DNA from: Halorubrum lacusprofundi ATCC 49239 | Lineage (GTDB): Archaea; Halobacteriota; Halobacteria; Halobacteriales; Haloferacaceae | Direction of reading: 5' to 3' | NCBI RefSeq assembly: GCF_000022205.1 | Contig: NC_012028.1 | Location: 434,001 to 498,000, forward strand | DNA: 64,000 bases | Shown: positions 1 through 64,000 of the stretch, piece after piece | Position numbering within the stretch: the stretch's first letter is position 1 | How the letters are laid out: every line of letters starts with the position of its first letter | Notes under the pieces: generated by a model | What the model was told of the DNA's origin: nothing | The model's input: only the letters and a program-made list of their open reading frames with translations | Databases searched by the model: none | Position numbers and translations under genes: made by a program

Positions 1-3000
1 AGTTCGTCGACGCGGTGTCCAGTCGCATCCGCCAGCCGTGAGCTCACTGTCGTCTTTGTCGGTACGGATCCACTCTCCGCGGTCGTCTGCATCCGTGAGG
101 TAATGGTCGCACTGGGGTAGAGTTCCTCCAGCAGATCGAGGGTATCGGTGAACTGTTCCCAGAGCGCCTTCGCTCCCCCGTCGACAGCAAAGAGTTTGCG
201 TGCATCTGCGAACGTCTCCGCTTCGGACTGGACGCTGTCCTCCACCAGCTCCGATGTGGTGGTGTCACCGCCGCTGTACGCCGGTTCCAGTACGCCCTCC
301 AGCGCGTCCAGGGAGACGTCGAACTCTCGGGAGACGCCCTTGAACGTCCGCTTGACCAGCACGCTGTTGTTCTCGACCCACGAGGCAAGCTCGGCCACCC
401 ACGCGTCAGGGTCGCTACCGTCGGGATCGTGGCCAAGGACCGTCGACACGACCTTTCGAATCTCTTTGGGGTTGACTGTATCGACGCCGAACCGAACCTG
501 CAGCGACGTGAGGCCTCCCTTCGTCCGTACGTGCCGACCGATTGCCGTCGGGTCGGTCACGTAGTCGGTATCCTGCTTGAGCGCAACCTTCTCGTTGGAC
601 GTCGCGAGCGTGATGAGCAACGCCGCGATCGATTCTTGCGGGGTGCCTCGGTAGTCCCCATTTGCCGTTCGTGTCTGCTGGAGCAGCGTCTCGACGTCCA
701 CTGCGGTCTGTGACTCGTACGTGTCGATGAACGCTCGACACCACCCAGTGTCCGCAATCTCTGTGCTCGACGTATCCACACCCAGCATCACTGCGTCACT
801 GTCTGCAAGCGGCCAGTCACCACTTCCCCGGAAGAATTTCGCCAGCCCCTTCGCGTCGTCGACTTCGACGAGCGGTCGCGAGAGTACCTTCCGCGTCGAA
901 CCGAAGACGGCCTGGACCTGGTCTTCGACGACGTCCTCGAGGACGCTCGGTCGCTCACCGCGGTAGTCGTGGACCGTGTGGACGGCTGCATTCTTGAGGA
1001 GGTCGCTTACCGACGACTCCAGACGGCGTTTATCCGTCCGTTGTTCCCGTTCGAGTTCATCGTGGCTCTCTGTCTCCGCTTCCAGCACCTGTCCCATCCC
1101 GATGACGTTGCGGATCCTGTCGAGCGTCGTCTCGGGGACGTCGATCGCGATGAGGATATGTTCACCGCCGTCACGCCCATCGTTCACGTCCTGCCACGTC
1201 TCCACCTGGTCGGGGACGGTGTCCGGGTCGTCAGCAAGAACGCGAATTCGGATTGCATCGTACTCGGTCGTGGGTGCTCGGTCAACCGAATCAAGAGTCG
1301 AGTACTCATAGCGGAGCGGAACGAGCCGCTCGTCGCCCACGTCGGCCTCGTGCAGACTGCTGTCGCTCCGGAAGAAGTCGTCGTTCTCGCGGAGCCGCGT
1401 CTCCAGCCACGCAGAGAGCTGGTGCGGGGAGATCTGCTCGGCTTTCGTCTGCGCCCGAGTGAGGATGCTCTCTTGCTCTTCAGAGACCAGCGTGTACACT
1501 TCGTCGCCCTGGTCGTTGGTCTCCGTGAGCACCTTTCGCTTGTCGACGAGCGTGTTGAGCGCCGACTGAACGTCCGCAACGGCCTCGTCGACCGACGCGT
1601 TCACGTCGTCGAGCATCAGCCGTCCCAGATTCTCGGGCGTCGCTGGAACTGCCGGCGTCTGGTTCAACAGGTACAGCGCTTTCGACACGCGCACTTCCCA
1701 CGCATCTTCGTTGCCGTCGAAGGTCGGAATCAGCGTGTTGTCGAGCATCTCCTGAACCCACAGCGGCACGTAGGTCGTCTCCTCGACGAGCAGGTCGAAC
1801 AGCTCGTCCCACGTGACGAGGTCGCCTTCCTCCGCCGACGCCCAGCCGAATTTAGTGAACAACGACCGGACCAGCACGAGCAGTGCTCGTCCCTGTATGT
1901 AATCTCGGTCGGTCGCCCGACCCTGGGTAATCAGCTCCTGCATCACCGTCCGCAACAGGGTCAAGTCGTACTCGCGGAACGGGTATGACTCGACCGGGTC
2001 GGGGTCGGCACTCCCGACTGGTGAATACGTCTCCAGCGAGAGGTCGGGCATCGACGAGAGGAGTGAGGACACCCGTGAACTACCCGCAGAATCCTTCTGC
2101 AGCCAGCGTTTCCGGACGATAATCTCCGTGTCAGCGCCTTCGAGCGGCACCTGCTGGTGTGTCCAGTGATCCTCGGAAGGCTTTCCGATAAGGCTCTCTC
2201 TCGTCGCAGGAAGTGAGTACTGTCCGGTCGTCACGACGACTGGGTTTGGACCGTGCTGGAGCGCTTCCATCGTCTCCTCGAACTCGCGATACCGATGCCG
2301 ACTGTCACCGACGAACAGCGCAACCTCGTCGAGCCCCAGCAGGAGTTCGGTGTTCGGTCCTTTCTCATTCAGGGACTCGGTGACAGTCTCGACGCGTTCG
2401 ACCAACTCATCGGGGTCGAACGATCCGGGATCGACCTCCTCTTCGGCTCGCTCGATAGACGCTTTCACGCCCTCGCGGCTGTCAAGTTCGGTTCCCGTCG
2501 TCTCCGCCAGCGCGGGGAGCGCCTCGTAGAGCCACCGGCGCAGCGAGGCTCGCTCTTCGAGGACGTCGTCGAACGACTGCCCGTCGTACGCTGTGGTTCG
2601 GAGTGCGTCCCAGACGCCCTCGTACTCCATGTCGACGGTCCAGGCCCACTCGAGCAGCCAGTTGGGGTCGGTCGGATACCCCAGCTCGCGACCAATCGCC
2701 TCGAAGATGAGGAACGGAAGCGGCGGTTCCTTCGAGGCGTCGCGGTCAAGGAGGTTCAAGAAGACCGGCTTGAGACGTTCGACGTGTGAGGCGTCGATCG
2801 ATTGGGCCAAGTTGTCGAACCCAGGCCACTGCTCGGCGAGTTCGGTACCCAAGTGGGCGAACTCGGATTCGCTGTCGGCGACGAGGCCGATGAGCTTCAG
2901 CAAGTGCGTCTTCCCGGACCCGAACGTCGCGTGGAGATAGAGGAAGCGAGCGGCCTCTCCTGGATGCGTCTCGGTGACCTCACCGAGTTCGGTGAGAACA

Positions 3001-3125
3001 CGCTCTGCACTCTTCGTCTCGTAGAACTCGACAACGTCGGTCTCCGCCCGCTCACGGGCGTTGACCTTCTGGACTTCTTCGAGCTGTCGGGTCGGGTCGC
3101 TACGGAATAGATTTCGGATACTCAT
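1..3125 (-). CDS. second BrxC/PglY-like P-loop ATPase of a BREX locus (partial, runs off the window)
   Basis: The frame is open from an ATG at 3125 to the window edge, giving 1041 residues with no stop, so the C-terminus is missing. It begins MSIRNLFRSDPTRQLEEVQ, and a Walker A motif (FGSGKTHLL) lies near residue 70, followed by LLGLDEVALFVG as a Walker B-like segment. A large ATPase with an N-terminal P-loop, next to BrxB and another BrxC, fits the BrxC/PglY group, which BREX uses in phage exclusion. The start overlaps the BrxB stop as ATGA, so translation is probably coupled. From memory, haloarchaeal type 5 BREX carries two BrxC/PglY genes. Assignment as the second copy is inference from size, P-loop and position. 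Confidence 0.75.
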   Translation of the reverse strand, partial: MSIRNLFRSDPTRQLEEVQKVNARERAETDVVEFYETKSAERVLTELGEVTETHPGEAARFLYLHATFGSGKTHLLKLIGLVADSESEFAHLGTELAEQWPGFDNLAQSIDASHVERLKPVFLNLLDRDASKEPPLPFLIFEAIGRELGYPTDPNWLLEWAWTVDMEYEGVWDALRTTAYDGQSFDDVLEERASLRRWLYEALPALAETTGTELDSREGVKASIERAEEEVDPGSFDPDELVERVETVTESLNEKGPNTELLLGLDEVALFVGDSRHRYREFEETMEALQHGPNPVVVTTGQYSLPATRESLIGKPSEDHWTHQQVPLEGADTEIIVRKRWLQKDSAGSSRVSSLLSSMPDLSLETYSPVGSADPDPVESYPFREYDLTLLRTVMQELITQGRATDRDYIQGRALLVLVRSLFTKFGWASAEEGDLVTWDELFDLLVEETTYVPLWVQEMLDNTLIPTFDGNEDAWEVRVSKALYLLNQTPAVPATPENLGRLMLDDVNASVDEAVADVQSALNTLVDKRKVLTETNDQGDEVYTLVSEEQESILTRAQTKAEQISPHQLSAWLETRLRENDDFFRSDSSLHEADVGDERLVPLRYEYSTLDSVDRAPTTEYDAIRIRVLADDPDTVPDQVETWQDVNDGRDGGEHILIAIDVPETTLDRIRNVIGMGQVLEAETESHDELEREQRTDKRRLESSVSDLLKNAAVHTVHDYRGERPSVLEDVVEDQVQAVFGSTRKVLSRPLVEVDDAKGLAKFFRGSGDWPLADSDAVMLGVDTSSTEIADTGWCRAFIDTYESQTAVDVETLLQQTRTANGDYRGTPQESIAALLITLATSNEKVALKQDTDYVTDPTAIGRHVRTKGGLTSLQVRFGVDTVNPKEIRKVVSTVLGHDPDGSDPDAWVAELASWVENNSVLVKRTFKGVSREFDVSLDALEGVLEPAYSGGDTTTSELVEDSVQSEAETFADARKLFAVDGGAKALWEQFTDTLDLLEELYPSATITSRMQTTAESGSVPTKTTVSSRLADATGHRVDE

Positions 3126-3712
3126 TGTTGGAGATGTACCTCTCGGATCTGACCGTCGATCTGGTGCGCCGGGTAGTAATGTCGTGAGTCTCCGTCGAAG
3201 AAGCTTAACTTCCCGCCGACGTCATCGCCAGGGAACGGAATCCCGATGGTCGACCTGACGTTTCGGCGGTCGAGTTCATCGAGTAGTTCCGAGGCACGCG
3301 TGAATGGATAGAGGCTGCCGAGATTGAGCAGCAGGACGACGTGGCTTTGCGTCTCCAGCTTTTCCTCGCCGATTTCCTGCTCGATCATCTCCTGGACGAG
3401 TTCTTCGGCGAGCCGATCTTGCATCGTTCCCTCGATACGCTCGGGGCTCGTCTCACCGCCGAGCGCGACCGAGAGCTTGTACACTTTCGTCTGGGGGAGC
3501 AGTTCGTCGAGCCATATCGGCTGGACAGTCACACCGTCATCGATAGGCGGGAGTTCACCAGCGCCCGTCGCCCAGGAACTGAGTCGGTCTGCTGTTTGGT
3601 GTTCGACCGCGGGATCGACAGCAGCGATGACGAACGGGTTCCGGATGCCGGCCTGGCCGTCGGCGAACGTACAGAGCTTCTCCTTGAACGCGCGGTACGG
3701 CGAGTCAGTCAT
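3122..3712 (-). CDS. brxB: BrxB-like protein (DUF1788)
   Basis: This 196-aa protein has the length of the DUF1788/BrxB family (about 190-200 aa). It shows an internal hydrophobic strand (SHVVLLLNLGSLYPFTRASE), the late IGIPFPGDDVGGKLSF segment, and a YYPAHQI-type ending that resembles the family C-terminus. BrxB is a conserved BREX core component of unclear biochemical role. Its start overlaps the BrxC stop by 4 nt, and its stop overlaps the next gene start by 3-4 nt, so it sits in a tight operon. The family call rests on motif resemblance and on gene order with BrxA and BrxC. Confidence 0.8.
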   Translation of the reverse strand: MTDSPYRAFKEKLCTFADGQAGIRNPFVIAAVDPAVEHQTADRLSSWATGAGELPPIDDGVTVQPIWLDELLPQTKVYKLSVALGGETSPERIEGTMQDRLAEELVQEMIEQEIGEEKLETQSHVVLLLNLGSLYPFTRASELLDELDRRNVRSTIGIPFPGDDVGGKLSFFDGDSRHYYPAHQIDGQIREVHLQQ

Positions 3713-6700
3713 CGGATAATCACCCCCGAGTCCGTCGTTTCGATGTCTAACTCTCTACTCTCGACGAGGCGTTCCAGCCGTCGGTCGATGTTCTGCCGGT
3801 CGTCAGGAAGCACGCCGATCTGATCGATCTCGTCCGGCCCACGATCACCAACGATTTCGGCGAGTCGGTCGAGTCTCCCCTCCAGTTCTTCTACGTCGTA
3901 GTCGACGGCCTCGGAGAGTGGCTCGACGTCAGCGAAGTCATCAGCAGCCGACAGAAGCGCGTCTTCGTCATCCGAAGAGAGCGACGCAATCGCTCCATCG
4001 ACCGTTTCGTACCACCGCCGTAACTCGCGCAGCGGAGTGATATACTCATGCTCCATCGCCACCTGTACACCTGTCGGGAGGTCCGTCGCCGGTATCACCC
4101 ACGGGTGGTCGGCGATCCGCTCGACGAACTCGGAGATCTCCTGCTGGTCGAGGTGCGCCTCCCAGGAGCGCTGAAGCTCTGTACCCAGTCCCGTGGTCGT
4201 GTCTTCGACTAACGCCTTCCAGCCATCTGTCGTCCACCACCCCCCATCGAAGTTTTTGAGGGCATCGCGTTGGGCGGTGACTGCCGATTGTGCATCGTCG
4301 TCGACCCACTCGAATCGATCGTTACCCGCCGTGAGTTGCGCGTCGAACCGGTAGAGTGACGCGAGTCGACGATTCCAGACGTCACTCACTTCATCGAACC
4401 ACTCTTGCACGTCGTTCGTCTGTTCGATTGCATCCGCGAGACCGTTACCCTGCGATCTCACAACGGATAGTCGCTCGGTGGTCGTCGAGGTTCGGTCGGT
4501 CAGTTCCTCGATAAATGCTTCGAGGAGCCCGGAGACTGCCCCCGAGTGAACGTCCGTATCCAGAACCAACTGGACGTCTTCCTGAAGTCCAGTAAGCGAG
4601 GACCGTAGCTGCTGGTTCGCTTCCTGGAGGTTGATGAGCCCGTCTGTGACGGTTTCAGTCGTCTGCTTGAAACCCCCCGATTCGAGGAGCTTCCCGATCG
4701 GCTCGCGGGGAAGCAGTTTCAATCTCGTCGTCGAGAGGTGGTCCTGGTCGAGGACAGCCGAGTTTTCCAGTGTGTTTCCGTCTTCGTCGACTGGGACTAA
4801 CCGGCCCTCCCGACAGAATCCCCAGATGATCGCACAGAGTGCTGGACGGGCTTCGTCATAGAACGGCTTCTTCGAGGTAATCCCGTCGAGAACTGTGTTC
4901 ATGTTGAGGCCATCATCACGGTCCTTCAGCTGCCGACCCGTGAGAGACATCACGTTGCGCTGAATCGACTTCTTCCCCTGGCTTGCAGACGGGTCAGACG
5001 ATGGCACCTGAATCGTGTGCGCCCACGCAGGGAGTGGATCCTCTGTCGAGAGCTCCACCAACTCCTGCAGGCGATCGTCGGTCACCTGCAACATCATCGG
5101 GTGGAAGTCGTCGGGATACCCCACGTCGACGGCAGTCTGGACGGCCGTAGAGAGCCCACTGATGTCTGTTCGATCTTTCACTGTGTACGAACCACTCTGC
5201 ATCGCACTGACGAGCTTACTCCGGACAGCGTCGGCTCGTCGGTCGAGATCTTGTTCGACAGCAGTCGGTGCGTTGTGTGTCGAGATCGCGTCACGGAGTG
5301 CCCACCACTTGACGAGATGCTTTCGGAGGTCATCCAGCCCGTCCGTGTCAATCGACCAGTAGAGCGTCTCCTCATCGCTGTTCTCTGAAGTATGGTCGGG
5401 ACGAACACCTTGCACTTCGATTGGTACGTCGAGTCCGCCCTCAACGTCGACCGTGGTCTCGAAACCAGTGCCGTCGAGGCCGAACCCATACATAACGGGA
5501 TACTCGTCACCAGAGTCACCGTACGGAACCGACTCCGGGAGTGAGAGGTCCTGCGTAATCCGTCCCCAGAGATGCTCGTCCAGCGCGTGCAGAACGGCAT
5601 CCCAATCAGGGTCATCTTCGTTCGCCTCCGTATCGTCGTAGATAATTCGTTCTTCCTGCGTCGCAAATCGGTACCGCGCCCCCGTCTCGTCCGCCATCGG
5701 TCGGATGAACTTCTGGAGACGACCGAGCGATTCCTCGACTCGATTCTGCGTACTGATCCAAGAGCGTCCGTTGAGATCCGACATCACTGAAACCGCAATA
5801 TTCCCCTCGTTGAGCGGGACGATGTCGTGGACGTGCTGGAGCAGCAGCACGGCTTTTGCAACGTCGAGATCGAACTCCTCAAGATCACCGTCCTCGACTT
5901 CGTCTGCGATTCCTCGGTTCGCCTCCGAGCCTTCGATGACTCGCATATCCTGCGTGAGTATCTCTCGGAGCTCCGGCTTGACCAACTCGTAGAACTCCAC
6001 GAGTGTGATGACCTGGTCGGCCTCCCCCTCATCTACCCACGTCTGGAGGAGGTTGTGCATGAGCGCGAGAATCGCCCGTGCTGTGCCCGAGAAAATTGAC
6101 TTCGCCGGGTCACTTGCCTCCTGACGAAGATTGAACAGTATCTCGAGGAACAGCGGAGCGTGGTACGGGAGGAACGGATAGAACTCGACGAGCTCCTCGT
6201 CGTCGATACTGTCGAGCGGTGGTTTCGTGTTCTGCTTGATCTCGTTGTAGACCAGCGATTCGGTCGGCTTCACCGATGCTTCGTCAAGTACCTCTCGAAC
6301 GGCTACATCCCCCTTTTCAGATTTCTCGAAGAGTCGCCGCTTGGCGATATCTCCGACGTGCTTACTCGGAAGCTGGTAACGGTGCGGGAAGCGATCCTTG
6401 ACGATGCTGAAGTCCGCGCCGTGTGCGGCGAATTTCGGTTGAACGTCTTCGATCTTCGCCTGTGCAGTCGCGACCAACTGAATGTCGCCATCGCCGATGT
6501 CGTCGACGTTCTCGGCGAGTGTCTGAAGCTCGGTCAGTCGCTCGAAGTCAGTTCCGATGAAGAGACTCACCTCATCAAGGAGCAACACGAGCTTGACTGG
6601 TTTCCCCAGCTCTTCCTCCCGCTCAGTTCGTAACTCCTCCAGCCTACCCACTACTTCCTCTGGGTCGATGTCGGACGGCTGCAGATCTGTATACCCATCG

Positions 6701-7428
6701 CGAGTCTCGTTGACCTCCTCGAAGAGCTTGGGAAGCACGACATCTGCCAACGCACCATATTTCTGGATGTCTTTCCAGAGGCCGTCTGATTGCCACTCGT
6801 AGTCGCTGGCTTCAGTTGTCACGCCATCGAGAGCAGCTTCAGCACGAGCCTGCCGATCAGACCATGCATCCGTCGTCCGAAACCACTTCTCGAAGTAGGC
6901 AACATCAAGCTGAGATGACAGCCCTTCGGAGATGCCATCGTCGACGCCGGTCAAATCTGCGTCCTGATGGGCGTGTCTGAGAACAATTTCGCTGAAGCTA
7001 CGCTGCTTTTGGCCCTGGTACTTCAGAAGGTTGACCGAGATCGGGATGACGTAGTACTCGTCGTGAATCGTTCGCCAGTGGTCGCCGAGTTGCTCGAACT
7101 CGCTGTCCCCGGAGATCTGGACCAGATCTGACCAGACGGCGTCCTGTTGTCCATCGAGCCAGTCGGTGTCCAGCAGCCCATCGAGGACGGTCAGCAGGTG
7201 GCTCTTCCCACTTCCGTAGTAGCCATAGAGCCAGTAGTTTGATCCCGTTCGCATGTCGTCTGACTGGCCCAGCATGCGGTCGACGAAGTCCTCGATAAAT
7301 CGGCGGGAGTCGGCGGTCATATGATAGGACCGAATCGCCCGTTGGCGGTGATCTTGCTCGTCGCGGTCGATACGGACGGACTCCTCGAAATCCTCCGGAA
7401 GGTCGTCGAACCAGCTCGTGTCGACCAT
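3709..7428 (-). CDS. brxC: BrxC-like BREX P-loop ATPase
   Basis: This 1239-aa protein matches the usual BrxC length (about 1200 aa). It has the BrxC-type N-terminus with YGYYGSGKSHLL at about residues 69-80. A Walker B-like LVLLLDEVSLFIGTDFERL segment and a sensor-like IQLVATAQAKIEDV strand follow. The C-terminal half is long, helical and acidic. BrxC is the large ATPase of BREX anti-phage systems. Its ATG shares a base with the TAA stop of brxA (TAATG), and its end overlaps brxB as ATGA, which suggests coupled translation. No frameshift is seen, so it appears intact. Confidence 0.88.
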   Translation of the reverse strand: MVDTSWFDDLPEDFEESVRIDRDEQDHRQRAIRSYHMTADSRRFIEDFVDRMLGQSDDMRTGSNYWLYGYYGSGKSHLLTVLDGLLDTDWLDGQQDAVWSDLVQISGDSEFEQLGDHWRTIHDEYYVIPISVNLLKYQGQKQRSFSEIVLRHAHQDADLTGVDDGISEGLSSQLDVAYFEKWFRTTDAWSDRQARAEAALDGVTTEASDYEWQSDGLWKDIQKYGALADVVLPKLFEEVNETRDGYTDLQPSDIDPEEVVGRLEELRTEREEELGKPVKLVLLLDEVSLFIGTDFERLTELQTLAENVDDIGDGDIQLVATAQAKIEDVQPKFAAHGADFSIVKDRFPHRYQLPSKHVGDIAKRRLFEKSEKGDVAVREVLDEASVKPTESLVYNEIKQNTKPPLDSIDDEELVEFYPFLPYHAPLFLEILFNLRQEASDPAKSIFSGTARAILALMHNLLQTWVDEGEADQVITLVEFYELVKPELREILTQDMRVIEGSEANRGIADEVEDGDLEEFDLDVAKAVLLLQHVHDIVPLNEGNIAVSVMSDLNGRSWISTQNRVEESLGRLQKFIRPMADETGARYRFATQEERIIYDDTEANEDDPDWDAVLHALDEHLWGRITQDLSLPESVPYGDSGDEYPVMYGFGLDGTGFETTVDVEGGLDVPIEVQGVRPDHTSENSDEETLYWSIDTDGLDDLRKHLVKWWALRDAISTHNAPTAVEQDLDRRADAVRSKLVSAMQSGSYTVKDRTDISGLSTAVQTAVDVGYPDDFHPMMLQVTDDRLQELVELSTEDPLPAWAHTIQVPSSDPSASQGKKSIQRNVMSLTGRQLKDRDDGLNMNTVLDGITSKKPFYDEARPALCAIIWGFCREGRLVPVDEDGNTLENSAVLDQDHLSTTRLKLLPREPIGKLLESGGFKQTTETVTDGLINLQEANQQLRSSLTGLQEDVQLVLDTDVHSGAVSGLLEAFIEELTDRTSTTTERLSVVRSQGNGLADAIEQTNDVQEWFDEVSDVWNRRLASLYRFDAQLTAGNDRFEWVDDDAQSAVTAQRDALKNFDGGWWTTDGWKALVEDTTTGLGTELQRSWEAHLDQQEISEFVERIADHPWVIPATDLPTGVQVAMEHEYITPLRELRRWYETVDGAIASLSSDDEDALLSAADDFADVEPLSEAVDYDVEELEGRLDRLAEIVGDRGPDEIDQIGVLPDDRQNIDRRLERLVESRELDIETTDSGVIIR

Positions 7429-8267
7429 TAATTTTCACCTCCATCGTGTACCCACGAGTACGGCTCATCGCTGGGGCGTACGTCGAGGTCGCCGTGAAGT
7501 TCGAGGTACTCCCATGCGTCGGTGCTTGCAACCCGGTCGAAGAGTTCCCCCCAGCGGTTCGCAGGCTGGAAAAGGTAGAGCAGCCCCCGCGGCGAAGTGA
7601 GCCAGTCCTCGTCGTCGCTTCCGTACGAATAGTCCATCGCAACGAGCAACGGAGTATCACCCACTGACGGAGATGTGCCAACGACTGATTGCTGCCCGTC
7701 GAGTACGCCGATTTTACGCATTACTGATCGAAAGCCCTCGCACCACCGCTCAGTCGTCGAATCCGCATAGTCGAAGGAGCCGCCGTCAGAATACTCGAGG
7801 TGAGTGAGGATATCGACAAGCGTCTCGTTCGAGAAGTCCAGTGAATCTGTGTTACCATCTGTGAGGCGGGCCATATATTCGTGAACGACGTACCGAACAA
7901 GCGAGTCGTCGGCGACAAGATAGAGGTAAAGTATCTGTGCTTTATCGCGCGTTGTCTGGCACTCGTCGAATATCGTTGGCAGAACGCTTGGGTTCGGGAG
8001 GTCCGTGGGAGCGTTTTTGAAACGTGACGTTAGCACACGGTAGATCTTCTGGGAGCTGCCCCGTGTGCTTCGGTTCGATAGTCGTTCGTCGAACCATCTC
8101 TCTTTGACATCGTTCCAGTTCCCGTGTTCGGCATAGAGTCGAGCGAGTTCCTCGGCTCGCTCGACAAGCAGACCGCACATGGTCAAATCCATATTCACGT
8201 CTCCTGGAGAGAGCTGACGAGATAGCGACGGGAGGGGAGGACCACTTCCGTCGGCGACGAGGGTCAT
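7428..8267 (-). CDS. brxA: BrxA-like protein (DUF1819)
   Basis: I start this gene at the ATG at 8267 (MTLVADGSGPPLPS), giving 279 aa. A longer frame exists upstream, but a TATA-like box about 28 nt before 8267 fits a leaderless transcript starting there. The segments SRQLSPGDVNMDLTMCGLLV and TRDKAQILYLYLVADDSLVR resemble the DUF1819/BrxA family, a small BREX core protein usually first in the locus. It leads brxA-brxC-brxB-brxC2 with overlapping stops and starts. Identification is by motif resemblance plus order and is not certain from sequence alone. Confidence 0.72.
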   Translation of the reverse strand: MTLVADGSGPPLPSLSRQLSPGDVNMDLTMCGLLVERAEELARLYAEHGNWNDVKERWFDERLSNRSTRGSSQKIYRVLTSRFKNAPTDLPNPSVLPTIFDECQTTRDKAQILYLYLVADDSLVRYVVHEYMARLTDGNTDSLDFSNETLVDILTHLEYSDGGSFDYADSTTERWCEGFRSVMRKIGVLDGQQSVVGTSPSVGDTPLLVAMDYSYGSDDEDWLTSPRGLLYLFQPANRWGELFDRVASTDAWEYLELHGDLDVRPSDEPYSWVHDGGEN

Positions 8268-8290
8268 AAGTTGGTAGACTGAACCGATAC

Positions 8291-8300
8291 ACTTTATATT
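8291..8300 (-). promoter_or_regulatory. TATA box for brxA
   Basis: The minus strand reads AATATAAAGT centred about 28 nt upstream of the chosen brxA ATG. This spacing is typical of archaeal leaderless transcripts. It supports the 8267 start and gives the BREX genes a promoter separate from the AddAB-like genes. Confidence 0.5.
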
Positions 8301-8310
8301 TCGTCTATTG

Positions 8311-8463
8311 ATGCCGCTTCCCCCGCAGTTCGATACTCGAATCTTACCGCGGTTGATCGAACTCGTTGAACAGACCGTCGAACGCACAGGCCATCAGGAG
8401 CTGAAAGAAACGCCAGAGCTATCGAAGGCAGAATTACCGAAACAGATTCGCAACCTCGATTGA
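8311..8463 (+). CDS. small 50-aa ORF divergent from brxA
   Basis: ATG to TGA encodes 50 residues beginning MPLPPQFDTRILPRLIELVE, with an amphipathic helix-like middle and a charged end. Codon use looks coding (many third-position G/C in the first half). It reads away from brxA, its start 43 nt from the brxA start, and it converges on the 34-aa minus-strand ORF. No family is recognised. It could be a small BREX-linked protein, the head of a lost gene, or spurious. Confidence 0.3.
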   Translation: MPLPPQFDTRILPRLIELVEQTVERTGHQELKETPELSKAELPKQIRNLD

Positions 8464-8472
8464 GTGGCTCTG

Positions 8473-8577
8473 TTAATCTTGGAGCGTGGCGACTGTTCGG
8501 CCCGTTTCCTCGGCCTCTTCGCTCCGGGACATATTGTACGTCGCGAGCGCTTCGTCAACCGCTTGGTCAAGACTCAT
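8473..8577 (-). CDS. small 34-aa ORF between the AddA-like gene and brxA
   Basis: ATG at 8577 to TAA encodes MSLDQAVDEALATYNMSRSE followed by a short acidic tail. It lies in the 384-bp gap between the AddA-like stop and the brxA start, on the operon strand. The first half could form one helix resembling the start of a ribbon-helix-helix or antitoxin-like peptide, but it is too short for assignment. Confidence 0.3.
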   Translation of the reverse strand: MSLDQAVDEALATYNMSRSEEAEETGRTVATLQD

Positions 8578-8651
8578 TGATCAACCTGATCTTGATTCTT
8601 CTATCGTATAATCGCTCGCATGGCTCCAGACGAGTGTCAAACCGCCTCAGT

Positions 8652-11498
8652 TCACTCGCTAGTACTGATTTCGGCTACGATCTCGACGAGGTCTGCTCGT
8701 GAGAACGGTTCGACGTCAACGCGGGTTCCTTCGGCAGTATAGAAGATCTCTGCGGTCACCTCTCTATCAGGGAACCACTCATCCAACACGTGATGGTACA
8801 CGCTGAGTTGCTTCCGGTATTCGCCCTGAGCGTGCCGACTAAGGTCGGTCTTGAAGTCGATGATCCCGACGGTATTGGGACGGATGTGAACGAGGTCAAC
8901 GATTCCGGAGATGGTGACCTGCTCACCGTCAACAGTGAGTGGCAGATACGCATCCTCCTCAACTCGCAACTCACCATCGAGCGAGTCTATGAACGACTTG
9001 ATGTGACGTTCATCGTCGTTCGAGGGCTCGACATCCTCTTCCAAGATGTACCGCTCAGCGAACTCGTGAGTCCGCGTTCCGAACGCTGTCCCTCTCCCGT
9101 CATCGACGTCCTCGAACACATCGTCACGCATGAGCGTGTGCGGCGAGTGACCGACTGGACCATCCGGCGCCGGCACAGCAATCTGCAAGTGTGCCTGCGT
9201 CGTCTCGTCGATATCGTCGTCTTGAACGTCGGGCTCTAGTTCTTCGAGGTCGACCGGGAGCTCCTCAATGAACGTGTTCGGGGACTCGCCTGCAGCGAAC
9301 ACGAGGTGGCTCTCAGCCCGCGTCATTGCGACGTAGAGCAAGCGTCGTTCCTCATCGTATCCACGCGGCAGGCACTTCCGGAGGACGTCACTCCGCCAGT
9401 TGTCGTGGATGTGGGGATACCCGTGATCATCGGCGTAGAGCTTCCGCTGGCGTAGCCCGATCGGATCGTCGAACGTGATCGCGTTACTGTTCCCGCCTGA
9501 CGGTGGGAAGCGATGAGAGTTCATGTTCGCGAGCACGACGATGGGATGTTCGAGTCCCTTGGCTGCGTGGATAGTCTGGACCGTCACCGAATTCATACCG
9601 GCGCTCGCGTGGACCTCGTGGGTGCTTCCGTCCTCGATGCCGCGTTCGATGAACCGGATGAGATCACCTCGTGTCAACGTCGTCGCGCTGTGGACAGACT
9701 GGATCGTCGTCAACAACACGTCGGCGTAGGCCCCGTCGTAATCGTACTGGGAGAACACGCGCTGTGAAATCCCACCGACTGTCTCCAGTGACGCAAGCTC
9801 TGATTTGAACGCCTGCATATTGGCGGGATATTCCTCGCTATCGAGGACGTGTTTGACCTCATCGAGCGTGTAGCCAGCTTCCTCAAGGACGACCGCCCAT
9901 CCTCGCTCTGCGTCGGATTCGAGAATTCGCAGCCACGCCAAGAGAAGCTTCGCCGGGTCAGATCGGAATAGCTCGATTCCACCTTCGTACGCCATCGGCA
10001 AGCCGTACTCCTCGGCGACAGAGAGGAGTCCTCGGCCGAAGTCACGAGTCCGGGTGAGGACGGCGATGTCACCGTGCTCTGGCAGACGAAGTTCCCCGTC
10101 TTCCTCGACCTGATACGCGTCGTTCCCGACGATCTCGTGAATCTTGGTCAGAACGGCTTCGTGTTCGTCTTCGTGTTGAATCGCCTCTATCTGAGAGTTC
10201 TCGTGCGATGCGTTCGAGGAGAGTGACACAATTCGATCTCTAACGGCCGCCTCGTCAATGTCGTCCGTGCTCGCCGCGGGCGTCACTAGGCTGTGCTCGG
10301 AGAAGTCGAGAATGTCCTGTGTCGACCGATAATTCTCATCGAGCTCGATATCGATGATCGAGCGGGTCGCCCACGATACTCGCTCGTGGTCCTCGTTGAG
10401 TTCGTCGACGAATCGATCCAGGCGGGACTCGAACTCGGTGATGTTCTCGACGGCGGCATACTGGAAGGAGTAGATGCTCTGTTTCCAGTCACCGACGACA
10501 CAGACGTTGTTTGTGTCCGCGAGCAGGAGTGCGAGTTTGAACTGGATCTCGCTGGAGTCCTGAAACTCGTCGATCATCACGTACTCGAACGCGACATCGT
10601 CGCGGAGTCGATGGTCGTCACAGAGCAGGACGAACGCGAACAGCTGGAGGAAGCTGAAGTTGAGGTAGTTCCGACTGAGTGCGAACTCGAGATACTCGTG
10701 GTAGACGTCGTGAACGAAATTCTTGAGGTTCTCTCGCTGTTCGTCAAACACCAGCCGTGCGACGGCAGCGGGAACTTGCTTCTCACCCCATCCGCCACGA
10801 ATCTCGTCTTCCTCGGGCGCGTCCGGGAGGTAGCACTTGTCGTTCCCGTAGCCTCCGAGTTTCGAGCGAAGCTTGGACTGCTTGTCCCCGTCGTTTCGGG
10901 GCTGGTTCAGCTCGTCGAAGATCTCGCGAAATGCCTCGAAGTCACCGTCCAGATGCCGCTCGCCATTCCGGTACCAGCCATCAGCCGTCGGGAAGACACC
11001 TTTCGCTGCGAGCTGATTGATTAGTCCGAGGAGTTCGACTGGTTCTGCGACGGCGCGGAAGAAATCGTCGTACTCGGGGTGGTCGTCGCTGAATCGACGG
11101 ATGAATTCGCGGAACTGCGCCTTCTCGACGTTCTCGTCTTCGAGGACGCGTGTGGATCCAGTGATGCGGTCGTCGATACCGAGGAGCGTCGGGGCCTCGA
11201 AGCCGTGTTCCATGAGGATGTCGTGACAGAGGCTGTGGAACGTCTGGATCGGCGCGTCCGAGAGTTCACGCATCCCGTAGTCACAGTTGGCGACGATTCG
11301 CTCTCTCATCTCCGTCGCCGCGTTGTTGGTGAACGTCACGAGGAGGACGTCCTCGGGCTCGACGTCGTCCTGGTCGACGATTTCTGCGTATCGACGGGTA
11401 ACGGTGAACGTCTTCCCGGTCCCCGCCCCGGCGTCGACGACGTGGATGCCCTGTTTGCTGTCGATGAGCTCTTGCTGTTGGTCGTTCGGTGTCGTCAT
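8652..11498 (-). CDS. AddA-like UvrD/Rep-family helicase with C-terminal PD-(D/E)XK nuclease
   Basis: This 948-aa SF1A helicase carries Walker A (DAGAGTGKTFTVTRRY, residues about 21-36), motif Ia-like LLVTFTNNAATEMRERI, motif II YVMIDEFQDSSEIQFKL near 310, motif III VVGDWKQSIYSFQYA, motif V TVQTIHAAKGLEHPIVV, and motif VI RRLLYVAMTRAESHLVF. The C-terminus has a RecB/AddA-type nuclease with GIVDLVHIRPNTVGIIDFKT near 865-885. It should unwind and cut DNA ends together with the AddB-like partner encoded directly upstream, whose stop overlaps its ATG. It is shorter than bacterial AddA. It is paralogous to the IS-split gene at 47543-52233. Role in BREX or repair is inference from position. Confidence 0.88.
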   Translation of the reverse strand: MTTPNDQQQELIDSKQGIHVVDAGAGTGKTFTVTRRYAEIVDQDDVEPEDVLLVTFTNNAATEMRERIVANCDYGMRELSDAPIQTFHSLCHDILMEHGFEAPTLLGIDDRITGSTRVLEDENVEKAQFREFIRRFSDDHPEYDDFFRAVAEPVELLGLINQLAAKGVFPTADGWYRNGERHLDGDFEAFREIFDELNQPRNDGDKQSKLRSKLGGYGNDKCYLPDAPEEDEIRGGWGEKQVPAAVARLVFDEQRENLKNFVHDVYHEYLEFALSRNYLNFSFLQLFAFVLLCDDHRLRDDVAFEYVMIDEFQDSSEIQFKLALLLADTNNVCVVGDWKQSIYSFQYAAVENITEFESRLDRFVDELNEDHERVSWATRSIIDIELDENYRSTQDILDFSEHSLVTPAASTDDIDEAAVRDRIVSLSSNASHENSQIEAIQHEDEHEAVLTKIHEIVGNDAYQVEEDGELRLPEHGDIAVLTRTRDFGRGLLSVAEEYGLPMAYEGGIELFRSDPAKLLLAWLRILESDAERGWAVVLEEAGYTLDEVKHVLDSEEYPANMQAFKSELASLETVGGISQRVFSQYDYDGAYADVLLTTIQSVHSATTLTRGDLIRFIERGIEDGSTHEVHASAGMNSVTVQTIHAAKGLEHPIVVLANMNSHRFPPSGGNSNAITFDDPIGLRQRKLYADDHGYPHIHDNWRSDVLRKCLPRGYDEERRLLYVAMTRAESHLVFAAGESPNTFIEELPVDLEELEPDVQDDDIDETTQAHLQIAVPAPDGPVGHSPHTLMRDDVFEDVDDGRGTAFGTRTHEFAERYILEEDVEPSNDDERHIKSFIDSLDGELRVEEDAYLPLTVDGEQVTISGIVDLVHIRPNTVGIIDFKTDLSRHAQGEYRKQLSVYHHVLDEWFPDREVTAEIFYTAEGTRVDVEPFSRADLVEIVAEISTSE

Positions 11499-14083
11499 CG
11501 GGTTCCCTCCTCGAGGATACAGTCGCGATTGTCCACGTACCGGTAGTTCGGCTCTTCAGTGAGTCCTGCGACCGGGAAGCGTTCGTCGCCTGCCCGCCGA
11601 GCGTTCAACTCTTCGAGGCGTTCCTGGACGAATCCCTCGAAAGCGTCGATATCGTCGGTGAAGTAGTTCCGATTCCGAATCCGGATGAGATGACGGAGTG
11701 CCTGCTTGCAGCCACTTGTGACGTATTTGTAGTCCCCAACTCTGTCGATCATCCGGTCGGTCAACGCCTGTCCGAACCCGGAGTCGATGAGTTCGTCGCT
11801 GTCCTGCGTGTCTGGGAACGCGTGTGCGTCGAGGACCGCACGGTACTCCTCATACTCGGCCTTGGAGAACGTCTTGTTGCAGTTGCTCGCCGCGTCCTCT
11901 TGCAGTTCGGTGAAGACGTTCCGGCTTGCGATGTGCTCCTCGAAGGCGACCGGGTGGTACGTGACTGTCGTCAGGCAGTCATCGAGGTTCCCATCCCCGG
12001 TCACGACGTCGTCAAGCGTTTCGAGGAAGTGGAAGAAGGTGAACTGGAGTTCTTCACCGAGGTACTCCGTTCGGTGCTGTGTGAGATATAGCAACGCCTG
12101 GAAGTTTGGCTTGTCGCTCGGCGGGTCGAGTGCGGAGTGCTTCACTATCGATGTCGCCGACTTCTTCGTCCCGCTCTTGTAGTCGAGCAGGTGGGTCGGC
12201 CCGTATACGAGGTCTACCTTCCCCTTGAGCCCGAGGTCGGTGTTCTCGAACCAGCGTTCTGTGTGGGGGGCGTCGACCGGTCGGTCGTAGTATTCCGCGA
12301 AGAAGTTCGTCCCCCAGCCACTCGCTGGCGTCAGGAACGAACCATCAGCAGGCGGATTGGCATCGAGAAACTCAACGACGGTCTGGAGGCCAATTCGGTA
12401 CTTCGTCAGTCGGACCTCACGGTCGACGCCACGAAGGAACGGGTCGACATCGTCGAGAATCACCTCTGCGATTTCGTCGAGGTCGTCAGACCTGATGACG
12501 TCGGGATGTGTGACGTAGAACTCAGCGAAGTCGTGGAACAGGTTTCCTTCTCTGAAGTAGTCCTTGTCCGGTGTTTCGAGCAGCCGACTGAAAAAGTAGT
12601 CGCGCGGTGAGTTGACGTAGGTGTTGAGACTCGATTGGCTAAAGGCGGTTACTTTCTCAGCAGCCACATCGATTGATTCCTTCCCGAACCCGTCGTGGGT
12701 GGTTCGGGCAGCTCGAGAGTGCTGTATCGAGTCGAGATCGCTGAACCGCTCGAACTCCTCGTCGAGGATCTCCTCGAAGTACAGACACGGGGTGACAGGC
12801 GTCCCGCCTGCCGTATCTTGAACAAGGTAGTACTGGTCGACGCCGTTCTGTAGCAATAACTGGAATTGCCTGATGTTTCGCTCGTACTCCTGGTCGCGGT
12901 CGACCCAGGGGCGGCGCGGCGAAGAGTGCGTCCAGTCTTCATCGAGCCCAAGATAGAACACGACCGGTCTGCCGACGTAGGCCGCCGACTTCGCGTCCGC
13001 GAGCAGCACGCCGTCGTTCTCACGGTCGATGGGGACCTCGTACGACTGAAGATAGAACTCGAGGCGGTCGACCGCCTGCTCGGTGACGATGTCGTCTTGA
13101 ATTCCAAGCCGCTCGAGTTCCTCGCGGAAGGCGTCCAGCGAACTTCCAGTAACTGTCTCGAACTTGTCGAGTGCCGAGGCGAGGGTATGAGCTTCGATGT
13201 CTGCGCTGAATTCGAGCAGCCACTCGATTTCGGGCACATCGAGATCACGGAGTCGTTTCTCGTCATGCTCGATATCCACCACCAATCCGAGCTGGACGAG
13301 TAGTGGTCTGACGTCACCCACACGAGTATCTCGACCAGCGTGTGCGTGTCTGAGAAGTTGTAGGAACGCTCGGTGTGACGAATTGTCGGTGAAGCCAGGA
13401 CCACCGTAATATGGAATGTCTGCAGCTTCCAGCGCCGACTCGATGAGCGATGAGTACTGACTGGCTGCATCGAGGACGACAGCCACGTCGTTGGCGTTCT
13501 CCGGTGTGACCGTATGGAGGACGGCGTCGACGATCGCAGCCGGTGAGTCGAGAATTCGGAAGGGTGGATAATTGAACGACTCCTCGGTGAACGGGTCGAC
13601 CGTCTCGTAGTCTGAGGGTAGGATCGAGCGTTCGAGTTCGGTAAGCTGCTTGAAGCCGACGACAGCAACCGACGTATCGGCGTCAATAGTGTACTCAGTG
13701 AGGCGTTTGGACGTCGTATCCATCTCACCAATACAGTCGACGGCGGTGTGCGTTGCCGTCGTCGCGAACTGCTCGTAGTCGAGAACAGCGTTAGCCGTCC
13801 CTTGGTACTCCCAGCACTGGAGGATGTTCCCGACCGCATGCGACGCCTCCTTCCAGTTGAGATCCGCCGTCTGAATGAGTTCGAGGAACGCGAGTCGGTC
13901 CTCGGCCTGTTCTCGACGTCGGGCAGCCAGGCGCCGTGGTGTGATCGCGAACGGACCGAAGTGGGGTTGATCAAGACGCCGGTTCAGGGCACTCGCCATC
14001 GGCGCATCCGGCACGAGCACAAGGTCGAAATCCTTGCATTCCTCGTAGAGAGAATCGATAGACTTCGCTCGTGTAATTGACAC
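11495..14083 (-). CDS. AddB-like protein with C-terminal PD-(D/E)XK nuclease
   Basis: This 862-aa protein starts with GTG at 14083. Its N-terminal part follows the inactive-helicase pattern of AddB (VLVPDAPMASALNRRLDQPH, later VAVVGFKQLTELERSILP) but shows no Walker A. A C-terminal nuclease is visible near residues 620-650 (LGLKGKVDLVYGPTHLLDYK, followed by SGTKKSA), matching the D...D-x-K core. I do not see the four-cysteine iron-sulfur pattern of bacterial AddB. It overlaps the AddA-like start by 4 nt, so the two are co-translated. It is clearly similar end to end to the protein at 52230-54818. The exact family name is less sure than the pairing. Confidence 0.78.
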   Translation of the reverse strand: MSITRAKSIDSLYEECKDFDLVLVPDAPMASALNRRLDQPHFGPFAITPRRLAARRREQAEDRLAFLELIQTADLNWKEASHAVGNILQCWEYQGTANAVLDYEQFATTATHTAVDCIGEMDTTSKRLTEYTIDADTSVAVVGFKQLTELERSILPSDYETVDPFTEESFNYPPFRILDSPAAIVDAVLHTVTPENANDVAVVLDAASQYSSLIESALEAADIPYYGGPGFTDNSSHRAFLQLLRHAHAGRDTRVGDVRPLLVQLGLVVDIEHDEKRLRDLDVPEIEWLLEFSADIEAHTLASALDKFETVTGSSLDAFREELERLGIQDDIVTEQAVDRLEFYLQSYEVPIDRENDGVLLADAKSAAYVGRPVVFYLGLDEDWTHSSPRRPWVDRDQEYERNIRQFQLLLQNGVDQYYLVQDTAGGTPVTPCLYFEEILDEEFERFSDLDSIQHSRAARTTHDGFGKESIDVAAEKVTAFSQSSLNTYVNSPRDYFFSRLLETPDKDYFREGNLFHDFAEFYVTHPDVIRSDDLDEIAEVILDDVDPFLRGVDREVRLTKYRIGLQTVVEFLDANPPADGSFLTPASGWGTNFFAEYYDRPVDAPHTERWFENTDLGLKGKVDLVYGPTHLLDYKSGTKKSATSIVKHSALDPPSDKPNFQALLYLTQHRTEYLGEELQFTFFHFLETLDDVVTGDGNLDDCLTTVTYHPVAFEEHIASRNVFTELQEDAASNCNKTFSKAEYEEYRAVLDAHAFPDTQDSDELIDSGFGQALTDRMIDRVGDYKYVTSGCKQALRHLIRIRNRNYFTDDIDAFEGFVQERLEELNARRAGDERFPVAGLTEEPNYRYVDNRDCILEEGTR

Positions 14084-14134
14084 GGACTATCAGACTCGGG
14101 TGGCTTTCAAAAATGTGTCGTCGGAACAGTCCAG

Positions 14135-14923
14135 TCAGAAGTTCGGGATGATTCCGATATACAGCAGAAGTAGAGGGTAAACGAACGAAAGGAAGATGAT
14201 GATAAGAGTGACTATCGCCGCTCCTCTACTAAAATAGTCGTAACCACCGTGACCGAACGGCCCATCAGTGGGATCAAGAGAAAGGATTGCAAGCACTACA
14301 CCAGAGACCGCCAACGCAAGCGACTGCGGTTGTCCGAACGAATATGCGAACCCAGACCAGATGGCCAATCCACACCAGACGATGAGTAGAGCGTAGAAGA
14401 CTCTTCGAAGCTGGATTTGTGCCCGCTGGCGTTGTGTTTCAGCTAACCCAACGTATGCTGATTTCCGGTCTTCCAAATCACCAAACCGGAATAGATCCTT
14501 GTTGAACCGGCGGATGTGCTTCTCATAGAATTCATAGTCGTTCTTCACCTCAGTGATTGTGTCGTTCAGGTCCTCAATTCTCCCTTGAATGAGGGGGAGG
14601 TAAAACCCAACAATCACAATAAGAACAAAAATCGAAAACGGTGGCACCAGATCTCGGTCGCTCCATCGAAGTACCAAGAAGATGTTCGCGACGATTGCAC
14701 CAAGGAGTGTGAACGTCAATCGTTGGATATCTTGAGAAGTTTCGTTGGCTGCCGACGAAAGCCTCTCAGTCAATCCAGCCATCAAAGTCTGCGTGTCTTC
14801 AAGTACATCACTTAGAGCTTCGAAATTTTCTTCGACAGCAGATACCTGGAGGTCCTGGTAACTCGATTTAATGTCCTCAACGACCTCTGGGAGCATCTCA
14901 ATGCCACGCTCCGTACCTCGACA
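14135..14923 (-). pseudogene. C-terminal part of an interrupted membrane-protein gene
   Basis: The local ORF starts at ATG 14896 and encodes 253 aa: a coiled segment, then two hydrophobic pairs (LTFTLLGAIVANIFLVLRW and IFVLIVIVGFYLPLIQG), a linker, and about three more membrane helices near the end. The reading frame is also open upstream to the 5-bp duplication at the composite element. Removing 14929-20298 and one copy of the duplication joins it in frame to the N-terminal part at 20299-20655, through the residues TEHCRGTERGIEMLPEVVED. It is therefore the tail of one gene of at least 380 codons, and its native head is separated. It ends 51 bp before the AddB-like gene. The ATG at 14896 might still allow a truncated product. 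No family recognised. Confidence 0.75.
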
Positions 14924-14928
14924 ATGTT
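14924..14928. repeat. 5-bp direct repeat (left) of the composite element
   Basis: ATGTT precedes the left ISH3 copy and the same ATGTT follows the right copy at 20299-20303. Five bases is the usual ISH3-family duplication length. Neither copy alone is bounded by a matching pair. Confidence 0.75.
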
Positions 14929-16327
14929 CAGTACTTCACAAAGCCGCTTAGTTAGAACGTCTGCTTGCTGAAGGTGTGTCTAAAACCAAACAAGCAGACG
15001 GTGAGATCCACGAGGACCAGCTTCTTAACTTTCTCGTCAACCGCCTTGACGAGGAAGTTTCGCTCTCGTTAGCCAATAACGCTGAAATCACTGCTGAAGA
15101 CATCTATGAGGTCCTCGTCGGCGCTTGCGCCGACGGGACCTCTGTCTCTACGCTCTGTGCGTCGAGCCAGAACTCACCCGCTGGGAACACGGTCCTCTAC
15201 CATCTTCGGACGAAGTTCGAGCCGGAACGGCTCGAACGAGTCGCTAACACGCTCCTGCGAAAGGATCTCGATGAATTGCTCCCCGAACAGGTGGAGGTCT
15301 GCGCAGACCTCCACCTGCGGCCCTACTACGGTGACGAAGACGACACAGACGGCCTCTATCACTCGGTAGCGAAGCGTGGAACCACTGCGTTCCACGCCTA
15401 TGCCACACTCTACGCGCGTGTGAAGAACAAACGCTACACGCTGGCGGTACGCCGTCTCAAAGACGGCGATACCGCAAGTAGTGTCCTCGCTGAGTTCTTC
15501 GGTGTCCTCGACGGCCTTGACGCCGGGGTCAAGGCCGTCTACCTTGATCGCGGATTCTACGACAGTAAGTGTCTCACGCTGCTTCAGGCGCACAATTACG
15601 CGTACGTGATCCCGATCATCCGGTGGGGTGAGGCGATTCAGCAAGAGCTCTCGGAAGGATGGAGTCGCGTCATTCAGCATGATCTGACGGGGAAACTCGA
15701 CGGTCACAGCTGGACCGTCGATTTTCCCGTCTACATCGACTGTACGTACCTAAATGGGAAGTATGACGAGAACGGTGTGGCGCGTCACGGCTACGCCGCT
15801 GACGCGCCGTTCATCGACTCACCACGGGACGCTCGATACCACTACTCGAAACGCTTCGGTATCGAGTCAAGCTATCGCTTGTTTGAGCAAGCGATAGCGA
15901 CAACGACAACACGAGATCCAACGGTACGGCTGCTGTACGTGGTGGTGAGTCTCCTCTTACAGAACGTCTGGCGGTACCTTCACTACGAGTATGTGGCGAC
16001 GCCCCGCCGAGGCGGGCGTCGCCTCTGGTGGTGGCCGTACAAGGAGTTCGTCAATATGATTCGACGAGCTGCGTGGACGGCCCTCGCGGTGCGTCGGGCC
16101 GTCCCCGCGAATCGGCCACCTGACGACCGATTCCACCGCTAACCACCGACCGAGCAAGCCAGCGGAGTGAGTGGCGACGCTGTCGCGTCGGCGGCTGACC
16201 GCCGCCGACAGCGACAGCTCTCCGTCGATCCGTCCGTAATTCTCTCGTCGAGACCGTCAGTACAACCGCTTCGACACAGAACTCAGGCCGCAGAAACAGC
16301 TAGCCGAGGATGCTTTGTGAGGTACTG
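14929..16327 (+). mobile_element. ISH3-family insertion sequence, copy 1
   Basis: The element is 1399 bp with 16-bp terminal inverted repeats: CAGTACTTCACAAAGC on the left and, read inward, CAGTACCTCACAAAGC on the right (one mismatch). It encodes one 388-aa transposase. By eye it is identical to copies 2 and 3. Its right end cuts a serine-recombinase gene. Confidence 0.9.
14976..16142 (+). CDS. ISH3-family transposase, copy 1
   Basis: The 388-aa protein (MSKTKQADGEIHEDQLLNFL) is a DDE transposase of the ISH3 group. It has VKAVYLDRGFYDSK as a strand with a candidate acidic catalytic residue and a late RYHYSKRFGIESSYRLFEQA segment in the position of the Y-x2-R-x3-E-x6-K-type signature. It fills the element from 48 bp inside the left end to 185 bp before the right end. 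All three copies in the window encode the same protein, suggesting recent spread. Confidence 0.93.
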   Translation: MSKTKQADGEIHEDQLLNFLVNRLDEEVSLSLANNAEITAEDIYEVLVGACADGTSVSTLCASSQNSPAGNTVLYHLRTKFEPERLERVANTLLRKDLDELLPEQVEVCADLHLRPYYGDEDDTDGLYHSVAKRGTTAFHAYATLYARVKNKRYTLAVRRLKDGDTASSVLAEFFGVLDGLDAGVKAVYLDRGFYDSKCLTLLQAHNYAYVIPIIRWGEAIQQELSEGWSRVIQHDLTGKLDGHSWTVDFPVYIDCTYLNGKYDENGVARHGYAADAPFIDSPRDARYHYSKRFGIESSYRLFEQAIATTTTRDPTVRLLYVVVSLLLQNVWRYLHYEYVATPRRGGRRLWWWPYKEFVNMIRRAAWTALAVRRAVPANRPPDDRFHR

Positions 16328-16468
16328 AGTATGGATCCCGAGATCGAGAACCTCAACCTCGCCGGCAACCTCCTCTGCGAGACCTCGGACGAGTTCACGT
16401 TGCTCTTCGAGCCCGATGTCCTCGTCGTCACCTTTCGACTTCCGGATCCACGCGAGTGCTTTACTCAT
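16328..16468 (-). pseudogene. serine recombinase N-terminal fragment, cut by ISH3 copy 1
   Basis: From ATG 16468 the frame reads MSKALAWIRKSKGDDEDIGL, then EEQRELVRGLAEEVAGEVEV and LDLGIHT. This resembles the N-terminus of haloarchaeal serine recombinases of the resolvase family, with the catalytic serine probably in the IRKSKG segment. After 47 residues the frame enters the ISH3 inverted repeat and soon stops, so the catalytic domain and DNA-binding part are lost. Its ATG overlaps the end of the AbrB-like gene, so the two formed an operon. No matching C-terminal piece lies in the window. Confidence 0.65.
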
Positions 16469-16625
16469 CGTGGATGATGACCTCCATTTTGTTCTTCGCA
16501 CTGCCGGCCTTCCACTCGAGCTTCTTCCCTTTCAATTCGAAGAAGTCTCCGAGGTCACGAGGGACCGTTACCTGATACTGGCCTTCGGAGTTCTGACTGA
16601 CTGTTGTAGTCCGTGTTTCGGGCAT
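16461..16625 (-). CDS. AbrB/SpoVT-like small DNA-binding protein
   Basis: ATG 16625 to TAA encodes 54 aa, starting MPETRTTTVSQNSEGQYQVT. The central stretch QYQVTVPRDLGDFFELKGKK follows the swapped-hairpin AbrB pattern (x-V-T-V-P-x-D-L...L-x-x-G), then a second strand LEWKAGSAKNKMEVIIHDE. Such proteins are transcription regulators or antitoxins. It overlaps the truncated recombinase by 8 nt, so it may have controlled that gene. Confidence 0.6.
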   Translation of the reverse strand: MPETRTTTVSQNSEGQYQVTVPRDLGDFFELKGKKLEWKAGSAKNKMEVIIHDE

Positions 16626-16705
16626 ACCTCTAACAACGTTCTTTGCAACATTAGTTCTAATGGTGTTGTAGGTGTTCAGATAACCCCCGTATTCTGAACG
16701 GCCAG

Positions 16706-16875
16706 TTAATCTCTACTGGTTTTACTCTCCCATGCTTTGTTGAACTCCTCAGTTAATGATAGGTTCCAGCAGTCGTGCTTAATAAAGTGCGTATCTACCT
16801 CGAGACGCTCTTTCGATAGCCTTTCCGGAGAAGTTGCCCCGAGCCTGCGACCGTGATTCAGAGTGAGAACAGAGT
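16706..16875 (-). pseudogene. coding-like fragment without a start
   Basis: A 56-codon open frame ends at TAA 16706-16708 and reads LNHGRRLGATSPERLSKERL followed by EVDTHFIKHDCWNLSLTEEF. It looks like protein sequence, but no ATG, GTG or TTG lies between it and the preceding stop at 16876-16878. It is probably the tail of a lost gene. No family recognised. Confidence 0.25.
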
Positions 16876-16937
16876 TCTAAGGCCTTAGTGACGAGAGTAT
16901 AACCCTCGCACTCGACAGCAGGGATGGGCCGGGAGTT

Positions 16938-17240
16938 TTACCCGTAGAGGTTCTCCCGGCGATAAACCCGATAGACGAGGAGTGTGCGATTCTCCTGGTT
17001 GATGTCAACAAACGCACGGAGCTCGTCGGAGAGGCTTAGTTTTCCGTCGCTCACCCCGTCCATGCGCTCGAATCCCCATTCCCAAGGTTTCCGGAACTCG
17101 CACGAGCAGATGCGTTCCAGCTTCCGGGTTGCCTGCTCGACCTCGACGGGCTCGAGATCGTCCAGGCTCTCACGTCCGCAGTCGGTGAACCGAAGCGCGT
17201 ATCCATCCACATGGGTGCGGGGACGAGAGGTTGTACTCAC
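16938..17240 (-). CDS. RelE/ParE-like toxin-fold protein
   Basis: The 100-aa protein starts with GTG at 17240, right after the upstream gene's TAG. Its C-terminus (LSDELRAFVDINQENRTLLV, then YRVYRRENLYG) has the RelE/ParE shape, with a beta strand ending in YRVYRRENLYG, where RelE relatives keep basic and aromatic residues. A toxin role is inferred. The partner would be expected next door, and the 163-aa gene upstream is the only candidate, although it does not look like a classic antitoxin. Confidence 0.5.
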   Translation of the reverse strand: MSTTSRPRTHVDGYALRFTDCGRESLDDLEPVEVEQATRKLERICSCEFRKPWEWGFERMDGVSDGKLSLSDELRAFVDINQENRTLLVYRVYRRENLYG

Positions 17241-17242
17241 GT

Positions 17243-17734
17243 CTACTGGAAGCCCTCCAGCTCACGGGTCGCGAGATTGCTCAGGCGGTTCCACTGCTTC
17301 CCGACCGTCCACTTCTGCTTGACCGAGTCATCTTCTGGGTCCCAGTGATAGAGACGGTCGCTCGCCTGTCCCCACTTCTTCTCGATGCGGACGAGAGAGA
17401 CGCGTCGAGAGCCATCCTCTCGAATCGGGAGCTCCTCCTTCACCGTGTAGAAGTCGCTAATGGGCAATACACCGGACGGCTTCTTCCCTCCCTTGCGCTC
17501 AAAGATTTTGACTGCCTCACGCTCAGTCTCCCAGAAGTCCGTTCGAATGCGCCAGATGTGCTCTGGGCGGTTCTTAGGATTGCCCGGCGGGTAGCGCTCG
17601 AGCCGGAGACGAAGTTCTCCCGTCGGGGTGTAACGGTCACGCACGAGCCCGGTCCACCAGCCGTTCGAGCGGTCGACCGGGATGGCTTCGATCACGGTAC
17701 GATTCAGGTCTGCGAGCTTCGGTGGGCAGGTCAT
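17243..17734 (-). CDS. uncharacterised 163-aa protein upstream of the RelE-like gene
   Basis: The protein begins MTCPPKLADLNRTVIEAIPV and contains many Trp and Arg residues (NGWWTGLVRDRYTPTGELRL, HIWRIRTDFWETEREAVKIF). No membrane segment or known motif is seen. It ends 2 nt before the RelE-like start, so the two are an operon. It could be an unusual antitoxin or an unrelated plasmid protein. Confidence 0.55.
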   Translation of the reverse strand: MTCPPKLADLNRTVIEAIPVDRSNGWWTGLVRDRYTPTGELRLRLERYPPGNPKNRPEHIWRIRTDFWETEREAVKIFERKGGKKPSGVLPISDFYTVKEELPIREDGSRRVSLVRIEKKWGQASDRLYHWDPEDDSVKQKWTVGKQWNRLSNLATRELEGFQ

Positions 17735-17852
17735 GTCTGTATTTGTACTTTACCGCATACCGGATTATAACTGCGTAAAACCCACTTTTAGGACCTCTAC
17801 CCAAAGTACAGTCGAACTACCAAAGTATTTATCAAAGTTTTTGGACTATAAT

Positions 17853-17926
17853 ACCCTTCCAATGGCGGGCGCGTTTTGCGCAGGCGCGTGCGGAGCGCGC
17901 GCGAAACGCGCGCGCCAATGAAGGGT
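17853..17926. repeat. 74-nt GC-rich imperfect palindrome
   Basis: Arms of about 30 nt pair with few mismatches. The outer stem is ACCCTTC with GAAGGGT, continuing through ATGGCG/GGCGCGTTT against AAACGCGCGCGCCAAT. It sits between the 17982-18218 gene and the start of the 17243-17734 gene, beside an AT-rich run. It may be a strong terminator, a miniature inverted-repeat element or a protein-binding site. Confidence 0.6.
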
Positions 17927-17981
17927 TGTACCCCCGAAGACTTGCCAGAATGATTAGAGATGGGTCAAAACAAGGAAGAAA

Positions 17982-18218
17982 TCACATATAAACCCCCTGT
18001 AGCAGATGCGAATTAAGTTCTGATTGCGGTACTATTATTCTCCGATCAGCATCGGCGTGCTGGCACGCTGCGAGGATGCCCTCCGTTTTGGAGGTCGCGC
18101 CGAGCGCCTCCTGAGCCTCGAGGAGCGTCCGATACCGTTTCGCGTAGCCCGGGCCGGGGTCGGTATGGAGGCTCACACGGTTCGGCACGTCTTCGAGGTC
18201 GGGTTCTAAGGACGGCAT
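17982..18218 (-). CDS. uncharacterised 78-aa protein
   Basis: I start at ATG 18218, MPSLEPDLEDVPNRVSLHTD, although the frame is open further upstream. The product has PGPGYAKRYRTLLEAQEALG and ATSKTEGILAACQHADADRR, like small haloarchaeal regulators of unknown type seen on plasmids. A TATA-like TATATATA lies about 65-75 nt upstream. No known domain can be named. Confidence 0.5.
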   Translation of the reverse strand: MPSLEPDLEDVPNRVSLHTDPGPGYAKRYRTLLEAQEALGATSKTEGILAACQHADADRRIIVPQSELNSHLLQGVYM

Positions 18219-18511
18219 GTCGTGACCACGATGACGGTTTGGCTCGTCTGATCGGGTAACTGAAACTGGCGCACGCCGGCTCAGTATATATACTCGGATG
18301 GTTCCAGATAGAATCGCCAGGGAGATCGGGGCAGCGTGCGCGGCTCCGCCGTGGAATGTGACCACGTCAAAATGGTCCGGGCCATCGCTCGTGGTCATAT
18401 TTTGGATGGCGCTCTTCTGCTCGCACGACTCCGGGGACTCAGATCTATACGGAGTTTCCGTGTTTATTGAACTTCACCACTGATTCTGTAGACTCTCCGA
18501 TGCCAGATATC

Positions 18512-18610
18512 TCATCCAAAGCTAAACGGTTGATGATCATCTGGTGCTTCTTGCACTTCTCGGTCATCTAATGCCCCTAGTAACTCATCTACTGATTCAT
18601 ATTCTCCGAA
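18512..18610 (-). pseudogene. short coding-like fragment downstream of the 86-aa membrane protein
   Basis: Between an in-frame TAA and a TGA the minus strand reads EYESVDELLGALDDREVQEA then PDDHQPFSFG. It has a protein-like, acidic composition but no start codon. It may be the tail of the adjacent membrane-protein gene after frame disruption. The remainder of 18219-18511 shows nothing clear. Confidence 0.25.
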
Positions 18611-18635
18611 TTAACTGTTTACTTCTCAAACGCCG

Positions 18636-18896
18636 TCACCTTCCCGCCGAACCAATTGCAACGAGAATTCCCACTATAACTACAATAATAGGACCAGGAC
18701 CGATCAAACTCGATATAGCAAACCCGGTTGCTGCTGTGATTTCGGCACAATTGCTGGCAAACATACCGTCATCAGGACACTGTTCTGCAAAAGGTGATAG
18801 AACTGGGAGAGCAATCAAGCCGGTAAAGCCGAGGATTAAAACCGTAATTATCGCTCCGACGGTTGGACCTGGTTCCACTTGTCCGCGATGACCCAT
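18636..18896 (-). CDS. small two-helix membrane protein (86 aa)
   Basis: ATG 18896 begins MGHRGQVEPGPTVGAIITVL. Two hydrophobic stretches (GAIITVLILGFTGLIALPVL and IGPGPIIVVIVGILVAIGSA) flank a short loop with two cysteines (EQCPDDGMFASNCAE) that could form a disulfide outside the cell. The ATG is 3 bp from the left end of ISH3 copy 2, so its native promoter has been replaced by the element. No family recognised. Confidence 0.5.
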   Translation of the reverse strand: MGHRGQVEPGPTVGAIITVLILGFTGLIALPVLSPFAEQCPDDGMFASNCAEITAATGFAISSLIGPGPIIVVIVGILVAIGSAGR

Positions 18897-18899
18897 ACT

Positions 18900-20298
18900 C
18901 AGTACTTCACAAAGCCGCTTAGTTAGAACGTCTGCTTGCTGAAGGTGTGTCTAAAACCAAACAAGCAGACGGTGAGATCCACGAGGACCAGCTTCTTAAC
19001 TTTCTCGTCAACCGCCTTGACGAGGAAGTTTCGCTCTCGTTAGCCAATAACGCTGAAATCACTGCTGAAGACATCTATGAGGTCCTCGTCGGCGCTTGCG
19101 CCGACGGGACCTCTGTCTCTACGCTCTGTGCGTCGAGCCAGAACTCACCCGCTGGGAACACGGTCCTCTACCATCTTCGGACGAAGTTCGAGCCGGAACG
19201 GCTCGAACGAGTCGCTAACACGCTCCTGCGAAAGGATCTCGATGAATTGCTCCCCGAACAGGTGGAGGTCTGCGCAGACCTCCACCTGCGGCCCTACTAC
19301 GGTGACGAAGACGACACAGACGGCCTCTATCACTCGGTAGCGAAGCGTGGAACCACTGCGTTCCACGCCTATGCCACACTCTACGCGCGTGTGAAGAACA
19401 AACGCTACACGCTGGCGGTACGCCGTCTCAAAGACGGCGATACCGCAAGTAGTGTCCTCGCTGAGTTCTTCGGTGTCCTCGACGGCCTTGACGCCGGGGT
19501 CAAGGCCGTCTACCTTGATCGCGGATTCTACGACAGTAAGTGTCTCACGCTGCTTCAGGCGCACAATTACGCGTACGTGATCCCGATCATCCGGTGGGGT
19601 GAGGCGATTCAGCAAGAGCTCTCGGAAGGATGGAGTCGCGTCATTCAGCATGATCTGACGGGGAAACTCGACGGTCACAGCTGGACCGTCGATTTTCCCG
19701 TCTACATCGACTGTACGTACCTAAATGGGAAGTATGACGAGAACGGTGTGGCGCGTCACGGCTACGCCGCTGACGCGCCGTTCATCGACTCACCACGGGA
19801 CGCTCGATACCACTACTCGAAACGCTTCGGTATCGAGTCAAGCTATCGCTTGTTTGAGCAAGCGATAGCGACAACGACAACACGAGATCCAACGGTACGG
19901 CTGCTGTACGTGGTGGTGAGTCTCCTCTTACAGAACGTCTGGCGGTACCTTCACTACGAGTATGTGGCGACGCCCCGCCGAGGCGGGCGTCGCCTCTGGT
20001 GGTGGCCGTACAAGGAGTTCGTCAATATGATTCGACGAGCTGCGTGGACGGCCCTCGCGGTGCGTCGGGCCGTCCCCGCGAATCGGCCACCTGACGACCG
20101 ATTCCACCGCTAACCACCGACCGAGCAAGCCAGCGGAGTGAGTGGCGACGCTGTCGCGTCGGCGGCTGACCGCCGCCGACAGCGACAGCTCTCCGTCGAT
20201 CCGTCCGTAATTCTCTCGTCGAGACCGTCAGTACAACCGCTTCGACACAGAACTCAGGCCGCAGAAACAGCTAGCCGAGGATGCTTTGTGAGGTACTG
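18900..20298 (+). mobile_element. ISH3-family insertion sequence, copy 2
   Basis: 1399 bp with the same termini as copy 1 and, by eye, the same sequence. The left flank is ATACT and the right flank is ATGTT. The right flank matches the left flank of copy 1. Confidence 0.9.
18947..20113 (+). CDS. ISH3-family transposase, copy 2
   Basis: This 388-aa transposase is identical in translation to copies 1 and 3. It lies in direct orientation to copy 1, making the pair able to move the intervening 2.6 kb or to delete it by homologous recombination. Confidence 0.93.
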   Translation: MSKTKQADGEIHEDQLLNFLVNRLDEEVSLSLANNAEITAEDIYEVLVGACADGTSVSTLCASSQNSPAGNTVLYHLRTKFEPERLERVANTLLRKDLDELLPEQVEVCADLHLRPYYGDEDDTDGLYHSVAKRGTTAFHAYATLYARVKNKRYTLAVRRLKDGDTASSVLAEFFGVLDGLDAGVKAVYLDRGFYDSKCLTLLQAHNYAYVIPIIRWGEAIQQELSEGWSRVIQHDLTGKLDGHSWTVDFPVYIDCTYLNGKYDENGVARHGYAADAPFIDSPRDARYHYSKRFGIESSYRLFEQAIATTTTRDPTVRLLYVVVSLLLQNVWRYLHYEYVATPRRGGRRLWWWPYKEFVNMIRRAAWTALAVRRAVPANRPPDDRFHR

Positions 20299-20303
20299 AT
20301 GTT
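20299..20303. repeat. 5-bp direct repeat (right) of the composite element
   Basis: ATGTT directly follows ISH3 copy 2 and equals 14924-14928. It encodes part of the GAA-CAT codons of the interrupted membrane-protein gene. Confidence 0.75.
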
Positions 20304-20655
20304 CAGTTATCGCCAGCTGCCAGAGATCTCGAAATGCGTCTTTTTTCTCTTCAGCTTCAAACGATTGATGAAGATCTCTAATCGCACAGATTCCATTCTT
20401 GCCCCACTCTGCACATTGCTCAGACAAGTCAATCCGGGGGTTGAATTCAGGTTCACTAGAGAATTGGAACTGCATCGTCTGACCGTCACGGTCGACAGCT
20501 GCGGAGAGAACTCCTAAGAGAGAATATGCATAGAGAGGAGAAACTTGTTCACTGTCGCAAGTTTCCCAGAGGCCCTCAACTATTGATGGATGGATTGGTG
20601 AAAGATCTCCACGCCAGTGAGTGAACTTTCGGGAAGCAGATATAGAGTCAAAATA
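20299..20655 (-). pseudogene. N-terminal part of the interrupted membrane-protein gene (itself cut by ISH6)
   Basis: The minus strand is open for 119 codons (YFDSISASRKFTHWRGDLSP ... FRDLWQLAITEH) and ends exactly at the ATGTT duplication. It joins in frame to the fragment at 14135-14923. The upstream end runs into the ISH6 inverted repeat at 20657, so the true start is missing as well. The segment contains WETCDSEQVSPLYAYSLLGV and a charged helical end. No family recognised. The gene has been broken by at least two separate insertion events. Confidence 0.7.
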
Positions 20656-20657
20656 TT

Positions 20658-22101
20658 GGTCGTGTTGCAAAGCGGTCTAGACTTTGCCGCTGGTACTCTC
20701 AATTGAGAGGTCACAGTTGATTGCTGTTTTGGTCGAACGTTGGAGCAGTTCGTCGAGGAACGCTTGGTAGTACTCGGGGTCGGCGTACTTCACCAACCGA
20801 AGTTGGAGTATCGCTTCCAATCCCTCTGCTGTCCAGCGCATCCACTGGTTCTTGCACCGCTTGCTGACCTCGCCCATCAGTCGTTCGACGGGGTTCGAGG
20901 TCCACGGAACCTCGAACCCCTCGACAGCGTGCTCGGCGAACGTCACAATCGACGGCAGCCACCGCCGAAGATACCCTGCAGCCTTTGCTGACCCGAACTG
21001 CTCCAGTTGCCACGCTGTCTTCTCTAATCGCTCTCTCGTTCGCGCGATCCGCGAGCGGATCGCCGCGAACTCCTCCGCTGGACGATGCTTCGCCACAGAG
21101 TTCTTCAGATGGAACACCTCGTCGATCACCTCCGAAACGATCTCCTTCCGACGGTCCAAGGAGAAGACGCCATCGTCCCAGAGGGTGTAACCCAGCGTTC
21201 GGCCGACGTGGACGAGATCGAGCTGGTGGTCACGGTTTTCGTCGGTAAAGGCTGTGACGATGCCGCTATCAGCGTCACTGACGACCGTCGCGTCGTCAGT
21301 GACTGCGCCGATATCATCGAGTTCGGCGGCAGTTTCGTCCCAGTCAGCGTTGACCGACAGATCCAGCAGGGAGCGTGACTCTTCGGCGGTGTCTTCGCCG
21401 AGCGTTGCTTGGACGGAGTGGGACGAGCGGTCGTCGTCTTGGCTGTGGCACTTTGTCCCGTCAGGAATGACGGCGTCAGCGTCTGTGCCAGCGACACAGT
21501 CTGGAAGGAACTGTTTGAGCTTGTGGCCGTATTTCTTGGCACGGCGGTTGATGGTGGTCGGCGACGGCATCGAGACGAAGCTGTCGCCGTGATTGGCAGC
21601 GTCTCGATAGCTGAGCGAGGTAGCGAGATCGACGCTTTTGGCGGCGATGTCCTGCTGATAGCGGTTCTGCCCGTCGAAGTCGAGAACGTCTTCGACGGGC
21701 CGGAAGTAGCTGGATTCGTCTGGGGAAGCGGCTGTATCTTCGACGTAGTGGAGAGAGAACTCGTGTTCTCCGGCAGTTGTGACAGCTGTGCGGGTGTCGG
21801 TGCCGGCGCGTTGGAAGCGCTGGTCACCGTTGCCATGTGCGTGTTTCTCACCACAGAGCGCCTCGACGCTGGCGGCGTCGAGGCTCTCGACCAGCGATTC
21901 GAGAAGGACTGCTTCGAGGTTCTGGTCAGTGACGGCCTCGGCAAGCGTGGCGAGCGGTAGCGTTTTGTCGTCGTCGATACTCAGTTCGAACCGCACGTCG
22001 ATTGTGGCGTGCATGGGGTACCTCGGTTTGGACACCAGAGGCAACCCCGCCTTCACGGGAGTCAGTTACTACTGAACTCTAGAGGACTTTGCGACACGAC
22101 C
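20658..22101 (-). mobile_element. ISH6-family insertion sequence
   Basis: The 1444-bp element has long inverted ends: GGTCGTGTTGCAAAG on the left matches the reverse of CTTTGCGACACGACC on the right with one mismatch, and pairing continues through TCTAGA. The length fits ISH6. The 8-bp flanks (AAAATATT and CAATCATT) do not match, and the two sides belong to different genes, so this copy marks a rearrangement junction. Confidence 0.82.
20677..22014 (-). CDS. ISH6-family transposase
   Basis: I start at MHATIDVRFELSIDDDKTLP (ATG 22014), giving 445 aa, the family length. It shows a conserved AVIPDGTKCHSQDD segment, an acidic DATVVSDADSGIVTAF strand, and a late EVPWTSNPVERLMGEVSKRC segment, consistent with a DDE enzyme of the mutator-like ISH6 group. 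It fills the element and no break is seen. Confidence 0.88.
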   Translation of the reverse strand: MHATIDVRFELSIDDDKTLPLATLAEAVTDQNLEAVLLESLVESLDAASVEALCGEKHAHGNGDQRFQRAGTDTRTAVTTAGEHEFSLHYVEDTAASPDESSYFRPVEDVLDFDGQNRYQQDIAAKSVDLATSLSYRDAANHGDSFVSMPSPTTINRRAKKYGHKLKQFLPDCVAGTDADAVIPDGTKCHSQDDDRSSHSVQATLGEDTAEESRSLLDLSVNADWDETAAELDDIGAVTDDATVVSDADSGIVTAFTDENRDHQLDLVHVGRTLGYTLWDDGVFSLDRRKEIVSEVIDEVFHLKNSVAKHRPAEEFAAIRSRIARTRERLEKTAWQLEQFGSAKAAGYLRRWLPSIVTFAEHAVEGFEVPWTSNPVERLMGEVSKRCKNQWMRWTAEGLEAILQLRLVKYADPEYYQAFLDELLQRSTKTAINCDLSIESTSGKV

Positions 22102-22348
22102 CAATCATTGGCAAGCCGAGTCCAGCGACGTGTTCAAGCAGCGGATGGTTATCGAGCTCGCCGGATCCTAATTTGATAGCAGGCACGCCGAGATCTGCCA
22201 ACATATCTGCGCTGTCAGGATCAAACGGTGTCGACAAAAACGTGATCTCCCGCTGGTCACAGTACGCTATGAGCCTTTCGTGGGCTGAACGATCGAGCTC
22301 ATATTGTTTGAGCATCTCATATTGCGACCCTTCGCCAGTTGTTCCAGT
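22102..22348 (-). pseudogene. neuB-like (N-acetylneuraminate synthase family) internal fragment
   Basis: About 82 codons read LKQYELDRSAHERLIAYCDQ, then REITFLSTPFDPDSADMLAD and LGVPAIKLGSGELDNHPLLE. The STPFD and K-x-G-S-G-E-L motifs are typical of NeuB/SpsE TIM-barrel enzymes that make nonulosonic acids for surface glycans. ISH3 copy 3 truncates the upstream side and ISH6 the downstream side, so it is a non-functional remnant. Confidence 0.72.
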
Positions 22349-22350
22349 CT

Positions 22351-23749
22351 CAGTACCTCACAAAGCATCCTCGGCTAGCTGTTTCTGCGGCCTGAGTTCT
22401 GTGTCGAAGCGGTTGTACTGACGGTCTCGACGAGAGAATTACGGACGGATCGACGGAGAGCTGTCGCTGTCGGCGGCGGTCAGCCGCCGACGCGACAGCG
22501 TCGCCACTCACTCCGCTGGCTTGCTCGGTCGGTGGTTAGCGGTGGAATCGGTCGTCAGGTGGCCGATTCGCGGGGACGGCCCGACGCACCGCGAGGGCCG
22601 TCCACGCAGCTCGTCGAATCATATTGACGAACTCCTTGTACGGCCACCACCAGAGGCGACGCCCGCCTCGGCGGGGCGTCGCCACATACTCGTAGTGAAG
22701 GTACCGCCAGACGTTCTGTAAGAGGAGACTCACCACCACGTACAGCAGCCGTACCGTTGGATCTCGTGTTGTCGTTGTCGCTATCGCTTGCTCAAACAAG
22801 CGATAGCTTGACTCGATACCGAAGCGTTTCGAGTAGTGGTATCGAGCGTCCCGTGGTGAGTCGATGAACGGCGCGTCAGCGGCGTAGCCGTGACGCGCCA
22901 CACCGTTCTCGTCATACTTCCCATTTAGGTACGTACAGTCGATGTAGACGGGAAAATCGACGGTCCAGCTGTGACCGTCGAGTTTCCCCGTCAGATCATG
23001 CTGAATGACGCGACTCCATCCTTCCGAGAGCTCTTGCTGAATCGCCTCACCCCACCGGATGATCGGGATCACGTACGCGTAATTGTGCGCCTGAAGCAGC
23101 GTGAGACACTTACTGTCGTAGAATCCGCGATCAAGGTAGACGGCCTTGACCCCGGCGTCAAGGCCGTCGAGGACACCGAAGAACTCAGCGAGGACACTAC
23201 TTGCGGTATCGCCGTCTTTGAGACGGCGTACCGCCAGCGTGTAGCGTTTGTTCTTCACACGCGCGTAGAGTGTGGCATAGGCGTGGAACGCAGTGGTTCC
23301 ACGCTTCGCTACCGAGTGATAGAGGCCGTCTGTGTCGTCTTCGTCACCGTAGTAGGGCCGCAGGTGGAGGTCTGCGCAGACCTCCACCTGTTCGGGGAGC
23401 AATTCATCGAGATCCTTTCGCAGGAGCGTGTTAGCGACTCGTTCGAGCCGTTCCGGCTCGAACTTCGTCCGAAGATGGTAGAGGACCGTGTTCCCAGCGG
23501 GTGAGTTCTGGCTCGACGCACAGAGCGTAGAGACAGAGGTCCCGTCGGCGCAAGCGCCGACGAGGACCTCATAGATGTCTTCAGCAGTGATTTCAGCGTT
23601 ATTGGCTAACGAGAGCGAAACTTCCTCGTCAAGGCGGTTGACGAGAAAGTTAAGAAGCTGGTCCTCGTGGATCTCACCGTCTGCTTGTTTGGTTTTAGAC
23701 ACACCTTCAGCAAGCAGACGTTCTAACTAAGCGGCTTTGTGAAGTACTG
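22351..23749 (-). mobile_element. ISH3-family insertion sequence, copy 3 (inverted)
   Basis: 1399 bp, reverse orientation to copies 1 and 2, same termini. The left flank on the plus strand is AGTCT and the right flank is ATACT, so there is no matching duplication. It separates a neuB fragment from a membrane-protein tail. Confidence 0.9.
22536..23702 (-). CDS. ISH3-family transposase, copy 3
   Basis: 388 aa, identical in translation to the other two copies. In opposite orientation it can support inversions against either of them, which may explain the mixed flanks. Confidence 0.93.
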   Translation of the reverse strand: MSKTKQADGEIHEDQLLNFLVNRLDEEVSLSLANNAEITAEDIYEVLVGACADGTSVSTLCASSQNSPAGNTVLYHLRTKFEPERLERVANTLLRKDLDELLPEQVEVCADLHLRPYYGDEDDTDGLYHSVAKRGTTAFHAYATLYARVKNKRYTLAVRRLKDGDTASSVLAEFFGVLDGLDAGVKAVYLDRGFYDSKCLTLLQAHNYAYVIPIIRWGEAIQQELSEGWSRVIQHDLTGKLDGHSWTVDFPVYIDCTYLNGKYDENGVARHGYAADAPFIDSPRDARYHYSKRFGIESSYRLFEQAIATTTTRDPTVRLLYVVVSLLLQNVWRYLHYEYVATPRRGGRRLWWWPYKEFVNMIRRAAWTALAVRRAVPANRPPDDRFHR

Positions 23750-23842
23750 ATACTGCTTATATTTACGATTGGATTCGGTAATCTTGTCTACTTGCTCTAT
23801 TCGTGGGCCACAGCCGATACGGTGGAAATCAACCTCAAATAA
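23750..23842 (+). pseudogene. C-terminal tail of a membrane-protein gene cut by ISH3 copy 3
   Basis: From the IS edge the plus strand reads ILLIFTIGFGNLVYLLYSWA then TADTVEINLK and a TAA stop. This is one complete hydrophobic helix followed by a short polar tail, so it looks like the end of a membrane protein. No start or upstream half is found in the window. Confidence 0.45.
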
Positions 23843-23987
23843 GTAGATGCAGTGGGGGTAGAATCTGTCCTATTAAGAACGATACCACTGTTAAGAATAG
23901 AGATCTCCGCTTCCACTTATTAACATCAGATTGTGTTACAATCGGATCTCCGTCCACAGAGGGTGGATCACCTAATTCTAGTGCCAT
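23835..23987 (-). CDS. small single-helix membrane protein (50 aa)
   Basis: ATG 23987 begins MALELGDPPSVDGDPIVTQS and ends with the hydrophobic RRSLFLTVVSFLIGQILPPL stretch. It converges with the plus-strand tail at 23750-23842. Composition is reasonable for a small membrane peptide, but function is unknown. Confidence 0.4.
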   Translation of the reverse strand: MALELGDPPSVDGDPIVTQSDVNKWKRRSLFLTVVSFLIGQILPPLHLLI

Positions 23988-24112
23988 AATACAGATCGCT
24001 TACTGCCAGCGAAATAACTCTAACCCCTGATCTATCGGATGGTGACACTTATTTTGAGTACTACAGGCTGGCTCTAAGGCTAACATAGGAGATGTTCAGA
24101 ATGCTTCTACCC

Positions 24113-24961
24113 TCAGTATTCAACCGGCCAAACTAAAGCGCCATTTGGAGGGTTTTGCGCAAAGAATTGATCTGGGTGATAAGCTAAGGAACTAAATTCA
24201 ATGTTCTTTTCTTTTTCAAAATTGTACGACCTTGAGACAGTATCACCTGGGAACAACTCATCAAAGGCACCAAACTGTTGCACTGGATCTTTCTCCGGAT
24301 CAGTGGGATACAACTGAAAACCACCTTCATCAATCCCTCCGTCTGTATCATTCTCTAATGTGTATTCAATCGCATATTCATAACTCCCCTCCTTTTCATT
24401 AACCTCGAAGCTTTCGAGAGTTACAATTAGCCCACCCGCTCCCTCATATGCTTCACCAATTTCGTTCCATTCGCGGATAACATCAAAGCTCACAGAGTGA
24501 TCTGCTACGGATACACCGAACGTTCCAACCAATTCACGCTTTATCGAAATTGAGACAGTAGCAGATTCACCGGGTGGAACTGTTACCTGTTTAGTCACTG
24601 TTTCCGCCTCAGTAACCTCTTCAAACGTTGTATCTCCCACTTTTTGTTCATCCACTGTTCTCCCATCAATATCGAATTCAACTTGCTCCGTTCCTTCTGT
24701 TTCACCTATATTTTGCACGGTTGCGGTCACCGTGACAGATCCATCGGGTGAAACTTCTTCTGGCTGAACCACCAAGTCTATTATTTCAAATTTAGCCGGT
24801 TCCGATTCTTCGGTAGTTACCTCTTCGTCTGATTCTTCCCCTTCCGTTTTATTTTCTTGCTCTTCTTCTTCTTCTGGTAGTTCCTCTTGATCTCCAATAC
24901 AACCGACTGTTAGTAACATACCACCAGTTGCGACCAATACAGTTCGTCGTTGCATAGTCAC
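24113..24961 (-). CDS. secreted lipoprotein with a CARDB-like domain
   Basis: The 282-aa protein starts MTMQRRTVLVATGGMLLTVG followed by Cys: a twin-arginine signal with a lipobox (LTVG-C), as usual for haloarchaeal lipoproteins. A very acidic linker (about residues 28-52) leads to a CARDB-type beta-sandwich (SPDGSVTVTATVQNIGETEG ... VTVPPGESATVSISIKRELV). The last 120 residues (GGLIVTLESFEVNEKEGSYE ... DELFPGDTVSRSYNFEKEKN) resemble the DUF4352-type immunoglobulin-like fold. It is AT-richer than its neighbours. It should sit outside the membrane. No enzymatic motif seen. Confidence 0.65.
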   Translation of the reverse strand: MTMQRRTVLVATGGMLLTVGCIGDQEELPEEEEEQENKTEGEESDEEVTTEESEPAKFEIIDLVVQPEEVSPDGSVTVTATVQNIGETEGTEQVEFDIDGRTVDEQKVGDTTFEEVTEAETVTKQVTVPPGESATVSISIKRELVGTFGVSVADHSVSFDVIREWNEIGEAYEGAGGLIVTLESFEVNEKEGSYEYAIEYTLENDTDGGIDEGGFQLYPTDPEKDPVQQFGAFDELFPGDTVSRSYNFEKEKNIEFSSLAYHPDQFFAQNPPNGALVWPVEY

Positions 24962-25247
24962 TTTTTACAGTGATAATATAAATCAGTTGTCTACAGGTCA
25001 GAAGAATATAGATATCACGTTATGAACCCGAAAACGATATTAGGTGAAGCACTGTCACCCATGACACCATACCCAAACAGTCACTGCAATGATTCCCTTC
25101 TTTTGTGGTGTCTATGTGCTCCTCTCTGTAAGCACCAGTACATCTGGTTGATCTCAGGCACATATTGACCAAATCAAACTGTATCTAAGGGGTCAGAAAT
25201 CACAGAAACAATAATATGTCTTGATCGTGATAAGCAATCACTGAACC

Positions 25248-25364
25248 ATGGAATACACCAAAACCTCTACTGACGCCGACGATGAGCTCTCTCGGGCCGA
25301 GGAGTTCGCAGACCGGTTCATCGACGAACACAGTGATCTATTCGATAAACTCGCTAACGAATAG
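25248..25364 (+). CDS. small acidic protein (38 aa)
   Basis: ATG to TAG encodes MEYTKTSTDADDELSRAEEF then ADRFIDEHSDLFDKLANE. The composition is strongly haloarchaeal (acidic, helical). The flanks (24962-25247 and 25365-25485) hold no other gene that I can see. It may be a small regulator or antitoxin-like peptide, and function is unknown. Confidence 0.4.
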   Translation: MEYTKTSTDADDELSRAEEFADRFIDEHSDLFDKLANE

Positions 25365-25485
25365 TTCGAGAGGTTCTCTGAGTTCATTAATTCAATCTCT
25401 TTGACTTAGCTTCGATGAGATTTCGTGGATTGAGATTCCCCTATAGTACCGTTCAGTTCCGTTTAGAACATCTTACTAATCGTTA

Positions 25486-26490
25486 TCAAGAGTAAGGCTG
25501 GTATGTCCGAGCCTTTGTCTTCCCATTGGCAAAAACGAGATTGTACTGTTCCAGTTTCGAGAGATGGTTTCGCATTGTTCGACGGGTCTTCGGATCGTCG
25601 ACTGCCTCACAGTAGGCATCGTAGAGGTCGCCCGCCCCGATCTCGCCTTCCTTCTTTATCGTCTCGTAGAGGACCTGCTGATGCTCGGTGAGTTTGTCGG
25701 TCGTCTTCTGTCTGATTTCCGATTTCGTTTCCGGAACTACGCGCTCGATTACGTCGACAGTTATTCCGTCGTCGCCGTTCTGCCGTGCTACTCGTGCGGC
25801 GTTTCGGAAGATCCCGATAGCTATCCGTGCATCACCAGCTGCATAATCCGCGATTGTTTCCAGGTGTTGCTCATCGACAGCACCCGGTTCAAGTCCCCAT
25901 CGAGCGCGATCTTCAAGAATCGTCACTAACTCTCGAATGTCGTACTGTCCGAATCGGATGCGGGCACAGGACTCCAGTCGACTGTTGAGCCGTCCATCAA
26001 GCGTGCTGAACACGTCTTCCTCCCGGTTGGCAATGAGGATCATCGTGAGGTCGCGCATCCGATAGAGATCGTACAACAGGCTCTTGTCCTGTAGCTGGTC
26101 GACTTCGTCGAGGATGACAACGTAGGGTGGACCATCGTATGCCCGTAGGCGCTCCAAGAGCTCGTCCTTTGGCGTCGACTGCCGATGGATATCGAACGTA
26201 CTCTCGATCCCGTCTAAGAGCCTGTAGAGCGTCTTGAATCGGGTGTGGTCTTCCCAACAGTTCACGTATTGGTAATTGAGGTCGACAACGTTCTCTCGGA
26301 GTTGTTCGATCGTGAACTGGGCGATACAGGTCTTCCCGGCTCCCGATGGCCCATATAGGAGGGAGTTGGTCGCCCGCTCGCCGTCGACTATCGGGCGCAA
26401 GGTATCGGAAAGGTGGCTCACCTCCGCCGATCTGTGCTTCACGTCGTTGGGGACAAATTCGGGCTGTAGTACCCGTGCGTCCGTAATCAT
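25486..26490 (-). CDS. Orc1/Cdc6-family AAA+ replication initiator-like protein
   Basis: This 334-aa protein has Walker A ([20 protein letters not shown], residues about 40-60), Walker B ([20 protein letters not shown] near 120-140), sensor 1 ([20 protein letters not shown]), and the Orc-type sensor 2 region [20 protein letters not shown], where GDAR is the family signature. A C-terminal winged helix ([20 protein letters not shown] ... [20 protein letters not shown]) binds DNA in relatives. Haloarchaea carry many plasmid-borne Orc1/Cdc6 copies next to origins. Whether this copy serves an origin here is not shown. A TATA-like box lies about 25-30 nt upstream of the ATG. Confidence 0.88.
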
Positions 26491-26504
26491 GGATTCTGAT
26501 ACGT

Positions 26505-26522
26505 CCTTTTTACAAATAAACG
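26505..26522 (-). promoter_or_regulatory. TATA-like box for the Orc1/Cdc6-like gene
   Basis: The minus strand reads TTTATTTGTAAAA about 20-30 nt upstream of ATG 26490, right for a leaderless haloarchaeal start. Two imperfect dyads lie just upstream: GTTTCCGAATCTTCCGAAAC (about 26535-26554) and GTTATCCGAATAAC (26593-26606). They may be operators or origin boxes. Confidence 0.4.
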
Positions 26523-26669
26523 GAAGGGGGTTGTTTCCGAATCTTCCGAAACAGGAATTTGATCGTCATGGCAGTGGGGTGATTAGGAGTGAGTTATCCG
26601 AATAACCCAGTTAATCCAAGGTAAAATATTAGTACAGTAGTTTGGTAGATACACCGTGTGGGAATACGG

Positions 26670-26987
26670 ATGAACTACAATATCGACGCTAACACCGAAC
26701 TGATCGAAAAAGGCTCACACCACTCGGAGTCAGATCTTGCTCGCAAAGTCGATCAACTGGCAGAAAAGATATTCGCCGAAGAGTATGTTGGGTTCAGAGT
26801 GGGGTCTGTGATCAAACACTTCCTCGAAAAAGCTCAACAGAAAGATATGTCGCTCACTGTCTTGGATCTGTATCATTGTCTGTCTGAAAATGAGGATGCG
26901 AAAGTCGAACTTCCAGCTGAGACAAACATAGATCGGAAACACATCGACCCGGTGCTTCGTAGGTTAGTGCCTGTAATCGGAAACTGA
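26670..26987 (+). CDS. uncharacterised 105-aa protein
   Basis: I choose ATG 26670 (MNYNIDANTELIEKGSHHSE), but a GTG 12 nt upstream is possible and is better spaced from the AAAATATT box at about 26623-26632. The protein is helical and charged, with KVDQLAEKIFAEEYVGFRVG and IDRKHIDPVLRRLVPVIGN. It is divergent from the Orc1/Cdc6 gene and convergent with the type IIG gene, ending 13 bp from its stop. No family recognised. Confidence 0.5.
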   Translation: MNYNIDANTELIEKGSHHSESDLARKVDQLAEKIFAEEYVGFRVGSVIKHFLEKAQQKDMSLTVLDLYHCLSENEDAKVELPAETNIDRKHIDPVLRRLVPVIGN

Positions 26988-26999
26988 ACACTACTGAAT

Positions 27000-29900
27000 T
27001 TACTGCGTCGACTCTTGGACCTGTTCGACCTCTACCTCGGCCAACTGCTCGTACTTCTCAAGCACCAGCTGGAAGTAGTCTTCATCCATGAGCCGGGGGC
27101 TCTGTACTCGGTGGAAGTCACCCAGTACGAAGGCCGTCTGCTCGTGATTGAGGCCATAGGCGTGGAAGGCCGCTGCATCGAGTTCAGCCTGTACCCGTCG
27201 ACGCTCGGTAACGTCGACAACGGGCTCGATCCCGTCCAGTCGATCTCGCATTTCTGCAAATTCGTCTCCATAGCAGTTGAGCCGAGCAGATCGTCGCCAA
27301 ATGTACTCAAACCATTCATCACCTTTGGTGAGTCGGGGTGCTTGTGACTCCTTCAATTTATAGAATACAACAGTCGAATCTATTTTAGTCCTCATCAGAA
27401 AGTCGAACGGAAGACTGTTTAGTAATCCAGTGGCGACAAACAGTTCTTCATCGCTATAAATGCGTTTGTAGGCACTGTGTAGCGTGTCTTCAGAGAGGTC
27501 CTTCTCGCTCGGTTCAATACTGTAAGGACGTAGTTGTGGGGCTTTGTCGTGACAGACGACACCTTTCGGAATGACAGTCGAAATCATGGTTCGTTCGTCC
27601 GTCGACCTCGCAATATCTCGGTATACGATACGGTACTCTGTACAGTCAAGAAGAACGTCCTCGTCAGAGAGTTCTTTGCTTCGTCGTTTTTCAAGCAGGT
27701 CGTTTACAAACCCAACTTGCGAACCAGTGCCGTCGAAGGCATCATACACCGCACGTTTCAGTTTCCGCAAATTCTTTCCACGTATTCGTTTCTTCGCGCT
27801 TAGTTCAGGATCTTTGTCTTCATCTACACTCCAGAATTTCGGTGACTCAACACCGAAATAGGCGTCACTATATGCAAATTGGAATATATTACTTCCTCCG
27901 AGAACAGGATAATCGCCTTCCTCCTCATCCTCTACAAACCGGTCGACATCGTTACCTCGATCCAACTCTCTGTAAGGTTCTACGTACCACGATGACCCAA
28001 TTTCCTCTGAAATTGGTGGGTGTTGCAGGATTGTGTCGAGAACGTCAACTTCTTGCTGGGACTGAAGATATGGGAATATCGCGGCTTCTGGGGAATAATT
28101 GCGTAGAACACGCCGGGAGAGCGACAGGGCTTGATCCTCAAAATTCTGAAGTATATCTACATCAGTCTGTTTGAAGATCCCTCTTACATCGGTTGTTTCC
28201 CCTTGATTCTCAAAAGTCACCACTCCAAAATTGTATCTATTATCAATATCAGAGAATATTCCATTATTCTCAAACGTGACTAGCGAATCGATGCTCGTTT
28301 CATCAAGAAGGTGTAGTCGGAGATCCTTGGTCGACAGGCCATTAAAAATCGCACCTGGAAGAATTTGTGCGAGATACCCGTCGTCTCTTGCTATCTGAAA
28401 AACACGCTCCAAAAACAGTGCAGAAAGATCGCTCTCAGTTGCTGCCGTTCTTCCTGCTACCTTCGGTTGCTGGAGTTCATAGGAGTCACTATTTTTAAAG
28501 TAAGTAGCAAAGATTTCAGTTTCTCGTTTGTATTCCTCCCATCCTTCCGCGATCTCTGGATCAGTCAGTAATTCTTCTTGTCGTTCCTGTTTTTCATCCG
28601 GCATCAGCGTTCTGAACGCCGAATCAAACCGTGAGAAGTAGTCATCTCGACGTGGTGATAATCTATCCCACGGCGGATTTCCTACAATCACGTCGAAACC
28701 ACCATCAGAGTAGACTTCTGCGTACTCAAGCACCCAGTGGAATGGATCAAATGTTTCGACCTTTTCGGGCGTGATATCGTCGACACCTGCCGCCACGAAT
28801 TCGTCTTTCACATCATCGACCAGCTCATCTCTTGCATTTTCGAGTAGACGATTGGCCTCTTTTCGGTGTTGTTCGGCCTGCTCGCTCTCAATCGCCTCTT
28901 CGTAGGCTGTGATCTCGTCGATGATGTTCTCGTAGCGTGTCCTGACCGTATCCTCGTTGAAGCTATCGAGCGTGTAACCGTCGCCGTCTTCGGTCGTCTC
29001 TGGGAACCCCGTGTACCCGATCAGGCTGTTGCCCTGTCGGAGATTGAACGCGATGTTAGGTAGGGCCAACTCCTCTTGATCCATCGACTCTAGATCCTCT
29101 TGTTGCAGTTCAGCGATCACCGACAGCCAACACCGGAGCTTGGCGATCTCGACGGCCGGGCCGACGATGTCGACGCCGTATATGTTGTGCTGGACAGTCG
29201 TCTTCTTGAGTGCCTGTTCGTGCGGGTACGAATCGGTATGTGCCCACAACGCTCGTCGAACGCCGACGATCTCCTCCAACACTGAGGTTAGAAAGTGCCC
29301 ACTCCCACAGGCGGGGTCGACCACCCGAAAGTTGTCGACCTCACCGAGTAATGTGGTAATCAGGTCCATCGACGCCGGGAGCGATTCGATCAACTCGTAG
29401 ACGGTATCGTAGTTCTCCAACTCGGCTTCAGGCCATCCGCGTTCCTCAATTACCACCTGTTTGAGTCGGTCGAATAGAGCCGGTCGAACCGTTCGCTCTG
29501 CACTGAACCGGGTAATCTCCTTCGGCGTGTAGTAGGCTCCGAGTTCCTTGTTCTGGTCGGCGTTGTCTGCTGTAATGTAGTTGATCGTCTTCTCGAAGAC
29601 GTTACCCAGCACGCTCGGATCGAGGTCGGTCACTGATCCATCCGTGGAGAAGCTGTAGCTTTCAAGTAATTCAAGAATCGACCTGAGAATACTATTCCGA
29701 ACGTCAAAATCGGCCTCCTTGAACTGCTCACGGTCGTCACTGCCGTCGTGTTGTATCGACGGCCGGAACAACCCACCATTCAGGTACGGAATATCAGCGA
29801 ACAGCTCGATATCCTGTATCTGTGGCGAGCGTTTGTCCGGGCGTTTGTTGAGTACGTCGTAGAACAACGGCTGAATGAACTGCTGGTAGAGAGAATCCGT

Positions 29901-30896
29901 GTAAAGGCCGTCCTCATACGTGTCAAGGATGCTCTGTAGGAGGTCCGGACGGACAATTCCCTTGTCCTCAAGGAATTTGATGAAGATAAGCCGGTTCATC
30001 ATCTCGACCGAAAACAGCCGCGTGTCGTCGGCGGTTGCTCCCTCCGGTGCGATCACGCCGTCGTGGGTGAGCGATCTGGGCGTCTCCTCGGACTCGTTGA
30101 CAATCCCGAAGACGTACCGGATATAGTCGTCGTAAAACTCGTCGGTGATCTCCTCCTGTTTCTGCTTGATGACCTGCCGGGCCTCACCTGCAATCGACCG
30201 GAAGTTAGCAAACTCGAAGGTCCGTAGCAGCGTGTCAACTCGTTCAAGATCGGCATCGAAAACAGCCTCCTCGAGCGGCTCTCGCGGGCCAACTTGGTTC
30301 TCAAATAGAGCGACAAACACTGGCTGTAGATCGACCTCCTCAATGACGTTGTGGGTGTAGGAATCCGGGTCGTACCGAATGAACATCCAGCGAAGTCCGT
30401 CCGTGGCGAAGCCAAAGTCGGACTCAAACTCTCGCTGACTGAGCCAGCTGCGAACCTGTCCCGCACCGTGCTTTCGAGAATCGAGGTCTTTGTTGATCGG
30501 CTCGGCCTCGATCAATAGACGGGTAGAGTCGATATCGTCGTAGTCGCGTAGCGAGATCGTGTAGTCGGCCACCTCCGTCCGGCCACCTGAGAGGCCACCC
30601 GCCTCCGTGTCGTAGTCGTAGCCGAGTTTGTCCAACAGCGGCTCGATGACGGCACTTTGAGTGAACGGTTCCGGTTGTAACCCGTCACGGGTCATGCTAC
30701 TTTTCAAGACGTAAGAGCCGCCACCGCCGCTCCGTAGCATCCGCTCTACCGTCTCGTCCTTCTTCATCTTCTTACGGAGCGTCGACACGGCGTCGTCGAT
30801 GATCTGTAGAAGATCCGCCCGTGCGTGATCGTCGACGGTCGTCTCGAATGCCTGCTCGACAAATTCGGTGGCTGAGGTGGCTGATTGAGGGGGCAT
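27000..30896 (-). CDS. type IIG-like restriction-modification protein (Eco57I-type adenine methyltransferase)
   Basis: This 1298-aa single-chain enzyme has an N-terminal PD-(D/E)XK-like region (TEVADYTISLRDYDDIDSTR, then LLIEAEPINKDL near residue 130). The usual E-x-K reads EAE, so nuclease activity may be lost or altered. Methyltransferase motif I is VVDPACGSGHFLTSVLEEIV near 525. The gene also has IYGVDIVGPAVEIAKLRCWL and motif IV DVIVGNPPWDRLSPRRDDYF near 740, where NPPW marks an N6-adenine enzyme. The C-terminal 400 residues form the probable target-recognition part. It stands alone, with its own promoter region. It differs from PglX by the N-terminal nuclease-like region, although PglX is the main alternative. 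Confidence 0.8.
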   Translation of the reverse strand: MPPQSATSATEFVEQAFETTVDDHARADLLQIIDDAVSTLRKKMKKDETVERMLRSGGGGSYVLKSSMTRDGLQPEPFTQSAVIEPLLDKLGYDYDTEAGGLSGGRTEVADYTISLRDYDDIDSTRLLIEAEPINKDLDSRKHGAGQVRSWLSQREFESDFGFATDGLRWMFIRYDPDSYTHNVIEEVDLQPVFVALFENQVGPREPLEEAVFDADLERVDTLLRTFEFANFRSIAGEARQVIKQKQEEITDEFYDDYIRYVFGIVNESEETPRSLTHDGVIAPEGATADDTRLFSVEMMNRLIFIKFLEDKGIVRPDLLQSILDTYEDGLYTDSLYQQFIQPLFYDVLNKRPDKRSPQIQDIELFADIPYLNGGLFRPSIQHDGSDDREQFKEADFDVRNSILRSILELLESYSFSTDGSVTDLDPSVLGNVFEKTINYITADNADQNKELGAYYTPKEITRFSAERTVRPALFDRLKQVVIEERGWPEAELENYDTVYELIESLPASMDLITTLLGEVDNFRVVDPACGSGHFLTSVLEEIVGVRRALWAHTDSYPHEQALKKTTVQHNIYGVDIVGPAVEIAKLRCWLSVIAELQQEDLESMDQEELALPNIAFNLRQGNSLIGYTGFPETTEDGDGYTLDSFNEDTVRTRYENIIDEITAYEEAIESEQAEQHRKEANRLLENARDELVDDVKDEFVAAGVDDITPEKVETFDPFHWVLEYAEVYSDGGFDVIVGNPPWDRLSPRRDDYFSRFDSAFRTLMPDEKQERQEELLTDPEIAEGWEEYKRETEIFATYFKNSDSYELQQPKVAGRTAATESDLSALFLERVFQIARDDGYLAQILPGAIFNGLSTKDLRLHLLDETSIDSLVTFENNGIFSDIDNRYNFGVVTFENQGETTDVRGIFKQTDVDILQNFEDQALSLSRRVLRNYSPEAAIFPYLQSQQEVDVLDTILQHPPISEEIGSSWYVEPYRELDRGNDVDRFVEDEEEGDYPVLGGSNIFQFAYSDAYFGVESPKFWSVDEDKDPELSAKKRIRGKNLRKLKRAVYDAFDGTGSQVGFVNDLLEKRRSKELSDEDVLLDCTEYRIVYRDIARSTDERTMISTVIPKGVVCHDKAPQLRPYSIEPSEKDLSEDTLHSAYKRIYSDEELFVATGLLNSLPFDFLMRTKIDSTVVFYKLKESQAPRLTKGDEWFEYIWRRSARLNCYGDEFAEMRDRLDGIEPVVDVTERRRVQAELDAAAFHAYGLNHEQTAFVLGDFHRVQSPRLMDEDYFQLVLEKYEQLAEVEVEQVQESTQ

Positions 30897-31198
30897 ATAT
30901 GTGGTGAGTGTTCGGTAACTACTCTACGGAAACCCGCGTTTGCTGATAAGTTCTTGGATAGACCTAACACAGACTGTGAAAAATCGTAATACGTGAGTGG
31001 TTACGCTGGTCGACTCGGCTGTCTGTAGGATACAGTGTCGACCAAGCTACCGGGGGCAGGGCAGATCCGATGCTAGGAGGATATTCTAATCACAGAAAAC
31101 TCCGAAATGAGGTCGTGAACGGTTCGTGTCATTCGTAGCTTGACAAACTACACCAGCTCCGAAATGCGAGAATTATTCCCTGATTCGGATTAGAACGA
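30897..31198. other. intergenic region
   Basis: No credible gene is seen in these 302 bp. Two copies of CTCCGAAATG occur (near 31100 and 31158). The upstream region of the type IIG gene should hold its promoter, but I see no strong TATA box. Confidence 0.4.
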
Positions 31199-31933
31199 CT
31201 ATTTCTGGATCACTCGAATCTGATCAAACAGCTTCCAAATATATCTACCAAGTTTGGTTGACCAGTCTGGATTCATCGGGGTAGGATTGATAACATCTAT
31301 TCCTTCATGAGATACTAACCGCTCGCCCACGCCCCAGTGATGACCTTCTCCTAATACAATACAAGCAGAGTCCACATCCTCGGTATGAGATTGTATTGTA
31401 CCCGCCATTGCGTCCTCTCGCCGAGTGTTCACAAAATACAGCATTATTATGAACAACACAAGGGTAGTCATGAGGAGTACCAGAGTGGAAATATAGATCG
31501 TGCCCAAAAGCGAATAGTATCTTGACGCGAATAGTGGGACTGCAACGAGTGGACCCCAGTTGAGGAATGCCCACTGCAACGGGTTCTCGTAGATAGGGAG
31601 TGCAGGATGTACTAGGTCGATCTCTTGAATCTCTGCCCCATGTTCGTTTTTAATCCGTTGCATGATGTCCTTATCACGCCCTTTCGATCCTCCACTGACT
31701 ATTGAGAGAATTAACCCACCAATAGGGTAAGCTACAAGCACCAGAAACGCGGCTCCAAGTGAGATCAATGGCGCTCGTGGAAACAGGTGGGCGATTTCCC
31801 GTATTTGTTCAGTCAGTGTCGCTTCGCCAGCTTCACCGAAGACAACACCCGGCGATTCAAGATGTTGGTTGATAGCGTTAACACGCCCGCTAACCTCGTC
31901 GATGTGCGTTCCAGAGGAGATGAATACCTCCAT
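31199..31933 (-). CDS. TIKI/TraB-like membrane protein
   Basis: The 244-aa protein starts MEVFISSGTHIDEVSGRVNA and later has VDSACIVLGEGHHWGVGERL. The paired G-x-x-H motifs (SGTH near residue 8 and GEGH near 196), an early glutamate (VFGEAGEATL) and a preceding RREDAMAG segment follow the pattern of the TIKI/TraB/GumN superfamily, some members of which are metal-dependent proteases. Unusually, two or three membrane helices (APLISLGAAFLVLVAYPIGG and YISTLVLLMTTLVLFIIMLY) lie between the motifs. The match is by eye and moderate. Function here is unknown. Confidence 0.5.
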   Translation of the reverse strand: MEVFISSGTHIDEVSGRVNAINQHLESPGVVFGEAGEATLTEQIREIAHLFPRAPLISLGAAFLVLVAYPIGGLILSIVSGGSKGRDKDIMQRIKNEHGAEIQEIDLVHPALPIYENPLQWAFLNWGPLVAVPLFASRYYSLLGTIYISTLVLLMTTLVLFIIMLYFVNTRREDAMAGTIQSHTEDVDSACIVLGEGHHWGVGERLVSHEGIDVINPTPMNPDWSTKLGRYIWKLFDQIRVIQK

Positions 31934-31995
31934 TTATCGGATTAAATACTGAGCTAAAATAAAATTGTACCGGCAGTCCAGATTCTATATCATAA

Positions 31996-32652
31996 GAAAT
32001 CTGGTGGTTAGTAGAAATCTATCTCCCGAACTTCTGTCAATCACAGGTCGAGGCCGGAGGGTATCTTCAGGCTCAGTATCTGAAGACGGTCGACGAACCA
32101 ACGACGATCGACGCAGCACTGCGTTCGGGGCTCGATACTCTTGAAAGCGATATCGAGGAGTGGGTTCAGGTATTGCACGATGAGGAAGAAGATCGATTAT
32201 TCAGGTACCCTGGAATTGAGCCGTTCTTTGAGAGACGGTCTGTCGCTGAGAACGCCCCCAGTCTTGAGCTTCTCTCTCGGGGCCTTGGGCAGACCTACGA
32301 GAACATCCGCTTTGATCCCATTGCAGTCGAGGGCTACGAGCCGACCTATCCTGCGACCACGCTCTGTCGGACCATGCTTGCGCTTGTTCGACTGTCGGCG
32401 TGTGACGAACTCGGGGGACTGATCGAAGACGGAGAGGATCTCTTTCCTAAAGACGGAGCTACAGTCGACGCGGCACGGGAGGAAGCAATAGACTCGGTGT
32501 CGAAGCTTTCTGCGGCTGACAATCCACTCCAGCGGTGGCTTGCGACCCAGATTCTTCCTCTCTTCGAAGAACCAGATAAGATTCTGTCGCAGAGTCACCG
32601 ACAACACGAGAGATTACACGAGCCTACACCGAGTATCGCTGGATCTCGGTGA
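31996..32652 (+). pseudogene. degraded open frame without a native start
   Basis: The frame is open from after a TAA at 31993 to TGA 32652. From about 32044 it looks coding (VEAGGYLQAQYLKTVDEPTT, later GYEPTYPATTLCRTMLALVR), but the first ATG is only at 32173. Composition changes abruptly at about 32040, where AT-rich DNA gives way to GC-rich codons, suggesting a junction. It is probably the C-terminal part of a truncated gene. No family recognised, and transposase origin is possible. Confidence 0.35.
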
Positions 32653-32743
32653 TTGCCAGCGAAAGTGAGTCAGTGGCGTCGACGGCGGCCGAAGCGCTCG
32701 CTTATTGAAAAGATCTGTCGTCGACGGAGTCAGGAGACGTTTG

Positions 32744-32789
32744 CAAGATCAAAGATCTTGTGTGCCAACCAGAAGTCTATGACTTCTGG
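32744..32789. repeat. two adjacent perfect hairpins with 3-nt loops
   Basis: CAAGATC-AAA-GATCTTG (32744-32760) and CCAGAAGTC-TAT-GACTTCTGG (32769-32789) are perfect inverted repeats 8 nt apart. Such short paired hairpins occur at ends of IS200/IS605-type elements or as terminators. No intact element surrounds them. The rest of 32653-32904 shows no clear gene. Confidence 0.5.
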
Positions 32790-32904
32790 TGACGCTGATC
32801 GAGTCCCTCCAACTCCCCGCTTGACTGTCGCCTGAGAAAACGTATTTACGGGGGTCGACACCGCGCCGACATCTACAGAGACCGATCCGCCGATTCGTTC
32901 CTAC

Positions 32905-32941
32905 TTTAGAAACTAGTTTAGAGTTTAGAAATATTTATATA
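32905..32941 (+). promoter_or_regulatory. TTTAGA repeats, AAACTAGTTT palindrome and TATA box
   Basis: TTTAGA occurs three times (32905, 32917, 32924), AAACTAGTTT is a perfect palindrome at 32910-32919, and AAATATTTATATA follows at 32929-32941. A TATA box with upstream repeated hexamers looks like a regulated promoter for the transporter-cyclase genes. Transcription would start about 25 nt downstream, near the leader ORF ATG at 32965. Confidence 0.45.
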
Positions 32942-32964
32942 TCATATTGCACTAACCTCGGGTA

Positions 32965-33105
32965 ATGACATTGGAGAAACAAATAATAAATGGCAATTAT
33001 CTTCGTACTGTGAGTGGCTTCGGACGACAGCTTTCCCGTCGACTGAGTTCCCGCCACAGGGAGGTCGGTCGAAAGAGGCGGTGGAAACAGGCGGTGGCCC
33101 GCTGA
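32965..33105 (+). CDS. possible 46-aa leader ORF coupled to the RND transporter
   Basis: ATG 32965 encodes MTLEKQIINGNYLRTVSGFG followed by an Arg-rich tail and stops in the TGATG that overlaps the transporter ATG. The start is about 25-30 nt after a TATA box, as for a leaderless message. The basic composition is atypical for haloarchaea, so it may be only an untranslated leader. Confidence 0.25.
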   Translation: MTLEKQIINGNYLRTVSGFGRQLSRRLSSRHREVGRKRRWKQAVAR

Positions 33106-35729
33106 TGGATCTGTTCGACCGTCTCGGAGAGGCGATCACCAATAACAGCCGGGCGATCATCGTGGTGATGCTGTTGCTCACGGCTGGACTGGCTCCCGGA
33201 CTCGGATACATTCAGGAGCAGGGGGCTCTCAGCGGCCTCTCGGAGGATACGGCGGCCGCAGAAGCCAACGCGGAGATCCAAGAGCGGTTCAGCGATAACG
33301 ACCTCAACACCACCTCGACTGCGATCGTCATTCGGAACGATGACGAGAACCTGCTGTCACGGGAAGCGCTGTTACGGAGCCTCAGATATCAGCAGACCCT
33401 CTATGAAAACGAGAGCATCAACACGACGCTCGTCGACGACGAGCCGACGTTCGGGATCGCCAACATCGTCGCCCAGGCCTCGATCGCGGCCGACCGGCGC
33501 GGAACGGTCGACGAGCCGATGATCTCCGGCTGGAACGAGGAGTCGGGCGTCGTCGAGACGAGCCCGACGGCCGATGACTGGTCGACGCCGACGCTCGACG
33601 AGCAGATCGACGAGCTGGAGTCGATGGACCGGTGGGAAGTCGAGGCCGTCCTCGAAGACGTTCTCGATCCCGACAGCGATTCGGCGGCGACGCAGGCGGC
33701 CTACCAGTTGCTCCCCGAAGACTACTCGCCCGGCTCGCTGTCGACCGACAGCCGGATGCTGCTGCTTACACAGGAGACCGAGACCCAGATCAGCGCCGCC
33801 GCCGAGATCTCGACCGAGGTCTCGAATGCGCAGGGGGATGCACGCGCGATCGCCTACGATCAGGAAACCGACCACTACGATGTCTACGGCACGGGCCTCG
33901 TGAACTACGAACAGAGCTTCGTCATTCAGGACAGCTTCAGCATTCTCGGCCCGCTCGTGTTGCTGTTCGTGGTGGTGGCGCTGTCGCTGGCCTACCGTGA
34001 TATCGCCGACGTCGCCCTCGGGTTGGTCGGTGTCGTGGTCACGCTGCTCTGGACGCTCGGCGCGATGGGCTGGCTCGGAATCAACTTCAACCCGGTGATG
34101 ATCGCCGCCCCGATCATCCTGATCGGCCTCTCGGTCGACTTCGCCCTTCACGTCACCATGCGCTACCGCGAGGAGCGACAGGCCTCGGAGGGTGGCGTTC
34201 GGCAGGCGATGTCGACCGCGCTGACCGACCTCGGACCGGCGCTCGGCCTGATCACCATGACCACGGCGATCGGGTTCCTGTCGAACTACACGAGCCCGCT
34301 GTTGGATCTCCGGGATTTCGGTGTCGTCACCGCGATTGGGATCGTCTCGACGCTGCTCGTCTTCGGCATTTTGATCCCCGCGCTTAAGCTCGAACTCACA
34401 TCGGTACTCGCGGGCTTAGGCTGGGACCGAACGCCCTCGCTTCCGGGCTCTCGAGGAGCCACCCAGCGCCTGCTCCACGGCGGGTCGACGCTCGCCTCGC
34501 GGATGCCGGTCGCCCTGCTGGTTGCGGTGCTGTTGCTGACCGGCGGGGCCGCATACGCCGCGACCGACGTCGGGCTGTCGGCCGATCAGGAGCTGTTTAT
34601 GGGTGACAACCCACCCGAGGTGACCGAGAACCTGCCGGAGTCGATCCAACCCGGCGAGTACTCGCTGAAATCCGACCGCGCGGACATCTACGCTGACTTC
34701 CAGCCGCCGTACAGACAGGGGTTCATTTTGGTCACTGGTGACGTCGCCACGCCGGGGGCGCTCGACGGGGTCGACGACGCAAGAGACGAGATCAACGACT
34801 CGGATGCGGTCTACGAGTCGGCGACCGACGAGCCGGCGATCGTCACTCCGTTGTCGGAGATGCGGGCGGTCGCCCGGACGGACCAGTCGTTCAATGAGAC
34901 CTTCGAGCGGTCGGATACGACCAACGACGGGATTCCGAACCGGAATGTCGAGGAAGTGTACGATGCGTTCTACCGGGCCGACGAGGATCGGGCGAGCCGC
35001 GTCCTCGACCGGAATGACGAGGGCAACTACACCGCGATGAGTATTCAGATCGGCACCGACGGCAATGCGGATCGGAGCGCGGCGACGACGGCCGTCGACG
35101 ATGGGGTCGCGGCGTTTGACGGCGAACTCGATGCGGTCGGAACCGGGAGCTTCGTCGTCGAGGAACAACTCAACACGCGGCTGTCGGCGACGCTGATCCA
35201 AAGTCTGGTCGTGACGATTCTCGCCGTCCTGGTGATTCTTACCGGCGCGTTCTGGCTCAAGGAACGCCGCCCGACGCTCGGTCCGACGACGCTCGTGCCT
35301 GTCCTTCTGAGCGCCATCTGGCTGTTCGGAACGATGGCACTCCTCGACATCCCGATCAGCATCATCACCGCGATGGTGGGCAGTATTACGGTCGGGATCG
35401 GCGTCGACTACAGCATTCACGTCAGCGAGCGCTACTGGCACGAACGAAAGCACGGACGGAGCATAGAGGAGGCGCTGCGGCGGACCATCGCCGGCACCGG
35501 CAGCGCGTTGATGAGCAGTGCGGTCACGACGGCCGTCGGCTTCGGCGTGCTGGCGTTCGCACTGTTGCCCTCGCTTCGGCACTTCGGGTTCGTCCTCGCG
35601 GTGGGTGTCGTCTACTCGTTCGTGACGGCGGTCTACGTCCACCCGAGCCTGCTTGTGGTCTGGGAACGCTACGTGCTCGGTTCGGAGACCGTCGTTCGTC
35701 TCGCCGAACCCCTGGAGGGAGATCAATGA
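33105..35729 (+). CDS. RND/MMPL-superfamily transporter (HpnN-like by context)
   Basis: The start is ATG 33105 (MDLFDRLGEAITNNSRAIIV), giving 874 aa; a GTG 24 nt upstream is possible. Two halves each have a first helix, a large extracellular domain and a helix bundle. The first bundle includes ILGPLVLLFVVVALSLAYRD and NPVMIAAPIILIGLSVDFAL, the second TLIQSLVVTILAVLVILTGA and MVGSITVGIGVDYSIHVSER. The GLSVDFALH and GIGVDYSIH segments are the paired helix-4 motifs of MMPL/RND and sterol-sensing-type proteins. It should move hydrophobic compounds using the ion gradient. It is GC-rich and followed, after 91 bp, by a squalene-hopene-cyclase-like gene, which recalls the hopanoid transporter HpnN. 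That role is inference. Confidence 0.82.
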   Translation: MDLFDRLGEAITNNSRAIIVVMLLLTAGLAPGLGYIQEQGALSGLSEDTAAAEANAEIQERFSDNDLNTTSTAIVIRNDDENLLSREALLRSLRYQQTLYENESINTTLVDDEPTFGIANIVAQASIAADRRGTVDEPMISGWNEESGVVETSPTADDWSTPTLDEQIDELESMDRWEVEAVLEDVLDPDSDSAATQAAYQLLPEDYSPGSLSTDSRMLLLTQETETQISAAAEISTEVSNAQGDARAIAYDQETDHYDVYGTGLVNYEQSFVIQDSFSILGPLVLLFVVVALSLAYRDIADVALGLVGVVVTLLWTLGAMGWLGINFNPVMIAAPIILIGLSVDFALHVTMRYREERQASEGGVRQAMSTALTDLGPALGLITMTTAIGFLSNYTSPLLDLRDFGVVTAIGIVSTLLVFGILIPALKLELTSVLAGLGWDRTPSLPGSRGATQRLLHGGSTLASRMPVALLVAVLLLTGGAAYAATDVGLSADQELFMGDNPPEVTENLPESIQPGEYSLKSDRADIYADFQPPYRQGFILVTGDVATPGALDGVDDARDEINDSDAVYESATDEPAIVTPLSEMRAVARTDQSFNETFERSDTTNDGIPNRNVEEVYDAFYRADEDRASRVLDRNDEGNYTAMSIQIGTDGNADRSAATTAVDDGVAAFDGELDAVGTGSFVVEEQLNTRLSATLIQSLVVTILAVLVILTGAFWLKERRPTLGPTTLVPVLLSAIWLFGTMALLDIPISIITAMVGSITVGIGVDYSIHVSERYWHERKHGRSIEEALRRTIAGTGSALMSSAVTTAVGFGVLAFALLPSLRHFGFVLAVGVVYSFVTAVYVHPSLLVVWERYVLGSETVVRLAEPLEGDQ

Positions 35730-35820
35730 GTCATCCAAAACGTCAATCCGTCGCCGTCGACCGGGACAGCCAGCCGAAAACAACCCCTGTGTCGTGCGAC
35801 TGTACTGGAGGTGTCCGTGT

Positions 35821-37803
35821 ATGAAAGAGTATCCAACGCGACGGCGGTTCCTTGCCGGATCGGTGGGGGCGATGTCGACACTCCCCGTCGGGACCGCGAG
35901 TGGAGACATCTGGGACGATGAAGATGAGATCTTGGGCGATGATGACGACGATGACGATATCGAGGAACCCGACTGGGACGACCTCTGGCGTGCGATTAAT
36001 CGAACAGAGACGTATCTTCGCCGGGAGTTGTCGGAGGACAACACGTGGTACGACGACGACCTGACACACTGGGATACGACGGTTCGGTTCGAGGGCGCCG
36101 CCGATCTCAGAACCACCGTCTACTACGCGCTGTTGACCGACCGGATCTGGGGGAACGAAGACGAACGCGACGACTGTCTCTCGTATCTGCTCGACCGGCG
36201 GTCGACCGACGGCGGCTGGGACGACACGGTAACCAACTTCGGGATGCTGCTGCTGTTCGACCGGATGGACGACCACGAATACGAGTCGGTGGTCGAAGAT
36301 ATCTTCCGGGAGATTGATGCGAAAAACCAGTCGCTGATGGCCTCGAAAGACGAGGCAGGCTTCACCGATAGGTTCCGAATGCGATTGCTGTATGCGGTGC
36401 TCTCCGATGACCACAGCTTCGACGAACTGTTCCCACGGGAGTTACCGATCCGGGCTGGTGATCTGATGGCGCTCACGTCGGCCTTCGACGGAGAGGCGGT
36501 TTCCGCGCAGGATCAGACGGCTCGGCCGAGCTACATCACCAGACAGTTAGCGTACTTCCTGCTCGGCGCGACCGCCTACGACCGGGAGCTCGACGAGGAC
36601 GAAACACAACTGGTCGAGGTCGCCGAGAACGTGCTCCTGAGCCGACGCCTGACGAACGGCGCGTGGAACACCGTTCCGACGACGCTCTTTGCGACGTTCG
36701 CACTTGTCGAACGGGGCTATTCATGGTTCGACGGCGAGGTTGGAACGCCCGTCCGCTGGATCGCCGACAACCGGCTGACCGACGAGGGACGCGTCGAGAG
36801 CTATCGACTCCCTGTCCGGGATACGACATTGGTACAGAAAGCGCTACTCGCCGCTGGCAGTTCGCCGGACGCCGAGTTCCTGCAGGAATCGGCCCAGTGG
36901 CTCTCCGAGGCGCGGACGCCACAGACGGTCGGTCGTGAGTTGGACCGCGAGCCAGCGCCGTTTCGACGCCACCACGGACACGGCTGGGGGTACATGCCGC
37001 ATGCGTTCTCTAACTGGGACGACACTGCGGTCGCACTCGGCTCGCTGTCGGCGCTCACCGATGGTGATCTCGACGAACAGATCGACTTCCTCCGTCGGGT
37101 ACAAAACCGCGACGGAAGCTGGTCGGCGTACACGACCGACTTCGCCCCCTTCCAGTCGACGGAGATCGCCGACGAGGCCCGCTTGACGATCGGCGACGAA
37201 CAGTATCAGCTCCGCTTCGGCTATATTCCCGCGCCAGACATCACTGGAAACGCCCTTTCGACACTCGGTATGCAGGGAGACACCGTCGACGACGATCGCC
37301 ACATCGACGACGCCGTCTCCTATCTGCGAGAGAATCGGGCGGACAACGGGCTGTGGCTCGGCGTCCGGGGGCAGGGCTACACCTACGGCACCGCCCGTGT
37401 GATGGAGGGGCTCCGAGCAGTCGACGTCGACATGGATGACGACTTCGTGACCGCTGCCCGCGGAACACTACTCAGCCGACAGAACGACGACGGTGGCTGG
37501 GGCGAACAGACTCGCTACGATCCGAGCCAGCCGGAATCGGGAAGCATCGAGTATCAACCGGGCGAGTCGACGCCGATACAGACCGGCTGGGCGCTGCAGG
37601 CCCTCCTTTATGGTGGCATCGGCCCCGATCGGGAGGCGGTCTGGGACGCCGTCGACTACCTGCTCGAAACACAGCAGTCCGACGGCTCGTGGGAGGTCGA
37701 TCCCGTGCTGTACACCTTCGGCGGCCCGGGGTACAGCACCGAAGCGATCACACAGGCCGCAGTCCTCAGAGCACTCGGTCTGTACGAGTCGACCATCGAC
37801 TAG
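35821..37803 (+). CDS. Tat-exported squalene-hopene-cyclase-like (prenyltransferase/squalene oxidase repeat) protein
   Basis: The start is ATG 35821, MKEYPTRRRFLAGSVGAMST, with a twin-arginine signal, giving 660 aa. Earlier in-frame starts lie inside the transporter gene. Repeats of the QW type occur: DRRSTDGGWDDT, QNRDGSWSAY, QNDDGGWGEQ and QQSDGSWEVD. A SNWDDTAVALGSL segment occupies the place of the D-x-D-D-T-A acid motif of squalene-hopene cyclases, with the first Asp replaced by Asn. The alpha-barrel repeat fold is clear, but cyclase activity is not. Export by Tat is odd for an enzyme acting on membrane isoprenoids, so it might bind or modify lipids outside the cell. An acidic stretch (EILGDDDDDDDIEEPDWDDL) follows the signal. 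Confidence 0.72.
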   Translation: MKEYPTRRRFLAGSVGAMSTLPVGTASGDIWDDEDEILGDDDDDDDIEEPDWDDLWRAINRTETYLRRELSEDNTWYDDDLTHWDTTVRFEGAADLRTTVYYALLTDRIWGNEDERDDCLSYLLDRRSTDGGWDDTVTNFGMLLLFDRMDDHEYESVVEDIFREIDAKNQSLMASKDEAGFTDRFRMRLLYAVLSDDHSFDELFPRELPIRAGDLMALTSAFDGEAVSAQDQTARPSYITRQLAYFLLGATAYDRELDEDETQLVEVAENVLLSRRLTNGAWNTVPTTLFATFALVERGYSWFDGEVGTPVRWIADNRLTDEGRVESYRLPVRDTTLVQKALLAAGSSPDAEFLQESAQWLSEARTPQTVGRELDREPAPFRRHHGHGWGYMPHAFSNWDDTAVALGSLSALTDGDLDEQIDFLRRVQNRDGSWSAYTTDFAPFQSTEIADEARLTIGDEQYQLRFGYIPAPDITGNALSTLGMQGDTVDDDRHIDDAVSYLRENRADNGLWLGVRGQGYTYGTARVMEGLRAVDVDMDDDFVTAARGTLLSRQNDDGGWGEQTRYDPSQPESGSIEYQPGESTPIQTGWALQALLYGGIGPDREAVWDAVDYLLETQQSDGSWEVDPVLYTFGGPGYSTEAITQAAVLRALGLYESTID

Positions 37804-37937
37804 ATGACCCGGACAATCGGCGTTTCCCACTGCTCTGATGCTGTCCTGCTGGCTAACGTTTATATTAGGTTCGGCGATCGAACATACACCGAGTTCTTCA
37901 AACACCGGTATATACTCCCGCAGCACGTTTTTCTGCT

Positions 37938-38201
37938 ATGTCTCGAAATTTGAAAAATACAGTCTGTCGTAGCCTAATTGATGAATTAATCGAGATGCCA
38001 CGTATCCGTCGTGTTCTCGGTCTAATCGAACTTCCTACGCCATCAACGGTCTGTAAGGCATTCAACCGGCTTGATATGGCCGTATGGCGCGTCTTATTGA
38101 CTCTCTCAGTTACACTACTTCCGACAGCCAGCGTTGTTGGGATTGATACATCAGGCATTCATAATCTCGATCGATCACTCTGGGTGATCAAGACAAAGTA
38201 A
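37938..38201 (+). pseudogene. IS5-family transposase N-terminal remnant
   Basis: MSRNLKNTVCRSLIDELIEM, then PRIRRVLGLIELPTPSTVCK and LLPTASVVGIDTSG, follows the N-terminal half of haloarchaeal IS5-family transposases (ending at the first catalytic Asp region, GIDTSG). After that the sequence degenerates to a stop at 38201, 18 bp before the IS6-family element. It is a remnant. Confidence 0.6.
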
Positions 38202-38219
38202 GAACAGAAGACATATACT

Positions 38220-38963
38220 GGCACTGTCTAGTTAAGCCAATTTGAGATGTGAGCAGTTCGTGGTTTGAGTTGTTGATGCTATCCCCAGAACTGCTCAGAG
38301 AGTCGTTAGACACGGCAAATCTTGAATGTTGGGAGCGAGAGCGGACGGCGACGCCCGTCAGGGCGTTCGCCGTCCGGCTCCACGCGACCGGTTGTTCGCT
38401 CAGAGAAACACAAGCAATTCTGCGATTATTCGGCGTCCAACGCTCTCACCAGGCGATCTTTCAGTGGGTACATCGAGTAGCTGACAGCGTTCCCGACCCG
38501 CCTGAGGCGCAGCCGAAGCGGGTCGCTGTAGACGAGACCGCTGTCAAAATTAATGGCGAGTGGTCTTGGTTGTATGCTGCAATAGACCTCGACACCAAGT
38601 TGATTTTAGGTGTCGATCTGTTCGGATCTCACGGTACCGATCCAGCTGCTGCGTTTCTGCATAGACTCTCTGAGAAACACGACCTCTCCGAGGCCGTGTT
38701 TCTCGTCGATGGCTTCGGCTATCAGACTGCCCTTGCTCGATTAGGACTCAGCGGTCGGCGTGATTATACAGACCGAAACCTGATCGAAAAATGGTTTCAA
38801 ACGCTCAAAATGAGGATCGACCGCTTCCATAATTCGTGGGTGGGCAGTCGGTCGAGCGTTCGTAGCTGGTGTTCGCAGTTTACACATTATTATAACCGCC
38901 AGCGACCGCATCAATCGCTAGATGATCGAACGCCAGCTGAGGAGGTCGCTAACTAGACAGTAC
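38220..38963 (+). mobile_element. IS6-family insertion sequence
   Basis: 744 bp with ends GGCACTGTCTAGTTA and, inverted, GGTACTGTCTAGTTA (one mismatch in 15). The 8-bp flanks CATATACT and GAAAATCC do not match, as expected after cointegrate resolution or adjacent deletion. It lies just after an IS5 remnant and 45 bp from the giant helicase stop. Confidence 0.85.
38249..38956 (+). CDS. IS6-family transposase
   Basis: 235 aa from a GTG start (MSSSWFELLMLSPELLRESL); a later ATG is possible. The DDE signature is seen as PKRVAVDETAVKINGEWSWL (D), AVFLVDGFGYQTALARLGLS (D) and RDYTDRNLIEKWFQTLKMRI (E), matching the IS6/ISH15-like group. The N-terminal helix-turn-helix is around SLRETQAILRLFGVQRSHQA. 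It appears intact. Confidence 0.9.
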   Translation: MSSSWFELLMLSPELLRESLDTANLECWERERTATPVRAFAVRLHATGCSLRETQAILRLFGVQRSHQAIFQWVHRVADSVPDPPEAQPKRVAVDETAVKINGEWSWLYAAIDLDTKLILGVDLFGSHGTDPAAAFLHRLSEKHDLSEAVFLVDGFGYQTALARLGLSGRRDYTDRNLIEKWFQTLKMRIDRFHNSWVGSRSSVRSWCSQFTHYYNRQRPHQSLDDRTPAEEVAN

Positions 38964-39007
38964 CGAAAATCCCTATTTATCTGTTGTTCGATAGTTCAAA
39001 CCAAGCG

Positions 39008-42000
39008 CTAGTATATTCGAGAGAGCAATTCTGCATCGATGTTCGCATCCGAGTGATGTGTTTGGTTCCCACTTGATGTCTGGCTCACAGCACCTCTATC
39101 TTCGAGCAGTTCGATTGCACCCTGAACCCGCTCTTCGATGCGTTTTCCACGGCGCTGGTAGCCAATAAGTCGACTCGTCTCTAGGACCAGATCATCTCTG
39201 GTCATTGTGCCGCCTTCTTTGAGCAGTATCGCCACAGCTTTCGCGATCTCTTCGGTCGGGATCTCACCAATGGTCCTAGTGGCTGATTCAGTATTTACTC
39301 TCACCCTAAACTCAAGGTCGTGACGGTTTGGCCACAGGAACCCGTCTCGCTCGTAGATCTTGTTTTGGCGTTTGAGTTCACTGACGCCACTCTTGAAGAT
39401 CCGTTGGATTTTCTTTCCGGCCCTCGATTGCGACCAAACATCAAGAAAGGTCTGCATGGCAGTTTTGTATTCAATCGGTCCGTTCTGTGTCACCGTATCC
39501 TCGATAGCATTCAGATTCGCGTTATTCTGTCCCCGTAGGTCCACCGAATATCGGTCGCTCCATTCCAGACTAGGTTCGACGTACTCTGCCAACCCCTCGT
39601 GATCAAACTTCGATTTGCTTGCGACAGCTTCTGGCTCGTGTTTGGGGACGTCTTCTGTCGTCGACTCCGATTTCCCGGCAACCAAGCTATCTATTTTCTC
39701 GGTGATTTGCTTGATCTGCTGTTCTCTGTTCGATGTCCAGTCTGGCGACCAAATTCGGTGGATCGTCCACCCCAGATCCTCCAGTACCATCTGTCGTGTC
39801 CGATCTCTATCTCTCGCCGTCTTCGAGGAGTGGTAGGCTGCCCCGTCGCACTCAATCCCGAGGACGAATTTGCCTGGCTGCTCTGGATGTTTGATCGCCA
39901 AGTCGATACTGTAGCTCGAACTCTGGACCTGTGAGACAACATCATGTCCTTCCGCTTCGAGTGCCTCATACACCGCCTCCTCAAACTGCGAATCGAAATC
40001 GAGTGTGGTCGTAACCTGATCGTTGCGTTGGAGTGCCTGCGTTCCTTTTTGGGCGTATTCGAGGTAGTTTTTGAAGTCCTGTGCGCCTGTACTGTTCGAT
40101 CCCGAGAGGTCGATATCACCCGGCTGCATCGAACACACGACCGTGATCTTCTCTTTGGCCCGAGTCACAGCAACGTTGAGACGTCGCTCACCACCACTTT
40201 TATTGAGTGGACCGAAGTTCGTCGATATCGTTCCATCTTCGGCAGGACCGTAGCCCACACTGAAGATCATCCGATCACGTTCGTCACCCTGCACCATCTC
40301 GAGATTCTTGATGAAGAACTCATCTAAGACGTCGTCTTGGCTCACGAAGGCATCCAAGACAGCGTTTTCTTCGCGTCGCTCTATAAGTGCATCTCGGATC
40401 GCTTGTTCCTGTGCACTACTGAAGGCGATGACACCGAGGCTCTTGTCGCTGTTATTCTCTGCGTGGTCTTCGATCAAATCAATCACTCGCTGTGCCTCGA
40501 TTTCGTTCTGTCTCGACCCACCGCGGTCGTACACACCGTCCTTAACATACTCGAAGTAGACACCGGTCTCCACGTCTGGGTCGTTTTCCGGGAACGTCCG
40601 GAGACTGTTGTTGTAGTAGTGGTGATTCGAGAATTGGATGAGTTCCTCAGTGCGGCTCCGGTAGTGCCAGCGAAGATTCTTTTCCGGTAGTACAGCCGCC
40701 GTTTCTTCGAGTATACTATCGAGGTCTTCTCGGACATCTCCAGTCGTTTCGACATCAGACTGGAAGAACGAGGTCGGTGGGAGTTGTTTTGTATCGCCTG
40801 CGATGATCGCCTGGTCTGCACGGATGAGGCTACTAATAGCATCTTGTGGAACGATCTGGGATGCCTCGTCGAACACCACGGCGTCGAACTCTATCGAATC
40901 CGATTTGAGATATTGGGCGACCGACAGCGGACTCATCATAAAGCACGGAGTCAACTGGGTTATGAGCGACCCCGCTTCGTCGAACAACTCACGGAGTGGT
41001 TTATGTCGACGCTGCTTTTCAGCTTCTCGGCGGAGGAGGACTTGTTCCGAGCTGGCTGCGTGTTGCAGATTCAACGTCGGCCGTTGGTTAGTGATTAAGT
41101 GTTGGACCTCGATCTTCGCGAGTTCTTGCTGTTCTTGATCTAAGCTGCGGAAGTCCTCTAGGTACCGTTCCATCTCGTCTGCGTTGAACGACCCGAGATC
41201 CGTGTGCTCGTAGACGCTGTTGAGCCATTTCGTATAGAACCGTTTTTCGAACGCTGAAACGAGGTGCTCACTACTGTAGTCGCCTCGGAGGAACTGGTCG
41301 ACATACTCCTCACAGATTGTCTCACGAACGGTATCCAACTGCGAGGCAAACTGAACACGCTGTTGGAGCTTCGAAACATCTTCTCGAAGCTCTCCAAGCA
41401 GTCCCGATAATTCAGACAGGAGGGCCTGATTGAGTGCTGTGCCATTCACAGTCATCTCTTCGACTGCCATGGCACCCTCGAAGAACTCAGCAGCCTCATC
41501 GTACTGGCTCAGTGCGTCGGTTGTCTGTTCTAGCAATGGGTCTACATTAGGGAGACTGTTATCGAGAAGTGCCTCAATCACCGGCTGTGTATCTACAGTA
41601 TCAAACGTATCGAGTGTTGCCACCCAGCTTTGTGCTTCAACGAGTCCCTCCCAATCAGTATCCCCACCCTCATACAGCGGACCAAGGCGCTGGATAATTC
41701 CTTGATACTCCTCTCTCCGGTCTTCGATTCGCTGTACTTCGGCCAGCTTTCGTGTATCTTCGAGCAACTGTTCATGATCGGGGCTGTAGCCGTCTTGGGT
41801 GTGGTTCGTTAGCTTTCGTTTGAGCGACCGGTACCCCGATTTGAGTATCTTCAGGAATCCGTAGCCTGCAAGTTCGTCGTTGAGCTCTGACCCATTCGCA
41901 GAGAAGAAGCTACGATGATAGTTCTCCGAGAGGTCTCCCATGAGTTCATCACGCTCCCCTTCGAGTTCTGCAAGTTCTTCAAACCGGCCTCCCTCTAGGG

Positions 42001-45000
42001 CAAAGGAGCCATCGAAGAACGCCTCTTGCCACGCAATATCTGGGCGATCAGAGAGGAGGCTTACCAATTGAGTGACTTCCCGGAACTCTGTAAGTGACTG
42101 TGGTTGCAGTCCGAGCTCTGCATCAAGGGTATCACTAACAGTTTGGAGGGTGTCGATTGCAGCCAACTGCTTGTTCAACGATTGGCGCATGGAATCACCA
42201 GTGTCCACACCCCACTGCCGGAGGGTCGTATGCCGCCACGGACTCGTCTCGTAGGCGTCGATCTGGGTATCGAACCGAGCGAGGGTTTCTAACTCGTCGA
42301 CCGCTGTATCGAGCGTCTCCTGTTTCACGCCCAACGGCTGTGTAATTCCAACATCAATTCGTGGTGACTTCGCGTGCTCACTTACAATTCCAAACGCTTG
42401 GTAAGCAGTCAGATTCCATCCATCCGGCGAGTAGAACAACTGTTGGCCGTATTGGTTGATCGTATCCCGTCGGTTTCGGAGCTTCTGAAGCTGTTTGGAT
42501 CGACCTTTGGCTGGCTTGATTTGTGAGGCCTTGAGTTCCTGTTCGAGACTCCCGAGGACCTCCACATTGGTGGCTTTCTCCCCGTGGACTTCGAGACAGA
42601 ACCGGGCGAGACCGACATTGTCGAGTCGATTTTTGACAACATCGAGTGCGGCTTGCTTTTCGCTGACGAATAAGACGCGCTCACCAGCAGCCAACTTCTC
42701 TGCAATGATATTCGAAATTGTCTGGCTCTTTCCGGTTCCCGGTGGGCCTTGTAGGACGAAGCTTTTGCCTCGTTTCGCAGCCTCGATGGCTTCCTGTTGA
42801 CTCGAATCTGCATCCAATACTTGGTATGTATCGATCGGGTCGACAACATCGTCCAGTTCTGTCGCTGTCGGCGTCGTAATGTCACCTTCCGCCTCCCGGA
42901 TAGGCTTCATATCACCGTTCAGCGCTTGAATGATTGGATCAGACTTAATTTGGGATCGATTGCGTTCGAGATCTGAGTATAGACTAAACTTCGTGAAGTC
43001 GAAGATCCCCAGCACGATGTCCTGTTGGATCGTCCATCGGTCGAATCCACGGAGGCTCTCGTAAACAGATGCGAAGGCAGCGTCTATCTCGTCGAGTGAC
43101 AGTGCGTCGTCAGCTGGGAGACTAATACCACGTTCGGCTGCGAGCTTTTTGCGTAAGGCGGGATTTATGCGGAGTCCATCGACTTTCGGTTTGATGACGT
43201 AATCGTGTCGTTCCCCGTCTGGGTTTGTCTTCTCTACAAGTTCGACGGCAGCAAGGAACAACGGTGATCGGTTTGCCTCATCACTATAGTCGACGCTATA
43301 CCATCGAAGCATCCCCAACGACAGATACAGTGACGCGACACCCCGCTCACGGAGATACTGTTTGTTATTGAGTCTAATATTGTGGAGTGAGTTGTCGGAT
43401 TCATCCGGCGTCCGGCTGGATAACAACTCTTTTGGCTCTATCTCAGGCCCTTCGTCTTGGTTCTGAGTCGAATCCTCGTCCGTTTCGTCCTTGTCCGGTT
43501 GTTTCCGAATATAGAGATCTTCGCCGTTTGCGAGTTGACTGGCGATCGCTATTGGGTCGGTCTCCTCGAATGGGAGAGATTTCGTCTTTGTAGGCTTGAA
43601 CGAGATGAGCTTGTTCCGACGAGTCAGATCAAGGAGTTGGGACTTCCATTCATCGATCTTCTTATCCAGTGGGCTCCCTGTCGAAGGCGAGTCTCCAACA
43701 CGTTGGTCTGAGTCTTGCTCGTCGTATTCGGTGATTAAGTCGACGTTCCGGTCCCAAAATATCGGTTGATCTGATTCAGGATCGGATGTAGAACCCCTGT
43801 CCGGTTCATCTGGTTCCTCGCCACCGTCGTCTCTAGCCGTCTCCGCACCTCCAGTACTCTCCTCAGAGTTCTGCGGTTCGTCTTCTTCATTTGACCCCGC
43901 TTCATCTGGTCCGTCAGTAGCAGGTGCTGGTTCTGCAGGGAACTCTTCGAGTAGCCTCACGGCGGCCACAAGTTCCTCTTCAGAATCCACGACGATTGGA
44001 AGCGCCATCTCGGTCTGTGGGGCGATTGGAAGATAGACCTCTTCTCCCGACTCAGTGATATGCTCTCGGATGAACACTTCGAAGTCGTCGACATCGCCGA
44101 GGCGTTCAGCTGGTACGCACTGGTAGTCGGTAACTTGATTTCCGTCACCGTAGGCCCGACGGTATTCTTCCATCTTGTGGGTGTTTCGAGAGCCCTGCTG
44201 TTGACCGTAGCTTGGAGCCTCATCCGTGAGTCCACTCCCGAAGACGACGTTTTGGACTTCGGTATACCATCTGTTCATCGGGTCATCATCGTCGACACGA
44301 TAGGAGGTTTGGTCGGACTCGATGAGCTCCTCGAGCAACGAGGCAAAGGTACGGAATAGGTCGTAGTACTCCGCGAGCGCATTCGCCTGCACACCATCTT
44401 CGACGACAATTCCGGTCGTTTCGTCTACTTGATCGACACCTGCTGCTTTTCGAGCCTCGAAAATCGAGTCGAAGTGTTTGTAGATAGTCGGTGAACTGAA
44501 GGGGCCGTGCTCGTTGATGTCAGTCGAAGTGGGAACTTTCCCAAGGTCAGCGGCAATCTCTTGGAGTACGTGAAGGACTTCCTCACGTGTGTAGCTCTGC
44601 TTGGATGTTCCACGCGGAGTGAGACCTGCTTTTCGAACCGCCTGTGTCCATGTATCGAAAGTATTCTCGTATTGATCAAGTGTATACGACCCTCTGTTCG
44701 TCATCTCGGCTCTCGTCGGCACTTGACCCAGTTCTTTGTTCAGCCGTCGAATTTCGTCGAGAAGGTCGTCCGAGGAGGGTTCTTGGGTCGACTTCTTTAT
44801 CGTTTCGATTAGAGTTTCGGCTTTATCGCTTGCCCAAACGAGGCCCTCTCCATCACGGAAATAGTATGCATTGAGTTCCGACCGCAGATATTCCTCGACC
44901 TCACGTTCGGACGAAAACGTCCACTGAACCTGAAGCGCAGAGAGATCTGTTGGCTGCTGATTTAGAAGATCCTCAATGCGTTTTTGTTTCGTTGCCGGGA

Positions 45001-47287
45001 TTTCTCCGTGTGAGTTCGGCACCGGCGCTCCGTCATTCACAGTTTGTGATTGGTCCGGCAGCTTATTAGTGGAACTATCTGGACTAGAAGAGTCCTCATA
45101 TGCCTCTAGTTTGTCTGTACTTTGTTGCCACGCGTATTCTTCCCACTCTCCGAGGATCGACTCTGCATTCCCATCGGTAGACTGGACTGCATCGAGCAAT
45201 GCTTCTAAGTCGTCTTGTTTGATGGTCTCTTGATCCCAATCGTACTCACCATCAGCATCAAGTGTGTCAATAAAGTGTGTCCCTTCTGCGAGTAGATTCT
45301 CTAAAACACCACCGTCTACCGACGTCGACATCGCAAATCCGGGGAGTGTTTCGAACCGTCGGCCAAGCGAGCAGAAGCCCGCTGCTTGCTCTAGGAGTTG
45401 CTTTCCATCCTCACGGTGAGCAGCTGCCGAATCGGTCGGTGCGATACCAACCACGTTGTAGAACATTGCATGTTTCGGAGTATCTGCAGGGTTCCGTAGC
45501 ACACGGCCAATACGTTGGACGAGTGCCTGATTGACACCGCCAGTAGCCATGTTGATCGCCACCGACGCGTGTTGCATATCGACACCTTCTCCCAGCAAAT
45601 CACCAGTTCCAAGAAGAATCCCAGAACTTTCGGGCTCGTCGAATTCATCGATGGTCTCACGCAGCTCTGTACGGCTTTGTGATCCAGAGACGAGATAGAT
45701 CGATGCTGGATTGGCAACAACATCGTTAAGTCGAGACTCTAGTTCTTCGACTTGCGCATTGCTATCTGCGAGGACGACCACCTTCTCTGTCGTGTGATGT
45801 TGAACGACGAGGTTGATGACAGCATCCAAGACTGGCGAAAGATTCCATTTCTTGGTCCGTCGTGAGAACAATCGCGTAACTAGTTCTCGGAACTCCTCGT
45901 CTTGCTGCTTCAGTTGGTTGCCTTCCTTGGTGTGGGAAAACCGCCGTAGGTCATCGTACGTTCTGAGTCGACGATCGGTTTTGAGTGTGAGTTCTCCTTG
46001 CGTGAGGCGGGTTTGGAAGTCACGAAATGCCTGGTCTGCCCGGGTTGCGACTTTCTGTAGATCGTCCCCAACGACATCGTATGGCGCATAGTGTACTTCC
46101 CAGTCGAAGGATGGAATGACACCGTCTGTTCTCGCCTCGGAGATCGTATATCGCTTGATTTCTGGCCCAATACTGTTCGAGAGTCGTTCTTTGATGCGTT
46201 GACTATCGCTTCCAGCATCGTCGACAGAGCCGGACATCGCCAGTACATCCCCGTCGAACTCGTCGAGGAGCGATCCCCATTCAGTGCCAGTAGCGTAATG
46301 ATGAGCCTCGTCAAGTAAGACTAGATCGTATGCTATCTGGTGGTCGTTCACCAGCGATTGCGGAGTCCGGAAATGAATCGTCCCCCATTGGAGTGTGATG
46401 TCGTCACTGCCCTTCGTTCGCTCCTGTGGGATATTCAAGTGTTTTTCGAATGCACGACGCCACTGTTCGAGGATGAGGTCGCTGTGGGCGACGATAAGAA
46501 TGTCATCGCTTCCATTTGACTCTGATTCAGATACCAAACCACCGATTGCTTGATCGGCCGGATGTAACTCCCCATACTGGAGCGCGATAGCACCAAGACC
46601 GAGAACGGTCTTGCCTGTGGCTGTTGCCATATCGACGTAGCCACGTCGGTCCTTTTTCCACCACTTTTGGAGTGCATCACGCTGGTGGTCCCACAGTGGG
46701 GTCATCATCTGTGGTTCGTCTAACAGCGACAGGAGTCCTCGTGAGGCACGGTCCTCAAATTTAGTCAACAACAGATCAACATTCGAGGCTATAGTCTCAT
46801 TGCCGAATAGCTGCGTTGTTATATCAGATACTGTGGTACCGGAGAGATTGAACGAGACGCTCAGATCGTCACCAACATGTCGGGTAAGGAGTTTTTCAAT
46901 GAGTGCCTCAGTTGCCTTTTCTACATCGTCGATACCAAAATCAGTCGTCGTGATTTCGTGACTTAATTCGTTGAGTTGGAACGCAAGCAAACCCAGCTTC
47001 TCGTCGTCGACTTGTTCTTCCAGGACTTTGGGCAGGTCGGCATACCGACCAGCCGTTTTCTTCAATCCTCGCCGATAATAGGTTCCTAATTCCCGTCCGA
47101 AGTCATCTTTAGAAAGAGTAAGGTCACTAATTTGAATCCCTGAAGAGATATCTTTAGCCGTGTCATCAATATAGGTCGACCACTCCGTTTTAGGGCGTTT
47201 GAGAAGGAACGCATCGTGGTATTCTTCTCCTATCGATTGTATCCCACGTGCCCGATCGTCGACAAGATCGTCAATATTTCGTCCCAT
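39008..47287 (-). CDS. giant fusion: SF2 helicase, HNH-type repeats, DUF4011/SF1 helicase, Vsr-like nuclease
   Basis: About 2759 aa from ATG 47287 (MGRNIDDLVDDRARGIQSIG); a GTG start 27 nt upstream is possible. Domains in order: SF2 helicase with YVDMATATGKTVLGLGAIAL (about 220) and YDLVLLDEAHHYATGTEWGS (about 325), helicase C with QALVQRIGRVLRNPA near 610; repeats DEIRRLNKELGQVPTRAEMT and QEIAADLGKVPTSTDINEHG (about 840-960) resembling homing-endonuclease-associated repeats; an acidic linker; a DUF4011-like start (WKSQLLDLTRRNKLISFKPT); SF1 Walker A FVLQGPPGTGKSQTISNIIA (about 1512), motif II AVVFDEASQIVPQDAISSLI (about 2140), then RLNVAVTRAKEKITVVCSM; a Vsr/MTES-type nuclease with GIECDGAAYHSSKTARDRDR (about 2480); and a winged-helix-like end. 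Two complete helicases and a nuclease in one chain suggest phage DNA targeting. It lies downstream of the second AddB-AddA pair on the same strand. Confidence 0.85.
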   Translation of the reverse strand: MGRNIDDLVDDRARGIQSIGEEYHDAFLLKRPKTEWSTYIDDTAKDISSGIQISDLTLSKDDFGRELGTYYRRGLKKTAGRYADLPKVLEEQVDDEKLGLLAFQLNELSHEITTTDFGIDDVEKATEALIEKLLTRHVGDDLSVSFNLSGTTVSDITTQLFGNETIASNVDLLLTKFEDRASRGLLSLLDEPQMMTPLWDHQRDALQKWWKKDRRGYVDMATATGKTVLGLGAIALQYGELHPADQAIGGLVSESESNGSDDILIVAHSDLILEQWRRAFEKHLNIPQERTKGSDDITLQWGTIHFRTPQSLVNDHQIAYDLVLLDEAHHYATGTEWGSLLDEFDGDVLAMSGSVDDAGSDSQRIKERLSNSIGPEIKRYTISEARTDGVIPSFDWEVHYAPYDVVGDDLQKVATRADQAFRDFQTRLTQGELTLKTDRRLRTYDDLRRFSHTKEGNQLKQQDEEFRELVTRLFSRRTKKWNLSPVLDAVINLVVQHHTTEKVVVLADSNAQVEELESRLNDVVANPASIYLVSGSQSRTELRETIDEFDEPESSGILLGTGDLLGEGVDMQHASVAINMATGGVNQALVQRIGRVLRNPADTPKHAMFYNVVGIAPTDSAAAHREDGKQLLEQAAGFCSLGRRFETLPGFAMSTSVDGGVLENLLAEGTHFIDTLDADGEYDWDQETIKQDDLEALLDAVQSTDGNAESILGEWEEYAWQQSTDKLEAYEDSSSPDSSTNKLPDQSQTVNDGAPVPNSHGEIPATKQKRIEDLLNQQPTDLSALQVQWTFSSEREVEEYLRSELNAYYFRDGEGLVWASDKAETLIETIKKSTQEPSSDDLLDEIRRLNKELGQVPTRAEMTNRGSYTLDQYENTFDTWTQAVRKAGLTPRGTSKQSYTREEVLHVLQEIAADLGKVPTSTDINEHGPFSSPTIYKHFDSIFEARKAAGVDQVDETTGIVVEDGVQANALAEYYDLFRTFASLLEELIESDQTSYRVDDDDPMNRWYTEVQNVVFGSGLTDEAPSYGQQQGSRNTHKMEEYRRAYGDGNQVTDYQCVPAERLGDVDDFEVFIREHITESGEEVYLPIAPQTEMALPIVVDSEEELVAAVRLLEEFPAEPAPATDGPDEAGSNEEDEPQNSEESTGGAETARDDGGEEPDEPDRGSTSDPESDQPIFWDRNVDLITEYDEQDSDQRVGDSPSTGSPLDKKIDEWKSQLLDLTRRNKLISFKPTKTKSLPFEETDPIAIASQLANGEDLYIRKQPDKDETDEDSTQNQDEGPEIEPKELLSSRTPDESDNSLHNIRLNNKQYLRERGVASLYLSLGMLRWYSVDYSDEANRSPLFLAAVELVEKTNPDGERHDYVIKPKVDGLRINPALRKKLAAERGISLPADDALSLDEIDAAFASVYESLRGFDRWTIQQDIVLGIFDFTKFSLYSDLERNRSQIKSDPIIQALNGDMKPIREAEGDITTPTATELDDVVDPIDTYQVLDADSSQQEAIEAAKRGKSFVLQGPPGTGKSQTISNIIAEKLAAGERVLFVSEKQAALDVVKNRLDNVGLARFCLEVHGEKATNVEVLGSLEQELKASQIKPAKGRSKQLQKLRNRRDTINQYGQQLFYSPDGWNLTAYQAFGIVSEHAKSPRIDVGITQPLGVKQETLDTAVDELETLARFDTQIDAYETSPWRHTTLRQWGVDTGDSMRQSLNKQLAAIDTLQTVSDTLDAELGLQPQSLTEFREVTQLVSLLSDRPDIAWQEAFFDGSFALEGGRFEELAELEGERDELMGDLSENYHRSFFSANGSELNDELAGYGFLKILKSGYRSLKRKLTNHTQDGYSPDHEQLLEDTRKLAEVQRIEDRREEYQGIIQRLGPLYEGGDTDWEGLVEAQSWVATLDTFDTVDTQPVIEALLDNSLPNVDPLLEQTTDALSQYDEAAEFFEGAMAVEEMTVNGTALNQALLSELSGLLGELREDVSKLQQRVQFASQLDTVRETICEEYVDQFLRGDYSSEHLVSAFEKRFYTKWLNSVYEHTDLGSFNADEMERYLEDFRSLDQEQQELAKIEVQHLITNQRPTLNLQHAASSEQVLLRREAEKQRRHKPLRELFDEAGSLITQLTPCFMMSPLSVAQYLKSDSIEFDAVVFDEASQIVPQDAISSLIRADQAIIAGDTKQLPPTSFFQSDVETTGDVREDLDSILEETAAVLPEKNLRWHYRSRTEELIQFSNHHYYNNSLRTFPENDPDVETGVYFEYVKDGVYDRGGSRQNEIEAQRVIDLIEDHAENNSDKSLGVIAFSSAQEQAIRDALIERREENAVLDAFVSQDDVLDEFFIKNLEMVQGDERDRMIFSVGYGPAEDGTISTNFGPLNKSGGERRLNVAVTRAKEKITVVCSMQPGDIDLSGSNSTGAQDFKNYLEYAQKGTQALQRNDQVTTTLDFDSQFEEAVYEALEAEGHDVVSQVQSSSYSIDLAIKHPEQPGKFVLGIECDGAAYHSSKTARDRDRTRQMVLEDLGWTIHRIWSPDWTSNREQQIKQITEKIDSLVAGKSESTTEDVPKHEPEAVASKSKFDHEGLAEYVEPSLEWSDRYSVDLRGQNNANLNAIEDTVTQNGPIEYKTAMQTFLDVWSQSRAGKKIQRIFKSGVSELKRQNKIYERDGFLWPNRHDLEFRVRVNTESATRTIGEIPTEEIAKAVAILLKEGGTMTRDDLVLETSRLIGYQRRGKRIEERVQGAIELLEDRGAVSQTSSGNQTHHSDANIDAELLSRIY

Positions 47288-47542
47288 TATATATACGAGC
47301 AGAGTAGCTACCACTTGCTAAGTATTGGCGTGGTATGTAGGTTCCGTTGACAGGGGCAAGCGTTGTTAATTCATTATTTTGTTACATTCGTTGATTTTGT
47401 ACTATCGATCTTGTCTAAAATCTTATCTATGAACTCGTGGCCACGACACCGTCCAGATTAGGGGATCTCTAAGGATTAGGAAATGGAGTACTTGACTTGT
47501 GATTAGTTATCCAAAATTCAGGTAATTTATCCTAACACGATA

Positions 47543-47914
47543 TTATCTATATTGCCGAACCAGATCCTGGATTTCTCCCTTATCGAGCGGCTCAATCTTT
47601 ACACGCTTGCCGTCAAAAGTGTAAAAGATCTCAGCTGTCACGGTTCGGTCTGGATACAGTTCAGACACAATGTGATAGTAGACACTCAATTGCTTACGAT
47701 ATTCGGATTCTGCGTGTTGATCTAAGTCAGTCTTGTGGTCGACAATTTCGATGCGGTCAGGAGTGATATGGAGGAGATCGATGATCCCAGAGATCGTCAC
47801 ACGCTCGCCGTCGACATCGACTGGAAGGAACGCCTGTTCCTCGGCTATGGTCTGTCCCTCCATCGAGTCTAACAGTACCTTGACGTTGGCTTCATCCTCG
47901 CTGTCGGGCTCTAT
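47543..47914 (-). pseudogene. C-terminal part of the second AddA-like gene, separated by an IS200/IS605 element
   Basis: The frame is open from 47914 (ATA-GAG-CCC) to TGA/TAA at 47543, 123 residues: IEPDSEDEANVKVLLDSMEG, then the PD-(D/E)XK nuclease core ERVTISGIIDLLHITPDRIE and IVDHKTDLDQHAESEYRKQL. It aligns with the C-terminus of the intact paralog at 8652-11498. Joining codon 49767-49765 to 47914-47912 gives an uninterrupted chain of 946 aa, against 948 in the paralog. A stand-alone product from the internal ATG at 47863 is possible. Confidence 0.85.
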
Positions 47915-47933
47915 CTTTTTTCAAGGCGAGAAT

Positions 47934-47951
47934 CCCGCCGTTTACGGCGGG
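47934..47951 (+). repeat. left subterminal hairpin of the IS200/IS605 element
   Basis: Perfect 7-bp stem with loop TTTA, about 20 nt from the left end. TnpA of this family recognises such hairpins in single-stranded DNA. Confidence 0.7.
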
Positions 47952-48056
47952 CGTGAAGCCGACAACTCCCTCACGTTCCACCGTCGGTTGCAGTCTGAAT
48001 ACCCCACGACGGCAAACCTTTATTAGAATTGGGTGTGTAGAAATCAGTACGACCAA

Positions 48057-48449
48057 ATGAAGTACAACCTCGAAACTGGGTCGCACACGGTCTACGCGCT
48101 CCAATATCACTTCGTGACCGTCACGAAGTACCGCGCAGACCTACTCACCGACGAAATCGCAGAACGGGTCGGTGAGATTGCCAGCGACATCTCCGAGGAC
48201 TTCGGCGTAAACATCCAGAACGTCAACGGCGGAAGCGACCACGTTCACATCCTCTTCACGGCGAAGCCAACGACCGACCTCACCAAGTTCATCAACTCAC
48301 TCAAGGGCGTCACATCTCGCAAAATCCGTGACGAGAACCCCGAGGTTCGGCAGGCGCTCGACAAAGCGTTCTGGCAACCGGGATACTTCCTCACCACCAC
48401 TGGCCAAGTGAGCATCGACGTGCTGATGGAGTACGTGGAGGAGCAGTAG
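48057..48449 (+). CDS. tnpA: TnpA, Y1 transposase of IS200/IS605 family
   Basis: I start at ATG 48057 (MKYNLETGSHTVYALQYHFV), giving 130 aa, the family size. The HUH motif is in GGSDHVHILFTAKPTTDLTK (HVH), and the catalytic tyrosine lies in KAFWQPGYFLTTTGQVSIDV or the following EYVEEQ. It catalyses single-strand excision and insertion. TnpB begins 1 nt after its stop. Confidence 0.92.
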   Translation: MKYNLETGSHTVYALQYHFVTVTKYRADLLTDEIAERVGEIASDISEDFGVNIQNVNGGSDHVHILFTAKPTTDLTKFINSLKGVTSRKIRDENPEVRQALDKAFWQPGYFLTTTGQVSIDVLMEYVEEQ

Positions 48450-48450
48450 C

Positions 48451-49710
48451 GTGTCCACGACCGTCACGAAGACGTTGCAGGCGACGTTCGCACCCCCCAC
48501 CGCGCACAAGCAGTCGAAACTCAACGACCTGCTCGAAACCTACCGTGACGGTCTGCAAGAAGCGTTCGACGCCGGGGCGAGTACCATGTCCTCGGTGAGC
48601 GACATCGTGACGCCCTACGACTTGCCGTATCAGGCCAAAGCCGCGCTCTGCAACTACGTCCCGAAACTCCGCAAGACGTACAACGCGCAGGATTTGGACG
48701 ACGAACACCCGATACGACTCACGAACCAAGCCGCGAAGTTCGACCACTCGGAAGAACGCGACTACGAGTTTACGTGGTGGGTTCCTCGTCCCGGTCGGGG
48801 AACGAATTTCTGGATGCCGCTCCGCATCAATCCCGAACAGGAAGACCTCTGGCACGACCTCGTATCCGAGGACGCGAAAGCGGGCGAGATACGGCTTCAA
48901 CAGCATCGGAAGAATTGGGTACTACACGTCACCGTCGAGTACCCGGTTGAAGAACCAGCGGCGGACGGTGACGCCACGCACATCGGCTTAGACATCGGAG
49001 AAACCGCCCTCATCACGGGCTGTGCCCTCAAGGACGGTTCTCCGACTGACCCGTTCGTGTGTAGCGGAAGCAGAGCGAAGCATCTCCGAAAAGAGATGCA
49101 CACGACCCTGAAACGACTGCAAGAGCGTGACGCTTCGGAGTGGCGTACCGACGAACGGTTCGACCACTACCAGAACGCCCTCACCGACATCGTGGAGAAA
49201 GCGTCTCGGGAAGCCGTCGAGTACGCCAAGCAGTTTGAAAATCCGGTGTTGGTGATGGAGGACTTGACGTACATCCGTGAGCGTCTCGACTACGGGAAGT
49301 ACATGAACCGTCGGCTTCACTCGTGGGCGTTCGCCCGACTCCAAGGGCGCATCGAGGACAAGGCGACGGAAGCAGGTATTCCGGTCGAGTACGTGAATCC
49401 GGCGTACACCTCGCAGACGTGCCACTCGTGCCACCGCATCGGTCGGCGGGACTCGCAGGCCGAGTTCCGGTGTCCGAACGATGACTGCCACGTTTCGACG
49501 TTTCAGGCCGACATCAACGCTTCCGCGAATATCGCACGACGGGTTGACCCGTGGGGAGAGAGCGTCCCGCTTGACAAGGCCGGACGCGATGACTCGCCTC
49601 GGGATGGGAGCGGTTGTGACACCGCCACGACTCACCGTGAGAAGAGCGTACCAGCGCAGATGACGCTCACGGCCTACGAAGAGTCGAAACCCTCTACCAG
49701 CGACGACTGA
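48451..49710 (+). CDS. tnpB: TnpB, RNA-guided nuclease of IS200/IS605 family
   Basis: 419 aa starting with GTG 48451 (MSTTVTKTLQATFAPPTAHK). The RuvC-like residues are in ATHIGLDIGETALITGCALK (Asp), NPVLVMEDLTYIRERLDYGK (Glu) and CHVSTFQADINASANIARRV (Asp). A zinc ribbon lies between (TCHSCHRIGRRDSQAEFRCP, then NDDC). TnpB proteins cut DNA guided by an RNA from the element's right end and favour retention of the IS. All key residues are present, so it may be active. Confidence 0.93.
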   Translation: MSTTVTKTLQATFAPPTAHKQSKLNDLLETYRDGLQEAFDAGASTMSSVSDIVTPYDLPYQAKAALCNYVPKLRKTYNAQDLDDEHPIRLTNQAAKFDHSEERDYEFTWWVPRPGRGTNFWMPLRINPEQEDLWHDLVSEDAKAGEIRLQQHRKNWVLHVTVEYPVEEPAADGDATHIGLDIGETALITGCALKDGSPTDPFVCSGSRAKHLRKEMHTTLKRLQERDASEWRTDERFDHYQNALTDIVEKASREAVEYAKQFENPVLVMEDLTYIRERLDYGKYMNRRLHSWAFARLQGRIEDKATEAGIPVEYVNPAYTSQTCHSCHRIGRRDSQAEFRCPNDDCHVSTFQADINASANIARRVDPWGESVPLDKAGRDDSPRDGSGCDTATTHREKSVPAQMTLTAYEESKPSTSDD

Positions 49711-49734
49711 CTGGTATTCCCCCTGCGTGGGAAG

Positions 49735-49754
49735 CCTCGCCGTTTACGGCGAGG
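49735..49754 (+). repeat. right subterminal hairpin of the IS200/IS605 element
   Basis: Perfect 8-bp stem with loop TTTA, ending 10 bp before the right boundary. The same region likely forms part of the TnpB guide RNA scaffold. Confidence 0.7.
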
Positions 49755-49764
49755 AGGATGTCAC

Positions 49765-52233
49765 ATCCTCGCCGAGTACGTATGCCTCAGCGAAGTCGTG
49801 GACCTGTGAGCCAAACTCCATCCCGCGGCCACCAGTACCGTCGTCAAAGACAGCATCGTCAATGAACGTGTGTGGTGAGAACCGTGGAGACCCCTCACTC
49901 GCCGAGATTTCTACCTCGAAGGGAGACTCATCTACGGGCTCGGGCGTGAACGATGAAAGGTCGGGGTTGACAGCCTCGACGTCGACAGGAAGCTCCTCGA
50001 GAAACGTATTGGGATTCTCACCAGCGGTAAACACAACATGGTTCTCAGCGCGTGTGATGGCGACATAAAGCAATCTTCGTTCCTCATCATACTCGCGTGG
50101 GAGACATCGTCGGAGGACGTCTAGCTTCCAATTATCGTAGACGTACGGAACTCCATGAGCCACTTCCGAGTACAGTTTACGTCGACGGAGGCCGATGGGA
50201 TCGTCGTAGGAGATATCAGTCCCACTTCCTCCTGAGGAAGGGAACTTATTGGTATTCATATTCGCGAGGATCACGATGGGATATTCGAGACCCTTCGTCG
50301 CGTGGATGGTCTGGACGGTCACTGAGTTGGTGCCAGCGCCAGCTTGGACCTCGTGTGTGCTGCCGGACTCGATTGCATCCTCAATGAACCGGATCAGATC
50401 GCCCCGGGTGAGCGTCGTAGCCTCGTACACTGACTGGACAGTATGGAGCACAACATCGGCCGTCGGACCCTCACAACCATATCGCTCAAATACGCGACGG
50501 GCAACGCCACCGAACGTCTCCAGTTTACGTAGCTCCTCCCGGAACCCGATCATCATCTCCGGATACGCCTCGTTTTTTAGGACTGCCTTTGACTCGTCGA
50601 TTGTATAGCCTGCTTCCTCCAGGACGAGTGCCCAGCCGCGGTCGGCGTCCCGTTCAAGGATCCGGAACCATGCTAAGAGGAGCTTGGCAGCGTCAGTGCG
50701 GAACACCTCGATACCACCCTCGTACGCCATCGGAAGGCCACATTCCTCAGCCACATCCAACAGATCACGCCCGAAATCTCGAGTCCGCGTTACCACAGCT
50801 ATATCACTGTACGTAGGTGCACGAAGTTCGCCATCTTTCTCAACCGCATAGGACTCGTTCCCAGTGATCTCATCGATTTTCGTGAGAATTGCTTCGTGTT
50901 CTTTGTCGCTGCGTATCGCCTCGATGATGCTGTTGTCGTAGTCAGCATCTGCAGTGAGCGACGTGATTTTCTCTCGAACGGCGTCGACATCGACTGATTC
51001 AGAGCTTGTCGCTGGTGTCGTGAGCGCATGCTCGGTGAAGTCCAACACCGACTGCGTCGAGCGGTAGTTGGTATCCAATTCAAGTTTCGTGACCGGTGTT
51101 GTGGGATACTGGATCCGGTCGTAGTCGTTGTTCAACTCCGTAGTGAACCGCTCAAGTCGCGTCTCGAACTCCCGGATGTTGTCGACATCAGCATATTGGA
51201 AACTGTAGATACTCTGTTTCCAGTCGCCGACCACACAGATATTGTTCGTCCCCGCCAGCAGTAGCGTCAGCTTGAACTGGATCTCACTGGAGTCCTGAAA
51301 CTCGTCGACCATCACATATTCGTAGCCCAGCTCCTCCCGGAGTTCGTGGTCTTCGCACAATAGAACAAACGCGAACAGCTGGAGGAAGCTGAAGTTCAGA
51401 TAATTGCGCCGGAGCGCAAACGAGAGGTAGGCGTGATACATGTCGTGAATGAACGTCTTGAGTTCCTCTCGGTCTTCCTCAAACACGCGACGGGCAACCG
51501 TGTCTGGTACCTGCTTACCGCCGTCACGAATTTCCCACCGTTCGGGAGCCTCCGGGAGGTAAGCCTTGTTCTCACCGTACTTATTGAGCTTCGCACGAAG
51601 GCGTGATTGTTTGCTCCCACCGTTCCGTGGTTCGTTAATCTCCTCAAACAGGTCCTCGAACGCCTCGAAATCGCCGTCAAGATGCGACTCGCCGTCGCGA
51701 TACCAGCCCTTGGCCGTGGGGAACACGCCCTTCGCGGCAAGTTCCTTGATCAAATCAAGCAGTTCTGTGGTATCTGAGATGGCGGTGAAAAACGAGTTAT
51801 ACTCCGGATTAGTGTCCATAAACTGCCCGATGAACTCGTCGAACAGTGCCTCCTCAACTAGCTCATCCTCAAGGATCTGAGTTGACCCTGTAATCCGGTC
51901 ATCGATACCGAGGTACGTCGGGACGGCATGGCCGTGTTCCTCCAGCAGATCGTTTGCCAGCGAGTGGAACGTCTGGATGGGTGCGTCTGTCAACTCCCGC
52001 ATGCCATACTCACTTTGGCTCACGATCCGCTCCTTCATTTCGGCAGCCGCGTTGTTTGTGAACGTCACTAAGAGAATATCCGCAGGGTCAACATCACTCT
52101 GCTCGACAATCGTCGCGTACCGACGAGTGACGGTGAATGTCTTTCCGGTTCCGGCGCCAGCGTCGACGAGATGTAGTCCGTCTGTACTCTCAATGAGTCG
52201 ACCTTGTTTCTCATTGGGATCGAAGTCGCTCAT
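49765..52233 (-). pseudogene. N-terminal part of the second AddA-like helicase, cut by the IS200/IS605 element
   Basis: From ATG 52233 (MSDFDPNEKQGRLIESTDGL) 823 codons of host gene remain. All SF1 helicase motifs are present: VDAGAGTGKTFTVTRRYATI, ILLVTFTNNAAAEMKERIVS, EYVMVDEFQDSSEIQFKLTL near 305-320, VVGDWKQSIYSFQYADVDNI, VTVQTIHATKGLEYPIVILA and RRLLYVAITRAENHVVFTAG. The local frame ends a few residues into the element. The nuclease domain is in the separate 3' part, so any product would be a helicase without nuclease. Its start overlaps the AddB-like stop. Confidence 0.88.
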
Positions 52234-54818
52234 CGCTCACCCTCCAACAACAGGTCGCGGTTGTCGACGTACCTGTAGTTCGGCTCGCCAGCGAGGCCCT
52301 CCACAGGGAAGCGCTCGTCGCCAGCCAGTCGACGGTCGAGTTCGGTAAGACGGTCCTGGATGAATGTCTCGAATGCATCGAGATCGCTCTCGAAATAGTT
52401 ACGCTCCCAGACACGGGTCATCTCCCGCATAGCCTGTTTGCTCCCCGTAGTCACGTACTTGTACTCACCAATAATGTCTTCCAACTGGTCAATCATCTGC
52501 TGGCCAAACGCCGATTCGATGAGTTCGTTGCTATCGGTTGTCTTCGGTGGCTTTTCCACCTCAAAGAGGTCATCGTACGCCTCATAATCTATTTTTGAAA
52601 GTATCTTTTGACATTTGTTCGCTCCATCCTCCAATAGATACTCAAAAAATTCTTCTCTGTTTACATACTCTTCTGGTGACGTGGGATAGTACGTCACAGT
52701 TGTCAGCGTATCCTCGATATCGACTTCACCCACAATAGCATCGTCTACTGTCTCAAGGAAGTGGAAGAATGTGAACTTCAGCCGCTCGTCCGGGAACTTT
52801 GAGCGCCAGTAGGTCAGGTATAACAGTGCCTGAAAGTTCGGCTCATCTGTCGGATCGTCGACCGAAGAGTGTTTCACCACATCACGTGCGCTTTTCTTCG
52901 AACCACTCTTGAAATCGGTCAGCTGGATTCGCGACTGAACCAAGTCGATCACACCGTTTATCCCGAGATCTTCGGCGTCGAACCGACGTTCAGTGACGGG
53001 CGAATCGACCGTTCGGTCGAAGTAATCAGCGATGATATTAGTGCCTCGTCCCGTTGAGGGTGTAAGAAAACTATCGTCAGTTGGCGGGTTTGCACCAAGA
53101 TGAAAGATGATCGTTTTGAGACCGATTCGGTACTCCGTCCGGCGAGTTTCCTCGTCTACCGAGCGCATGAGTGGCCGCGCCTCTTCAAGCATGAACTCAA
53201 CGGTTTCCTCGATCACAGTACTGTCGACAAACTCTGGATGGTTGACGTAGAATTCTGCGAAGTCGTGGAACAAATTACCCTCTGTGAAGTAATCTTTGTC
53301 CGGACTCTCAACCAACCGACTGAAATAGTAATCACGAGGTGAGTTGACATAAGTACTCAAGCTCGACTGGCTGATCGTCTCAACGGACTCTGTTGACACA
53401 CTCGCAGACGTCTTCTCGAAGGCGGTTGGTGTTTCGAGATCGCTCCGTTGTGAGTGGGTCGTCGAGGGGAGGTCACTAAATCGATCGTACTCTTGTTCGA
53501 GTAGCTCCTCAAAGTAGAGACATGGAGTCACTGGGGACCCACCCGTGGAGTTTTGGACAAGATAGTGCTGCTTGCTGCCACTCTGGAGGAGGAGCTGAAA
53601 TCCCTGAATATTGCGCGTATACTGTGCTTGCTGATCGACCCATGGTCGCCGTGGTGGCGAGTGAGTCCAGTCCTCATCAAGGCCGAGGAAGAAGACGACA
53701 TCTCGTCCGACAAACGCCGCCGACTTTGCGTCTGCAAGGAGTACACCCTCGTTCTCACGATTAACCGGTACCTCGTACGATTGAAGGTAGAAAGATAGCT
53801 GGTCGACTCCGTGTTCAGTGACGGGTTCGTTTGCGATGCTGAGTGTGTCGAGTTCGTCACGGAATGTCTCAAGTTCGCAATTCGCTCGTTTCTTGAAGGC
53901 AGTTAGCGCCTCACCGAACGTGTATGTCTCAGCCTTACGACAGAAGTCAGTCAACCAGACAAGTTCGGGGGCCTCTGTCTGATACAACCGTTTTTCCTCG
54001 TGTGCAATGTCGAGGTCGATATTGAGCGTCGCAAGCAACGGACGTATCTCCTCAATGAGAGTCTCAGTCCCACGAAATGCCGTCCGAAGTAGCTGCAGAA
54101 ACGCTCGGTGCTCCGCGAGGTCACTGAATCCTGGGCCTCCAAAGAACGGAATGCCAGCGGCTTCTAGCGCCGACTCAACAAGCGGTGAGTACTCGCTATT
54201 CTGATCCAATACAATGGCAACGTTCTCTGCATTCTTCACTGAGACCGAGTTTATGACGGCGTCGACGATAGCCGTGGTTGAGTCTAAAATACGGAACTCC
54301 GGCAGCTCGAAGGGATCGTCCGTGAACAGGTCGACCGTGTCGTACTCATCGGGGAGAAATGAGCGCTCCAACTGTGTGAGCATGTCAAAGCCGACGATGA
54401 CTACGTCCTGATTTGGGTCGATGTTACCGATAGTGAGTTCCATCGATGCTGTGTCAATGTCAGCAATGCGCTTGACAGCACGCTCGGTTGCGTCGTCGAC
54501 ATACGCATCGTATTCAAGGATGGCGTTATGGGAGCCTTGGTGTTCCCAACACTGAAGAATATTTCCGATGGCGTAGGCAATCTGCTTCCACGAAATATCA
54601 TCATGCTCAATTATATCAAGAAACGCGAGTCGATCTTCAGATTTCTCACGGCGGCCGGCAGCGAGCCGGCGCGGTGGGATTGCGAATGGGCCAAGATGCG
54701 GTTGGTCTAGCTGACGATTGAGTGCACTTGCCAGTGGCCCGTCGGGTGTAATAATGAGGTCATAGCTTTCGACCTCATTGTACAGCCTTTCGGGAGTTTT
54801 GGCTTTGGGGAAAGACAC
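52230..54818 (-). CDS. AddB-like protein with PD-(D/E)XK nuclease, second copy
   Basis: 862 aa from GTG 54818 (MSFPKAKTPERLYNEVESYD), the same length as the copy at 11495-14083 and similar throughout (PLASALNRQLDQPHLGPFAI; QYTRNIQGFQLLLQ; YVNSPRDYYFSRLVESPDKD). The nuclease core is in EDLGINGVIDLVQSRIQLTD followed by FKSGSKKSA. It lacks Walker A. It overlaps the AddA-like gene by 4 nt. Its own frame is intact although its partner is broken. Divergent from the Argonaute gene, with 249 bp between. Confidence 0.78.
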   Translation of the reverse strand: MSFPKAKTPERLYNEVESYDLIITPDGPLASALNRQLDQPHLGPFAIPPRRLAAGRREKSEDRLAFLDIIEHDDISWKQIAYAIGNILQCWEHQGSHNAILEYDAYVDDATERAVKRIADIDTASMELTIGNIDPNQDVVIVGFDMLTQLERSFLPDEYDTVDLFTDDPFELPEFRILDSTTAIVDAVINSVSVKNAENVAIVLDQNSEYSPLVESALEAAGIPFFGGPGFSDLAEHRAFLQLLRTAFRGTETLIEEIRPLLATLNIDLDIAHEEKRLYQTEAPELVWLTDFCRKAETYTFGEALTAFKKRANCELETFRDELDTLSIANEPVTEHGVDQLSFYLQSYEVPVNRENEGVLLADAKSAAFVGRDVVFFLGLDEDWTHSPPRRPWVDQQAQYTRNIQGFQLLLQSGSKQHYLVQNSTGGSPVTPCLYFEELLEQEYDRFSDLPSTTHSQRSDLETPTAFEKTSASVSTESVETISQSSLSTYVNSPRDYYFSRLVESPDKDYFTEGNLFHDFAEFYVNHPEFVDSTVIEETVEFMLEEARPLMRSVDEETRRTEYRIGLKTIIFHLGANPPTDDSFLTPSTGRGTNIIADYFDRTVDSPVTERRFDAEDLGINGVIDLVQSRIQLTDFKSGSKKSARDVVKHSSVDDPTDEPNFQALLYLTYWRSKFPDERLKFTFFHFLETVDDAIVGEVDIEDTLTTVTYYPTSPEEYVNREEFFEYLLEDGANKCQKILSKIDYEAYDDLFEVEKPPKTTDSNELIESAFGQQMIDQLEDIIGEYKYVTTGSKQAMREMTRVWERNYFESDLDAFETFIQDRLTELDRRLAGDERFPVEGLAGEPNYRYVDNRDLLLEGER

Positions 54819-55036
54819 AATTAAAATAAAGTAATAGTATCTGATAAGTGTTTATCCCTAGAAAAATCTTAATAAGAGGAATAGAGAAGTTTACAGACGG
54901 TCCACTTTCAGTTTGACATATAACTATTACAAAAATCTAATTGCACCTTTAATTCAGATAACTGCTCTGCTATTACCCACAATTACTTATAGGACTGCAG
55001 AATCTTAGTTTACCGCTAAGCAGGTTGTGTCGGTAG

Positions 55037-55046
55037 TTTTATAATT
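55037..55046 (+). promoter_or_regulatory. TATA-like box for the Argonaute gene
   Basis: TTTTATAATT lies centred about 27 nt before ATG 55068, the spacing of leaderless haloarchaeal genes. The whole 54819-55067 region is very AT-rich. Confidence 0.5.
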
Positions 55047-55067
55047 TGGTGAAATGAATATCGCTTA

Positions 55068-57263
55068 ATGAGTATCTTCGCAAATTCTTTCGAAATCGAG
55101 GTCCCGACACTACCTGCGGAAATATATAAAATTGATCCTCAACCTTCTGAGAGTGATCCTTGGCGGGCGCTTGATTCATATGAGGAGTCCATAGAGCGGA
55201 CTTGCCGAGGAAGTGCCCACAGAATCAAAAACAGTGGTGACTGGGCGATTTTATCGATAGCAGCCACAGATAGCCAAGATGAACTTCAAGGGCCGGATGG
55301 AACAAGGCTTGTTCGCACCAGCGAGACAACTGTAGGGGGCGAGAACGGAAGATATCAATCCGCAGTAAAGCAAGCACTGCGGAATTCGTTGGAATGGTTC
55401 GTGACGAACCATCTGGACTTCTGGGAGCGTGGGAACAGCCAAGCGTTCTATGAGTGGGACCCATCGAACACCGTCGGTATGTACGATGCATACCATGGGT
55501 ACAAAGCAACAATTGATTACAACGACGGCTATTACCTCACTGTCGATTCGACTGTTAAATTCATTTCCAGTAAATCTATCAACGAATATCTCTCGGAATT
55601 GGGGAGAGACGTCGTCAAGACGCGATTTTTTGACCGTTATTGCACCCTGATGTCAGACTCACGCCCTTCTGTGGAACTCGTCTCTCTGGCTGAAGACCTG
55701 ACTGTCTCCGATAAAACGATGAACTTTGGCGGGAAGGAAATGTCGGTTATTGATTACATAAAATCAGATGACAAGTACTCACAGGAAGCCTTTGATGCCA
55801 TAGACCCTGATGAGCCATTGGCAAGAGTTCGGTTCCCTTGGAGTGATGATCCCGTTGACACCGCCCCATCGTTGCTCCATCCACTTCCCAATGGAATAGA
55901 ACCGAAGATGACAGGATATGCGGCACGATCAGCAGACGAACGATGGCGCGATACTGAACGATTCGCTAAGCGAATTGATTACGTTCAGGTGTTCGATGAG
56001 CAATGCAATGTCTCAGACGAACCTCGGCGAGGGGGATCCGTCCACGATTATCCATCGCTCAAGTTTGGAGGAACAGAAGTACTGAATCTCGGCCAACAGA
56101 ACCCACTTAATACGGATCAGACAGTTAATAGACAAAACTGGCGATATCTTGTCCGGGATTTCTTGGAAGAATATGGACCTGCAGTTCGACAAAGAGGTGC
56201 TGCACAAATCGATGTTGTTCATCCTGACGGGCGGAGCGATATGGCTGCAGAACTATTTGCAAATTTGTCGAAATACCTTGAGAATTTCGTCGGGATCACA
56301 GTTCGCGATCAACCAGGAATTGTTTCTCACTCTGACTATCAGAAACTCCGAGAGTGGAGAGAACGTCACGCCGAAGACTCAGATGGAATCCTCGTCCTTC
56401 AGGAGGATGGCTCTGACCGTTATCTCGATATCGTCGCTGAACTTGAAGGGAACCCGACACAGGGAATCACTGTTGGCACCTACGAGTCTTCACTTCGGTC
56501 CTCTGGATTCGATGACTCAATGTATAACATCGCATGCGGACTTGCGACGAAGATGGGTGTTCGCCCCTTCCTGCTCGACCAACCACTGAACGCAGACTTA
56601 TTTTTGGGAATGAGTGTTACTGGGGACGAGGTGAATAACGCTACAGCAGTTCTAGTGTCCGGTGAAGACGGTGATCTTATCGGTCAGACACAGACTAATT
56701 TGGCGACAGGATCGAGCACAGTTACTGGAAAAGACGTTGCTGCTCGAATCGTCCGGCAACAGATTTCCGCTGCAATTGACCGGAATCAGCTCGGTTACGT
56801 GGGATCACTCACCATTCATCGTAACGGTCAGTTCGGAGATGGAGAGTTGGAAGGGATACGAGAGGGCATCGCGGAACTACAGTCCAGTGGTGATCTCAAC
56901 GAGGAACTCACATGGCAAGCAATAGAGATATCAGACGGTTCATCCCATCGCCTCTACACTGACGATTCTGGATCTATGGTACAGACTGGATCAGTTATGC
57001 CACTCGATGACAAGAGCGTAACTGTTGTAACGTTCGGTTCTCCGCATATTCATCAGGCTACCCCTGATCCGTTGTACTGTACAATTGCGGATGGAGAAGG
57101 AGAAACAGATATCAATTTAATTGGGACAGATATCCTGTCTCTCTCGTTTCTTAATTGGGGATCGCCGATGATGAAAATGAAGCAACCCTTGACGACTTAC
57201 CTCCCAGCAGAGATGCATGACATTTTATCAACTGGAACACAGCTTAATCACCCTCCGTTCTGA
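55068..57263 (+). CDS. prokaryotic Argonaute with a PIWI domain lacking the catalytic tetrad
   Basis: This 731-aa protein has a MID-like segment (YESSLRSSGFDDSMYNIACG, then LATKMGVRPF near residues 475-500) leading into PIWI: LNADLFLGMSVTGDEVNNAT (about 508), GSLTIHRNGQFGDGELEGIR (about 580) and ILSLSFLNWGSPMMKMKQPL (about 690) near the C-terminus. In active Argonautes the first strand has Asp (G-x-D-x) and the HRDG strand has Asp; here they read GMSV and HRNG, so cleavage activity is probably lost. Size and loss of residues fit the long-B pAgo group, which acts through associated effectors. It is more AT-rich than the neighbouring helicase genes. Its end overlaps the convergent peptidase gene by 20 nt. 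Confidence 0.85.
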   Translation: MSIFANSFEIEVPTLPAEIYKIDPQPSESDPWRALDSYEESIERTCRGSAHRIKNSGDWAILSIAATDSQDELQGPDGTRLVRTSETTVGGENGRYQSAVKQALRNSLEWFVTNHLDFWERGNSQAFYEWDPSNTVGMYDAYHGYKATIDYNDGYYLTVDSTVKFISSKSINEYLSELGRDVVKTRFFDRYCTLMSDSRPSVELVSLAEDLTVSDKTMNFGGKEMSVIDYIKSDDKYSQEAFDAIDPDEPLARVRFPWSDDPVDTAPSLLHPLPNGIEPKMTGYAARSADERWRDTERFAKRIDYVQVFDEQCNVSDEPRRGGSVHDYPSLKFGGTEVLNLGQQNPLNTDQTVNRQNWRYLVRDFLEEYGPAVRQRGAAQIDVVHPDGRSDMAAELFANLSKYLENFVGITVRDQPGIVSHSDYQKLREWRERHAEDSDGILVLQEDGSDRYLDIVAELEGNPTQGITVGTYESSLRSSGFDDSMYNIACGLATKMGVRPFLLDQPLNADLFLGMSVTGDEVNNATAVLVSGEDGDLIGQTQTNLATGSSTVTGKDVAARIVRQQISAAIDRNQLGYVGSLTIHRNGQFGDGELEGIREGIAELQSSGDLNEELTWQAIEISDGSSHRLYTDDSGSMVQTGSVMPLDDKSVTVVTFGSPHIHQATPDPLYCTIADGEGETDINLIGTDILSLSFLNWGSPMMKMKQPLTTYLPAEMHDILSTGTQLNHPPF

Positions 57264-58335
57264 GCCCCAGATGTAGCCTATTTGCCTCAACTCTTAGATG
57301 ACGGGTCTCCGACACCGAGGTCTTTCCGAACGTTTCCTCCATCAACCGTGTAAGGTCTACGTCGATCTGTCTCTCGGCTATTTCCTCGATCGCGTTCAGC
57401 AGGTTCTGTTCGATCCAACTATCATACTCCGAACTTTTGTCACGCTCAAGAATGGATAGATGAGCTTCATAGCTATTTACAGCTTCGCCAAGATTGTCTA
57501 GTACGTTCGAATTGAGACGATTCTCCAAAATCGCGGTGACGTATCTGTAGCGTAGCGCGTCCGGTGGATGCCCAATTTCGTCAGAGTACTGAGGGAGAAA
57601 GTACGGCTGCTTTGACTGAAGATTACTAACAACTGCAGACAGGTAGGCTGGACCAAAAATAAGGGCCCCGCAGGCATCACAGAGTAGTTCTGGAAACCAC
57701 TCCTGCCAAGTGGCCCGTACAAGTGGCCGCTGGCGCTCTCTGAACTCCGAAACAAACCCCTCAAGTTCTTTTCTAAACCCTCGTAGTGCTTCCGTCGATA
57801 AGTGATCAACGACGGCGTGACCCAGTTCGTGGGCCAGTAGTGGAGAGTCAGAAAAAACATCATTTTGACGAGGAAGATGAATTGCATAGTAATCTTGATG
57901 AATCACACCATAGGATGCAAACGCGTCCCAGACTACTGGTAGGTACGTCGCGTCGATTTTAAGCCGTTTGTCAACCTCGTCACAAACATTTGCTGCATAT
58001 TCAAGCAGAGTGGGATACCGATTCGACTGCTCGATAGATAGTGTATGATATAGTATTGCCTGTTGGAGATCTTCTACCCGTGAGCGCGTGTTTGTCAATC
58101 TGCTAAGGTGAGGGGCATAAACTCTCCGTAACTGCTCCGTTGAGGGGTTCTGTTTAGCGGTTTCCTGCAATAGATCCTCACGATCCTTCACTGTCTGCAG
58201 TTCGCTTCTTACACTTTCAACCAAGTTGACAAACGGATATTCATCAGTTAGGTTCTGTTCTGAAAGATATTTCTCAAGATGACTAACTTGTCCCTCAATT
58301 CTTTCACGACGATGATATGTGAGCTTAACCGACAA
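57244..58335 (-). CDS. HExxH zinc metallopeptidase-like protein convergent with the Argonaute gene
   Basis: 363 aa starting MSVKLTYHRRERIEGQVSHL. The N-terminal 130 residues are coiled and charged. Then SPLLAHELGHAVVDHLSTEA gives the HELGH zinc-binding motif (near residue 170), and ATWQEWFPELLCDACGALIF about 40 residues later supplies a likely third ligand (Glu in the E-L-L-C-D context) as in gluzincins. No signal peptide, so it acts inside the cell. It overlaps the upstream coiled-coil gene by 11 nt, so they are an operon. The substrate is unknown. Family placement beyond HExxH gluzincin is not secure. Confidence 0.65.
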   Translation of the reverse strand: MSVKLTYHRRERIEGQVSHLEKYLSEQNLTDEYPFVNLVESVRSELQTVKDREDLLQETAKQNPSTEQLRRVYAPHLSRLTNTRSRVEDLQQAILYHTLSIEQSNRYPTLLEYAANVCDEVDKRLKIDATYLPVVWDAFASYGVIHQDYYAIHLPRQNDVFSDSPLLAHELGHAVVDHLSTEALRGFRKELEGFVSEFRERQRPLVRATWQEWFPELLCDACGALIFGPAYLSAVVSNLQSKQPYFLPQYSDEIGHPPDALRYRYVTAILENRLNSNVLDNLGEAVNSYEAHLSILERDKSSEYDSWIEQNLLNAIEEIAERQIDVDLTRLMEETFGKTSVSETRHLRVEANRLHLGLRTEGD

Positions 58336-58768
58336 GCTTACTCCTTAGTCGCTCTGCCTCAGATTTAGATACTTTTCCGGCGAGTTCTTCGATGTCAGTG
58401 AGAGTTGTCTCCGCGCGTTGAATACCCTGTACTGCATCAAGATTCTCTTCAGCCTGCTCCAGTGATTCAATATCTTCCTCTAACCTTGTCACAGCTTCGT
58501 TCGAAACCTGTCGCCAGTTGTCGCAGAGTTGCTGTGATAATGCGTATGTGTAATCGTCTACTTCTTCCGGCGATGTCAGCCCTCGACGTAGCTTCGAAAG
58601 GAGTTTCTTACCCTCACTCAGTTGAGACCGGAGCGTGTCGTCTTGGTAGGACATTTCGAGTCCGTCGTCACGGTTTCTAAGCACGCCAATGGCTAAGAGC
58701 GCGGCGTCAGCCTGCTCATTGAAGCGGCGGTTTTCTTCGTGCCGCCGCCTCGTTCGCCAGATGCTCAT
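58325..58768 (-). CDS. coiled-coil protein upstream of the metallopeptidase
   Basis: 147 aa from ATG 58768, MSIWRTRRRHEENRRFNEQA. Nearly all helical and charged, with LSEGKKLLSKLRRGLTSPEE and VTRLEEDIESLEQAEENLDA. No enzyme motif or membrane segment. The 11-nt overlap with the peptidase gene suggests linked production, for example as partner, sensor or substrate. No family recognised. Confidence 0.55.
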   Translation of the reverse strand: MSIWRTRRRHEENRRFNEQADAALLAIGVLRNRDDGLEMSYQDDTLRSQLSEGKKLLSKLRRGLTSPEEVDDYTYALSQQLCDNWRQVSNEAVTRLEEDIESLEQAEENLDAVQGIQRAETTLTDIEELAGKVSKSEAERLRSKLVG

Positions 58769-59167
58769 CGTTAAGACGAAATTGTAGGCCGAAGTGCAAA
58801 TATCTTGCTGTAGCCACCGTCCATCTACTGAACGCCATTTTCAGCGGTTAAAACGGTGGATTGTAGTCAGTTAGCACTTTATTTAATCCAAAATAATATC
58901 AATTTAAGTGTAATTTTGAAATGTGATTCTGAGACAGTATTCCAATGAAGTGCAGTCCACACTACCTACGAGCGTGTTTACATCGGTATTGGATTGTTGC
59001 CAATTTAATATCTGTTTCAAAACACCTGAATCTAAATAGATGATGAAAAAATTCTGATTAAAAAGTATAAGATACCTGCATTCAATAGTGTATCTATGAT
59101 TAGTATTTTGGATGAGAAAAACTCGGTCAATAATCAACCGATATCAGAAAATATTCGCCAATAATAC
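58769..59167. other. AT-rich intergenic region
   Basis: About 400 bp of divergent promoter region between the coiled-coil gene and the MrfB-like gene. It is very AT-rich, with A/T runs and no convincing gene. A TATA-like AAAAAGTATAAG lies near 59058. The short minus-strand frame at 58904-59137 has no haloarchaeal coding character. Confidence 0.45.
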
Positions 59168-60625
59168 ATGTCTGTTGATCTTGGTGTACGTCTACTTACT
59201 CTCCGATGTGATGCGCTGGCTGAAGCGTCGACGACTACCATCACTGATCTGGTCGACTACTTCGAAGCAGATCTCATCTATATTATTGAAGAAAAACTGG
59301 ACATGCGAATCGTGAGCACAGTCGAGCGTACTGCTTCTTGTTCAGTAGTATACACTCGAAGTAGCGCGGTTCACACCGAGACTGTTGACGGGGTCACCGT
59401 GTCTATTGTCAGCTCGCTCGACTTCATAGGTGGGGCCTCCACCGCCAGCGGGCGAGAGATTCCAGAGGATGTCAACTACGTCATCTGTGATGAGATTCAG
59501 ACAAGCGCCGACTCGGTCACATTAGATGTCTCACTCGATGGTCTCGACCACCTCGCTCGCTTCCAGAATCGAACCGACCGAGAAGTAACGTTCCTCACCG
59601 GGGCCATGGAGGCCAGTTACGATTTCGTATGGAAGGCCGACGTCGACGACGAGAGCGTTCGCCTCCCCATCCGCGGACTTGCTCCAACCCGCCGGCAAGG
59701 GGCACCCGAACTCGCCTGCATTTCGCTTGATTCGGGTGGCCGCATCGCTGTGTCCACGACACCGGCGGATAAATTCGGTCTGCAATCTCTTTCGGGTGTG
59801 GGCAAGGGAACCGCCCCAAAGCTCGCTCGAAATGGGTACGAGACGCGTGACGACGTCGCAGCCGCGACGGAACAAGAGCTTCGTGAGGTGCAAGGTATCG
59901 GTGAGTCGAAAGCTCAGAGCATCCGCCAGAGCGCCCACGCATTATCCGAGGGATGCGTCATCCGTCTCACGGACGAAACTGTCCCGGCAGCAGAGTATAG
60001 TCCGCTGTTCATCGATATCGAGACCGACGGCCTTAATCCGAGTATCATCTGGCTCATCGGCGTCTATGACCCTGAAACAGACGAGTACGTCGACTTCATC
60101 GATACAGAACCGTCGCGAGAAAACCCAGGCAAAGCCACCCGAGAGTTTGTTGCGTGGCTAGCCAGCAAGTACGATCGCACGTCCCTCATCGCGTGGAACG
60201 GCCACAACTTCGACTTCAAACACCTCAGCCGATTCATCCGAGGACACGCACCGGAGTACGCAGACTACTGGTCGAACTCCGTATTCGAGTACGACCTGTT
60301 CGATTGGGCTGTGCGAAAAGACAACGCCATCCTCCCCGGTCGGACGAACCGGGTTGAAGATGTCGCTGAGGCTCTCGGGCATGGGCGCGACTCGGCTGCT
60401 GCCGCCGTGGATGGGAAATCACTGGCGAAGACCATCCAACGGCTTCTCGTGTCTCCAGAGCGCGCTCGAGACCTAGACTGGGAGGCCGCTCGGGCATACT
60501 GTGAGGCAGACGTCCGTGAGCTGGCTGCAGTCTACGAATCGATTGCTGAGGCGACGCCCGGCCACAAGCGTGCCAGCGTTCCTGCTGATGAAAACACCAC
60601 GCAGACCGGACTCATGGACTTCTAA
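59168..60625 (+). CDS. MrfB/YprB-like RNase H-fold exonuclease with helix-hairpin-helix domain
   Basis: 485 aa from ATG 59168 (MSVDLGVRLLTLRCDALAEA). A tandem helix-hairpin-helix region (LQSLSGVGKGTAPKLARNGY, then LREVQGIGESKAQSIRQSAH; about 200-255) precedes a DEDD-type exonuclease: SPLFIDIETDGLNPSIIWLI (D and E near 281), LIAWNGHNFDFKHLSRFIRG (D near 342) and ARAYCEADVRELAAVYESIA (D near 445). This is the YprB/MrfB arrangement, known in Bacillus for mitomycin-lesion repair with the MrfA helicase. The MrfA-like gene starts 2 nt after its stop, which supports the pairing. Confidence 0.82.
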   Translation: MSVDLGVRLLTLRCDALAEASTTTITDLVDYFEADLIYIIEEKLDMRIVSTVERTASCSVVYTRSSAVHTETVDGVTVSIVSSLDFIGGASTASGREIPEDVNYVICDEIQTSADSVTLDVSLDGLDHLARFQNRTDREVTFLTGAMEASYDFVWKADVDDESVRLPIRGLAPTRRQGAPELACISLDSGGRIAVSTTPADKFGLQSLSGVGKGTAPKLARNGYETRDDVAAATEQELREVQGIGESKAQSIRQSAHALSEGCVIRLTDETVPAAEYSPLFIDIETDGLNPSIIWLIGVYDPETDEYVDFIDTEPSRENPGKATREFVAWLASKYDRTSLIAWNGHNFDFKHLSRFIRGHAPEYADYWSNSVFEYDLFDWAVRKDNAILPGRTNRVEDVAEALGHGRDSAAAAVDGKSLAKTIQRLLVSPERARDLDWEAARAYCEADVRELAAVYESIAEATPGHKRASVPADENTTQTGLMDF

Positions 60626-60627
60626 CA

Positions 60628-63195
60628 ATGCACGACGACCACGATACCGACCACAGCCAGACAGACCTTACGACCAATCCGAAGGACAACAGCAACAACG
60701 GTGATATCGATATCGAGACGGACATCCTCCAACTCACCGGCGAGGATCTCGAGAGTACCTACCCGAATAACCGCTACTTCGGGCAGGTTCACGAAAACTT
60801 CGAGATTCCCGCTCGTGAGGAACAGACTGTTCCAGCAGGGGACGTGCTTCCGCCCAAGATCGCTCAAAACCTCGAATTCAACCCGTGGAGCCACCAAGCA
60901 GAGGCTCTCCAGGTGCTCGACCGCGGTGACAACGTGTGTGTGGCGACTAGTACATCCTCGGGGAAGACGCTGGTCTACGGTCTTCACATCGCTCGTCAAT
61001 ACCTTGAGGATCCGGAGACGCGGTCGCTTATTGTCTATCCGACAAAGGCGCTCAGTCGCGACCAAGAGCAAGAACTCAACGAGTTCCTTCGTAACACGCT
61101 TGGACTGGATATCAGTGTCGGCGTCTACGATGGTGACACGAAGAGCGAGGAAAAGTCTCGCATCCGCGATGAGTGCAACGTCGTAATCACGAACTTCGTC
61201 GGTCTGAATCAGTATCTGGAGAGTCACCACCTGTGGGCAGACTTCCATTCGAACTGCTCGCTAGTGGTTATCGACGAAGCCCACATGTGGACTGGCCTCG
61301 GCGGGATGCACGTCGCCTGGATCCTCCGACGCGCCCAGCGGATCATCGATTACTACGGCGGCGATCCGCAGTACGTTCTCACGACGGCGACGATTGGCAA
61401 TCCCACAGAACACGCTCTCGCACTCACTGGTGAGCCCGCGGCAGTCGTCGACGAAGACGGATCACCGCGAGGCATCCGTCACCTCGTGTTCTGGGACCCC
61501 CCGATGAGTGGTGACGACGGTTTCACTGACGACATCGACTCTCCGGCGCTTTCGAAGCGTCCTGCGACGGTCGAAGCCCCGGAAGTGTGGGCGCATATGT
61601 GCCAGAAGAACGTCCAGTCGCTCCTGTTCTGTGACTCGCGGAAGCTCACCGAGTTGTCTGTCAACCGTGCGAAGCGGTTCATCAGCGACCCAAAGAACCG
61701 ATATCAGGGAAGACCGGACCTCGCATCCTACCATGCCGGACACGGCAAACAGTCCCGTCGAGGGACGGAGTACCAACTCAAAGAAGGACAACTTGACGGC
61801 GTCTCGACGACGAGTGCCCTGGAAGTCGGTATCAATATCGGCGGCGTCGATGGGACCGTCCTCATGGGCTATCCGGGGTCGCGCCAGTCGTTCTGGCAAC
61901 GAATCGGTCGATCGGGCAGAGGAACGCGAGATGCGCTCTCTGTGTTCGTCCCGAGCCACTCCACGCTCGACCAGTACATTCTCCGGCACCCGGAGTATGT
62001 CCTCGAAGAAGATCACGAGAGCGCCGTAGTCGACCTCGACAACAATCCCGTGTACCTCCAGCAACTCAACTGCGCCGCGCAGGAACTCCCCCTCACACGC
62101 GATGATGCAGAGGATTTCGGAGGCGAGGAACGACTGGAACGTGCCGTGGAGTACGGCCGACGTAAGGGCGACCTCGAAGGATCCCTCGATAGCGGCGTGA
62201 TGTACGCCCATCGCGACCGCCCACAGGATGCGATCAGCCTATACTCCTCCGGCGGAAACACCTTCGACGTTCGACTAGCTGGCGATGGATCGATTGATCA
62301 CCAACCGATCGGCCGTGACCGGGCCTACAGAGACTACCACGAAGGAGCAACTGTTCTCCACCAGGGCGAGCAGTATCAGGTCGTCGAACTCCGAGAGGAC
62401 ATCCCACAGCCGTACATCTCGCTCGAGAAAGCGAATGTGAGCTATTACACTCAGTCCCAAGGCCAAGTCAACATTTACGACACGGTCGTCGAGGACTCAC
62501 GCGAGGTCGGGCCGTTCACCCTCAACTGGGGGTATGGAACGGTATCTATCCACTATAGCACGTACCTCAAGCGAGAAATCGGAAGCGGGGACGTGCTTGA
62601 GTTGGGCAATGAAACTGGTGTGCCCCCGTTAGAAATGCGAACCCAGCTGTGTTGGGCCGAGACTCCCAACGACATCGAACGGGCGATGCTCAACAAGCAC
62701 TCGGAGTACCACAATCCAGAATGTATCAACCTCCCACCGCGGCTTCACGGGTACCTCGGTGGGATTCACGCCGTCGAACACGCGATGATCGCCGTATCGC
62801 CACTTGAGCTGAAAGTCGATGGCGGTGACATCGGTGGCCTCGCAACGAATCGGCTTCCTGGCAATCCCGACAAGAGTGGATGGTTCATCTACGACGGTAT
62901 CGAGGGTGGTCTCGGGTTCTCACGCTCGATTTACGAACACTTCGAAGACGTCGCCCGGCGTGCCCACGACCTCATCGTGGATTGTTCGTGTGGCCGTGAC
63001 GAAGGGTGTCCCGCCTGTACGATGGACGACCGCTGCGGAAACGACAACCGCCCGCTGTACTCTCCTGCAGCTGCAGACGTCATCGAGCATCTGCTCGGTG
63101 ATCAGGAGGAGGATGACCTCAACGAACATCTCCCAGAGACGGGTAGCGAAGTGACCCCTGTCGAAGAACAGCGACCGCCTGCCTCAATCTCATAA
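60628..63195 (+). CDS. MrfA/YprA-like DEAH-box helicase with DUF1998 C-terminus
   Basis: 855 aa. Walker A is VCVATSTSSGKTLVYGLHIA (about 108-120), motif Ib VYPTKALSRDQEQELNEFLR, motif II LVVIDEAHMWTGLGGMHVAW (about 213), and motif VI QRIGRSGRGTRDALSVFVPS (about 425). The C-terminal DUF1998 region has four cysteines in DCSCGRDEGCPACTMDDRCG (about 785-805), the metal-binding site of MrfA-type helicases. It likely works with the exonuclease upstream in removing DNA crosslinks or damaged strands. DUF1998 also occurs in DISARM proteins, but the MrfB neighbour favours repair. Confidence 0.85.
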   Translation: MHDDHDTDHSQTDLTTNPKDNSNNGDIDIETDILQLTGEDLESTYPNNRYFGQVHENFEIPAREEQTVPAGDVLPPKIAQNLEFNPWSHQAEALQVLDRGDNVCVATSTSSGKTLVYGLHIARQYLEDPETRSLIVYPTKALSRDQEQELNEFLRNTLGLDISVGVYDGDTKSEEKSRIRDECNVVITNFVGLNQYLESHHLWADFHSNCSLVVIDEAHMWTGLGGMHVAWILRRAQRIIDYYGGDPQYVLTTATIGNPTEHALALTGEPAAVVDEDGSPRGIRHLVFWDPPMSGDDGFTDDIDSPALSKRPATVEAPEVWAHMCQKNVQSLLFCDSRKLTELSVNRAKRFISDPKNRYQGRPDLASYHAGHGKQSRRGTEYQLKEGQLDGVSTTSALEVGINIGGVDGTVLMGYPGSRQSFWQRIGRSGRGTRDALSVFVPSHSTLDQYILRHPEYVLEEDHESAVVDLDNNPVYLQQLNCAAQELPLTRDDAEDFGGEERLERAVEYGRRKGDLEGSLDSGVMYAHRDRPQDAISLYSSGGNTFDVRLAGDGSIDHQPIGRDRAYRDYHEGATVLHQGEQYQVVELREDIPQPYISLEKANVSYYTQSQGQVNIYDTVVEDSREVGPFTLNWGYGTVSIHYSTYLKREIGSGDVLELGNETGVPPLEMRTQLCWAETPNDIERAMLNKHSEYHNPECINLPPRLHGYLGGIHAVEHAMIAVSPLELKVDGGDIGGLATNRLPGNPDKSGWFIYDGIEGGLGFSRSIYEHFEDVARRAHDLIVDCSCGRDEGCPACTMDDRCGNDNRPLYSPAAADVIEHLLGDQEEDDLNEHLPETGSEVTPVEEQRPPASIS

Positions 63196-63202
63196 GAATC
63201 CC

Positions 63203-63652
63203 ATGTTCAGAACACTAATCAAGAAGATATTTGGAAATGAGAAGGATTCTGCTCGTAGAGTTGGAGATCAAAAGAGTGAGCGAGCACGTGAGAACCATCA
63301 TCCGGACTTTGAACGAGCAGACGAGTACCCGTACGATCACTACACTGGTGCTGTTGAGGATATAAAACAGCTGAAACGCGAACGTCGCCACGAGGAAGCC
63401 GAGGAGTTGCTCTTGTGGTGTATCGATTTTACTGAGAACCAAGCACAGCGGGAATACGCACTCGACAGCCACGCTATTGTGGCACCGTGGTACTACAAGC
63501 ACTTGGCAATCGTCTATCGGAAGGACGACCACTTTGGTGATGAGGTCGACATATTAGAGCGGTATGTGGAAACGATGAATGAATTAGGAGGGACGCCGAA
63601 AGACGAACTCGTTGACCGACTTGAACGTGCTCGTGAACTGGCTTCCGGGTAA
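63203..63652 (+). CDS. uncharacterised 149-aa protein downstream of the MrfA-like gene
   Basis: MFRTLIKKIFGNEKDSARRV, then helical IKQLKRERRHEEAEELLLWC and WYYKHLAIVYRKDDHFGDEV, resemble two TPR-like helix pairs (the A-x-x-Y-R-K-x-x pattern). It starts 7 bp after the helicase stop, so it is probably co-transcribed. A binding or scaffold role is plausible. No family assigned. The 271 bp after it show no gene. Confidence 0.5.
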   Translation: MFRTLIKKIFGNEKDSARRVGDQKSERARENHHPDFERADEYPYDHYTGAVEDIKQLKRERRHEEAEELLLWCIDFTENQAQREYALDSHAIVAPWYYKHLAIVYRKDDHFGDEVDILERYVETMNELGGTPKDELVDRLERARELASG

Positions 63653-63923
63653 TTCATAAAGCGTGTTTTCAGTCCAGCAAGGAACGAATACGATCAAGGA
63701 ATCCCTCAGAACCTCGTTGAGAATCAGTATCTTCGGTGACTTCGTCATTAGGGTGCAAACCACCACCACACACGGAAATATTCGATAAAATATAGACTTT
63801 CAAAATATTGGATAGACAATCAGTTGTCGAATAGGTTAGGACCTCTTTTTTATGGCATTTTGATGCGAATTGACAGAGTTTATTTATCAGTGATATGTGC
63901 TTCTAGCTCACTGGTTAGTCACA

Positions 63924-64000
63924 ATGATGGAGGACGCTCTGGAACTACTTTACACGGGAGATCTTCACCTCGGCCGTCACCCGAGTCGGATCCCGGATGA
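63924..64000 (+). CDS. start of an SbcD/Mre11-like metallophosphoesterase (partial)
   Basis: ATGATG at 63924 begins MMEDALELLYTGDLHLGRHP and runs off the window. D-L-H-L-G is the first metal-binding motif (D-x-H) of SbcD/Mre11 nucleases. Only 25 codons are seen. Its position after MrfBA suggests a repair gene cluster, perhaps continuing with an SbcC/Rad50-like gene. Confidence 0.7.
   Translation, partial: MMEDALELLYTGDLHLGRHPSRIPD

Follow-up and report, generated by a model that had tools for sequence, protein, structure and literature searches.

The gene pair and its surroundings

The window analysed here, a stretch of 64,000 nucleotides from Halorubrum lacusprofundi ATCC 49239, carries two co-directional genes on the forward strand that are separated by a gap of 91 nt. 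The first (33105..35729, ATG start to stop, 874 aa; an in-frame GTG at 33081 on the same strand is a possible alternative start) encodes an MMPL/HAE3-like RND transporter, and the second (35821..37803, ATG to stop, 660 aa) encodes a class II terpene-cyclase-like protein of the squalene-hopene cyclase (SHC) fold for which export is predicted. A sequence-only reading had placed the two genes at these positions, and both frames were found. Inspection by eye revealed an archaeal TATA-box-like string, TTTATATA, upstream of the pair (32934..32941, forward strand) and a ribosome-binding-like string, GGAGGTG, before the ATG of the cyclase gene (35807..35813, forward strand).

The transporter scores above the cut-off of the Pfam MMPL model PF03176 (111.6 bits, E 4.9e-32, cut-off 20.5); the HAE3 model TIGR00921 gives 246.6 bits, which is below its cut-off of 351.9 but still the best NCBIfam match. 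Two Asp motifs of the RND proton-relay type were located by regular expression, VDFALH from residue 344 on (34134..34151) and VDYSIH from residue 767 on (35403..35420), both on the forward strand, and from what is generally known of RND and MmpL proteins we take them to be the proton-relay sites. In its MMPL/RND architecture, its two VD[FY] motifs and the cyclase-type gene adjoining it, the protein is similar to HpnN and other members of the HAE3 family, including AmeD. It differs from them in its HAE3 score, in reaching only 113 bits with the HpnN model TIGR03480 (cut-off 752) and 74 bits with NF052374 (cut-off 1100), and in having no hopanoid genes around it. The HAE3 pumps characterised so far are described in an excerpt of PMC6394551 as terpenoid carriers (HpnN, AmeD), and the same excerpt gives the HpnN proteins as the only ones besides AmeD that had been characterised at its date.

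The two genes seem to have been acquired together as one unit, since the GC content at third codon positions is 0.84 in the RND gene and 0.78 in the cyclase gene versus 0.48–0.59 in four flanking ORFs (27–47 kb). The surrounding island holds a type IIG-like restriction enzyme, a PDC-S37-like protein and transposase genes or their remnants. When the cluster genes of the relatives described below were used as tblastn queries, only chance-level matches were obtained in the window, which contains no P450, UbiA or prenyl-synthase homologue by this search. Genome-wide, PF00348 and PF00067 are represented by just two genes each, and all four are on another contig (C2).

Family and fold of the cyclase-like protein

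The product of the second gene scores well above the cut-off of the Pfam model SQHop_cyclase_C (PF13243; 142 bits, E 2.9e-41, cut-off 26.1), and its phmmer match to the Alicyclobacillus SHC 1gsz (E 4e-28) is far beyond chance. With the squalene-hopene cyclase model TIGR01507 it scores 122 bits, below the cut-off of 431. QW-type repeats had been noticed in the sequence at the outset and are indeed present, but they number five by pattern and not four: residues 120–133 (36178..36219), 268–282 (36622..36666), 420–434 (37078..37122), 547–560 (37459..37500) and 611–624 (37651..37692), to which a degenerate sixth at residues 501–512 (37321..37356) is added by a loose pattern only, all on the forward strand.

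An AlphaFold2 model built from 22 sequences (pLDDT 81, pTM 0.85) has SHC as its top Foldseek match (E 9.8e-22, TM 0.70 by query), and VIA-align superposes residues 52–660 of the model on residues 8–629 of SHC with a Z of 43.3 and an rmsd of 3.2 over 536 residues. The same program returns drimenyl diphosphate synthases at Z 34, oxidosqualene cyclases at Z 33 and MstE at Z 30, and its first 33 ranks are all class II terpene cyclases. Since the SHC match runs along the full length, the protein has both domains of a class II cyclase in complete form. The match is thus to a fold of the cavity type, and the absence of such a fold, which would have refuted the sequence-only reading, was not observed. 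MstE and the drimenyl/copalyl diphosphate class II cyclases share this fold (Z 30 and 34); MstE is a one-domain protein and is not known to be exported.

Secreted alpha-barrel enzymes of the GH105 and GH88 families also occur in the VIA-align list at Z 20–22, and one might suppose a non-terpene secreted alpha/alpha-toroid protein (glycosidase, lyase or complement-like) whose QW-like repeats arose by convergence. The Z of 43 with SHC across both domains, the DDT motif and the isoprenoid neighbourhood of the family make such an identity barely credible, and it was dismissed on the full-length SHC match and the composition of ranks 1–33.

Distribution and pairing with RND genes

The window cyclase was searched in 392 genomes sampled from the order, and no more than three candidates were scored in each. 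Matches were found in nine of them, two of which (G300 and G312) have only the N-terminal part; the seven carriers that are left hold 10 cyclase loci including the window, four of these in a single genome (G041). Named carriers are Natronoglomus mannanivorans, Halobacteriales QS_1_68_20, Halocatena marina, Haloarcula pellucida and Halorussus caseinilyticus, the last with the gene on a plasmid. Within the genus of the window organism 34 other genomes were searched, and the cyclase was found in none. Family-level searches (1/125, 1/28, 3/146 and 1/9 genomes) yielded no further carrier apart from an apparent duplicate, G752, which is included in the three of 146 and was taken to be identical with G306 by its contig number, coordinates and bit score; weak matches in G743 (search of 125 genomes) and in G760 and G322 (search of 146) were left out. 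A phylum profile search matched 97 of the 392 genomes, but among the matches listed all except the window and G491 were short and of the size of a single repeat, so this search was excluded from the counts. The 10 haloarchaeal cyclases group as one clade with 100/100 support in a tree of 21 rows, apart from 10 bacterial proteins and the cyclase of one other archaeon of the phylum. This clade is rare among haloarchaea and separate from the bacterial SHCs in the sample.

A homologue of the window RND lies beside the cyclase in five of the 10 loci and five of the seven genomes (the window, L014, L015, L020 and L021), with one gene between them in L014 (UbiA) and L015 (P450); the other five cyclases lack an RND neighbour. 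RND genes of the HAE3-like type occur almost everywhere (386 of 392 genomes), and the chance of two fortuitous adjacencies in seven genomes is roughly 2e-4 to 1e-3, if 2–4 RND genes per 3.5 Mb are assumed. The cyclase-linked RNDs fall into two clades. The three members of the window clade are mutual closest relatives (100/100 node; the window protein is 61–62% identical to the others), and the RNDs of L020 and L021 make up the second. On a 32-row RND tree the cyclase-linked label requires two changes, a number as low as this being reached in none of 500 shuffles; the next-closest RNDs to the window clade (G357, G239, G369 and G391) have no cyclase. The pairing that the sequence-only reading proposed to survey is therefore recurrent, and at the level of the family a link between a class II isoprenoid cyclase and an RND transporter is well supported.

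Gene neighbourhoods of the related cyclases

The neighbourhoods of the relatives look like terpenoid gene clusters. The order in L015 is prenyl-diphosphate synthase, RND, P450, cyclase and UbiA, and in L014 it is P450, cyclase, UbiA and RND, the two UbiA proteins being 67% identical. The closest NCBIfam models to the L015 P450 are terpene oxygenases (albaflavenone, pentalenene), with scores under the cut-offs. In L020 and L021 the genes for cyclase, RND, prenyl-diphosphate synthase and UbiA are consecutive and ABC transporter genes are also present. The L017 cyclase is surrounded by P450 genes, at least six in number, and by three methyltransferases, and its locus also has a prenyl-diphosphate synthase split by an intein and a UbiA match that is weak. 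The cyclase of L018 is followed by a weak UbiA match. Altogether UbiA-like genes occur near the cyclase in six of the 10 loci (two under the Pfam cut-off), prenyl-diphosphate synthase genes in four and P450 genes in three. A UbiA gene also adjoins L115, the one archaeal cyclase of the tree that falls outside the haloarchaeal clade. The combination of UbiA and cyclase recalls the logic of meroterpenoid pathways, and the UbiA neighbours indicate prenylated head-group lipids (quinone-like or ether-lipid-like) at several of the loci.

Active site

Active-site residues were mapped on residues 309–603 of 1gsz, with the roles of the residues assumed from general knowledge. NWDDT (N398–T402, 37012..37026; this and the following codons are on the forward strand) corresponds to SHC D374–T378, and D400 takes the place of the general acid D376. 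As NWDDTA of the window protein aligns exactly with DVDDTA of SHC, the alteration is confined to the first Asp: the initial description of an altered acid motif holds for D374, which is N398 here, and the canonical DxDDTA is accordingly missing, but the equivalents of D376 and D377 (D400 and D401) and of T378 (T402) are intact. Tyr495 is also conserved, as Y522 (37384..37386). Three further positions are changed, Trp312 to R333 (CGG, 36817..36819), His451 to N477 (AAC, 37249..37251) and Trp489 to R516 (CGG, 37366..37368). The window protein thus shares with the SHC of Alicyclobacillus acidocaldarius (PDB 1gsz/2sqc) the two-domain alpha-barrel, the QW-like repeats, the catalytic Asp pair and Tyr495, and differs from it in having N, R, R and N at D374, W312, W489 and H451. 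The clade as a whole differs from SHC in its phylogenetic separation from the sampled bacterial enzymes, its export signals and its lack of the Phe601 region (the product-end aromatics), which in the alignment is conserved in none of the 10 proteins; the product end of the cavity is therefore unlike that of SHC.

DWDDT is found in eight of the 10 haloarchaeal family members. The two nearest orthologues (L014 from Natronoglomus and L015 from G092) have D, W and W at the places of 374, 312 and 489 and Gly at that of 451. The Trp312 place is occupied by Phe in L018 and by Thr in L020 and L021. The combination of D374N, W312R and W489R belongs to the window copy alone among the 10 proteins and makes its activity doubtful; two Arg residues within the carbocation cavity could alter catalysis or put an end to it.

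These changes, together with H451N, raise the question whether the island-borne window copy is a cyclase at all, or now serves the RND transporter as a protein that binds or carries isoprenoids, or is a decaying gene. Such a role would agree with the missing partner genes, with the transposase genes and fragments nearby, with the complete loss of the DD pair in a sister member (L016:8015-10120) and with the branch lengths in both trees, where the terminal branch of the window copy exceeds those of the other two members of its clade (0.54 versus 0.27 and 0.30; 0.50 versus 0.23 and 0.28). However, the frames of 660 and 874 codons are intact with strong third-position GC, D400, D401, T402 and Y522 are kept, and the Arg at the Trp489 place is also seen in L018, which retains DWDDT. 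Among 71 columns invariant in seven other haloarchaeal members, eight are broken in the window protein versus six and seven in the orthologues, and general decay is on this count unsupported overall. We consider the carrier or loss-of-function role a serious rival, although on balance an unlikely one, and the active-site changes may still stand for a specific loss of function.

Export signals

The N-terminus of the window protein (about residues 1–28) resembles a Tat signal, and the Tat signal noticed from the sequence earlier has its twin-arginine motif in TRRRFL at residues 6–11 (35836..35853, forward strand). A Kyte-Doolittle scan found no hydrophobic segment in the window protein at the threshold used, so that the hydrophobicity of the putative signal is weak by this measure; Tat signals in general are often weakly hydrophobic. 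Tat-like motifs are also present in L014, L015 and L018, the last of which has a C-terminal segment in addition; an N-terminal hydrophobic segment with a C-terminal transmembrane segment is seen in L016a, L016b, L020 and L021. Neither layout occurs in L017 and L019. By these features eight of the 10 cyclases look exported. The export-type N-termini are found in all five RND-linked cyclases versus three of the five without an RND gene, an association that is suggestive and, with so few loci, not significant.

The orientation of the reaction is the point on which a second serious rival differs. The enzyme might act on the cytoplasmic side, like bacterial SHC, with the RND transporter exporting the cyclic product and the Tat-like N-terminus serving merely for membrane association. 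There is a precedent in SHC with HpnN, as outlined in the excerpt of PMC6394551; the P450s of the sister clusters must act inside the cell, L017 and L019 are signal-less, and the window signal is weakly hydrophobic. On the other side, a Tat-like motif or a signal-plus-anchor layout is shared by the eight members counted above, including every RND-linked one, and the four signal-plus-anchor members carry many N-glycosylation sequons (18 each in L020 and L021, 7 in L016a and 10 in L016b) versus 0–3 in the bacterial proteins. We judge cyclisation before export to be rather improbable.

To our knowledge, no exported class II terpene cyclase has been characterised, and our search of open-licence papers found neither a terpene cyclase with shown export nor a haloarchaeal cyclase of the SHC type. 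A signal with a C-terminal anchor is also described for a tail-anchored Streptomyces 'terpene cyclase/mutase family protein' (candidate 8 in an excerpt of PMC10924467), whose Tat-like signal failed in reporter export according to that excerpt, and for the SCO2321 family, the model of which gives the window protein only 42 of 300 bits.

Discussion

The pair had been said to recall the bacterial hopanoid genes for the cyclase and HpnN. The pairing and the fold are indeed similar, and a squalene-synthase-like gene (TIGR01559, 7e-34) is present in the window genome along with a phytoene-synthase-type gene, so that squalene is a possible substrate in this organism. Nevertheless, a hopanoid reading is not supported by the analysis. 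Neither gene attains the threshold of its hopanoid family, on which ground membership in a hopanoid operon was dismissed; the cyclases form a clade of their own and all 10 lack the Phe601 region. Halocatena, which carries both cyclase and RND, has no detected squalene synthase and shows only a phytoene-synthase-type PF00494 gene (one match, four candidates scored), and squalene is therefore not likely to be the substrate family-wide. A hopanoid-type pathway of bacterial derivation, with a squalene-hopene cyclase and HpnN, is thus very unlikely.

Instead, we propose that the pair represents a rare haloarchaeal cluster of terpenoid genes in reduced form, obtained by horizontal transfer, and that its two products export an isoprenoid and then cyclise it, which is the best explanation of the data and to which we would assign a probability of about one half. 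The HAE3-like RND pump would take an isoprenoid lipid from the cytoplasmic leaflet or the membrane and hand it to the cyclase, a class II (protonation-initiated) enzyme of the SHC superfamily that would be exported, here probably via Tat, and work at the outer face of the cell membrane. D400 would protonate a terminal double bond and thereby start a ring-forming cascade. In the fuller clusters the linear lipid would be made by the prenyl-diphosphate synthase and the UbiA prenyltransferase, and P450s would decorate the product. The window genome would leave the precursor and decoration steps to housekeeping genes, which makes a common membrane isoprenoid the probable substrate: squalene, a quinone or polyprenol, or an unsaturated ether lipid. 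The computation establishes the fold, the family, the general-acid residues, the recurrence of the RND pairing, the isoprenoid genes in the neighbourhood and the export-type N-termini; we infer the export itself, the order of the steps and the continued activity of the window copy, as well as substrate and product. The sequence-only proposal of a novel way of handling polyisoprenoids outside the cell is a reasonable hypothesis.

Several observations count against export followed by cyclisation. R333, N398 and R516 depart from the Trp, Asp and Trp of the nearest orthologues, and N477 replaces His451 of SHC. The UbiA, P450 and prenyl-synthase homologues of the relatives are absent from the window, and the two PF00348 genes on the other contig are the only ones in the genome. 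An export signal is absent from two of the 10 cyclases, half of the loci have no RND gene, and near relatives of the RND occur without a cyclase. Finally, the cytoplasmic P450s of the sister clusters place a part of the pathway inside the cell.

A class II terpene cyclase that is exported would, if true, be unusual. Archaeal terpene clusters have been tallied by antiSMASH, but the excerpts concerned do not present them as systems of this kind (PMC10105419, PMC12144867). According to the abstract of a 2019 review, sterol or hopanoid synthesis is known from no archaeon and homologues of the genes are lacking in archaea (PMC6770870). The haloarchaeal clade contradicts the second of these points, because its SHC-type cyclases are of full length, have the catalytic Asp pair and lie inside terpenoid gene clusters. 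We suggest, as a tentative idea that is still doubtful, that some haloarchaea may build a polycyclic membrane terpenoid, a counterpart of hopanoids or sterols, by export and subsequent cyclisation at the outer face of the membrane, and that the pump-cyclase unit may move between species on plasmids and genomic islands. The existence of polycyclic membrane regulators in archaea is now directly testable in Natronoglomus mannanivorans, Halorussus caseinilyticus, Halocatena marina and Haloarcula pellucida.

Genes near cyclases and RND transporters in relatives

The cyclase-less RND transporters nearest to the clade of the window transporter have a neighbouring gene in common, whose products are about 224 aa long and resemble one another at the N-terminus (L108:6700-7374, L109:11129-11803, L110:7404-8090 and L111:7266-7940). 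In the haloarchaeal cyclase locus L017, a prenyl-diphosphate synthase split by an intein-like domain (PF14890; L017:15899-17443) has the cyclase and many P450 genes nearby. A gene related to methanogenesis marker 12 (TIGR03281) lies close to the cyclases in four of the fetched haloarchaeal loci (L020:5614-7234, L021:12698-14303, L019:12284-13821 and L016:5591-6565), adjoined in three of them by a nucleoside deoxyribosyltransferase-like gene; the Halorussus copy scores 165.7 bits against TIGR03281, below the cut-off of 180.85.

Two cyclase paralogues in divergent orientation are carried by the metagenome-assembled genome QS_1_68_20 (L016:8015-10120 and L016:10949-13009). In the former, WGET replaces the WDDT of the acid motif and the Asp pair is thus lost, while the frame is still intact and the C-terminal anchor is kept. 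At L115:8122-10855, the archaeal cyclase of genome G491 (585 aa), which branches outside the haloarchaeal clade, is directly adjoined by a UbiA prenyltransferase gene; this cyclase scores 271.7 bits against TIGR01787, below the model cut-off.

Mobile and defence-type genes around the pair

Close to the RND-cyclase pair and the defence genes, the segments 37938-38956 and 48033-49710 of the window hold the remains of a transposase gene, a DDE transposase ORF that is intact (IS240/IS6-like by Pfam match) and a TnpB/Cas12f-like gene that adjoins a small ORF. PADLOC detects a Type IIG restriction-modification-like protein at 27000-30896 and, in the 2768-aa protein encoded at 39008-47314, a PDC-S37 match (1423 bits) over the C-terminal 1500 residues. 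The N-terminal part of this 2768-aa protein matches helicase-type defence models, and the protein as a whole is possibly a fused defence protein.

Follow-up and report, generated by a model that had tools for sequence, protein, structure and literature searches.

A giant double-helicase defence candidate and its AddB-AddA neighbours in a haloarchaeal defence island

Within the window, by which we mean the whole stretch of 64,000 nucleotides of Halorubrum lacusprofundi DNA analysed here, three large genes follow one another on one strand: an AddB-like gene, an AddA-like gene split by an insertion sequence (IS), and a gene encoding a single chain with two helicases and a nuclease. A sequence-only reading of the locus had placed and described the three genes correctly and had proposed that they form one undescribed three-gene defence system. 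The locus thus raises the question of whether AddAB and the giant gene work together. The reading that we favour, and hold to be probable, is that two separate units share one defence island, one being a one-gene giant defence candidate and the other an AddAB cassette, most plausibly serving a trio of genes around a prokaryotic argonaute (pAgo) on its far side.

The giant gene and its relatives

The giant gene and the features recognised in and before it are as follows (residue numbers refer to the protein).

39008..47287 (-): giant gene, single chain of 2759 aa; SF2 helicase, HNH repeats, DUF4011, SF1 helicase and Vsr-like nuclease
47334..47353 (-): conserved element TCA.CG.AA..TACAT, shared by 8 aligned loci including the window and lying ~50-65 bp before the giant gene
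45485..46696 (-): SF2 helicase core, PbeA/XPB-like (Pfam ResIII, residues 207-354, and Helicase_C, residues 496-608)
44414..44989 (-): DUF5797 (residues 776-847) and two HNH_repeat units (Pfam; second repeat by eye)
43142..43639 (-): DUF4011 (Pfam, residues 1226-1391)
40127..42808 (-): SF1 helicase, Upf1/Smubp2-like (Pfam AAA_11/AAA_12, residues 1503-2396)
39692..39985 (-): MTES_1575 Vsr-like REase domain (Pfam, residues 2444-2541)
39404..39508 (-): possible DUF3320 (wHTH) segment near the C-terminus (sub-threshold match)

Counted from the first GTG (39008-47314, minus strand), the frame runs uninterrupted for 2768 codons; the ATG at 47287 (MGRN...) is the start common to all homologues and yields the 2759-residue single chain of the earlier reading. 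Pfam agreed with that reading also as to content, finding the SF2 helicase, the two small repeats, the DUF4011-type SF1 helicase and the Vsr-like nuclease in one chain, and the nearest solved structures were XPB for the SF2 half and Smubp2/Upf1 for the SF1 half. The repeats are of the HNH-associated, or homing-endonuclease-associated, type; since they alone were detected and Pfam found no HNH catalytic domain in the giant protein, an HNH nuclease identity was dropped. A PbeA-style N-terminal phospholipase-D nuclease was dropped as well, residues 1-200 having no Pfam match. The N-terminus looks helical in a low-confidence model of residues 10-745 (pLDDT 41, too poor to use).

A search of other haloarchaea recovered the full architecture in 11 further proteins, namely those of eight named haloarchaea (L001-L008, L001 being cut near the C-terminus) and G081, G256 and G405. 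The presence of the same architecture in independent genomes rules out an assembly fusion of two genes, one of the outcomes that the sequence-only reading had named as fatal to its proposal. In every fused homologue compared, the SF2 motifs TATGKT, DEAH and QRIGR were invariant and the SF1 motifs GPPGTGKS, DEAS and GD(T/R)KQLPP were kept; the Vsr motif (I/V)ECDG..Y......ARDRDR was kept too, the diverged copies G256 and G405 varying at a few positions inside it. Several homologues extend beyond the C-terminus of the window protein by up to 495 residues; by eye, zinc-finger-like and PH-like segments can be made out in the tails, with partial backing from Pfam (DUF7501 and sub-threshold zinc-finger matches).

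When a tree was built from the DUF4011 half, every fused protein fell into a single set with 100/100 support. Two rows with the unfused label also belong to this set: L001, a fused protein that was not labelled as such owing to its truncation, and L009, a fragment from Haloquadratum. For the SF2 half, a quick tree returned the fused set as one clade (97) in which L001 was the only other row. The fused proteins form what is essentially a single clade that reaches across haloarchaeal families, and the near-identical copies found in different families (L005 and L008; L007 and G081) argue for horizontal transfer. The C-piece of the giant occurs in 16 of 394 Halobacteriales genomes and the SF2 module, mostly unfused, in 43; a scan of IMG/VR revealed no relatives of the giant protein. 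The giant gene is real, conserved and mobile, and its catalytic motifs are intact.

The conserved element upstream is probably the giant gene's own promoter. Genes lying further upstream differ everywhere, and the element travels with the giant gene; its single match in the window is a check of uniqueness and not independent proof, the search pattern having been derived from the same 8-locus alignment.

AddAB and the giant gene

The window holds two AddB-AddA pairs, the first of which lies next to the giant gene.

52230..54818 (-): AddB, 862 aa, with a C-terminal PD-(D/E)XK nuclease (PDDEXK_1, residues 481-745)
49744..52233 (-): AddA, frame of 829 codons shortened by the IS, UvrD helicase part (Pfam UvrD)
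48033..49710 (+): IS200/IS605-type element in AddA (Y1_Tnp 48033-48449, TnpB-type 48451-49710; the span is that of the genes, not of mapped element ends)
47552..47914 (-): AddA C-terminal part past the IS, PD-(D/E)XK remnant
11495-14083 (-): second AddB
8652-11498 (-): second AddA, nuclease domain intact

The pair beside the giant gene is of the AddAB/RecBCD kind in having overlapping genes, a UvrD helicase with PD-(D/E)XK in AddA and a PD-(D/E)XK nuclease in AddB; it differs from that kind in that haloarchaeal AddAB, of a short and a long type, is scattered among defence modules, and in that its AddA is IS-split. This AddA carries its helicase and C-terminal nuclease as a split gene, the two being intact together in the second copy. 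The insertion falls inside the nuclease domain, the helicase part still being open, and because the element splits this domain the pair is probably inactive in this strain. The second pair (8652-14083), absent from the sequence-only reading, adjoins the BREX genes brxA, brxC1, brxB and brxC2 at 3-8387.

Were the first pair and the giant gene to form one system, as that reading had it, the giant protein would recognise and cut DNA and AddAB would degrade the ends. Shared strand and adjacency in the window speak for such a system, but the fused loci do not. AddA/AddB-like genes flank the fused giant gene in one of 11 loci, the window itself being the one, and none was recognised in the flanks of the ten others, several of which offered one usable flank; L001 offered none. 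Among 80 AddAB-centred loci, the giant gene was seen in the window only. Furthermore, AddA is separated from the giant gene by a gap of ~230 bp holding the giant's own conserved upstream element, whereas AddB and AddA, on the same strand, overlap by 4 bp. The co-occurrence that the sequence-only reading had asked to be counted has thus gone against it, the giant gene being usually alone, as its authoring model had said would refute the claim.

The wider distribution of AddAB points the same way in numbers, the window-type AddB being present in 149 of the 394 genomes (and a longer AddB type in 78) against 16 for the C-piece of the giant. No neighbour is dominant among the 80 AddAB-centred loci. 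Relatives of the giant provide the remaining support for a joint system. AddAB lies near three of ten DUF4011-Vsr genes devoid of the SF2 module (L036, L038 and L046) and near three of 17 unfused SF2 modules (L102, L108 and L110, as SF2-AddB-AddA runs), which makes an occasional cooperation plausible. The individual arrangements comprise AddB, AddA and a DUF4011 gene in what looks like one operon in H. jeotgali, an AddB-AddA pair divergent from the DUF4011 gene at L046, and an SF2 module, a DUF4011 gene and AddAB all within 20 kb in Halomontanus. With these on one side and the fused loci on the other, we regard a three-gene system as unlikely.

Known systems and the likely role of the giant protein

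Residues 1215-2747 of the giant match positions 5-1541 of the 1550 in the PADLOC profile PDC-S37 (1423 bits). The likeness takes in DUF4011, the SF1 helicase and the Vsr-like nuclease over nearly the whole profile; the difference lies in ~1200 extra N-terminal residues of the giant, which hold the PbeA-type SF2 helicase, DUF5797 and the HNH repeats. As PDC-S37 members have a typical length of ~1550 and no further catalytic module, the giant is a variant and not a typical member, while the lack of any constant neighbour at the fused loci agrees with the single-gene unit of that family. PDC families are unvalidated defence candidates (PMC12988326), and a literature search for PDC-S37 returned no match. 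The Hhe profile of PADLOC also matches (552 bits; reported best stretch 1323-1789, i.e. 467 of 1911 profile positions), HheA belonging to SF1_Upf1 (PMC10925250); both have an SF1 Upf1-type helicase and then a similar nuclease region, and the SF2/HNH N-module of the giant is absent from the profile match. MTES_1575-type proteins, which combine HEPN, transglutaminase, SF-I helicase, Vsr REase and two wHTH domains (PMC3710099), share with the giant the order of SF1 helicase, Vsr REase and C-terminal wHTH/DUF3320; HEPN was not found in the giant, which has an SF2 helicase and HNH repeats instead.

The SF2 part, with its ResIII and Helicase_C domains, is of the type of PbeA (partial profile match, E 5.5e-20), a component of the archaeal phosphorothioate-linked PbeABCD / CxC ABC-ATPase system (PMC6459918, PMC10853773). 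Unlike in PbeA, a phospholipase-D nuclease is without match in the giant, and no pbeB, pbeC, pbeD or dnd genes were recognised around the giant gene of the window. Elsewhere, at L095-L099, the SF2 module has unfused relatives in the vicinity of PbeA-/PbeC-like genes and, at most of these loci, of large HNH-repeat proteins (PADLOC was checked on L096). The C-half of the giant is of a known kind (PDC-S37/Hhe, MTES_1575-type), and what is new is its fusion to a PbeA-like N-module. No description of the full architecture was found in the literature, in agreement with the earlier reading, which knew of no described system with this set.

Several fused copies have known defence genes beside them, namely ZacC and an HKD/SNF2-DrmD-like protein at L005, an HmaC-like ATPase at L003 and a pAgo at L056, and these neighbours make a defence role likely. 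An alternative is that the giant protein is an enzyme of DNA repair or genome maintenance, in keeping with its helicase and nuclease make-up, with XPB and Smubp2/Upf1 as its nearest solved structures, and with a DUF4011 gene that is core in P. aeruginosa, where it flanks a defence hotspot (PMC10250203). The patchy occurrence of the C-piece and the near-identical copies in different families argue against a housekeeping enzyme of this sort, as do the adjoining defence genes and the standing of the C-half family as a predicted defence candidate, and we find this alternative improbable.

The giant gene is likely antiviral. Under the two-unit reading, it would be a one-gene, DNA-targeting defence candidate in which a PDC-S37/Hhe-type protein stands behind a PbeA-type SF2 helicase and HNH-associated repeats. 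The SF2 module and the repeats would engage invading DNA or translocate on it, the SF1 motor would then open it, and the Vsr-like domain would nick or cut it; the variable C-terminal extensions may tune recognition. We infer the antiviral function, the cleavage of DNA and this order of action. If the protein is indeed antiviral, it would unite two unlike DNA motors with a nuclease in one archaeal chain, and sensing, unwinding and cutting should be separable by point mutations in a single archaeal gene.

The pAgo trio and its link to AddAB

On the other side of AddB lie three further genes.

55068..57263 (+): pAgo (PADLOC PprPIWI, 426 bits, full length; Ago structures match), divergent from AddB
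57244..58335 (-): pAgo partner with an invariant HExxH, putative zinc metallopeptidase
58325..58768 (-): small protein, present alongside the HExxH gene and pAgo at every locus examined

In most pAgo homologues, GMSV/GLSV and HRNG appear to replace the Asp positions of the DEDX slicer tetrad, as judged by motif position. The HExxH proteins are 24-33% identical to that of the window, and each of the 13 sequences aligned keeps H169, E170, H173, E216 and D220, a pattern that is putatively that of a zinc metallopeptidase. The Pfam matches to Peptidase_M78 and SprT are both sub-threshold, a PDB profile search with the family yielded nothing relevant, and the predicted structure (pLDDT 42) is too poor to use.

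The trio of pAgo, HExxH protein and small protein, or traces of it, was present at each of the 16 pAgo loci examined, some genes being broken. AddAB, of the short or the long type, lies within 6 kb of the trio in ten of these 16 loci, including the window (55068-58768); the 16 are not independent, as two sit on one Halorussus plasmid and two on one Halosimplex plasmid. Two loci first met through AddB searches (L137 and L140) were recovered by the pAgo search too. Compared with the fused loci, the association of AddAB with the trio gave a Fisher p of 0.008, which became 0.012 when each genome contributed a single locus. It also lies well above a random-position estimate, which ignores the clustering of genes in defence islands and is thus inflated and indicative only. 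AddAB fits the neighbouring pAgo trio better than it fits the giant gene.

Under the two-unit reading, then, AddB-AddA would be a haloarchaeal cassette for processing DNA ends, found attached to one defence module or another, that here most plausibly serves the divergent pAgo trio, for which we infer that it degrades DNA ends or supplies guides, with the caveat that genes cluster in defence islands anyway. A review states that pAgo guides usually derive from RecBCD or AddAB fragments (PMC12948488), which suggests a possible role for AddAB with this trio. Literature on argonaute and AddAB, judged largely by title or abstract, contained no haloarchaeal pAgo-AddAB locus; PprPIWI gave no match, and the set of pAgo, HExxH protein and small protein was not found described. 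The set resembles inactive long-B pAgo systems (PMC10620215) in pairing a slicer-degenerate pAgo with a dedicated partner, and the pPIWI-RE module, rarely fused to a zincin domain, offers one precedent of a PIWI-zincin link (PMC3702460); it differs from both in that the HExxH protein is a separate one, a small protein is added and AddAB is often nearby. A conserved pairing of pAgo with an HExxH protein would mean that the effector may be a protease and not a nuclease, and the view that AddAB is portable and processes ends for archaeal defence systems is a testable assignment.

That the three large genes are mere co-residents of a dense island, with AddAB linked functionally neither to the giant gene nor to pAgo, would suit a window in which BREX, a type IIG enzyme and another AddAB pair are present as well, and the lack of a dominant AddAB neighbour, but it is doubtful in view of the recurrence of two AddAB types by the pAgo trio and by BREX, and of a linkage to pAgo that exceeds the random-position estimate even if island clustering inflates the figure.

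More tentatively, a mix-and-match logic may run through haloarchaeal immunity. A PbeA-type SF2 module with HNH repeats would be teamed with one nuclease partner or another, whether in a single chain with DUF4011-SF1-Vsr, in a row of genes with AddB-AddA, or next to HNH-repeat and PbeA/PbeC-like proteins, and AddAB would be a shared end processor recruited by BREX (long AddAB pairs flank BREX at L119, L120, L141 and L143), by DUF4011-Vsr proteins and, most consistently, by the undescribed system of inactive pAgo, HExxH protein and small protein.

Some further genes were noted in passing. At L120, L125 and L151, the long AddA adjoins a pAgo-like gene (747 aa) that belongs to a different family (PADLOC was checked on L120). 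Downstream of the pAgo trio of the window, at 59168-63195, lie an RNase_H_2/HHH protein and then a DEAD-box helicase with an MrfA-type Zn-binding domain. The type IIG-like gene is a large restriction-methyltransferase gene at 27000-30896 (PADLOC REase_MTase_IIG), and an MMPL-family gene and, after it, a squalene-hopene-cyclase-like gene occupy a higher-GC stretch of the island at 33081-37803.
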